Shown: positions 1 to 33,964 of the stretch, piece by piece
Layout of the letters: each line of letters begins with the position of its first letter
Position numbering within the stretch: the first letter of the stretch is position 1
DNA from: a virus
Strand: one strand, 5' to 3'
DNA length: 33,964 bases
Virus record (IMG/VR): IMGVR_UViG_3300025108_000196
Coordinates: 1 to 33,964 of that record
Made by a program: the position numbers and the translations under genes
Notes under the pieces: model-generated
Seen by the model: only the letters and a program-made list of their open reading frames with translations
What the model was told of the DNA's origin: nothing
Database searches by the model: none

Positions 1-22
1 ATAAAGTAAAAGCTCTTTACGA

Positions 23-169
23 CTAGTTTTTTATAGCGCACTATACCTGTACAAACCTAGTTTTTTATGGCGCGCATTAACTTACTCTATCTAGTTTTTT
101 ATAGCGCGCTCGCTAGTTTTTTATCGCGCGTTTTTTATGGCGCGCTCTCGCTGGTTTTTTATGGCGCGC
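23..169. repeat. Six-copy T6/CGCG repeat array, cluster 1
   Basis: Six copies of a sequence close to CTAGTTTTTTAYNGCGCGC begin at about 23, 57, 91, 113, 128 and 151. The T6-A core is invariant, the next two bases vary, and the copy ends in an alternating CG run. Spacing is irregular (34, 34, 22, 15 and 23 nt). The copies lie in a gene-free stretch upstream of the gene at 473, and the same family recurs at 2983-3095 and 3450-3484, always in intergenic DNA of the left module. It could be an iteron or operator array. It is not a CRISPR, since copies are nearly adjacent and spacers are irregular. The binding protein is unknown. Confidence 0.8.
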
Positions 170-210
170 TTCCGCGCTGTTGCTGTTTCTAACTAGACCA
201 AACCACAGCG

Positions 211-260
211 CTCGAGAGCTAAAAATATTTCCGACTGGAAACCACAGCCCTCGAGAGCGC
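211..260. promoter_or_regulatory. Two CTCGAGAGC boxes
   Basis: CTCGAGAGC occurs at 211-219 and CTCGAGAGCGC at 250-260, each preceded by an ACCACAGC-like sequence. Two further copies at 3161-3171 and 3533-3542 stand 19-20 nt ahead of a TTTAACA box, so this looks like one element of a repeated upstream module. Here the distance to the TTTAACA boxes is longer, about 97 nt. The function is unknown. The sequence contains the CTCGAG palindrome and could be a protein-binding site. Confidence 0.55.
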
Positions 261-336
261 ATACCTTAATTTAGATCTCCCCAAAACGCTCCCCTATTCG
301 CGCGTTTATTAAAGGAACTGCGCGCGCGTATAATAA

Positions 337-404
337 TATATTTGTAATAAACAAATTTTTAACAAAACTTTAACATTTAAAATTTTAACAAAACTTTAAC
401 ATTT
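337..404 (+). promoter_or_regulatory. Upstream region of the 473 gene: -7-like box and two TTTAACA direct-repeat boxes
   Basis: TATATTTG at 337-344 matches the Bacteroidetes -7 consensus TAnnTTTG. It is followed by two identical 22-nt boxes at 357-378 and 383-404 (26-nt period). Each box contains two TTTAACA half-sites spaced 11 nt, about one helical turn. Similar boxes precede the genes at 3279 and 3659, ending 68-76 nt before each start codon, as the second box does here (69 nt). This fixed distance suggests an activator or operator site. Which -7 box is used for this gene is not clear. Confidence 0.5.
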
Positions 405-472
405 CAATTCTTGTTTATATGGTTTAATCTATTATATTGCAATATATTAATTTTTATAAAAACAGCGAATTT

Positions 473-1861
473 ATGGAACAGTTTAAAACAAACGAGCAAG
501 CCTTATTTTTAAACTTGCTTAAAAACCGAAGTGTTAATCAAGGTCAACCCGAACAGGTTTATCAAATGCCTTTTCAATGGTCGCCGTCGGGCATATCTTT
601 CGAGGGTCGATTAGTATTCAAAACAGTTTTTTCGGAAACACTATCATCGACATCAGCTATTACCGATGTAGACGACGCGCAAATAAACAGCCTTATATCT
701 AGTATGGTTGGCGATTTTATTCAGTATAAGCACGGTATCTTTTCTAGAGTTATCAAAAAACTTGACGAGAAACGTTTTTATCAAATACGTAGTTGGTTTA
801 TTACAAATTTTGACGACGACAAGTTGCCAGATTTTGTTACGAGAAATGTTTGGGGTGTGGGTAATATAGATTATCAAATTGACGGTAGAACTTTTATTAC
901 AGTTGATAGTGACGGTAGAATAAGCAACAAAGATTATTCAGCGTTGCTTGACGAAAGACTTTTTGTATTACTTGACCAGTCGGAAAATATGCGATGTGTT
1001 AAAATTGATACGGCATTTAGAAAAACTTTATCAGCTATGACTAGTTGGTCTTTTAGAACGGTTAATGGCTTATCCGAGCATTACTTTGATTATGACGTTG
1101 ACGAAAATCAGATATTTTGTAAGTATCTTAACGGAAGGCATACAAAGAGTTACACAGTTGGCAAGGGTTTAAAACGTATTGCATATCTTATGGAACAAGA
1201 CGACAGTGTATTGACCGATGCTTTTATCAAGGAGTTTTCTATGAAACTTAAAAATTGGGGTAAAGGTACTTTAGAAGTTGTTGGCGGTTCGGACATAGCG
1301 CATTTTTATCACGGCAATCAGTATTGCGAAAGTTCCGATACGGGTAGCCTTGCTAGTAGTTGTATGCGTGGCGATGACTATGAGGAATGTATTGATATGC
1401 TTTATTCGGATAACGCGAGTATGTTGATAATGCGTTCTAATATGGATAACGCAAAGATATTAGGTCGAGCTAACTTGTGGGTGTGTGACGACGGCACAAA
1501 GTTTATGGATAGAATATATTGTGCGGAAGAAAATATGCAACAGTTTAAGGATTGGGCAAATGACAACGGCTACTATCACAAGGGTCGTCAGTCTTATTCT
1601 AGACCTTGGCTAACCGTGTTAAACGGCAAAAGTAAAGAGCAACACTTAATGCAGATTACTTTAGATAGTGTTGACGGTTACGACGATAGCGATTTGCGAG
1701 CGCCTTATATGGACACTTTCAAATATCTAAATGTAGATACCAATGTGTTGCAGAATTATGCACCGCCACGTGGCGACGACGACCGTTGGTATTTCCTTGA
1801 GGGTACTTGTGGTTACGGCGAACGTATCGACACACAATATTCAATGCAATACGAAGTATAA
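473..1861 (+). CDS. Phage protein of unknown function with SSCMRG motif
   Basis: This 462-residue protein is rich in Asp and aromatic residues and has no membrane segment. The central SLASSCMRG motif (about residues 292-300) is followed by an acidic stretch, then LGRANLWVCDDG and FMDRIY. From memory, this order recurs in hypothetical proteins of large tailed phages, where the function is unknown. I chose the ATG at 473; an in-frame TTG at 437 would add 12 residues but lies close to the repeat boxes. The metallopeptidase gene begins 26 nt after its stop and has no repeat module of its own, so the two are probably co-transcribed. Asp codons are mostly GAC, unlike the genes right of 5011, which suggests a different origin for this module. 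It is surely a gene; the function is not known. Confidence 0.85.
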   Translation: MEQFKTNEQALFLNLLKNRSVNQGQPEQVYQMPFQWSPSGISFEGRLVFKTVFSETLSSTSAITDVDDAQINSLISSMVGDFIQYKHGIFSRVIKKLDEKRFYQIRSWFITNFDDDKLPDFVTRNVWGVGNIDYQIDGRTFITVDSDGRISNKDYSALLDERLFVLLDQSENMRCVKIDTAFRKTLSAMTSWSFRTVNGLSEHYFDYDVDENQIFCKYLNGRHTKSYTVGKGLKRIAYLMEQDDSVLTDAFIKEFSMKLKNWGKGTLEVVGGSDIAHFYHGNQYCESSDTGSLASSCMRGDDYEECIDMLYSDNASMLIMRSNMDNAKILGRANLWVCDDGTKFMDRIYCAEENMQQFKDWANDNGYYHKGRQSYSRPWLTVLNGKSKEQHLMQITLDSVDGYDDSDLRAPYMDTFKYLNVDTNVLQNYAPPRGDDDRWYFLEGTCGYGERIDTQYSMQYEV

Positions 1862-1887
1862 TTATTAACTTATTAAATCACATTAAA

Positions 1888-2913
1888 ATGATAAATTTAG
1901 AAAAAACATTAAGAGTACAAACGTCATCATATAAAAATAAAAATATGTTGCGTTATATTAAGAAGCAACTATCGTCGCTAGGCGCTAGTTATGACCAGGA
2001 TAAGCACGGTAACATTTATGCTACCAAAGGCGAGGCGGACACGTATGTTTGTGCGGTAGCACATACGGACACAGTTCATAAGTTAGTGCCAAAAGCTAAC
2101 TTTAAAATTTACACCGACAAAAACATTTTGTTCAGCGTTGACACGCGTACATACAAGCGTTGCGGTATCGGTGGCGACGACAAGGTTGGAGTTTATGTGG
2201 CGTTGCATATTATGTCGCAAATGGACGCGTTCAAGTGCGCTTTCTTTGTTGACGAGGAGGTTGGTTGTGTCGGTTCAAGTCAAGCCGACGTTAAGTTTTT
2301 TGACGACGTTATATTGTGCGTTCAAGCAGACCGCAAGGGTGTTCGCGAAATTACATCTAGTATCAACGGCACGGAAATGTATTCAGACGCGTTTGGTACG
2401 AGTATTGCGCATATTATCAAGACGCATAACTTTGTTGAGGTTAATGGCGGTACTACCGACGTTGGGGAATTAGGCGACAAGTTGTTGAGTATTCCGATGT
2501 TCAATGTTGCGTGCGGGTATTACTTACCACATACTAGCGACGAGTATGTTAACACTATTGACGTTGACGACACGATTGCCTTTTTACGAGATGTTATTGA
2601 CTTTGTTATAGCTACACCACCGACGGACACTTGGACTAGACCCGAGTATACTTATGGTAATACTTTTTATGGCGGTTGGGATGCTTGGGATTATGGAGGA
2701 TATGGTAAGTCTATCAAGAAATCTAGTAAAAACAAGTTTAGACGCAAGTCTTATGAGGACTACAAGTGGGATGACAAGCGAGCTTGTTGGGTAGACAAAG
2801 ACAAGAAAGATGACGATAAGATTAGTTGCCAGGTTTGTAACGGAAGTATGGTTGACACATATCAAGGAGATGCTTGGTGTAGGGAATGTGGAGCTTGGCA
2901 ACAAACAATCTAG
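1888..2913 (+). CDS. M20/M28/M42-like zinc metallopeptidase with C-terminal zinc ribbon
   Basis: A 341-residue protein resembling di-zinc aminopeptidases of the tripeptidase T / M20-M42 group. Visible metal and catalytic motifs are AHTDTVH (H59, D61), GIGGDDKVG (D97/D98), FVDEEVG (E123/E124), QADRKG (D148) and PHTSDE (H215), in the family order. Residues 250-310 are a low-complexity Tyr/Gly/Lys linker, and a CxxC...CxxC zinc ribbon follows (C314, C317, C331, C334). Family members cleave N-terminal residues from peptides; the target here is unknown. The ATG at 1888 begins the homologous part; upstream in-frame codons overlap the previous gene and look spurious. A terminator follows at 2951. 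The zinc ribbon after the peptidase is unusual and suggests nucleic-acid or protein binding. Confidence 0.8.
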   Translation: MINLEKTLRVQTSSYKNKNMLRYIKKQLSSLGASYDQDKHGNIYATKGEADTYVCAVAHTDTVHKLVPKANFKIYTDKNILFSVDTRTYKRCGIGGDDKVGVYVALHIMSQMDAFKCAFFVDEEVGCVGSSQADVKFFDDVILCVQADRKGVREITSSINGTEMYSDAFGTSIAHIIKTHNFVEVNGGTTDVGELGDKLLSIPMFNVACGYYLPHTSDEYVNTIDVDDTIAFLRDVIDFVIATPPTDTWTRPEYTYGNTFYGGWDAWDYGGYGKSIKKSSKNKFRRKSYEDYKWDDKRACWVDKDKKDDDKISCQVCNGSMVDTYQGDAWCRECGAWQQTI

Positions 2914-2950
2914 CTTTTTTAGTATTCGCAGATTTTTAGGCTAGAGTGTA

Positions 2951-2980
2951 AACGGTTGGTTTTTTAATCAGCCGTTTTTT
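2951..2980 (+). terminator. Intrinsic terminator after the metallopeptidase
   Basis: AACGGTTG at 2951-2958 pairs with CAGCCGTT at 2969-2976 (one G-U pair) and runs straight into a T6 tract. It closes the two-gene unit 473-2913 and lies just ahead of the next T6/CGCG cluster. Confidence 0.75.
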
Positions 2981-2982
2981 AG

Positions 2983-3095
2983 CTAGTTTTTTATCGCGCT
3001 GTGGAGCGTTTTTTATCGGGCGCGTTTTTTACCGCGCGAGCATGCTGTTTTTTAATATCTGCTTTTTTATCTCGCTAGTTTTTTACCGCGCGAGC
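2983..3095. repeat. T6/CGCG repeat array, cluster 2
   Basis: About six copies or near-copies of the cluster 1 repeat begin at 2983, 3006, 3022, 3045, 3061 and 3075. Two end in ACCGCGCGAGC in place of ATNGCGCGC, and those at 3045 and 3061 are degenerate after the T6. After the array, CACTAGATAG is repeated in tandem (3107-3126 region). The cluster stands in the gap between the terminator at 2951 and the promoter region of the small gene at 3279. Confidence 0.75.
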
Positions 3096-3160
3096 TCACT
3101 AGATAGCTCACTAGATAGCTTCCTAAACCTTTCTGTCTAGCATTTCTTCTAACAACAGCA

Positions 3161-3237
3161 CTCGAGAGCGCAAATAAACTTTAACATAATTTTAACAAAA
3201 TTTTAACATTTACATCTATTCTACTTTTGTACTTTTG
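3161..3237 (+). promoter_or_regulatory. Promoter module of the 3279 gene
   Basis: From left to right: CTCGAGAGCGC (3161-3171), a TTTAACA direct-repeat box (3190-3211, one base different from the other copies), then two TACTTTTG boxes back to back at 3222-3229 and 3230-3237. Both match the Bacteroidetes -7 consensus TAnnTTTG. The ATG at 3279 is 41 nt downstream of the last box. This is the most complete copy of the module, and the tandem -7 boxes could give two start points. Confidence 0.6.
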
Positions 3238-3278
3238 CCTTGAACAAAATTTTTATTTAACCCTAAAATAACATTATT

Positions 3279-3440
3279 ATGAAGACATTAATTACATTTT
3301 TATTGAGCTTTTCAATCGTAACACTAACATTTTTAAACGAGCCGTCTAACTTTGTACCGCTTCTATTTTTAGCGTGCTTTATTAATCTGGCTATAATCGG
3401 GATTAAAACTCGCGTAAAAACTCCCGTAAATAAAGCTTAA
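3279..3440 (+). CDS. Small two-helix membrane protein
   Basis: A 53-residue ORF beginning MKTLITFLLSFSIVTLTF. It has two hydrophobic segments (about residues 3-19 and 26-42) joined by a short polar NEPSN turn, and a basic tail (KTRVKTPVNKA). No family is recognised. It has its own promoter module directly upstream, which is the best support that it is real. It could be a small membrane-targeted accessory protein such as a holin-like, superinfection-exclusion or toxin peptide; nothing in the sequence decides between these. It stands alone between two repeat clusters. Confidence 0.65.
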   Translation: MKTLITFLLSFSIVTLTFLNEPSNFVPLLFLACFINLAIIGIKTRVKTPVNKA

Positions 3441-3449
3441 TTTTTAGCG

Positions 3450-3484
3450 CCATTTTTTACCTCGCGTGTTTTTTATCGCGCGCA
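3450..3484. repeat. T6/CGCG repeats, cluster 3
   Basis: Two adjacent copies: CCATTTTTTACCTCGCG at 3450-3466 and GTGTTTTTTATCGCGCGC at 3467-3484. They begin 10 nt after the stop codon of the small membrane protein and precede the CTCGAGAGCG box at 3533, repeating the order seen upstream of the 473 and 3279 genes. Confidence 0.65.
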
Positions 3485-3532
3485 CTGTGTAGAAATCTGG
3501 CGCTATATTTTTGCCTATCTGTAACGGGAGCA

Positions 3533-3640
3533 CTCGAGAGCGTAAAAATACCCCAAAAAAATTTTAACAAAACTTTAACATTTCATTAACACTTTTATAT
3601 TACCTTCTAAATTATATTTGTATTGTTGCAACGGTGCAAC
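3533..3640 (+). promoter_or_regulatory. Promoter module of the 3659 gene with 5' leader hairpin
   Basis: CTCGAGAGCG at 3533-3542 is followed 20 nt later by a TTTAACA direct-repeat box at 3562-3583, identical to the two boxes before the 473 gene. A -7 match, TATATTTG, lies at 3613-3620. Just downstream, GTTGCA at 3625-3630 and TGCAAC at 3635-3640 form a perfect 6-bp inverted repeat with an ACGG loop. This would be a hairpin at the very 5' end of the mRNA or an operator overlapping the start point. The ATG follows at 3659. Confidence 0.55.
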
Positions 3641-3658
3641 ACTTAAAAATCACATATT

Positions 3659-4285
3659 ATGAATAAAGTTCAAGTAATTAGTAAAATTGAAAGCCTTAAC
3701 GTATTGACGCCTAACAAGTTAGCGACGTTAAAAGGTAAACAAGTAAAGGAAATCGTCGCGTTTTATCATGCGACATTATGCAACTTAATTAAGCCTTTAG
3801 GATTACCCGAAAATGTTAGCGCGACCCTATCAATACAACGTCTAGAAACGTTAGCGGATAATTACAAGCAAACGGACAAAGCCCACAAAACAACTTTTAA
3901 AGCGGGCGCTTTAGGTTTACGCCAAACGGCGGTAATTAACGCGGTTAACGACATTAACGCGGGTAAAATTGACGGCGTTTCTTTCCCGATTGATATTAAA
4001 CAATTCAAAAATATTGTTTGCGGTTATTATGCTAGCAAATATTTTGTTTTGGACGGTATGAACCCGCAAAATTTAGCAAGTGTCGAAACGTTATTTAACG
4101 CGGGGTTAATTACATTAATAGACGGTGTCGACGAAAAAACCGTTTTAGACCAATTAAAGAAAAACGGTTATTTTGCGGGCGCTAATTCATATAGTACAAC
4201 GCATAAAAATAGCACAACAAACAACGATATTTTTACCTTTGTTTTGGCTAAAGATGGCGCTAAATTGACTTTTACGGCAAAGTAA
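3659..4285 (+). CDS. Unknown 208-residue protein
   Basis: A soluble 208-residue protein with no recognised domain, membrane segment or catalytic motif. The N-terminal half is helical and basic (for example KLATLKGKQVKEIVAFYHA). The middle contains GALGLRQTAVINAVNDIN, and the C-terminus is Ser/Thr/Asn-rich before a final beta-like stretch. It has the strongest promoter module of the left region and is followed by a clean terminator at 4314, so it appears to be expressed alone. It could be a regulator or DNA-binding protein acting on the repeats around it, but nothing in the sequence proves that. The ATG at 3659 is 19 nt after the leader hairpin. Confidence 0.8.
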   Translation: MNKVQVISKIESLNVLTPNKLATLKGKQVKEIVAFYHATLCNLIKPLGLPENVSATLSIQRLETLADNYKQTDKAHKTTFKAGALGLRQTAVINAVNDINAGKIDGVSFPIDIKQFKNIVCGYYASKYFVLDGMNPQNLASVETLFNAGLITLIDGVDEKTVLDQLKKNGYFAGANSYSTTHKNSTTNNDIFTFVLAKDGAKLTFTAK

Positions 4286-4313
4286 TGGTCTAATACTAGC
4301 GAAAGCTAAAAAG

Positions 4314-4345
4314 CCCTTATAATTGATTTATAGGGGTTTTTTTTT
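4314..4345 (+). terminator. Intrinsic terminator after the 3659 gene
   Basis: CCCTTATAA at 4314-4322 pairs with TTATAGGGG at 4328-4336 (one G-T wobble), with a five-base loop and then a run of nine T. It ends the left module; beyond it the composition changes. Confidence 0.85.
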
Positions 4346-4673
4346 GGCTTTTTTTCAAGGTGGGGGGGGGTCGGATGCTACTCCTGTGCAGACCCCTTTC
4401 TCGGATAAAATTCAAATAAATCAGACCATACTTCGGCTTGAACTTCATCGAACTGGATTGTTTCGCTGCAGATCGTCAGCCCTGGGGAGCAATCCTTGTG
4501 GCTGCGGAGCGCTGTGTGTGTATTTATGTGAGTAAGTAAGAGTGGTTGCCAAACTTTTTGTGTTAAAAAATGGCAACTCGAAGGCAACCCTTGTCATTCC
4601 TGGGGTTTAGCCAAATTGCCTTTCTTCTTCTTTTTTTTTTTTCAAAAATATACAGAGTTAGGCAAAACGGTAG
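4346..4673. other. Gene-free stretch of atypical composition
   Basis: This stretch has no convincing gene. It holds a G8 run (about 4363-4370), a relatively GC-rich block (about 4480-4520), a 6-bp inverted pair GGATTG/CAATCC around 4455-4496, a pyrimidine tract ending in T12 (4621-4642) and the first five GGCAA iterons (from 4546). It lies between the terminator of the left module and the inverted repeat. The homopolymer runs are where an assembly or recombination junction might be. Confidence 0.6.
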
Positions 4674-4825
4674 AATGGGGGTTGGCGTGTGAGAAATTCC
4701 AGCGGTTGTGTTTTAGTGAAAGTTAGGCAACTTACAAAAAAACGCTTGTTAGTGGCAGTGTTTTCGGGGGTTGCCTATGGATTGCCTTGGTAAAAATAGG
4801 CAAGTTAGGTTTGGCAACAAGGCAA
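4546..4825. repeat. GGCAA iteron cluster, candidate replication origin
   Basis: Eleven GGCAA cores occur within 280 bp. Those on the + strand start at 4572, 4583, 4661, 4726, 4799, 4813 and 4821; those on the - strand (as TTGCC) start at 4546, 4616, 4771 and 4782. Many extend to TAGGCAAC or AAGGCAAC. The cluster ends about 190 bp before the SF3 helicase gene. Iterons beside the replication gene are typical of origins, with the helicase or a host factor as partner. Six of these sites are inside the inverted-repeat arm, and five of those six are conserved in the right arm. Confidence 0.5.
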
Positions 4826-4907
4826 CTTGGTTTGGTTAGGGAGTAAGTTTTGGAGTGTAAATATGTTAATAAATATTATATTATCTTTGTATCAGATTAA
4901 TTTAACT
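4674..4907 (+). repeat. Left arm of a 234-bp inverted repeat
   Basis: Positions 4674-4907 are the reverse complement of 33731-33964, with a single difference (C at 4801 against the complement of A at 33837). The arm contains six GGCAA iterons and a TATCTTTG promoter box that fires inward. Similarity stops sharply at 4908. At the outer side the right copy ends with the window, so the true repeat may be longer. Confidence 0.95.
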
Positions 4908-4920
4908 TTTGTTATATTTG
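4882..4920 (+). promoter_or_regulatory. Tandem promoter boxes for the rightward operon
   Basis: TATCTTTG at 4882-4889 (inside the inverted repeat) and TATATTTG at 4913-4920 (unique to the left side) both match the Bacteroidetes -7 consensus TAnnTTTG. No convincing -33 TTTG lies at the usual distance for either. Transcripts would start near 4896 and 4927, upstream of the hairpin at 4961 and the helicase ATG at 5011. Confidence 0.6.
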
Positions 4921-4960
4921 TAATATGTTAGTTGCGGACAAAAAGATATTTTTAATAAAT

Positions 4961-5005
4961 GCCTATTGGAAAAGAAACGCAACTTCTTAACCGATAGGCT
5001 TTTTT
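4961..5005 (+). terminator. Attenuator-like hairpin in the helicase leader
   Basis: GCCTATTGG at 4961-4969 pairs with CCGATAGGC at 4991-4999 (one mismatch), with a 21-nt loop, directly followed by a T6 run (5000-5005). It lies between the promoter boxes (4882-4920) and the helicase ATG at 5011. Transcripts stopped here would be about 80-110 nt long. It may be an attenuator limiting helicase expression or the end of a short regulatory RNA. The hairpin also argues against the in-frame TTG at 4966 as the helicase start. Confidence 0.6.
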
Positions 5006-5010
5006 ATTTT

Positions 5011-6537
5011 ATGGAAAAAAACTTAATACACATTTACAACACTATTCATTATGAACACGCTATTAGAGTGTTTAAGGCATCCGATAAATCTATTGGCACT
5101 AGAAAAGCTAAAGAATTAGAAGTAAACAAAAACGTTTACTTTACATATAATTTAAATGAAACTTTTGATTTTGCTGTATTTAACACTAAAATAGGAATGT
5201 TTCATATTTTAAAAAATGATACATTTCTTACGCCTTTCGATATGCTATGTAAAATAAAACACAACAACTGTGTTCTACCCGCATTTTATGAAATAGAATT
5301 ACTTATAAAAAAATCAAAAATACCTTTTATTCGTGTTGCAAGCGATTATTTCAAGGTGCTAGAGGACAATGAATTGATTGGATATAATAAGTCGGAGATT
5401 AGGCAAGACTATGGAAAAGATGTTTTTGATGTCATAAAGTCTTATGATAAATTTGGTGTTTTTCCTAATAACATAAACTATAAAGAAAGTATAGGTAATA
5501 TGTTAAACACGTATCACAGACCTATGAATAAGGCTTTTAGTGGCGAAAAAATAGAATGGGGGGATGAAAGAATTAAGTGGTCTATGTCTATGTTATCGCA
5601 TATTTTCGGGGATATGTTAGATTTAGGCATTGAATACGTGCAACAATTATGGTGTAATCCTAAACAGATGTTACCTATATTGGTTTTAGCGTCGGTAGAA
5701 AGGCAAACGGGTAAAACAACGTTTAGTAATTGGCTAAATAGTATTTTGGGCGACAACCACGTATCTTTAGGATTAGAGGATATGAAAGGCGATTTTAACC
5801 ATTTCTTTGCCGAAAAACTACTAGTATCAATAGAGGAAACGCAAGATGAATCGCATAAACTAGTAAATAAACTTAAAAGAATTAGTACAACTAGCAAAAT
5901 GTTAGTAAATCCTAAAGGAGTTAAGCAATATGTTGTAGATTTCTACGGAAAACTATTAATTCTTACAAATTCGCCCGATAATTTCTTAAAAATAGACGAT
6001 GAGGAAATAAGGTTTTGGGTAATGAATATTCCTACGCTAGTTGGTAAGGGAAATCATAATATTGTAGAGGATTTAGAAAAAGAAATACCATTTTTCTTAA
6101 ACTTTCTAGAAAACCTACCTATGCAAGAAAAAAGGTCTAGAATGTGGTTTCATCCAAGCGAGATTATTACAAGCACGCTAGAAAAGGTACAAAAAGAAAG
6201 TAAAAACAGTACGGTAAAAGATTTAATTTATTTATTTGAAAATGACTTGTATGACGAAATGGTAGTTTCGGGAAGGTCGGAAATGTATTTTAATGCAACG
6301 GATATTAAAGATAAATATTTTAGAAATAACAATTTAGTGACAAGAAATTATTTAAGTGGTGTTTTAGATGACTTAACAACTAAAGGTTTATTAAATAGTT
6401 CGGATAAAAAGATAAAATATATGCCTACTATTGGCGATATGTCAGCGCAAAGGGTTGGAAAGTGTTATTGGCTATCATTAAAAGGCGATGATTTAAAAGA
6501 AGTGGTTGTTGATGAAGATGATAATTTATTCTTTTAA
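5011..6537 (+). CDS. SF3-type replicative helicase (primase-helicase family, D5/DUF5906-like)
   Basis: This 508-residue protein has a superfamily 3 ATPase core in its middle. The Walker A-like loop is VERQTGKT (about 229-236), Walker B is LLVSIEE (270-276), motif C is LLILTN (315-320), and the likely arginine finger lies in EEIRFW (R334). The N-terminal 220 residues resemble no primase I can recognise, and the C-terminal 130 residues look like a winged-helix region. Family members unwind DNA as hexamers at phage and plasmid origins. The ATG at 5011 follows the attenuator. It sits next to the GGCAA iterons and is the only recognisable replication protein here, so it probably recruits host polymerase. 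The P-loop lacks the usual first Gly (S in its place). Confidence 0.85.
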   Translation: MEKNLIHIYNTIHYEHAIRVFKASDKSIGTRKAKELEVNKNVYFTYNLNETFDFAVFNTKIGMFHILKNDTFLTPFDMLCKIKHNNCVLPAFYEIELLIKKSKIPFIRVASDYFKVLEDNELIGYNKSEIRQDYGKDVFDVIKSYDKFGVFPNNINYKESIGNMLNTYHRPMNKAFSGEKIEWGDERIKWSMSMLSHIFGDMLDLGIEYVQQLWCNPKQMLPILVLASVERQTGKTTFSNWLNSILGDNHVSLGLEDMKGDFNHFFAEKLLVSIEETQDESHKLVNKLKRISTTSKMLVNPKGVKQYVVDFYGKLLILTNSPDNFLKIDDEEIRFWVMNIPTLVGKGNHNIVEDLEKEIPFFLNFLENLPMQEKRSRMWFHPSEIITSTLEKVQKESKNSTVKDLIYLFENDLYDEMVVSGRSEMYFNATDIKDKYFRNNNLVTRNYLSGVLDDLTTKGLLNSSDKKIKYMPTIGDMSAQRVGKCYWLSLKGDDLKEVVVDEDDNLFF

Positions 6538-6539
6538 TT

Positions 6540-6704
6540 ATGATATTAAAACTAAAAAATATAAAATTAATTAAGACGGAATATGGAAACGATGTCGTTA
6601 TAAAACAAATAGAGTTAAGGGATGACGACGGAAAATTCATAAAACACATCAAATTAGATAATGATGTTGTTAGAATATTACATAATAGTAAAATAAAATT
6701 ATAA
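6540..6704 (+). CDS. Small conserved-position protein, unknown
   Basis: A 54-residue ORF (begins MILKLKNIKLIKTEYG) made of predicted beta strands with a charged middle (ELRDDDGKFIKHI). It starts 2 nt after the helicase stop, and its TAA shares a base with the methyltransferase ATG (TAATG). This tight packing and the lack of any competing frame support it as a real operon gene. No family is recognised, and there is no membrane segment or cysteine cluster. It may be an accessory to the helicase or the methyltransferase. Confidence 0.6.
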   Translation: MILKLKNIKLIKTEYGNDVVIKQIELRDDDGKFIKHIKLDNDVVRILHNSKIKL

Positions 6705-7597
6705 TGGAAACAAAAAACATAGATTTATTTGGAAACGTAGTAATAACAAACCCATTGTTAAGGGATAGGTTTATTGAGCCACCTTTTAGTATTTTAGATA
6801 CAAAAAGCGGTAATTGGCAAAAAAGAAAAAAGTTATGGAAAAGAATAGGTATGAAATCAGAGGTCGGTAGGGATGCAACTACTTTTAATATGAAAGATTG
6901 GGCGGATAAAAAAAGGGAACAAGGTTTAAAAGGACACAAACTACCTAGCGACACTAGTATATTTGACCCAGCTTTATGCGAGGTTTTATATCATTGGTTT
7001 GTTCCTAAAGGCGGTACTATATTAGACCCTTTTGCGGGAGGTAGTGTTAGGGGTATTGTTTCTAATTATTTAGGATATAAATATACGGGAATAGATATAA
7101 GAAAAGAACAAGTAGAAAGTAATTATCAACAAGCGGATGAAATATTAACGGACGAATCACATTCAGCGCCTATATGGATAGTTGGGGATGCGGATAAATC
7201 ATTAGACTTGCTACCAAAAGACAAAAAGTTTGATTTTGTTTTTAGTTGTCCACCTTATGCGGATTTAGAGGTTTATTCGGATTTAGAAGGAGATATTTCT
7301 AATATGAATTACGATGATTTTATGGTTGCATATAGTAGCATTATTAAAAAAAGTATATCTTTGTTAAAAGAAGGAGGCTACGCTTGTTTTGTTGTCGGTG
7401 AGGTTAGAAATAAGAAAGGCAACTACATAGGCTTTGTTCCCGACACTATAAAAGCGTTTCAAAATGCGGGTGTTGGATATTATAACGAGGCTATATTGTT
7501 AAATTCAATCGCAAGTGCAAGTATGCGTGCTAATGGCAATATGAAAAGTAAGAAACTAGTAAAAATACATCAAAACGTTTTAATATTTAAAAAATGA
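6704..7597 (+). CDS. DNA adenine/cytosine-N4 methyltransferase
   Basis: A 297-residue SAM-dependent amino-methyltransferase. Motif I is ILDPFAGGSVRG (about 106-117), the acidic residue after strand 2 is GIDIRKEQ (129-136), and the catalytic motif IV is SCPPY (181-185). The order I then IV, with a short preceding segment GHKLPSDTSIFDP, fits the N6/N4 family. SxPPY is seen in both N4-cytosine and N6-adenine enzymes, so the base is undecided. No partner restriction gene is adjacent; the nearby VRR-NUC is a structure-type nuclease. It probably modifies phage DNA against host restriction. It overlaps the next ORF by ATGA. Confidence 0.88.
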   Translation: METKNIDLFGNVVITNPLLRDRFIEPPFSILDTKSGNWQKRKKLWKRIGMKSEVGRDATTFNMKDWADKKREQGLKGHKLPSDTSIFDPALCEVLYHWFVPKGGTILDPFAGGSVRGIVSNYLGYKYTGIDIRKEQVESNYQQADEILTDESHSAPIWIVGDADKSLDLLPKDKKFDFVFSCPPYADLEVYSDLEGDISNMNYDDFMVAYSSIIKKSISLLKEGGYACFVVGEVRNKKGNYIGFVPDTIKAFQNAGVGYYNEAILLNSIASASMRANGNMKSKKLVKIHQNVLIFKK

Positions 7598-7749
7598 AAT
7601 CAAAAGGATTAGGCGACACAATAGAGAAAATAACAAAAGCAACGGGAATAAAAAAAGTTGTTGATACGGTAAGCGAAATAACGGGAGTTGATTGCGGATG
7701 CGCGCGTAGAAAAGAAATTTTAAACAGGAAAATGCCTTACGATAAATAA
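7594..7749 (+). CDS. Small cysteine-pair phage protein (GLGDTIEKITKATG type)
   Basis: A 51-residue ORF whose ATG overlaps the methyltransferase stop (ATGA). It reads GLGDTIEKITKATGIKKVV near the start, then DCGCARRKEILN and ends MPYDK. From memory, short proteins with this plan, GLGD...TGIKK...DCGC.RR..LN...PY, are common in Bacteroidetes phages. Their function is unknown; the CGC pair could bind metal. The nuclease starts 1 nt after its stop. Confidence that it is a gene is high despite the length. Confidence 0.8.
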   Translation: MKSKGLGDTIEKITKATGIKKVVDTVSEITGVDCGCARRKEILNRKMPYDK

Positions 7750-7750
7750 A

Positions 7751-8092
7751 ATGTCAGAAACAAGATTACAACAAGAAATTATAATGTGGTTTAACAACGA
7801 ATACCCTTTATATAGGGGTTTGTTGTGCTACAATAACAATAATTCAACGGGAAGTGTTCGCGGTGTTTGGAATAAATTTTTAGGAATTATAAAGGGTAGG
7901 TCAGATTTAACGTTTTATTTTAACGGAAATGCGTATATGATAGAATTAAAAACGTTAAAAGGGAGACAAAGTGAAGCACAAAAGGATTGGGAAAAATTAA
8001 TAGTAAGGCACGGATTTACTTATATAGTAGTGCGTTCGTTACAAGATTTTAAAATCGCAATACACAAAATAATAAATCATTTGGAATATTAA
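7751..8092 (+). CDS. VRR-NUC domain nuclease
   Basis: A 113-residue stand-alone VRR-NUC protein of the PD-(D/E)xK superfamily. The features are E3xxLQxEI at the N-terminus, the GR-SDL block with D52, IELK with E65 and K67, then Q73 and the QxxW motif (Q77, W80). These are the full catalytic set. Free-standing VRR-NUC proteins of about 100 residues are frequent in phages and are thought to cut branched DNA during replication or packaging. It is the last gene of the early block, and the promoter at 8080-8110 begins inside its 3' end. Confidence 0.88.
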   Translation: MSETRLQQEIIMWFNNEYPLYRGLLCYNNNNSTGSVRGVWNKFLGIIKGRSDLTFYFNGNAYMIELKTLKGRQSEAQKDWEKLIVRHGFTYIVVRSLQDFKIAIHKIINHLEY

Positions 8093-8110
8093 AAAAAAAG
8101 CATAACTTTG
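8080..8110 (+). promoter_or_regulatory. Promoter for the structural operon
   Basis: TTTG at 8080-8083 and TAACTTTG at 8103-8110, separated by 19 nt, match the Bacteroidetes -33 TTTG / -7 TAnnTTTG promoter. The predicted start is near 8116 and the portal ATG is at 8128. This is the best two-box promoter in the window, and it begins within the coding end of the nuclease gene. Confidence 0.7.
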
Positions 8111-8127
8111 CAGACAAACATTTATAA

Positions 8128-9432
8128 ATGAAATTACTTGGGTATAATTGGCAGTTTCCACTTTGGTTTAGAAATCGCGAGGGGGAGAATTTTTACGACT
8201 ATACAACCGCTAACGGTTGGTATCAATCAAAAAACAATTTAGCAATTGCACAAGAACACCCACTACTTACACCAGCATTATTATTTGTTGCAAAACTATT
8301 TTCACAAGCAGAATTTAAAGTTTGTAGAAAAAGTAATGGCGAAACAGCGCCAAATCATCCAATGATAAGCGTGTTGAAAAAACCAAACGCAAATCAAACA
8401 CTTCCAGATTTATTAGAAAGTTTATTGTTTAGCCAATTAGCAAATGGCGTAGGTGTATTATATATTAAAAGAAATGCTTTAATAGGAAAACCTAATTCAT
8501 TATACGTTTTAGATTATCAATTAATAGAGTTTCCCGAAAATCTAGAAAAGTCTAAATTTATAAATAAAAGTCAAAACGAAAAATATTTAAACAAAGAAAT
8601 TATTTATGACGAGTGTGGGGAAAACATTAAAATAAAATTAAAAGATTTATTGTTCTTTTATGATTTACCTAATTACTTAAACGAAAATCCTTTCGATGTT
8701 AAGTCAAGGCTCGACGGCTTAAAACAGACTTTAATAAATAGTATTGATAGCGCAAAGGCTAAAAATATAATTATAAAATCTAACGGTAAAGAATTAATTA
8801 CGGGTCAAAAAGACGGATTCCCTTTAACACCAGATGAAAAGAAAGATGTAGAAGATAGATTTAACGGAAGTTATGGTGTTGGTTATAATAGAAAAAGAGG
8901 TATTGTTACTAAAGCAAATATTAAGTGGCAATCTTTACATATTATTGCAAGGGATTTAGGACACGACGAAGGCACTAAAACGGATGCAAGTGTAATATTT
9001 GCAGCTTTACACATTCCAAATGATGTTTATTCTATTACGGGCGCAAAGTCTACTTATAAAAATGCAAACGCATCTTTAATTAGTTATATTCAAAACGAAA
9101 TGATGCCTACATTAAATAGCTTTATAGAAACTATACAGCCTTTGTTTGGCGACAATTATTATTTAAAAGGGGATTACAACCACTTACCAGTTATGTTGCC
9201 TAGTCTAACTATTACTTATCAAAATTTAAGCCTACAAATGAAAGCTCTAAATGATGCTAGAATGACGGGTATTAGTGATAAAGACGCTTTAGAAATGGTA
9301 GGTTTGCCTAGAACACTAGAGTTAAAACCAGTTAAGCCATTAAGTTCGACGGGGGAAAATTCAGAACAACAAGAAGAAGAAGAAAATAACGATAATCAAA
9401 ACGAAGAAAATGAGCAAAGCGGAAGTAATTAA
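8128..9432 (+). CDS. Portal protein (HK97 family)
   Basis: This 434-residue protein has the plan of HK97-type portals. The N-terminal segment has HPLLTPALLFVAKLFSQAEFKV (about 44-65), then NHPMISVLKKPN, a central LANGVGVLYIKRNA strand, the late GTKTDASVIFAALHIPNDV region and NEMMPTLNSFIETI helix, and an acidic Gln/Glu/Asn tail of about 30 residues. Portals form the dodecameric ring through which TerL pumps DNA. It is followed by the protease and the capsid gene, the usual order. TerL itself is far away, on the other strand. Confidence 0.85.
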   Translation: MKLLGYNWQFPLWFRNREGENFYDYTTANGWYQSKNNLAIAQEHPLLTPALLFVAKLFSQAEFKVCRKSNGETAPNHPMISVLKKPNANQTLPDLLESLLFSQLANGVGVLYIKRNALIGKPNSLYVLDYQLIEFPENLEKSKFINKSQNEKYLNKEIIYDECGENIKIKLKDLLFFYDLPNYLNENPFDVKSRLDGLKQTLINSIDSAKAKNIIIKSNGKELITGQKDGFPLTPDEKKDVEDRFNGSYGVGYNRKRGIVTKANIKWQSLHIIARDLGHDEGTKTDASVIFAALHIPNDVYSITGAKSTYKNANASLISYIQNEMMPTLNSFIETIQPLFGDNYYLKGDYNHLPVMLPSLTITYQNLSLQMKALNDARMTGISDKDALEMVGLPRTLELKPVKPLSSTGENSEQQEEEENNDNQNEENEQSGSN

Positions 9433-9535
9433 AAATTTACAAATAACTTTATCAAAAGACGGAAATCCAGAGGTAAAAAAGGTAATAAGAAAAAGATTAG
9501 AAAAATTAACTAAAGATGAAATAATAAAAAAATAA
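9410..9535 (+). CDS. Small basic protein between portal and protease
   Basis: A 41-residue ORF that overlaps the portal end by 23 nt and stops 2 nt before the protease ATG. It begins MSKAEVIKNLQITLSKDGN and is basic and helical towards the end (RKRLEKLTKDEIIKK). No family is recognised. Tight packing within the head cluster supports it. It might be a minor head or scaffolding-associated protein, but its size leaves room for doubt. Confidence 0.55.
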   Translation: MSKAEVIKNLQITLSKDGNPEVKKVIRKRLEKLTKDEIIKK

Positions 9536-9537
9536 TT

Positions 9538-10317
9538 ATGGAAATACCAAAAGAATTAATAGGAAAAGAGCTACACGCTTTTTTAAAAGAAAATAAAAGC
9601 GACTTAATTTATGCTAAAAAAAGCGCAATTAAAACATCTGATTCTATTTCGTCGGTTTCATTAATGGGTAACAATATTGATGCTAAAAAAGGTTTTTCTA
9701 ATGACAATAAAGATGAAATAAAAGTACGTGCAATTATAAACACAACGAATGTAATTGACAGTCATAAGGATGTTCATTTAGACGGTATTTGGAACAAGTC
9801 TTTAAAAGAAAACAAAAACATAAAGTTTTTACAAGAACATAAAATGTCTTTTAAAACAATTATTGCAGACCGTGATGATTTAAAAGTTTCATCTAATAAT
9901 GTTTCTTGGAAAAGTTTAGGTTATGATTTTGAAGGCAAAACGGATGCACTTACTTTTGACGCTACTATAAAAAGGAATAGAAATAAAGAAATGTTCAAAG
10001 AATATAGTGAGGGTAATGTTGATAATCATAGTGTTGGTATGCAATATGTGAAAATGGAACTAGCATTATATTCAGAGGATGAAGATTACGAGGAAGAAAA
10101 AGCGGTTTGGGATAAATATATTGATAAAATAGCTAATAAAGATGTTGCTATAAAATCAAGTTATTTTTGGGCTGTTTCCGAAGCTAAAGTTATAGAGGGT
10201 AGTGCGGTTGTAATGGGTAGTAATTCTTTTACGCCAACTATTCAATCCGATAAAGAAACAAAAGAAATAATCGAAACAAAAGATAACGCCATAGTTGAAT
10301 GGCTTAAAAATAATTAA
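9538..10317 (+). CDS. Prohead maturation protease (S78-like)
   Basis: A 259-residue protein with the layout of HK97-type prohead proteases. The strand IKVRAIINTT is followed by NVIDSHKDVHLDGIW, the likely catalytic His in FLQEHKM (H101) and the Ser in NHSVGMQY (S165). The first 60 residues are Lys/Ser-rich. The protease trims the capsid protein's delta domain and then itself. It lies directly upstream of the capsid gene with no separate scaffold gene, consistent with the capsid's own N-terminal delta domain. An acidic stretch (SEDEDYEEE) after the Ser motif is unusual. Confidence 0.78.
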   Translation: MEIPKELIGKELHAFLKENKSDLIYAKKSAIKTSDSISSVSLMGNNIDAKKGFSNDNKDEIKVRAIINTTNVIDSHKDVHLDGIWNKSLKENKNIKFLQEHKMSFKTIIADRDDLKVSSNNVSWKSLGYDFEGKTDALTFDATIKRNRNKEMFKEYSEGNVDNHSVGMQYVKMELALYSEDEDYEEEKAVWDKYIDKIANKDVAIKSSYFWAVSEAKVIEGSAVVMGSNSFTPTIQSDKETKEIIETKDNAIVEWLKNN

Positions 10318-10408
10318 AGCCGTCATTAGACACTTTAACTAAAAGATGCAAGCCGTGTAAAACACTTGTATAGAAATGAATTAATATAAATTTTTAAAAT
10401 TATTTAAA

Positions 10409-11611
10409 ATGAAAAACGAAGAAATTCAAAAAATGCTTGATGACAAGTTTAAGTCTGTACAAGACGAACTTGCAACGGCACAAGAAAATGGTGCTACTAA
10501 AGAAGAATTAGTAGAGCTTTCAAACGCTATTGAAAAAGCTGGAAACAGTTTAGAAGATTTTATTGCAAGTCAAACAAAAAATGAATTAAAAAGCTACCAA
10601 GCTCAATTTAAAGATTTTTTAGTTGAAAAAGCTAATGAAATTAAAGAAATGTTTGAAAACGGTAGTGGTTCAATCGAATTTACACCTAAAGCAGTAGCTG
10701 ATATTACAACAGCTTCAGGAACGGATGCGGTTCAATTTCCAGCAACGGCACACAATGATTTAGAAGGGTTTAATTTAAGAAACGATGATGTATTGGTTTC
10801 TATGGCTAACGTATCTTCTAGTTCAAGTCCTGTTTTTTCTTATTCAGAATTAGAGCCAAAAGACGGAGATTATTCTTTTGTAGCTGAGGGAGCAGAAAAG
10901 CCACAAATTGATTTCAAATGGGTTAACCGTTTTGCGCAACCTTACAAGATTGCAGCTCACGAAATTTTAACAGAAGAGGCGGTAACGGATGTAGCTAGAC
11001 TACAATCGGTTGCTAACGAATATCTTGTTAAAAAGCACGGACTTTTCAAAGCAAACAAACTTTATTTTGGAACGGGTGTAGGAAACGAGGCTGAAGGAGC
11101 TACCGTTGTTGGTAGAACTTTTGTAGCGGGAGATATGGCTGGCGAAGTAACAGACCCAAATTTTATGGATGTAGTTAATGCGTGTATTACTGATATTTAT
11201 ACTACACATAACTATACTGACGAATCTAGCTATATGGCTAACATTGTATTAATTAACCCAGTTGATTTTTACTTACAATTAGTATCTGCTAAAGACGGAC
11301 AAGGATTACCATTATATCCACAAGCTGGATTATTTAATCAAGTTACGATTGGTGGAGTTACTATTAAGCCTTGGGATAAAATTCCAGCAGGAAAGATTTT
11401 TGTAGCAGATATGAAAGCTATGAATGTTATTAATTATGTTCCTTTTTCTGTTCGTTTAGGTTGGATAAATGACCAATTTATTACTAACCAATTCACAATG
11501 GTAGGTGAGTCTAGGTATTTCCAATTTGTTAAAAATTTAGATAGACAAGCGTTTATTTATGACGACATAGCAACTGTAAAAGCAGCTATATCAAAAGGCG
11601 CGGGTGCATAA
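10409..11611 (+). CDS. Major capsid protein (HK97 fold)
   Basis: A 400-residue protein. Residues 1-85 are a charged coiled-coil delta domain (e.g. KNEEIQKMLDDKFKSVQDEL), then an HK97-fold body with FVAEGAEKPQIDFKW (about 157-171), the E-loop-like AAHEILTEEAV region and the P-domain and A-domain stretch VLINPVDFYLQLV...GLPLYPQAG. The C-terminal strand YFQFVKNLDRQAFIYDDIATVKAA is also typical. It would form the icosahedral shell. A 91-nt gap with an AT-rich leader precedes it, the largest gap in the head cluster, which may help high expression, although no clear TAnnTTTG box is present there. Confidence 0.88.
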   Translation: MKNEEIQKMLDDKFKSVQDELATAQENGATKEELVELSNAIEKAGNSLEDFIASQTKNELKSYQAQFKDFLVEKANEIKEMFENGSGSIEFTPKAVADITTASGTDAVQFPATAHNDLEGFNLRNDDVLVSMANVSSSSSPVFSYSELEPKDGDYSFVAEGAEKPQIDFKWVNRFAQPYKIAAHEILTEEAVTDVARLQSVANEYLVKKHGLFKANKLYFGTGVGNEAEGATVVGRTFVAGDMAGEVTDPNFMDVVNACITDIYTTHNYTDESSYMANIVLINPVDFYLQLVSAKDGQGLPLYPQAGLFNQVTIGGVTIKPWDKIPAGKIFVADMKAMNVINYVPFSVRLGWINDQFITNQFTMVGESRYFQFVKNLDRQAFIYDDIATVKAAISKGAGA

Positions 11612-11627
11612 TTAAAAAATAAACAAA

Positions 11628-11822
11628 ATGGCAAAATCAAAAAGTATTAGTACAGGTAGCGGAAAATCAAAAACTAAAAAAGTTGTAAAACCAACAAAAG
11701 GTATGGTTTCCGTAAAATTCCTAAAAGATTTTGGGAGTTATAAAAAAAAGGATGTAGCTTCGTATAACATTACGACTGTTTCAGCCTTAATTGACAAAAA
11801 AATCTGTGCTATTGTTGAATAG
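11628..11822 (+). CDS. Small basic head-associated protein A
   Basis: A 64-residue protein with a Lys/Ser-rich N-terminus (KSKSISTGSGKSKTKK) and a beta-rich C-terminal half (MVSVKFLKDFGSYKKKDVAS) ending in SALIDKKICAIVE. The C-terminal plan (fl...g.yk..d...i....a..Li....a) is like small capsid or connector-associated proteins located after the capsid in many phages. The protein at 13077 has the same plan, so the two may be paralogs flanking the connector genes. The exact role is unknown. Confidence 0.7.
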   Translation: MAKSKSISTGSGKSKTKKVVKPTKGMVSVKFLKDFGSYKKKDVASYNITTVSALIDKKICAIVE

Positions 11823-11839
11823 TATATAAAACAAGTGAT

Positions 11840-12541
11840 ATGATAACGACACCTAATTTTTATAAAAATGAAATATATTTGCCTAATGCGAAAGAATCGG
11901 TTACTGGGGATGTTATGAGCATTCAAAGTGAACTATTGGATTTCATTAGCGAATATGAGGAAGAGTGTCTTATTACTTGTTTAGGTTATCAATTAGCCAA
12001 TAATTTTATGTCTAATTTGGATAGTAGCGAGGATAATGGATTAATTCCAACCGCTGATGTTAAATGGGATAGGCTTTTAAATGGATATGAATATGTTAAC
12101 CCAAAGGGAGAAACGGTTAAATGGAAAGGCGTTGTTTTTTCTACGTTTTCTGGTGGCGTTAACGATAAAAGTTTTCTAGCTTATTATGTGTATTATTTTT
12201 ACGAAAGTAATGCCTATATAACACGTTCAGATTTAGGGCATCAAATTGAGGTTTCTAAAAATGCCGAAACAGTTACGCCTACACAAAAAGTCACAAAGGC
12301 TTTTCGTAAATTTATAGATATGGTTCAAGGTGGTTATTATAGCTACCCCGAGCCTAAATTCTGGAGAGATTTAGGTAATAATTTAGTAGGTATTGATTAC
12401 TATCAGCAAAGGAAAAAGAATAGAGGTATAAGTTTATATACTTTCATATCGAATATGAACGAATTAAATGGGGATGATTATTATAATGATTTCCTACCAT
12501 TTGAACATATTATGAAAGAATCTAATGAATTTGGAATATAA
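11840..12541 (+). CDS. Putative head-tail connector (DUF6712-like)
   Basis: A 233-residue protein between capsid and tail genes. The stretch FISEYEEECLITCLGYQLANNF (about 35-56) followed by KSFLAYYVYYFYESNAYITRS is the pattern of Bacteroidetes phage connector proteins, where a helical N-terminal part is followed by aromatic membrane-like helices. The last residues lie in an acidic helix. Its TAA shares a base with the next ATG (TAATG), implying coupled translation. The role as adaptor under the portal is inferred from position and this pattern. Confidence 0.6.
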   Translation: MITTPNFYKNEIYLPNAKESVTGDVMSIQSELLDFISEYEEECLITCLGYQLANNFMSNLDSSEDNGLIPTADVKWDRLLNGYEYVNPKGETVKWKGVVFSTFSGGVNDKSFLAYYVYYFYESNAYITRSDLGHQIEVSKNAETVTPTQKVTKAFRKFIDMVQGGYYSYPEPKFWRDLGNNLVGIDYYQQRKKNRGISLYTFISNMNELNGDDYYNDFLPFEHIMKESNEFGI

Positions 12542-13074
12542 TGAGCAACGTTAAGAATATTATAATTACGGAAAAAAGGTTAAAAGAAATGTTTGACCTA
12601 TTACCTAATTCTGAAGCTATTGACGGCTCGGCATCTTTCAAGCCTATATTTGGCTACGGCGACAAAAAAGAATTAAACGCTTTTTTAAAAGCTAAAAATC
12701 TTGTTAAGACCCGAACGCCTTATCCTTTAATTTGGTTATTATATCCGTACAATGAATATCATTGTAAGACAAATGTTGAAATCGAAAGATTATCGTTAAT
12801 TCTAGCGGTTCAAACTAATGCGTCAATGGGCAACGAAAAGCGAATAAATAGTACATTTAGTAAAATATTATTTCCATTATTGAATAATATTAAATGGTTA
12901 TTTACAAGAGCTATAATTGTAAATTGGGATAATAAGTTTGAATTAACAAAGTACCCTAATTATTCGGAGGACGATAGTGCTACGGAACACGCAGGAACTT
13001 TTATATGGGATGCGCTAAAATTTGTTATAGATGTTAAAATTACGGATGATTGTTTAAATAAAGTTAATTTTTAA
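12541..13074 (+). CDS. Putative tail terminator / head-tail joining protein
   Basis: A 177-residue soluble protein. Features are YPLIWLLYPYNEY (about 61-73), then NVEIERLSLILAVQTN and a C-terminal strand-rich segment with FIWDALKFVIDVKI. Proteins that cap the tail tube commonly sit between the connectors and the tube protein and have this alternation of strand and helix with a late hydrophobic strand. No specific motif proves it. It overlaps the previous gene by one base and ends 2 nt before the next ATG. Confidence 0.5.
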   Translation: MSNVKNIIITEKRLKEMFDLLPNSEAIDGSASFKPIFGYGDKKELNAFLKAKNLVKTRTPYPLIWLLYPYNEYHCKTNVEIERLSLILAVQTNASMGNEKRINSTFSKILFPLLNNIKWLFTRAIIVNWDNKFELTKYPNYSEDDSATEHAGTFIWDALKFVIDVKITDDCLNKVNF

Positions 13075-13076
13075 TT

Positions 13077-13265
13077 ATGGAAGAAAAACCTAAAAAAAAG
13101 AAAAGAACCCCTAGAAAAAAGAAATCTAAATTTATTGGAATAGTTATTTCTGATAAATTTAGAAAAAAAGGGCAACTTATTCCAAAAGGAACAAAGTATG
13201 ACGCTATCGAAGAAGATAGTTACAATGTATTAATTAATAATGGGTATATAAAATCCCAAAAATAA
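13077..13265 (+). CDS. Small basic head/tail-associated protein B
   Basis: A 62-residue protein starting with a highly basic arm (EEKPKKKKRTPRKKKSK), then IGIVISDKFRKKGQLIPKG and a final helix YNVLINNGYIKSQK. It resembles the 64-residue protein at 11628 in size, basic N-terminus and C-terminal pattern. It lies directly before the tail tube gene. The basic arm suggests contact with DNA or with an acidic surface of the neck. The function is not known. Confidence 0.65.
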   Translation: MEEKPKKKKRTPRKKKSKFIGIVISDKFRKKGQLIPKGTKYDAIEEDSYNVLINNGYIKSQK

Positions 13266-13277
13266 ATAAAAATAAAA

Positions 13278-14249
13278 ATGGCAACAATAAGTAATATTGC
13301 AAATAAAAAAGAATGTGGTAGCGGAGTAACGGCTAACACTGGAAAATTAGGGTGCTTGTCGCTATTCGGCACACCAACACACGCGCTTTTAGTAGCTAAA
13401 GGATTTACCTTGAACGGTTCTGCTGATTGGACTGTTGAAACTATAAAGCAGTTGACAATGAAAGGACACGTTGTTCCTTTAATTGGAGCAAGTGCTTTTG
13501 AGGATGTTTCTTCTGAAGATACCTATTCTACTAGTGTAAACGGAGTTAAGAGATTAAGTCTTAAAGGATTACCTGAATACAAATTAACTTTCGAGGAAGG
13601 TCACGAATTTTATCGTCAATTAGATAGATTACGTGGTTTCAAAGATTGGGATGTTATTCTTGGGGATGAAAACGGAAATTGGCTAATGGGTATGTCAGGT
13701 TCAAATCAATATGGCGGATTAACAGCAGGTCATTTAACACCAGAAATTACTAAAAGAAAAGTAGCGGGTGGAGATGCTGAGTCAAAATCAATAATGTTTC
13801 AGTTTTTAGATAGATTACAATTTGACAGATATTACGCTATCTTAAACGCTGATGAATTAGATTTTTACCCAGAGGAAATTTTGGCTATTAACGGTGTTGA
13901 TGTAGATTTCCATACAGTTCCGTCTAACGGAGATACATCATTAGAGCTTGACATTTTACTTAACTCAGACCATAGTACGGGTATTCTTGGATTAGATTCA
14001 CAAGACTTTTATGTAAAAGTAAATGGAGCTACAGCTACGTTAGGAGTTCCTTCGCAAGACAATGTTGGGGGTACTTTATATACACTTCCAATTACAAGTC
14101 CTTCGTTAAATACTAACGACACACTTGAAGTTGGATTTAGCAACCCAATAATTGACAATGGAATTGGAAATCCTGGTGCAAATGCGTTCGGTAATCAAGG
14201 AGAGTTAGTTCGTGCTTTTCCTACATTAACGGGAACTGTTGTATTATAA
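13278..14249 (+). CDS. Major tail (tube) protein
   Basis: A 323-residue protein starting MATISNIANKKECGSGVTAN. The first 190 residues are consistent with a tail-tube fold (e.g. GLPEYKLTFEEGHEFYRQLDRL, about 97-118, and VILGDENGNWLMG). Residues 200-323 form a beta-rich, possibly Ig-like extension (EILAINGVDVDFHT through DFYVKVNGATATL). It is placed between the connectors and the tail chaperone/tape-measure genes, and a terminator follows at once at 14277. That is usual for a highly expressed tube gene at the end of a head-tail unit. Confidence 0.75.
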   Translation: MATISNIANKKECGSGVTANTGKLGCLSLFGTPTHALLVAKGFTLNGSADWTVETIKQLTMKGHVVPLIGASAFEDVSSEDTYSTSVNGVKRLSLKGLPEYKLTFEEGHEFYRQLDRLRGFKDWDVILGDENGNWLMGMSGSNQYGGLTAGHLTPEITKRKVAGGDAESKSIMFQFLDRLQFDRYYAILNADELDFYPEEILAINGVDVDFHTVPSNGDTSLELDILLNSDHSTGILGLDSQDFYVKVNGATATLGVPSQDNVGGTLYTLPITSPSLNTNDTLEVGFSNPIIDNGIGNPGANAFGNQGELVRAFPTLTGTVVL

Positions 14250-14276
14250 TAACTTAATTTTTTTTGATTAGTAAAG

Positions 14277-14307
14277 AGCCTAGCTAATTTAGTTAGGCTT
14301 TTTTTTT
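14277..14307 (+). terminator. Intrinsic terminator after the tail tube gene
   Basis: AGCCTAGCT at 14277-14285 pairs with AGTTAGGCT at 14291-14299 (one G-T wobble), with an AATTT loop, followed by a run of about nine T. It divides the head/tube genes from the rest of the tail genes. Confidence 0.85.
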
Positions 14308-14308
14308 G

Positions 14309-14316
14309 TAGATTTG
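14309..14316 (+). promoter_or_regulatory. TAnnTTTG box immediately before the 14321 gene
   Basis: TAGATTTG at 14309-14316 matches the -7 consensus and follows the terminator T-run directly. The ATG at 14321 is only 4 nt downstream, so a transcript would start at or next to the start codon (leaderless or nearly so). No -33 box is visible at the usual distance, so this may be a chance match. Confidence 0.35.
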
Positions 14317-14320
14317 CATT

Positions 14321-14785
14321 ATGAAATCGGAAGAATATATTAGATTATTAGAAAGCAATATAGATAAGCTACCAGCATTAGTTAAAAATTATGTTTATAA
14401 GCGTGGTGGCATTTTAAGAAGTGTTAAGCAAAGATTTTTAAAAAAAGGTGTTGACGGATATGGTAATAAATTAGGCACATATTCTAGCGCTACGATTAGA
14501 AGGAAAAAGAAAAAAGGTCAAATAACATCACACGTAACTTTAAGGGATAGTGGTCAATGGTATGAAAGTTTATTTTTAACATTTGAAGGAACGACATTAA
14601 TATTAGATAGCACCGATTTATCTTTAACCTCTAAACTTGTAGACGGCGAAAAATTATTTCCAGGTTATGGACAAGGTATAATGGAATTTAGTAAAGAAGA
14701 ACAGGTTATGATTGATAGTATTTTAGATGAATTTTATTTTGAACTATCAAAAAAACTAGAAAAAAATATAGATATTGAAATATGA
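14321..14785 (+). CDS. Tail completion / virion morphogenesis protein (HK97 gp10-like)
   Basis: A 154-residue protein. The signature is GVDGYGNKLGTYSSATIRRKKKKG (about 44-67) followed by VTLRDSGQWYESL (76-88), the plan of virion morphogenesis and gp10-like tail completion proteins: a basic segment, then LRDSG. It ends in a long acidic helix. Its stop overlaps the next start (ATGA). It is probably a neck or tail-completion protein; function by family resemblance only. Confidence 0.65.
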   Translation: MKSEEYIRLLESNIDKLPALVKNYVYKRGGILRSVKQRFLKKGVDGYGNKLGTYSSATIRRKKKKGQITSHVTLRDSGQWYESLFLTFEGTTLILDSTDLSLTSKLVDGEKLFPGYGQGIMEFSKEEQVMIDSILDEFYFELSKKLEKNIDIEI

Positions 14786-15405
14786 AAGTATATAAAGATT
14801 TAGACGAAATGCCTATTTATAATTTTTTTAAGGTAATGTATAACTTTGAAAAAAATATGAATTATTTATACAAAAAAAATAAACACAATAAAGATTTGTC
14901 AAAAGAGGAATTATTTAATACCTTTGAAGACCTACAACAAAAATACTTAAAGCTAACTTTTTCTAAATCAGACCTACAAGACGAAAAATTAAAAGCTAAA
15001 GTAACCTATCTGACGGGAATACAAGATATTATACAATCAGTTTTAAATTGTTATCTTGAAACGCATTATGAGGATGTTTTTTTAATTTTAAATGAATTTA
15101 AGATGTTTAAATTAAAACTACCAATAAAAACTGAGGATATAAAATATATTAAAAAGCAATTGCTTTTTATACAAAATAAAATTAATTTAAAGTTAGCTAG
15201 TTTTAAATTAAAACACAAAAAAGGACAAGAAAATTCTGAAGAATTAGAACATAACTTACAAAAAGATTTAGATAAACAAGCGCTTTCTTTAGAAACTTAT
15301 TTAGAATTAGGATATAAAATAGATGTTAAAAAAACATCAGTTTTAAGGTGGGTTAATTTAGTTAACTTATCAAATGAAAAAAGTGAACGAATAAAACAAT
15401 TATAA
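14782..15405 (+). CDS. Putative tail assembly chaperone-like protein
   Basis: A 207-residue, strongly helical, Lys/Glu-rich protein starting MKVYKDLDEMPIYNFFKVMY. This opening is common in Bacteroidetes phage proteins encoded between tail tube and tape measure. The C-terminal half is coiled-coil-like and ends with LELGYKIDVKKTSVLRWVNL. It holds the position of tail assembly chaperones, which keep the tape measure soluble. I see no slippery heptamer or overlapping frame of the lambda G/GT kind, so no frameshift is proposed. Confidence 0.5.
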   Translation: MKVYKDLDEMPIYNFFKVMYNFEKNMNYLYKKNKHNKDLSKEELFNTFEDLQQKYLKLTFSKSDLQDEKLKAKVTYLTGIQDIIQSVLNCYLETHYEDVFLILNEFKMFKLKLPIKTEDIKYIKKQLLFIQNKINLKLASFKLKHKKGQENSEELEHNLQKDLDKQALSLETYLELGYKIDVKKTSVLRWVNLVNLSNEKSERIKQL

Positions 15406-15406
15406 A

Positions 15407-15715
15407 ATGCAAATATTAGATTTAAGATTTGATGCTGATATAACTTTAAAAATAGACGAGGGAGTTTCTTATAAGCCGTCCATATCTGGAATTAGAACTT
15501 TAGATACGGAATACACTTTTTCTTGTAATGATATAGTAAAAACGGTTGCAAATGGCGGAATTACTTTAGTGAACAATAGTATAATAATTAATATTGATGA
15601 AAATGATTTTCCTAGAGGTCATTATAAAGGGTGTCTAGAGTCTAATTCAAAAATAGCGGGAATTTATAAATATTTTAAAATAGAAATAATAAGTTATGGG
15701 GTTGTTAGCTGTTAA
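15407..15715 (+). CDS. Small beta-rich tail protein
   Basis: A 102-residue beta-rich protein starting MQILDLRFDADITLKIDEG, with a middle DTEYTFSCNDIVKTV segment and FPRGHYKGCLES. There are no membrane segments. The end overlaps the following fibre-like gene by 20 nt. In Bacteroidetes phages such proteins head a fibre or baseplate cassette; I do not recognise a named family. Two Cys in the second half and an Asp/Asn-rich middle are its only notable features. Confidence 0.6.
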   Translation: MQILDLRFDADITLKIDEGVSYKPSISGIRTLDTEYTFSCNDIVKTVANGGITLVNNSIIINIDENDFPRGHYKGCLESNSKIAGIYKYFKIEIISYGVVSC

Positions 15716-16220
15716 TAGCAATATTGCTTTTGAAAAATTAACAATAAGTTGTGTTGATGCAAAATCTGTTTATATGACAAACGGACACGTAGACAACAAG
15801 ATTACTTTTAGCGTACAACAATACCCCCACGTAACATACGAACAACCTACTAAATTTACAAATTTAACAGACACGCCTTTAGATTATACAGGCGAAAGCG
15901 GAAAAATTGCAAGGGTTAATGAGCTTGAGGAAGGATTAGAATTTACAAAAATACTTTTAACGGACATAACACAATATCAAGAAGATATAGAGATAAGTTC
16001 TTCACAAATTATAGATTTTGAAGAATTAAGAAAATATGAACACGACCAAGGAACGCCAAACAGTGTTTGGACAATAAATCACGATTTAAATAAAAGACCC
16101 TCGGTTAGTATAATAGATTCTGCTGGAAGTAATGTCTTTGGACAAGTAGAATACAACGACGAAAATAACTTAACAATAACTTTTAATACCGCTTTTTCAG
16201 GAGTGGCTTACTTAAACTAA
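15696..16220 (+). CDS. Tail fibre-like protein
   Basis: A 174-residue protein with two recognisable fibre modules. Residues 52-88 read as the pattern F.NLTDTP..Y....GK...V.E.EEGLEFT, also present in the 26188 protein. Residues about 114-174 form a C-terminal module with YEHDQGTPNSVWTINHDLN, then PSVSIID..G....G.VEYND and a terminal SGVAYLN. From memory, the latter type ends many phage tail fibres. It probably decorates the tail tip or a side fibre. Confidence 0.65.
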   Translation: MGLLAVNSNIAFEKLTISCVDAKSVYMTNGHVDNKITFSVQQYPHVTYEQPTKFTNLTDTPLDYTGESGKIARVNELEEGLEFTKILLTDITQYQEDIEISSSQIIDFEELRKYEHDQGTPNSVWTINHDLNKRPSVSIIDSAGSNVFGQVEYNDENNLTITFNTAFSGVAYLN

Positions 16221-16237
16221 TAATTAAATAATAAAAA

Positions 16238-17629
16238 ATGGCAGCAATTAAACATTTAGTCAATTTAGACATGAGCAAAAATCAACTACTTAATGCAGTA
16301 GTTCAAAACTTGGCGGTAGCGCCTTCATCCCCAGTAGAGGGGCAAATTTATTGGGATACTTCGGTAGACTCGCTTTTTGTATGGAACGCACAATCAAGTG
16401 CTTGGATAGATTTAGGGAGTAGCGGAGTAACAAATTTATCTTATACTACAGGAGCTAGTAGCGGTGTAGTTGTATCAAGCACGGGAACGAACGCAACACT
16501 TCCTGCAGCAACAACATCAAACGCAGGTTTAATGTCTAGCGCTGACAAAACAAAATTAAACGCAGTAGATGAAAATGCGGAAGAAAATGTAGCTACAAAT
16601 TTAGCGGAAAGTGGCGCTACAACTACAACCGTTAAGGTAACATCATCAACGGGAACGGATGCGACTTTAAATTCAGCGTCTACTAGTAGAGCGGGTTTAA
16701 TGTCAAAAGCAAAATTTGACCAAGTAGAGGTAAACAACAATAAAGTAAGTGACATAAATCATAACGTTTCAACTAATTTAAGCACAACACAAAACACAAC
16801 AACCGTAGTGGTTAATTCAAGTGACGGAAACAATGCAACTATAAGTTCAGCATCTACTTCGCAAGCAGGTGTTATGACTAAAGCTATATATGACGAACAC
16901 TTATTAAACAACGCTAAAGTTTCAAATGTACCCGAAACGGTAACAAGTATGAGCTTATCCTCAAACATTCTTACTTATACGGACGAGGACGGAAACGACA
17001 CTGATTTAGATTTATCTTTATATTTAGATGATACTAACTTGGCTAGATTAACTAGTGGTACTATAAACTCGGGTACGGGTATAGCTACATTTACAAGGGA
17101 TGACAATACTACCTTTACAGTTGATATGTCTGCTTTCTTGGACGCAATTACTTTAAACAATACACTTGTTTCAACGTCTACCACGCAAGGTCTTACGGCT
17201 AATATGGGTAAAACCTTAAAAGATTTAATTGACACAATTAATTCAAATAACACAGGTTCTAATACGGGCGATGAGGTTCAAGCTACAACCACAACTAAAG
17301 GTATCGCTGAAATTGCTACACAAACCGAAGTTAATTCTGGTTCAGATAATTCAAGAATAGTAACACCCCTTACTTTAAAAAGCACTTTAGGGATTACAAG
17401 TTCGTTAAGTACAACTTTAACTTATAGCGATACTATTGGAAACGGAAGTTCAACATCTATTGCAGTAACACATTCAATCGGTAATCAATACGTTCAAGCA
17501 TCAGTTTATGAAGTTTCATCAACAGATCAAGTTATGTGTGAAATAGAATTAACGTCTAGTACGGTAACTACATTTAAATTTAATACAGCTCCAACAACAA
17601 ATCAATATAGAGTTGTTATAATTGGATAA
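16238..17629 (+). CDS. Tail fibre protein with internal repeats
   Basis: A 463-residue, Thr/Ser/Asn-rich fibre. The N-terminus has LDMSKNQLLNAVVQNLA and EGQIYWDT..DSLFVWN....WIDLG, a common phage fibre start. Residues about 70-235 carry three copies of a module reading S.G..ATL..A.TS.AGLM..A..D with following N-rich linker. A TTKGIAEIATQTEVNSG segment (about 350-366), typical of phage fibres with TKG-A-ATQ-E motifs, is followed by a beta-rich C-terminal domain. It would form a trimeric fibre. It lies with other fibre genes upstream of the tape measure, an uncommon place. Confidence 0.8.
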   Translation: MAAIKHLVNLDMSKNQLLNAVVQNLAVAPSSPVEGQIYWDTSVDSLFVWNAQSSAWIDLGSSGVTNLSYTTGASSGVVVSSTGTNATLPAATTSNAGLMSSADKTKLNAVDENAEENVATNLAESGATTTTVKVTSSTGTDATLNSASTSRAGLMSKAKFDQVEVNNNKVSDINHNVSTNLSTTQNTTTVVVNSSDGNNATISSASTSQAGVMTKAIYDEHLLNNAKVSNVPETVTSMSLSSNILTYTDEDGNDTDLDLSLYLDDTNLARLTSGTINSGTGIATFTRDDNTTFTVDMSAFLDAITLNNTLVSTSTTQGLTANMGKTLKDLIDTINSNNTGSNTGDEVQATTTTKGIAEIATQTEVNSGSDNSRIVTPLTLKSTLGITSSLSTTLTYSDTIGNGSSTSIAVTHSIGNQYVQASVYEVSSTDQVMCEIELTSSTVTTFKFNTAPTTNQYRVVIIG

Positions 17630-17632
17630 AAA

Positions 17633-17920
17633 ATGGCTACAAAAAAAATATTAACAGATTTGCAAATTGCGGGAACTGTAAACTTCCAAAATATTAAAAT
17701 AGCATCTTCACAAGGCGCAGACGGACAAGTCTTAACATCAACAGGCTCTGGGGTTGCGTGGGAAGATTTACCAAGTAGCGGTGGGATTACATCAACAACA
17801 AGCGGTGAGCCTTCGGGAAGTTCTACAATAACTAATATTGTGCAAATAGATTTATCAGATTATAATACCGCTGCAAATAATGGTAATTTAGTAACTGGAA
17901 CAGTTTATTTAATAAAGTAA
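17633..17920 (+). CDS. Short fibre-associated protein
   Basis: A 95-residue protein beginning [20 protein letters not shown]. The segment [20 protein letters not shown] is a shared phage tail/fibre motif in which a GQVL.S.G..V.WE stretch joins shaft repeats. It is Ser/Thr/Gly-rich after that. It could be a fibre tip or a truncated shaft piece; it follows the large fibre by 3 nt and precedes the next protein by 1 nt, so it is surely part of the same cassette. Confidence 0.6.
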
Positions 17921-17921
17921 T

Positions 17922-18341
17922 ATGCCTATAAAAATAAAAAATGCAGGTCAAACCAATGCAAATGATGTAGTAAAGCTAGTGTATAGAACTTCAGGTAACG
18001 GTAAACCTACGGAATTTACTGATGTTTATGTTTATCAAGATGAAGTTTTTCCAGGCCCTTCAGCTACGGGCGGAGTAGCTACGGTAACAATAAGTACCGC
18101 GGGATATATAAAATGGTTTGCTGGAACTTTTGCTACCGTTCAAAGAAGTACTAGTGGTTCGGGTTCGGGAGCTACTTTTAATGTAACTATAAATGGTAGT
18201 GGTGCAGCAACTTCGGTTTCTTCTATAACTGCATCGGGTTCGGGATATGCGGTAGGCGATACTATAACATTAAATTATACGTCAGTGCCAGACGGTAGGG
18301 AATCTATTTATACAGTTTTAACCGTGGCTAGTATATCTTAA
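17922..18341 (+). CDS. Gly/Ser-rich beta protein of the fibre cassette
   Basis: A 139-residue protein. The N-terminus ([20 protein letters not shown]) resembles a small Ig-like strand set. Residues 90-130 are Gly/Ser-rich with [17 protein letters not shown] and [16 protein letters not shown], a pattern recalling beta-solenoid or head-fibre-like domains found in phage tail proteins. It is the last gene before the tape measure and probably belongs to the virion surface. No specific family is recognised. Confidence 0.6.
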
Positions 18342-18369
18342 TTAATAATAAAAATAAAAGTAAATTAAA

Positions 18370-21300
18370 ATGGCTAAGATTAATGTAAATGCACAAGAAA
18401 CCATAGCGTCTATTAGGGAATTAATAAACGTTATGAAAACTTTAAGTAAGGAAACCGCTAGAATAGGAAACGTAAGCGGTAGTTCTTTTACTAAACTACA
18501 AAGCGACATTAAAGCCTTAAGAAGTGCAATATCTACTATAAGCAAAAAATTTACCGAATTAAATAAAAACCTAAATAGAAATAGTAATATAACAAAAACC
18601 AATTCTAAAAGACTTACTAAAAATAGTGCCGAAATAAAACGTAATTCCGATTTAACAAAAACCAATTCAAAAAACAAAAGAGAAAACACAAAGGCTATTG
18701 ATAGAATGTCAAGTTCTTTAAATAGAGAAACACGAGCTAAACAGAAAAGTAATAGACAAAACAAAAAGAACATTAAGGGTCAAAAAGGTTTCTTTGGAGC
18801 TATGGCAAAAGGAATAGGCACGGTAATGGCTATTGTTGCAGCTCTAGGTTTTTTAATTAAGATTGGAAAAAATATTTTTAATCTTGCTTTAAAATTTGAT
18901 TCTTTAGCTTTGGCATTAAAATTTACATCAAAGCAAAGCTGGGAGGCAGGACGGTCAATGCAATTTCTTTTAGAACTAAATCAAAAATTTGGTGCGCAAA
19001 TTGGTGTTACCGCTGACCGTTGGTTAAAGTTTAGAACTGCAGCTAGGTTATCAGGTTTGACAATGCTTGAAACAAAAAAAATATTTAAAAGTGTTACAAA
19101 GGCAAGTGCTTTACTTGGTTTGCAAACGGACGAGCTAAAAGGTGTTTATTTGGCATTAGAACAAATGCTTAATAAAGGTAAGATTACTACCGAGGAATTA
19201 AGAAGACAATTAGGGGAAAGATTGCCAGGTGCTGTTGGTATTATGGCAGCTTCAATGGGTATAGGACTTGAAGAATTAGACAAGATGATGAAAAAAGGAG
19301 AAGTTCTTTCAGCAGAAGTTTTACCTAATTTTGCAAAAGCACTAGAAATAGCTTACGGTATTGATAAAGTAGATTCAATTGAAAATTTAAACACCGCCGT
19401 AAATAAATTAAAAGGTTCTTGGGAAACATTAGTTTTAATTATTACCGAGGGAGATAGTATAATTTCAAAGTCAATAATGAATATTTCCCAGTCTATGACA
19501 AGCATACTTAATAAACTTACTTATGCTTTTGCTGACACACTACAAACCGAAAATTTATTGTCGGGTATGTTTGATGTAAAACACATGAAAGAATACGAAG
19601 ATAATGCAGAAGAATTAATGCAAAATGATATGCATAGAGCTAAAATTCAAAGGACACAATTGCAAAAAAACGCAAAAGAATTAGCTAGATTACAAGACGA
19701 GATTTATAGAACCGCTGAGGGCGAACAAAAAAAATCGCTACAAAGACAATACGACGAAATTCAACTATCTATAAACAAATCCACAAAATTTCTTGTGGAA
19801 GTAGAAAATGAAAAGTCACGTATTATGCACATAGCTGCGGTAGGAAATGTGAAAACTCATACGGATGAATACGATGAAAAACGCCGAATAGTTGAAGAAA
19901 GTGAAGCTGAAAGTAAAGATTTAATAGCAAAAGTATTACAATATGGAGAAGCTGTGGCAGCAGGAAACCCAGCGGGAGTTATAATGTCAGCTTTATTTGG
20001 CGATAGTCCAGAAGAAAATATGAAAGATTTTTTCGATAGTTTGTCAGATGAAATGAAAGACTATATTAAAGCAGCTTCACAAAAAGCTGTTACTTTAGAA
20101 TTAGCTGAAACAGCTCCACCAAAAAGAAAACCAATTGACGACGACGACGGCGGGAGTAAAAGAAAGCGTAAAATCAAAATGGCTAAAGAATATAACGGAA
20201 CTTTAGAAGATGAAATATTAATACTACAACGTATAGCGGATTTAAATAATAGGGTTTTTGGTCAAGTAGGTCAAGATATGGATGACACTAAAAGGTCTTT
20301 AGATGAATATATAAAATCATTAATTAGAATAAATGAATTAGAGTTTGATGAAAAAAATAACGACTTAAGGGCAGCTGAAAAAGATGAAAAGAACAAGTGG
20401 AAAGCAAGAATGGATAGTTGGGATAAAGGTGCATCAAACTATCAAGAACAAGTAGAACAACACAAAATAGCATTAAAAAATATTGAAAAAAAATATGACG
20501 ATTTAAGATTAATTAATCAACAAAATTATTTAAACAAAAGAGCTAAAATAAACTTTACCGCGCAAGACAAAGAAATAGCGATGATTAAGAAGTTTGAAAA
20601 ACAAAAAATAGAAGACGCTACAACAGACAATAATTTAGCCATTAAAGGAATTGAAATGGCTATGTTGAAAGAACACGAGGGTACGGCGCAATACAATAAA
20701 TTGTATAAGTTACGCGAGGAAATGTTACAACAGCATCAAAACAATTTAATAGATATTCAAGTTGAAGCTTTAGAAAAGCAAGCAAAAGCGTATCTTGATA
20801 GCGGAGATATGGATATGGCTAATCGTTTAATGAATCTAGCTAATGCTTTAAATGGAACTAAAAATGGATTAGATGAAGTTAAACCTAGTGTCGAGGAAAT
20901 AGCCGAGGTGATAACGGACATAATGGACACTATGGGGGATTTAGGTAATGCCCTTTTTGAAAGTAAAATAGCAAGAATAGACGAGGAAATTGCTAGAGAA
21001 ACAGAAAAATATGACACCTTATTAAGACTTGCAAAGGATGATGAGGCGGAACAAAAGATAATCGAAAGGAATAGGGAAATTAGATTAAAAAAGCTAAATG
21101 AAAAAAAGAAAAAAGAACAAATAAAACAAGCTAAATTTGAAAAGGCTATGAATATAGCAAGAGGTACAGTTGCACTTGCATTAGCTATACAATATGCTTT
21201 TGCTCAACAAACTCCGCCAGCTTTTAATGTAGCTCAGGCAGCAATTGTTGCAGCTCTATCAGGAGTAGAATTAGCTACTATTATAGCAACACCTATACCA

Positions 21301-21654
21301 ACATTTGCAACGGGTGGTGTTATGGGTCACGACGGAAAGGCTTTAATTAATGACGGCGGACAAATGGAATATGTCCAAAGGGGAGGTAAAATAATGACGG
21401 CTAAAAACGAAAACGCATTAGTTGATTTAAAGCGTGGAGATATTATTCATAAAGATTTTGAAACAATGCAAAGAAAAACGTCAATTTTTAATAGTATATT
21501 TGGAGTAGAAAATGAATCTACACAAAACGAAATTGATTTTGGTCAAATTGAACTAGCCATAGAAAGAGGTTTTAAAAATGCAAAAATAAATAATAATATT
21601 TCCGTAATTAACGAGTTGGATGATTACCGTGAAAAACAACAAAATTGGAGCTAA
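18370..21654 (+). CDS. Tail tape measure protein
   Basis: This 1094-residue protein is the second longest gene's scale in the tail and fits a tape measure. Residues 1-130 are a Lys/Asn/Ser-rich coiled coil. A hydrophobic segment (about 140-176) is followed by a tape measure domain (LALALKFTSKQSWEAGRSM to PNFAKALEIAYG, about 178-335). A Lys/Asp linker with IDDDDGG (about 591), long helical repeats, a second hydrophobic stretch (about 935-985) and a Gly-rich tail follow. Its length sets tail length, about 160 nm if the usual 1.5 A per residue applies (inference). It ends 1 nt before the next ATG. Confidence 0.9.
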   Translation: MAKINVNAQETIASIRELINVMKTLSKETARIGNVSGSSFTKLQSDIKALRSAISTISKKFTELNKNLNRNSNITKTNSKRLTKNSAEIKRNSDLTKTNSKNKRENTKAIDRMSSSLNRETRAKQKSNRQNKKNIKGQKGFFGAMAKGIGTVMAIVAALGFLIKIGKNIFNLALKFDSLALALKFTSKQSWEAGRSMQFLLELNQKFGAQIGVTADRWLKFRTAARLSGLTMLETKKIFKSVTKASALLGLQTDELKGVYLALEQMLNKGKITTEELRRQLGERLPGAVGIMAASMGIGLEELDKMMKKGEVLSAEVLPNFAKALEIAYGIDKVDSIENLNTAVNKLKGSWETLVLIITEGDSIISKSIMNISQSMTSILNKLTYAFADTLQTENLLSGMFDVKHMKEYEDNAEELMQNDMHRAKIQRTQLQKNAKELARLQDEIYRTAEGEQKKSLQRQYDEIQLSINKSTKFLVEVENEKSRIMHIAAVGNVKTHTDEYDEKRRIVEESEAESKDLIAKVLQYGEAVAAGNPAGVIMSALFGDSPEENMKDFFDSLSDEMKDYIKAASQKAVTLELAETAPPKRKPIDDDDGGSKRKRKIKMAKEYNGTLEDEILILQRIADLNNRVFGQVGQDMDDTKRSLDEYIKSLIRINELEFDEKNNDLRAAEKDEKNKWKARMDSWDKGASNYQEQVEQHKIALKNIEKKYDDLRLINQQNYLNKRAKINFTAQDKEIAMIKKFEKQKIEDATTDNNLAIKGIEMAMLKEHEGTAQYNKLYKLREEMLQQHQNNLIDIQVEALEKQAKAYLDSGDMDMANRLMNLANALNGTKNGLDEVKPSVEEIAEVITDIMDTMGDLGNALFESKIARIDEEIARETEKYDTLLRLAKDDEAEQKIIERNREIRLKKLNEKKKKEQIKQAKFEKAMNIARGTVALALAIQYAFAQQTPPAFNVAQAAIVAALSGVELATIIATPIPTFATGGVMGHDGKALINDGGQMEYVQRGGKIMTAKNENALVDLKRGDIIHKDFETMQRKTSIFNSIFGVENESTQNEIDFGQIELAIERGFKNAKINNNISVINELDDYREKQQNWS

Positions 21655-24063
21655 ATGATTGATATTAGAAACGAAAACGTTAATGATATAATTTTTGTTT
21701 TACAAAACGAAGATAATGTGTCTTTGGTTTTAGACCGAGATCCGATAGGTTGGCGTGAGGACGGTTTAAATATTGTACGAAACAAAAAGTATCACGGAAT
21801 TGTAACACAATTTACAGGTTCGTTGCAATTTGAAAAAAACGCTAAAGATTTTATATTAGACGCTTATAAGATAGGCGGACAAAACACCGATTTATATTTA
21901 ATAAAATATCATTTAAGAAAAGAAAGTTCTAATTATAGAGTAACGGGCGTTGGTAGTAATGACGATATAGATATAAAGTATGAAGAAAAATATAGAGGAC
22001 TTGCGGATTTTGATACGTTAATTGAAGAAGATAGAAAATTAAAAGTTAAATTTACATCAGATGTTTTAGAAAAACTAATCAAATCAGTAGAGGGGGATGA
22101 ATTTGAATTAGAAAGAATTAATGATATTAATGGTAATGGTATTACGCATCCATTTGATAAACATAATATAAGAATAGAGGGTAGAACTTTAACCGCTAAT
22201 GGACAACATACAAACTTCGGTAATCCTAGCGGTGCTTATCCTATGCGACTTTTTCAACTAGGAAATAATAAATTTATTATTCCTACTAAATTTATAACTA
22301 AAGGTTTTGATAGACACGTTGAGGCTAATTTTAGCACATTTGACCCTAATGATAGTTTAGGTTGGCAAGCTAATTTTATTTATAATGATAGTTTAACACC
22401 TAATTTAGTTACAAACCTTACGGTAGAATGGAATATTAATATGAATTGTTTTTTCGCTCAAGACCAAGGATATAATGGTGCTATAACTCCACAATTACGT
22501 CTTTATAAATATGACGAATCAAGTCAAAGCTATGAAAGAATATCTACTGCCGACGGAGGAAGAGTGCTTATTGGGGAATCCAATAACCCAGGAACGGACG
22601 GCTGGGCGTATTACCATAGCGAGCAACAAATGGTTATGAATGGCTCACATACATTTGAAAACTTAACAAGTCAACACGCTATGACTATTGAATTTTATGT
22701 TACTAATTTTGCTAACCAATTTTCCCCATATAACCCAGGGTATTTTTACTTTGTAAATCAGATAACCCACTATCACGTTGAATTAAAAGAGGAATCTAAA
22801 TACGAACCCGATAGTAAAATTCATACTTTTAGTTTTGTTAATGAGGTTGCTGAAAGATTAATGGAAATAATTACGGGTAAAAAGGGTAAGTTTTTTTCAC
22901 GATTGTTTGGTAGGGATGTAGATAGATTACCGCCCTCAACTGGATTTCCACCCGAATATCAATCATACGATTATCCTAAAACAGGGGCGGAAGGAGATAC
23001 GGGAATGATACACGGATTTGATATTAGACGATTTACTAATCAAAACATATTATACAAATCTCTTTCCGTAAGTTTAAAAAAACTAATAGACGGACTACAA
23101 GCCACATTTAACATTGGTGTAGCAATAGAAAATTATCAAGACGGACAAAGATTAAGATTTGAAAAACTAAAACATTTTTATAGACCAGAAATAGTTGTTA
23201 AATTACCTAATCAAGTTATTAACGTTAAAAGAAAAATAGAACCTAAAATGTTTAATTCTAACGTTCAAATGGGTAGTGAATATGGCGGAGATTATGAAAT
23301 GGGTTTAGGTCTAGACGAGCCAAATGTTAGGACATCTTTTTCTACACCTTTAAAGAAAACTACTAATAAATATGATAAAATTTCTAAATTTCGTTCGGAC
23401 GATACGGGAATGGAAATAATTAGACGGCAACCAGAATTTTTAGATAGAACAAAAGATACACAACAAGACCAACACGTATGGTATTTAGATTGCAAAAAAG
23501 ATTATGATAATGGCGCAGGTCAATGGACACAAAAAATTTGGCAAGATGTTTTAGCGTCACAACCACAAGGGATTAATGACCCAGATAGTTATAAAAGTTG
23601 GAAATTTACACCTAAAAGATGTTTATTAAGGCACGGTTGGGTTTTACGAGCGGGAATGGAAATACCTAAATATGTTAATTATAGTAGTTATGTATATATG
23701 ATTTTATCGTCATCAGACTCTAACATAAACCTATCTACTAGATACATTGGGGAATCGACACAAGTAGTTGAAAGCGCAGACCAATTAGTAAGAAGTTTAG
23801 ATAGGTCAATTGTTTTGCCTGAAATTGTTACCTTTACAGTAAATGTAAATCAAGATATGATTGATTTAATTTATGGAACACAAAAAATAGACATACTTGA
23901 CGAAAATGGACTTGTTGTTGATAGAGAGGAAATTCCTAATTGGTATTTTAAGTTTCAATGGATAAACGAAAATGAAGAAATTGAAACGGGGTATTTACGT
24001 TCTTTTAAATCTGAAAAAGGACAATTTGAAATGATTAAAGCAAACGATAATTTAATATATTAA
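21655..24063 (+). CDS. Large distal tail / baseplate-type protein
   Basis: An 802-residue protein starting MIDIRNENVNDIIFVLQNED directly after the tape measure stop. It includes LDRDPIGWREDGLNIVRNKKYHG (about 26-48), seen in my recollection in Bacteroidetes phage tail-tip proteins, and many beta strands. There are no transmembrane parts. By position it is the Dit/Tal-type protein at the tail end. Sequence alone does not show whether it carries peptidoglycan-cleaving activity; no HExxH or lysozyme motif was noticed. Confidence 0.6.
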   Translation: MIDIRNENVNDIIFVLQNEDNVSLVLDRDPIGWREDGLNIVRNKKYHGIVTQFTGSLQFEKNAKDFILDAYKIGGQNTDLYLIKYHLRKESSNYRVTGVGSNDDIDIKYEEKYRGLADFDTLIEEDRKLKVKFTSDVLEKLIKSVEGDEFELERINDINGNGITHPFDKHNIRIEGRTLTANGQHTNFGNPSGAYPMRLFQLGNNKFIIPTKFITKGFDRHVEANFSTFDPNDSLGWQANFIYNDSLTPNLVTNLTVEWNINMNCFFAQDQGYNGAITPQLRLYKYDESSQSYERISTADGGRVLIGESNNPGTDGWAYYHSEQQMVMNGSHTFENLTSQHAMTIEFYVTNFANQFSPYNPGYFYFVNQITHYHVELKEESKYEPDSKIHTFSFVNEVAERLMEIITGKKGKFFSRLFGRDVDRLPPSTGFPPEYQSYDYPKTGAEGDTGMIHGFDIRRFTNQNILYKSLSVSLKKLIDGLQATFNIGVAIENYQDGQRLRFEKLKHFYRPEIVVKLPNQVINVKRKIEPKMFNSNVQMGSEYGGDYEMGLGLDEPNVRTSFSTPLKKTTNKYDKISKFRSDDTGMEIIRRQPEFLDRTKDTQQDQHVWYLDCKKDYDNGAGQWTQKIWQDVLASQPQGINDPDSYKSWKFTPKRCLLRHGWVLRAGMEIPKYVNYSSYVYMILSSSDSNINLSTRYIGESTQVVESADQLVRSLDRSIVLPEIVTFTVNVNQDMIDLIYGTQKIDILDENGLVVDREEIPNWYFKFQWINENEEIETGYLRSFKSEKGQFEMIKANDNLIY

Positions 24064-24065
24064 TA

Positions 24066-26183
24066 ATGGCAACTAAAGGAAAAATAATAATTACTTTTAA
24101 TACGGACGCATCAGACGGAGAAACTATTTCCTTTGAAAGAACGTCTACCTACGGTACTATAAGTTTAGATTCTACATTTGTATCGGGTAGTAGAGTTGCA
24201 AATAGTGAAATTCCTTTAGGAACACCTACACTTAACGCTGGGGAAATGACCGCAGCAGCTTATGAAACATATTTTAACATAGACCAAAATCAAGGTAAGT
24301 TAATGGATATTTCTAGGAACATAAATGTTATAGAAATTGAAATTTTGTATGGTTGGGATTTTCAAAATTTTAGTTCAGATGTTCCGTCTATTGGTAGCAC
24401 ATTAGTTCCAGAGGTTCCCGATACTTTTCAGTTATTAACGGCTAGTTTAATCACGTATATTACAGACCCTTGTGAATTTATAACGGTAAATGTTTTAACG
24501 TCGGAACAAGCAACGGGTTATTATTTACAATTGCCAGGAAGTTACGAATCAACTCCAATAACTACCGTTAGCACTAATCCTTTTAATGTAGACGTTCCAA
24601 GATTACAAGGCTATCAATTAAAAGTTATTAAGTCGGGGAGTAGTAATGTTATTAATGTTTCAGAATATTTTAATGAACCGTTTTTTTATTTTAGACGTGT
24701 AGGTCAACAAAATATAGTTATAAACGTAGTAAGCGATTATTTTAGCGGTTCTACGGTTTCGGCTAGTGTTGATTTTTTAAATCAATTAACCGAAAGACCA
24801 AATCCTTTATTACAAATAGAATATAGTTTAGACGGCTATAATTGGTTTGTTGACGGCACTTTTTCGGGTCAAGTTCCAGGGGATTATACTTTATTTGTAA
24901 GAGACGGAATGGGATGTACGGTTGAACAAGATTTTAAAATAAAAGGTACTATTGGGCAAAGAACACCTTTCTTTTTTGTTTCAGAAGCAAATAGTATTAG
25001 TTTTAGTCAAAGTCAAGATTGGAACAATGAACAAGACGGAATATATAAAAACCCAAACAATGTACTAGCTACAAGTGATTTACAAGAAAATTTATATAAA
25101 GAAAGATTAATATTTAGAAAGGAAGATGAGGTAAGAATACAATTTAAAAGCAACTATGAATATCATAGTATTAGTATAGAAGATTGTGAAGGAAATTCAA
25201 CTGGAGTTAATTCTACATCCCCTGAAAAAATGTCTAACAATATGAATTTATATGAAAGTTTAGATTGTAAATTAGTTGGATTAAGTAACACAAGAGCTGG
25301 AATATTTTTTGATAGCGGAAATTATTACGACATAAACGGAACTGTTGAAGGCACTTATGAGCTTTTTGGTAATCTGCCCGATAGTGCTATGATAGATAAT
25401 AAAATAAAAATTCCAGGTCGAGGTGTTTTTGTAATTCAAGATGTAATTTATAATAAAGAGCTAAATAAAAAGCTAATTGTTTTTAATATGAATAATAGCA
25501 TTGGTACGAGTTTTCCTATTGATGAAATTATGCAGTGTCATTATAATTTATTAAATTTTGAAGTTTATGAATTTAATATAGATTTTTCTACACCTATTGT
25601 AAAATCTGGATTAGAAAAATTAATTAGAGTTAATATTAGAGCTACGGATGATTTGTTTGATGAAATATTTTTCTGCTCAGAATATTCGCTTATAGTAAAT
25701 TCAGATGATTTTAATGGAAATAAATATGTTGGCATAAATTATTATGGAAGTAATAATAGGTCTATATTTTATTTATATGGAATAGAACATTTCATACGTG
25801 CTGAAATAATTGACATATCTAGTTATATAGATGATGACAACGATATATTAAAAGGGGATTTACACACTTACCTTACCGAATCTACTGTTCATAAAGGAAT
25901 TAAAATACTTTTTTCAGAAGTTACGTATAGGATGATGATGAAATTATCGTTAGCTTTGTCAAGTGAATTTTTATTTGTAAACGGTCTTGGTTATGTTAAA
26001 GACAAATCTTTAAAAGTAGAACAAATAGAACATACAAATCTATATACAATGGAGTGTCAATTGATAAGTACAAATTCAAATTACAACCCTATGGCTAGTC
26101 AAAGAACGGGGGAAAGAGAAGGATATAAAACATTATATATACCAAACATATTAGGAACAGATACAGGTGTAGTTAAATTATAA
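24066..26183 (+). CDS. Large tail-tip protein with SprB-like motif
   Basis: A 705-residue, beta-rich protein beginning MATKGKIIITFNTDASDG. Residues 250-290 read as IEYSLDGYNWF, then F.GQVPGDYTLFVRDGMGCT, close to the repeat of flavobacterial SprB-type adhesins (YSLDG...F..L..G.YT..V.D..GC). The remainder has no recognised fold and is Asn/Ser-rich. It sits between the distal tail protein and receptor-binding candidates, so a role in adsorption or baseplate structure is likely but inferred. Confidence 0.6.
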   Translation: MATKGKIIITFNTDASDGETISFERTSTYGTISLDSTFVSGSRVANSEIPLGTPTLNAGEMTAAAYETYFNIDQNQGKLMDISRNINVIEIEILYGWDFQNFSSDVPSIGSTLVPEVPDTFQLLTASLITYITDPCEFITVNVLTSEQATGYYLQLPGSYESTPITTVSTNPFNVDVPRLQGYQLKVIKSGSSNVINVSEYFNEPFFYFRRVGQQNIVINVVSDYFSGSTVSASVDFLNQLTERPNPLLQIEYSLDGYNWFVDGTFSGQVPGDYTLFVRDGMGCTVEQDFKIKGTIGQRTPFFFVSEANSISFSQSQDWNNEQDGIYKNPNNVLATSDLQENLYKERLIFRKEDEVRIQFKSNYEYHSISIEDCEGNSTGVNSTSPEKMSNNMNLYESLDCKLVGLSNTRAGIFFDSGNYYDINGTVEGTYELFGNLPDSAMIDNKIKIPGRGVFVIQDVIYNKELNKKLIVFNMNNSIGTSFPIDEIMQCHYNLLNFEVYEFNIDFSTPIVKSGLEKLIRVNIRATDDLFDEIFFCSEYSLIVNSDDFNGNKYVGINYYGSNNRSIFYLYGIEHFIRAEIIDISSYIDDDNDILKGDLHTYLTESTVHKGIKILFSEVTYRMMMKLSLALSSEFLFVNGLGYVKDKSLKVEQIEHTNLYTMECQLISTNSNYNPMASQRTGEREGYKTLYIPNILGTDTGVVKL

Positions 26184-26187
26184 TAAA

Positions 26188-26859
26188 ATGGCAAGAACAG
26201 AAGAACAAATACAAATAAATACAATAGCAATACAAACATTAATTGATAATGCCCAAAAGATAAATGAATTAACGCAAGTCACATCATTTGATGATGCTGA
26301 TGTTTTTTTAGTTCAAAGAAATGCAGCTGGGGATAGTTTTTATGCTACTTGGTTGCAAATCAAAAATGCTATTAATACGGGTGGTGCATTAGAATTTTTA
26401 GATTTAACAGATGTTCCTAGTAATTATTCTTGTCAAGTTGGTAAAAATGTTAAAGTAAAAGCCACTGGCGACGGATTAGAATTTACACCCGATTATATGG
26501 ATTTTGCTTGTAGCGACGAAACAAGTGACTTAACCGTAGATATAGTCTTTACAATGATTTGTAATAGAGCTTACCCAAAAGTTTCGGCAATAGAATTTTC
26601 GGTTACTACCGCACCAACGGGTGCTAATTTAGAATTTGATGTAAGAAAAAACGGAACAAGTATTTACGCTACTGCGCCAATTATTGATGCGGGCGAAAAA
26701 TTAACATACACAGCATCGGTTTCACAAATAATTGGAGGTCTTAATGTTGACTTTGCTATTGGCGATGAATTGCAAGTTAGAGTTACGCAAGTAGGTAGTA
26801 CGGTTGCTGGAAAAGGACTTAAAGCTACAATGATATACAATAATCAAATATGTGTTTAA
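26188..26859 (+). CDS. Tail fibre/adaptor protein
   Basis: A 223-residue protein. The N-terminus (ARTEEQIQINTIAIQTLIDN) is a coiled-coil trimer-like helix. It is followed by DADVFLVQRNAAGDSFYATW and the module F.DLTDVPSNY....GK.VKV...GDGLEFT (about 70-97), which is shared with the 15696 protein. The C-terminal 110 residues are beta-rich. It is 1 nt before the DUF285 protein and could be the stalk that carries it. Confidence 0.65.
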   Translation: MARTEEQIQINTIAIQTLIDNAQKINELTQVTSFDDADVFLVQRNAAGDSFYATWLQIKNAINTGGALEFLDLTDVPSNYSCQVGKNVKVKATGDGLEFTPDYMDFACSDETSDLTVDIVFTMICNRAYPKVSAIEFSVTTAPTGANLEFDVRKNGTSIYATAPIIDAGEKLTYTASVSQIIGGLNVDFAIGDELQVRVTQVGSTVAGKGLKATMIYNNQICV

Positions 26860-26860
26860 T

Positions 26861-28381
26861 ATGTATTTAACAAATTCTTATAGATACGTTCAACCACCCG
26901 TTGTGGGAGGATTTGAAACACGTTGGACAACAACAAGTGTAAATGAAGTCATTGAATTGCCTTATAAGTCTAGCGGAGTTTATTCTGGAACTATTGATTG
27001 GGGAGACGGAAGTACTCCAGTCGCCAATACTTACGCAAATAGGTCGCATACTTACGCAACGGCTGGAGATTATAATATAATAATTGACGGAGAATGTTCA
27101 ATATTTGACACACAATCAAATTCAACAAGTAGAGATAAACTAAAAGAAGTTTTAGGTTGGGGAACTTATACTTTTTCTACATTAAGAATGAGACAATGTT
27201 CAAATTTTATAGGCGGTTTAAATTGTAGAGATACGCCAATTATAAATACTGTAGACGCTGGGTTTATGTTCTATAATAATACTAATATGTTAGGTTTCCA
27301 ACATATAGAAAATTGGGATATGACAAACATTCCAAATCCTTTTTGGATGTTTATGAATTGCCAACAATTTACTGGCGATTTATCGTCTTGGGATATGAGC
27401 AATTGCTTAAATATTTCCTATATGTTTTACAATTGTTATGCTTTAAATTTTGATGCTAGTGGTTGGGATTTGTCAAATTGTACTAGAGTAAATCAATTGT
27501 TTGCTGGTATGTACTTGAATTTTAATAGTGATGCTCCCTTTGATTTAACAAGTGTAACTAGTAACGGTTATTCTCTTTTTTATAATTCCCAACAATTTAA
27601 CGGAGATTTAACGGGAATGGACACAAGTACACTAACAAGAATGGACAATTTTCTTGCTAGAACAAGTTTTAATAATTCTAGTATCAACACTTTAGATGTA
27701 AGTAGTAATCAAAATTTTAAAGGTTTTTTTACAGACATTCATACCGTAAGCGGAGTTTCATTTAATCAAGATTTAACAAATTGGAACACTTCTAGTGCAA
27801 CGAATATGGAAAAAATGTTTAAAGGTAATGATGATTTTAATGCAGATATAACTGGATTTAACACGGCGCTTGTTACAACTATGAAAGATATGTTTTCAAC
27901 TTGTTACAATTTTAATCGTGATATTTCTGGCTGGAATGTTTCTAATGTAGCTAATTTTGACAAAACTTTTTATAACGCAGATGATTTTAATCAAAATATA
28001 AGCAGTTGGAATACGTCAAGTGCAACCAATATGTATCGAATGTTTTATAGCGCTAATGATTTTGACCAACCAATAGGAACTTGGGATGTTAGTAATGTTA
28101 CAAATATGGAGAGTATGTTTCAGGCTTGTAATGACTTTGACCAAGATTTAAGCGCTTGGGATTTATCCTCTATTACAAATATGGCAAATTTTATGTCACA
28201 AAGAACACACGTGCAATTTAGTGCAGCGAATTATGATAATTTATTAGATGCTTGTGTAAACGGAGGTCAATTAAATGTTACTTTAGGAATGGGAACAATT
28301 AAATATACAAGTGCTGGCGCACCAGATAGAGCAAGTTTAGTTGCAAGGGGTTGGACTATAACGGACGGAGGACAAATTTAA
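26861..28381 (+). CDS. BspA/DUF285-repeat protein, receptor-binding candidate
   Basis: A 506-residue protein. The PKD-like N-terminal segment SGTIDWGDGSTP...SHTYATAGDYN (about 33-67) is followed by roughly nine DUF285 repeats of the form W(D/N).S(N/S)..NM..MF..(A/C)..FN..(I/L)S.W, from about residue 140 to 460. DUF285 repeats are leucine-rich-repeat-like surface modules found in BspA proteins of Bacteroidetes and mycoplasmas. In the last structural position before lysis genes this is the best receptor-binding candidate. The ATG at 26861 is preferred; a GTG at 26852 overlaps the previous stop. Repeats make length variation likely. Confidence 0.82.
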   Translation: MYLTNSYRYVQPPVVGGFETRWTTTSVNEVIELPYKSSGVYSGTIDWGDGSTPVANTYANRSHTYATAGDYNIIIDGECSIFDTQSNSTSRDKLKEVLGWGTYTFSTLRMRQCSNFIGGLNCRDTPIINTVDAGFMFYNNTNMLGFQHIENWDMTNIPNPFWMFMNCQQFTGDLSSWDMSNCLNISYMFYNCYALNFDASGWDLSNCTRVNQLFAGMYLNFNSDAPFDLTSVTSNGYSLFYNSQQFNGDLTGMDTSTLTRMDNFLARTSFNNSSINTLDVSSNQNFKGFFTDIHTVSGVSFNQDLTNWNTSSATNMEKMFKGNDDFNADITGFNTALVTTMKDMFSTCYNFNRDISGWNVSNVANFDKTFYNADDFNQNISSWNTSSATNMYRMFYSANDFDQPIGTWDVSNVTNMESMFQACNDFDQDLSAWDLSSITNMANFMSQRTHVQFSAANYDNLLDACVNGGQLNVTLGMGTIKYTSAGAPDRASLVARGWTITDGGQI

Positions 28382-28391
28382 TAAACACGAT

Positions 28392-28637
28392 ATGATAAAC
28401 ACAATAGAATACCCGAACACAAAAAAATGGTATATTTGTTATTCCGATGTAGAAAATATAATTAGTTACGGGGAGGTATTACCTAACGAAATTATGATTA
28501 CAGGACAACCAATAATGGACGTTTACGAAAACGAGGAGGATTGGGCGATTTATTTAATTGATAATGGAATTAATCCATACCCCGAAGAAGAAGTTGAGCA
28601 ACCAATAATAACACCAGAAGATATTGATGAAATCTAA
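28392..28637 (+). CDS. Small acidic protein, possible fibre assembly factor
   Basis: An 81-residue acidic protein starting MINTIEYPNTKKWYICYSD. It includes ISYGEVLPNEIMITGQP and YENEEDWAIYLIDNGI and ends in a Glu/Asp/Pro/Ile-rich tail. Proteins with the W(Y/V)(I/V)CY...YGE...ITGQP pattern follow receptor-binding genes in Bacteroidetes phages, from memory, and are guessed to assist assembly. The function is not proved. Its end overlaps the next small ORF by 11 nt. Confidence 0.6.
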   Translation: MINTIEYPNTKKWYICYSDVENIISYGEVLPNEIMITGQPIMDVYENEEDWAIYLIDNGINPYPEEEVEQPIITPEDIDEI

Positions 28638-28698
28638 AATAATGTTAGCCTTTGTACTATTAGGAATGATAGCCTTGGCGATGATAACCGCAAGTTAA
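28627..28698 (+). CDS. Tiny single-helix hydrophobic peptide
   Basis: A 23-residue ORF (MKSKIMLAFVLLGMIALAM then ITAS) with a basic start and one hydrophobic helix, like a signal peptide or minimal membrane peptide. It overlaps the previous gene by 11 nt and precedes the membrane protein at 28717. It may be a lysis-related peptide, an export signal with no mature part, or chance coding; the length gives weak support. Confidence 0.35.
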   Translation: MKSKIMLAFVLLGMIALAMITAS

Positions 28699-28716
28699 AT
28701 AATAAAATATAATAAA

Positions 28717-28992
28717 ATGGACGCAGATGAAATTAAAAAGTTAATAGTACCAATATTTTGGATATATATAGGGATAGTGTTTTATTCCTTGTCTACTAAT
28801 TTATCATCTGGGTATGGAAGAAGTTTTCTATTTATGCTTAACGCTTTAAGTGGGGGTTTTGGCGTTTATGGTTTTATTTGTTTTATTGCAAATATAAGAG
28901 TTGGTAAAAGCGGAAAAGGTATAAGAAAAGAAATTAAAAAAAACCTTTCAAATGCTTTTAATAAAATGAATAATGACAGAACAAACAATTAG
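28717..28992 (+). CDS. Two-helix membrane protein, holin candidate
   Basis: A 91-residue protein with hydrophobic segments at about residues 9-27 (LIVPIFWIYIGIVFYSLS) and 37-62 (SFLFMLNALSGGFGVYGFIC), and a basic C-terminus (GKSGKGIRKEIKKNLSN). Its topology suits a phage holin or a superinfection-exclusion protein. It overlaps the next gene by 20 nt. A second, clearer holin is at 30844, so this may be an antiholin or accessory membrane protein. Confidence 0.5.
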   Translation: MDADEIKKLIVPIFWIYIGIVFYSLSTNLSSGYGRSFLFMLNALSGGFGVYGFICFIANIRVGKSGKGIRKEIKKNLSNAFNKMNNDRTNN

Positions 28993-29254
28993 GCTAGTTG
29001 AAATTCTTTTCGGTGGTCTTGTAGCTCTTTATATAGGCTACCTACAGTTCGGAAGAAATTCTAACAAAACTACGACGGCTTTAAAATCACAAATACAACA
29101 ATTAAAAAAAGAAAAGTATCTTTGTGAAAATAAAAGAAAAAATCTGCAAGATGCTTTTAAGATTGTTTACGAACAATACGAGAAAGAATGGGAACAAGAC
29201 CCAAAGCAAATGGGAATGTTAAAGGGTTTAAAAGAATTAATCTACGATATATAA
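28973..29254 (+). CDS. Single-helix, coiled-coil membrane protein (inner spanin-like)
   Basis: A 93-residue protein with one N-terminal membrane helix (about 8-24, VEILFGGLVALYIGYLQFG) followed by a long charged coiled coil (ALKSQIQQLKKEKYLCENKR and on). This plan fits inner spanins (Rz type). No outer-spanin lipoprotein partner was recognised. It lies within the lysis area upstream of the endolysin, not after it, so the assignment is tentative. Confidence 0.5.
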   Translation: MTEQTIRLVEILFGGLVALYIGYLQFGRNSNKTTTALKSQIQQLKKEKYLCENKRKNLQDAFKIVYEQYEKEWEQDPKQMGMLKGLKELIYDI

Positions 29255-29268
29255 CCAAATCATAAATA

Positions 29269-29415
29269 ATGAATAAATTTGAAATATTAAAAACCGAAAA
29301 AAAACATCACTTTAGATTATTAATTAACGGAGTAGATGTGACGGGGGAACAAGAAATATCAGTTTTTAGACACTTAATAGAAGTTGTTGATAATAAAATT
29401 TATAGTTATGAATAA
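29269..29415 (+). CDS. Small soluble protein of the lysis region
   Basis: A 48-residue ORF (starts MNKFEILKTEKKHHFRLLIN, later VTGEQEISVFRHLIEVVDN). Beta-helix alternation is plausible. It has no membrane part. The ORF overlaps the next gene's ATG (29408) by 8 nt, as expected for coupled translation. No family is recognised. Confidence 0.5.
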   Translation: MNKFEILKTEKKHHFRLLINGVDVTGEQEISVFRHLIEVVDNKIYSYE

Positions 29416-30439
29416 AAGAAATAAAAATAGATTAAGATTAAAAGACGACGAATTAAATATAATTGAAGAATATAGAGGTTTAAAAGAAATAGCAGAAAAA
29501 AGTAATGTTGATATTGATACGGTAAAACACGCTTGGCTTAAAAGTGACAATGCTAGTTTATTTGTCAAAAATCCTAATTTTCAGTTAGCAAAGCAAGATA
29601 CTTTTATTAAACAACTAGTAAAGCAACTTGACGACTATTCGCCTAAATTTAAAAAGATAAAACGCAAAAAATCTAAATCTCCACACCTAATGGTTTTAGA
29701 CCCAGCGGACATTCATATAGGTAAATTATCATCGGCTTTAGAGGTTGGTAAAGAATATAATTCACAAATAGCCGTAAAACGTGTTTTAAATGGCGTAGAC
29801 GGACTTTTAAATTCTTCATCGGGTTGGAACATAGAAAAGATAAATTTTATAGGCGGTAACGATATTTTGCATATTGATACGCCACATAGAAAAACGACCA
29901 GCGGAACTCCGCAAGATACAGACGGAATGTGGTATGAAAATTTTTTAATGGCAAAGAAACTTTATGTAGATGTTTTAGAAAGATTGTTGTCGGTCGCAGA
30001 CGTTCACTTTACTTTTAATCCAAGTAATCACGATTATATAAGTGGCTTTATGTTAGCGCAAACAATTGAAAGTCATTTTAGAAATTGTGAAAACATTACA
30101 TTTGATTGTAGTATAGCGCATAGAAAATACTTTACTTATCATAATAATTTAATTGGAACTACACACGGAGACGGAGCAAAGGTTTCCGATTTAGGTTCTT
30201 TAATGGCGCACGAAAGCAAAGAATGGAGTAATTGCAAAAAGCGTTATTTTTACACGCATCACGTTCATCATAAAGTTGCAAAAGATTTAATAGGATGTAC
30301 GGTTGAAAGTTTGCGGTCGCCTAGTGTTAGCGATAGTTGGCATCATAGAAACGGATATACGGGTAGCGTAGAAGCTGTTGAAGCTTTTATACATCATCCT
30401 AAATACGGACAAATAGCTAGGCTTACGCATATATTTTAA
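29408..30439 (+). CDS. Calcineurin-like metallophosphoesterase with N-terminal helix-turn-helix-like region
   Basis: A 343-residue protein. The first 60 residues look like a helix-turn-helix (RGLKEIAEKSNVDIDTVKHAW). A metallophosphoesterase domain follows with the standard motifs: PADIHIGK (D101, H103), GGND (149-152), NPSNHD (204-209), THGDG (252-256) and HHVHHK (284-289). The enzyme would hydrolyse phosphodiesters such as DNA or cyclic nucleotides. The ATG at 29408 is preferred to the in-frame TTG at 29384. It lies between lysis genes, an unusual place. Metallophosphoesterases are known in Bacteroidetes phages; the substrate here is unknown. Confidence 0.78.
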   Translation: MNKRNKNRLRLKDDELNIIEEYRGLKEIAEKSNVDIDTVKHAWLKSDNASLFVKNPNFQLAKQDTFIKQLVKQLDDYSPKFKKIKRKKSKSPHLMVLDPADIHIGKLSSALEVGKEYNSQIAVKRVLNGVDGLLNSSSGWNIEKINFIGGNDILHIDTPHRKTTSGTPQDTDGMWYENFLMAKKLYVDVLERLLSVADVHFTFNPSNHDYISGFMLAQTIESHFRNCENITFDCSIAHRKYFTYHNNLIGTTHGDGAKVSDLGSLMAHESKEWSNCKKRYFYTHHVHHKVAKDLIGCTVESLRSPSVSDSWHHRNGYTGSVEAVEAFIHHPKYGQIARLTHIF

Positions 30440-30457
30440 TAATTAAAAAAAAGAAAT

Positions 30458-30844
30458 ATGAAGTTAACTAAAAATTTTAATAAATCAGAATTTGAATGTA
30501 AATGTGGTTGCGAAATGCCAGAAGATGTTTCTTTAGAAATAACTAAACTATCTAGTCAATTACAATATATAAGAGATTTTGTAAGGCAACCTATTAAAAT
30601 CACTAGTGGATATAGGTGTGAATCGCACAATAAATCTATTGGTGGGGTTTCTAATTCACAACATATTTTAGGTAAAGCAGCAGATATACAAGTGGAAAAT
30701 ATGACACAACCCGAAGTTTTTGATACTATACATACGTTAACGGAACACGGTCATATATTGCAAGGAGGAATAGGTAAGTACAATACATTTACACATTACG
30801 ACATAAGAAAAATTAAAGCACGTTGGGATAAAACAATAGAATAA
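30458..30844 (+). CDS. M15-family peptidase endolysin
   Basis: A 128-residue D-Ala-D-Ala carboxypeptidase/M15-type protein. Motifs: SGYRCESHNKSIGG, SQHILGKAADI (H69 and D76, zinc ligands) and FTHYDIRKIKARW (H113 and D115). This is the full metal-binding set of the family, which cuts the peptide cross-links of peptidoglycan. There is no signal peptide, consistent with holin-dependent release. It is followed with a one-base overlap (TAATG) by the 3TM-type holin. Confidence 0.88.
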   Translation: MKLTKNFNKSEFECKCGCEMPEDVSLEITKLSSQLQYIRDFVRQPIKITSGYRCESHNKSIGGVSNSQHILGKAADIQVENMTQPEVFDTIHTLTEHGHILQGGIGKYNTFTHYDIRKIKARWDKTIE

Positions 30845-31329
30845 TGGGAAAAGACAATCCAAATTTAAGAAAAAACGGAGGTCAAGGTACTTTTGTAGGA
30901 AATTTATTAAGAACAATAGTAGGCGTTAGTCCAGAAATACTTAATATACTAGGAACAGTTACGGGTGTAGAGGGATTAAATAAATTAGGCGATGCTATAC
31001 GTGGTAATTCTAGTATTGCACAATCCGATAAAGACTTACTATTAAAAGAACTTGAAAAAGATATTGTTATCGAACAAGAAATATCTAAACGAGAAATAGA
31101 AATTAGTAAACGTTGGGAATATGATATGAAGTATGGTAGTTGGTTAGCAAGAAACATAAGACCTTTAGTGGTTGCTAATTTTACATTACTAATAGATATA
31201 ATACTTATAACTTCACAATGGGGTAGACCTTTAGGTGAGGCTTATTTGCCTTTAGTTATGACTATGGGTGTTACAGTTATTGGTGGTTACTTTACATTAA
31301 GGGAATATGGTAAAACAAAATTAAAATAA
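30844..31329 (+). CDS. 3TM-type phage holin
   Basis: A 161-residue protein resembling the GTA/3TM holin family (Pfam Holin_3TM-like, from memory). Residues 20-55 are Gly-rich, an acidic/lysine helix follows (60-92), then the SWLARNIRPLVVANF signature (99-113), two strong membrane helices (about 107-124 and 135-150) and an REYGKTK end. It would form membrane holes for endolysin exit. It overlaps the endolysin stop by one base and is the last + strand gene. Confidence 0.8.
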   Translation: MGKDNPNLRKNGGQGTFVGNLLRTIVGVSPEILNILGTVTGVEGLNKLGDAIRGNSSIAQSDKDLLLKELEKDIVIEQEISKREIEISKRWEYDMKYGSWLARNIRPLVVANFTLLIDIILITSQWGRPLGEAYLPLVMTMGVTVIGGYFTLREYGKTKLK

Positions 31330-31343
31330 CCTATTTAGAAACG

Positions 31344-31367
31344 ATTTAAGACACTTTAAATTATTTT
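31344..31367. terminator. Weak hairpin at the convergence point
   Basis: ATTTAA at 31344-31349 and TTAAAT at 31356-31361 form a 6-bp AT-only stem, followed by TATTTTT. It lies where the rightward and leftward units meet (holin stop 31329, terminase stop 31361) and no stronger terminator is visible in the 31-nt gap. The stem is too weak to be sure. Confidence 0.25.
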
Positions 31368-32689
31368 TCATACCTTATACCCAAATAGTTTACAAGATAG
31401 CTAATAATGTATTCAGTTGCGTTCATTAGGTGGTCATCTTGTCTAGGGTCTGGCATATCGTCCGTATTCCCATATTTATCTATTTTATAACTATATAATG
31501 AATATTCTTTATGTAAGTTTTTACTACTTTCGGTATAAATTATATTAAAACTTTGTACTTGCGCTATATTTCTTGCAACCGAACCCGCGCCTTTTAAAGC
31601 TCCAACAGCGGTTAATCCACCATTAGCTAAATCATCTACCATTGATTTTTTAGCGCTATCACAAACTAATAAATTATCTAAACCTACTATTTTTTTATTT
31701 ATTAAATACTCGTACAAAGGTATTCCCATACGTGACGTGCCTATATATAATCTTTCTTTTAAATAAAACGTTCTATCGCCGTCAAATTTAACTTGAACAA
31801 CTGCCGTCGGACTTGATACACCAAAATCTAATCCGTAATAAGTTTCCATTTCTAAATTATCGAAATACTCGTCACTACACATTTTCCAACCTTTATATAT
31901 CTTGTTTGGTTTTTCCGCACCAATACCTAAACCATAAACTAACCACATCCATAAGTCAGCAGTTCCGTTTTTTATATTTAATTCATTAGTTGGCGGTAAA
32001 TTCATTTCCGTTACCTCTTCATCATTTTTTACATTCATTAATTTAAACGGTGGCTCTTTTGTTACATAAGTGCTACCCCAAGAATACGGGTTATATCCCC
32101 GCAATTGATTTCGTATTCCGTCAGTTAGAAAAGGGTTATCCATAAACGTAGACCTTAAAAATATAGTGTCATCCCTATCTATATAATTATCTAATATAGT
32201 GTCGCCACTAGGGTTGTAATCTGAAAATATTGTTTCGGATGTTCTTTGAGCTATTTGCAAATAAACATCTTTACTAAAGTGACTAATTTCATTGAAAAAA
32301 GAAATGTTTTGTTTCATACCTAAAACTTTTCCAATGTCATCTGTACCCATAAAGTGAATAATACTATTACTAGACTTGCAAACAAAAGTAGCGTCTTTTT
32401 TATTGTAAGTAAATTGTCCGTATAGAAACATATCACTAGAAATAACATCCTTAAAATCCTCTAATACCGTTGCTATTGCATTAACCCTTGTGTCACGCCA
32501 TACCGTTATTTTAAAAGATTTTCTTGACAATAAAATTAATGCAAACAACTGCATTATGCTATAAGTTTTTGACGACCTACTAGAACCATAACTTACAATT
32601 AAACGGTATTTTTTAACACCGTCTATTTCACTTTCGTAAGATTTTTTTATATCGCTGAAAACTTTTGTTACATTAATATCTAAATCCAC
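31361..32689 (-). CDS. Terminase large subunit
   Basis: A 442-residue DNA-packaging motor. The ATPase has Walker A GSSRSSKT (35-42) and Walker B ISFFNE (129-134). The nuclease domain has YYGLDFG (D288), LLVCDSA (D344) and RQDDHLMNATEY (D418/D419), the acidic residues expected for RNase H-type terminases. The start is GTG; it overlaps the upstream gene by 10 nt and no in-frame ATG lies nearby. It cuts and pumps concatemeric DNA through the portal. It is on the opposite strand from the portal and transcribed with the RHH regulators, not with the head genes. Confidence 0.92.
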   Translation of the reverse strand: MDLDINVTKVFSDIKKSYESEIDGVKKYRLIVSYGSSRSSKTYSIMQLFALILLSRKSFKITVWRDTRVNAIATVLEDFKDVISSDMFLYGQFTYNKKDATFVCKSSNSIIHFMGTDDIGKVLGMKQNISFFNEISHFSKDVYLQIAQRTSETIFSDYNPSGDTILDNYIDRDDTIFLRSTFMDNPFLTDGIRNQLRGYNPYSWGSTYVTKEPPFKLMNVKNDEEVTEMNLPPTNELNIKNGTADLWMWLVYGLGIGAEKPNKIYKGWKMCSDEYFDNLEMETYYGLDFGVSSPTAVVQVKFDGDRTFYLKERLYIGTSRMGIPLYEYLINKKIVGLDNLLVCDSAKKSMVDDLANGGLTAVGALKGAGSVARNIAQVQSFNIIYTESSKNLHKEYSLYSYKIDKYGNTDDMPDPRQDDHLMNATEYIISYLVNYLGIRYEK

Positions 32690-32943
32690 CCAATAATTAG
32701 TTTTGTTAGAAAAAATATTATAGATAAAACAATTATAACTCCAATGCTAAATGTAAAAATTACAAAAAAATTATAAAATTTATATGAAAGTTTTTGCATT
32801 TTGTTATAAAAATATTTGTCTTTTTTACTTCTAATATTAATTGTTCCACATTTTTTGCAAACATCCCCAGCGGTAAAAACTTTGTGCCAAGTTTTATTTT
32901 TACAAACTATACAAGATAAAATTATTTCTTTTATTAATCCCAT
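32680..32943 (-). CDS. Zinc-ribbon membrane protein
   Basis: An 87-residue protein with a CxxC...CxxC zinc ribbon (IVCKNKTW, C12/C15 region; DVCKKCGTINIR, C29/C32 region) and a C-terminal membrane helix pair (FFVIFTFSIGVIIVLSIIFF, about 58-77). No named family is recognised. It overlaps the terminase start. A membrane-anchored zinc ribbon is unusual in a terminase operon. Confidence 0.55.
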   Translation of the reverse strand: MGLIKEIILSCIVCKNKTWHKVFTAGDVCKKCGTINIRSKKDKYFYNKMQKLSYKFYNFFVIFTFSIGVIIVLSIIFFLTKLIIGWI

Positions 32944-32946
32944 AAT

Positions 32947-33168
32947 TTACTCAACAACTTTTATATTTACATTTAAACTATTATCCTTATCCCCAATAAC
33001 CTCCGCACGTTGTAATTTAGGTTTAACATATTCCATTAATTTGAAATAAGCTACCGCAAATTCCTCGTCGTCCATTGTCGCTAGTATTTCATTCATTCTT
33101 TTACTATGCGTCGTTTCAAAGTTATCTATTAATCTTTTTAATTCCGTGTCTAATCTTTTTTCAGCCAT
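32947..33168 (-). CDS. Putative small-terminase-like protein
   Basis: A 73-residue protein with ELKRLIDNFETTHSKRMNEI followed by DDEEFAVAYFKLMEYVKPKLQRAE. From memory, Bacteroidetes phage small-terminase-like proteins share this EF...Y.KL.EYV.PKLQR pattern. It lies just upstream of the terminase unit, one gene away. It lacks an obvious N-terminal DNA-binding HTH, so the assignment is moderate at best; the RHH protein upstream could supply DNA binding. Confidence 0.5.
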   Translation of the reverse strand: MAEKRLDTELKRLIDNFETTHSKRMNEILATMDDEEFAVAYFKLMEYVKPKLQRAEVIGDKDNSLNVNIKVVE

Positions 33169-33305
33169 TTTTCTGTTTTATTTAACCATTTAATCATTAA
33201 TTGTTCAACAACCTCACTATTCCTTAAATCTAATTCCGCACAACGCGATTTAAATTTTCTTGACGTGTTTTTTTCAATCCAAAATGATTTATTTACTTTT
33301 GCCAT
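33150..33305 (-). CDS. Small RHH-type DNA-binding protein
   Basis: A 51-residue ORF, starting MAKVNKSFWIEKNTSRKFKS, of the MetJ/Arc/CopG ribbon-helix-helix plan: a short N-terminal strand, a helix with KFKSRCAELD, a turn LRN, and a second helix SEVVEQLMIKWL. Its end overlaps the next gene by 19 nt. Proteins of this type dimerise to bind operators. A role in autoregulation of the leftward operon or inverted-repeat binding is plausible but inferred. Confidence 0.65.
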   Translation of the reverse strand: MAKVNKSFWIEKNTSRKFKSRCAELDLRNSEVVEQLMIKWLNKTEKWLKKD

Positions 33306-33380
33306 AAAATTACTATTTTTTAAAGTTATTCCCTAATTTTTTTAAATAATAACAAAATGAATCTGTTAGTTATCAACAAT

Positions 33381-33722
33381 TTAGATGCTAAAATTATTTA
33401 AATATCCTACGTTTCCTTTGTCTAAAAATTCTAAAATCATCTGATTTATAGCTTTATTAAAACTTACATTACGACTAACGCATTGTAGCTTAAAATTACG
33501 ATAAACACTATAATCATAAATAGTTAAAGTAAATGCGTGCGTATTTTTCTTTATAAAGCTCATTTTACCGCTATGCGTGTCGTTATTAAGTACAAATGCG
33601 CTTTTCATCCAAAAATTAATTCTTTGATTTACGGTTATACCCCAACCCGATTCTTTAGATGCTGAAACAAATTCCGTCCATACGTCTTTGTCAATTTTTA
33701 ATAGATACTTTTTTTCTTTCAT
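33381..33722 (-). CDS. Tandem ribbon-helix-helix regulator
   Basis: A 113-residue protein with two RHH-like units. Residues 5-42 have the strand YLLKID, helix DVWTEFVSASKESG and helix TVNQRINFWMKSAF. Residues 61-100 have the strand HAFTLTIYD, helix SVYRNFKLQCVSRN and helix SFNKAINQMILEFL. A single chain with both halves of a dimer would be a pseudo-dimer binder. It is the first gene from the promoter inside the right inverted-repeat arm (-7 at 33749-33756, ATG 26 nt downstream), so it is a candidate repressor acting on both arms. Confidence 0.7.
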   Translation of the reverse strand: MKEKKYLLKIDKDVWTEFVSASKESGWGITVNQRINFWMKSAFVLNNDTHSGKMSFIKKNTHAFTLTIYDYSVYRNFKLQCVSRNVSFNKAINQMILEFLDKGNVGYLNNFSI

Positions 33723-33730
33723 TTTACTTT

Positions 33731-33964
33731 AGTTAAATTAATCTGATACAAAGATAATATAATATTTATTAACATATTTACACTCCAAAACTTACTCCCT
33801 AACCAAACCAAGTTGCCTTGTTGCCAAACCTAACTTACCTATTTTTACCAAGGCAATCCATAGGCAACCCCCGAAAACACTGCCACTAACAAGCGTTTTT
33901 TTGTAAGTTGCCTAACTTTCACTAAAACACAACCGCTGGAATTTCTCACACGCCAACCCCCATT
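33731..33964 (-). repeat. Right arm of the inverted repeat, cut by the window end
   Basis: The 234 bp at the window end are the reverse complement of 4674-4907 with one difference. Six iteron positions fall in the arm; the difference at 33837 removes one GGCAA core, leaving five. The window ends exactly here, so how far the repeat continues cannot be seen. The 4546-4673 iterons suggest it might. Confidence 0.95.
33749..33756 (-). promoter_or_regulatory. Promoter box for the leftward operon
   Basis: TATCTTTG on the - strand, mirror image of 4882-4889, matches the -7 consensus TAnnTTTG. It fires toward the RHH regulator (ATG at 33722). With the left arm's box it gives both operons the same promoter sequence. 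Confidence 0.6.

Follow-up and report, generated by a model that had tools for sequence, protein, structure and literature searches.

The core of a small marine Bacteroidetes-type tailed phage is flanked by two inverted copies of a noncoding control sequence, and the divergence pattern of these copies, together with a related phage that was assembled independently, shows that the repeat is genuine and actively homogenised. The window, i.e. the complete stretch of 33,964 nt that was analyzed, is an IMG/VR virus record classed as linear. Our preferred reading, which we hold with about even confidence, is a duplicated operator- or origin-like control region, whose copies are homogenised by recombination in a circular or concatemeric genome.

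An inverted repeat flanks the siphophage core

Left and right arm are complementary at 233 of 234 positions (Table 1), which confirms the near-perfect inverted repeat claimed in the preliminary description, and no other long inverted repeat is found within the window. When the window was resampled 20 times under an order-2 Markov model, the longest exact inverted matches ranged from 15 to 20 nt, which excludes a chance origin of the repeat. The arms consist of noncoding control DNA. The left arm is internal in the window, because 4673 bases with three genes lie outside of it, and these bases may be foreign. An exact search of IMG/VR with a 31-mer from the arm gave no matches.

The two arms enclose a core of about 28.8 kb in which Pfam and PHROGs scans identified the terminase, portal, major head protein and tape measure of a tailed siphophage (Caudoviricetes). 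For the terminase, portal and virion genes the cultured relatives are phages of Flavobacterium, Tenacibaculum and Polaribacter, with Cellulophaga also a host among the nearest; by portal, virion protein or terminase, the closest are Tenacibaculum phage JQ, whose record is annotated circular, Polaribacter phage P12002L and Flavobacterium Hattifnattvirus (25–37% identity). The final open reading frame of the rightward operon ends at 31329 and the terminase of the leftward operon at 31361, in agreement with the convergence near 31345 described before. In the window the terminase and RHH genes (31361–33722) form a separate operon that is convergent with the structural genes, unlike in the inspected cultured relatives: in L007, L091 and L092 the terminase precedes the portal and head genes on the same strand, which is the conventional order. 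None of these three relatives contains a long inverted repeat. An alignment of the terminase yielded 80 loci, with about 31–37% identity except for one contig of the related phage described below (L003), and long inverted repeats were absent from these loci save for one closely spaced pair of 104 nt and 78% identity in L010. The earlier statement that a long inverted repeat is unusual for a terminase phage is supported.

Table 1. Coordinates of the repeat arms, control elements and genes in the window.
Feature	Position	Strand	Remarks
Left module, foreign composition	1..4350	+	Three genes, own promoter repeats; terminator at 4308-4342
Phage peptidase (phrog_4191)	1888..2913	+	Kin of Cellulophaga phage phi38:1 and huge-phage proteins
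GGCAA/TTGCC array	4540..4830	.	11 sites; outside arm 4546-4661, inside arm 4726-4821
Left arm, inverted repeat	4674..4907	+	233/234 to right arm; inner boundary TTTAACT same in L004
Sole arm-arm mismatch	4801	.	C at 4801; T on right-arm strand, at 33837
TATCTTTG box, left arm	4882..4889	+	Sequence motif only
TATATTTG box, 6 nt outside left arm	4913..4920	+	Kept in L004 and L005
Helicase leader	4927..5010	+	Hairpin, then T run; upstream segment complementary to hairpin loop
DUF5906 (primase-helicase type)	5011..6537	+	First gene of rightward operon; Pfam PF19263, E 8e-17
VRR-NUC nuclease (Holliday-junction-resolvase-like)	7751..8092	+	Pfam/PHROGs scans
Head, tail and lysis genes	8128..31329	+	Portal, major head protein, tape measure, structural proteins, exonuclease, endolysin; Pfam/PHROGs scans
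Terminase large subunit (Terminase_3)	31361..32689	-	Pfam/PHROGs scans
Arc-like (RHH) regulator	33381..33722	-	First gene inside right arm; phrog_582, E 5e-6
Right arm, inverted repeat, cut by contig end	33731..33964	-	Outermost 127 nt equal left arm up to sole mismatch
TATCTTTG box, right arm	33749..33756	-	About 26 nt upstream of RHH gene ATG; sequence motif and position only

Concerted evolution of the arms and the end of the contig

In a second metagenome (IMG/VR 3300025120), a related phage is represented by a terminase-end contig (L003) and a helicase-end contig (L004), both with about 94% identity to the window. The starts of the two contigs are common over exactly 127 bases and then split, and the point of divergence is exactly the inner repeat boundary of the window (TTTAACT). 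Since the contigs of the related phage part at the identical boundary, the sequence comparison indicates that the inverted repeat is biological and not an accident of assembly. Furthermore, the arms are identical in 117–118 of 130 columns between the two phages (~90%), but within each genome they agree at 99.6–100% (233/234 in the window and 127/127 in the relative, whose arms were compared over 127 nt only). In the adjoining 500 bases on the core side, 497 and 483 positions are identical between the phages (97–99%). Had the copies evolved independently since the common ancestor, the arms of one genome should be about as different from each other as from those of the other phage, and this is not the case; thus, the arms are homogenised. 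Judged by this pattern, the inverted repeat was already present in the common ancestor and has since undergone concerted evolution of its copies, and a greater likeness within a genome than between related genomes is what is expected of a duplicated, homogenised control region.

A 34-mer specific for the relative matched only the two known contigs in IMG/VR and thus gave no outer contig of this phage. Alignment of the helicase across IMG/VR and GTDB genomes revealed no further relatives. The right end of a third phage (L005) was not found by terminase-based locus and IMG/VR partner-contig searches, so that conservation of the repeat rests on two related phages. In the control region of L005 a possible truncated RHH start (MDKKYLVKF) was considered as a moved repeat boundary and rejected, as the similarity is unconvincing: the score was equalled by 10 of 300 shuffles against the RHH N-terminus and by 179 of 300 against the whole protein, the DNA alignment was not significant, and no IMG/VR partner contig carries this stretch.

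From the contig end at 33964 to the sole mismatch the run of identity also measures exactly 127 nt. Metagenomes of this kind are commonly assembled using metaSPAdes up to k=127, and a length of 127 nt both in the window and in the two contigs of the relative is the expected product of such an assembly graph. Position 33964 is therefore most likely a vertex of the de Bruijn graph rather than the natural end of the repeat. As we infer that both arms merge into one graph path at this position, the right arm probably continues beyond it. The suggestion of an assembly end-artifact in the preliminary description thus applies to the end of the contig, but not to the repeat itself, whose inner boundary recurs in the independent assembly of the related phage. 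The k=127 signature, i.e. a mismatch one k-mer away from a contig end and common prefixes of 127 bases, may be reused to test whether a metagenome contig contains a true repeat or a cut end.

Putative control elements of the arms and possible origins of the left module

The region 4540–4907 contains 11 GGCAA/TTGCC sites, whereas about 0.45 are expected (core density 1.2 per kb; Poisson p ~2e-12). The counterpart in L005, located upstream of a helicase with 63% identity, has nine sites (p ~7e-8). Such an enrichment of iterated words that resemble binding sites is expected for a duplicated control region, and together with the homogenised copies it supports the duplicated control element that had been listed earlier as one option. 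The array represents putative binding sites, with the Arc-like RHH proteins encoded just inside the right arm as the most likely candidate binders; sites for a replication initiator are a less likely assignment. Besides the regulator at 33381–33722, a second small RHH-like open reading frame lies at about 33153–33305. On the left side the array and the similarity to L005 show that arm-type sequence reaches outward to about 4540, and the position of part of the array outside the 234-bp arm suggests a true element of greater length than the visible arm.

As described previously, each arm carries an inward-facing TATCTTTG box. The box in the right arm is likely the promoter of the RHH/terminase operon and the TATATTTG box likely the helicase operon's own promoter, both judged by motif and position. 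In the core, each strand has about one TAnnTTTG box per kb, so a box alone is weak evidence of a promoter. The TATATTTG box and the helicase leader are kept in all three genomes, whereas in L005 the box of the arm itself is not recognisably aligned. The proposal that both operons have their promoters within the repeat can hence be kept in part: a plausible RHH/terminase promoter lies in the arm, but the conserved box and leader of the helicase operon lie outside of it. In the terminator-like hairpin of this leader the loop CGCAAC is complementary to an upstream GTTGCG, and in L005 the pairing is kept as GTAGTG/CACTAC. Two compensatory pair changes distinguish the leaders of window and L005 (436–530), a scan against Rfam gave no family match, and the leader is possibly an attenuator or a pseudoknot.

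In our model of a duplicated control region, the core would carry two inward-facing copies, one per flank. The right copy would provide promoter and operators for the RHH/terminase operon, and the left copy would place the same operators directly upstream of the promoter and leader of the helicase operon. With the same operators at both operons, a single regulator would be able to control both, and such a shared operator would be a simple means of coupling two operons. Gene conversion between the copies would maintain their identity. The genome would be circular or concatemeric while replicating, as expected of a terminase phage, with the copies facing apart around a spacer, and the contig would stop at 33964 because the arms merge there in the assembly graph.

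The left module differs from the core in third-position GC (GC3 0.36–0.44 versus 0.18–0.27) and in its repeats, with 12 copies of the TTTTTTATCGCGC-type repeat versus one in the core and four copies of CTCGAGAGC versus none. Within 1–3600 the genes, all on one strand, are preceded by these repeats and by ATTTTAACAAAACTTTAACATTT, which resembles a promoter repeat that recurs throughout the genome of a different, larger phage. Two proteins encoded in 467–2913, one of them the phrog_4191 peptidase, have kin in the Cellulophaga phages phi38:1 and Calle_1 and in uncultured phages of 630–735 kb. Searches with the proteins of the module returned distant matches only, and no other genome carrying it was found. 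Between its terminator and the GGCAA array a noncoding segment (4350–4540) has 49% GC and a G run; it is a possible junction between two genomes. The module may be cargo, a piece of a longer repeat, or a separate replicon that the assembler attached somewhere between about 4350 and 4540, and its nature decides between the genome topologies.

Alternative explanations and known systems

It is conceivable, if somewhat unlikely, that the arms are the inverted terminal repeats of a linear genome, kept identical by end replication that is either protein-primed or proceeds via nuclease-resolved hairpin ends. Concerted evolution is how terminal repeats behave, an arm is present at both core ends without an alternative junction in either assembly, the compositionally foreign left module allows the core to end near 4350–4540, and the phage has genes for both a DUF5906 helicase and a VRR-NUC nuclease. 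However, a family B DNA polymerase, a terminal protein or a protelomerase was not seen in Pfam/PHROGs scans of most proteins of the window up to 33964, the Terminase_3 packaging enzyme indicates packaging from concatemers, and for the tailed phage SIO1 the terminal inverted repeats were later attributed to misassembly (PMC6775973). More specifically, a terminase-packaged siphophage that replicates as a linear molecule and keeps long inverted termini identical via end replication or hairpin resolution with the DUF5906 helicase and VRR-NUC is in our view unlikely. If true, linear inverted termini would be a life style not known for this phage group, and a terminal repeat would change the view of how the group replicates. 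The arms could also border the left module (1–4673) in a circle, as an exchangeable or invertible cargo segment, in line with the module's own codon composition and with promoter repeats that are all but missing from the core. We consider this improbable, since the vicinity of the arms yielded no recombinase gene, no circle is closed by an overlap between the first 127 nt of the contig and the right arm, sequence of the control-region kind reaches about 130 nt further out than the left arm, and a second genome with the left module was not found.

A fold-back or chimeric assembly would agree with a contig end within the repeat and with outer 127 nt that equal one k-mer. Only about one third of the IMG/VR inverted-repeat contigs that could be scored are near-complete (PMC8116208), and artefacts are suspected among the inverted ends of gut Caudoviricetes contigs (PMC9610469). 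Long inverted repeats in tailed-phage contigs usually fall under suspicion of being artefacts, but the independent assembly of the related phage sets the present case apart: the same inner boundary occurs in two separate assemblies of phages with 94% identity and the arms carry a mismatch, which makes an artefact very unlikely. The least credible alternative is an orientation switch, in which a single invertible control region would serve the helicase operon in one state and the terminase operon in the other. One promoter-bearing element does adjoin two operons, but flipping would place the outer end beside each operon and split the contigs on the core side, whereas both assemblies show the inner end alone at each operon; in addition, no integrase or invertase family was matched in the Pfam/PHROGs scans of the window proteins. 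The contig junctions are inner-end only, and an inversion of the spacer between the arms would be invisible in these contigs.

The concerted evolution of inverted copies recalls the inverted repeats of the chloroplast type, which are homogenised by gene conversion, but the arms of the window are far shorter, noncoding and located in a different replicon. Inverted repeats inside a tailed phage are known from the C segment of P1 and the G segment of Mu, where long inverted repeats flank invertible segments; unlike these, the arms of the window come without an invertase or halves of tail-fibre genes. Two inverted copies that flank a gene set and are kept identical also resemble the protein-primed phages phi29, PRD1 and Cp-1. 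In these phages a family B polymerase works by protein priming and the repeats form the exact ends, flanking all genes, whereas the window belongs to a terminase-type siphophage in which no such genes were found and the left arm is internal. For the marine tailed phage SIO1 (a cobavirus) inverted repeats of 251–637 bases have been reported, which were incompletely retrieved on resequencing and judged to be misplaced ends (PMC6775973). In contrast to SIO1, the boundary of the repeat described here recurs in a related phage that was assembled independently.
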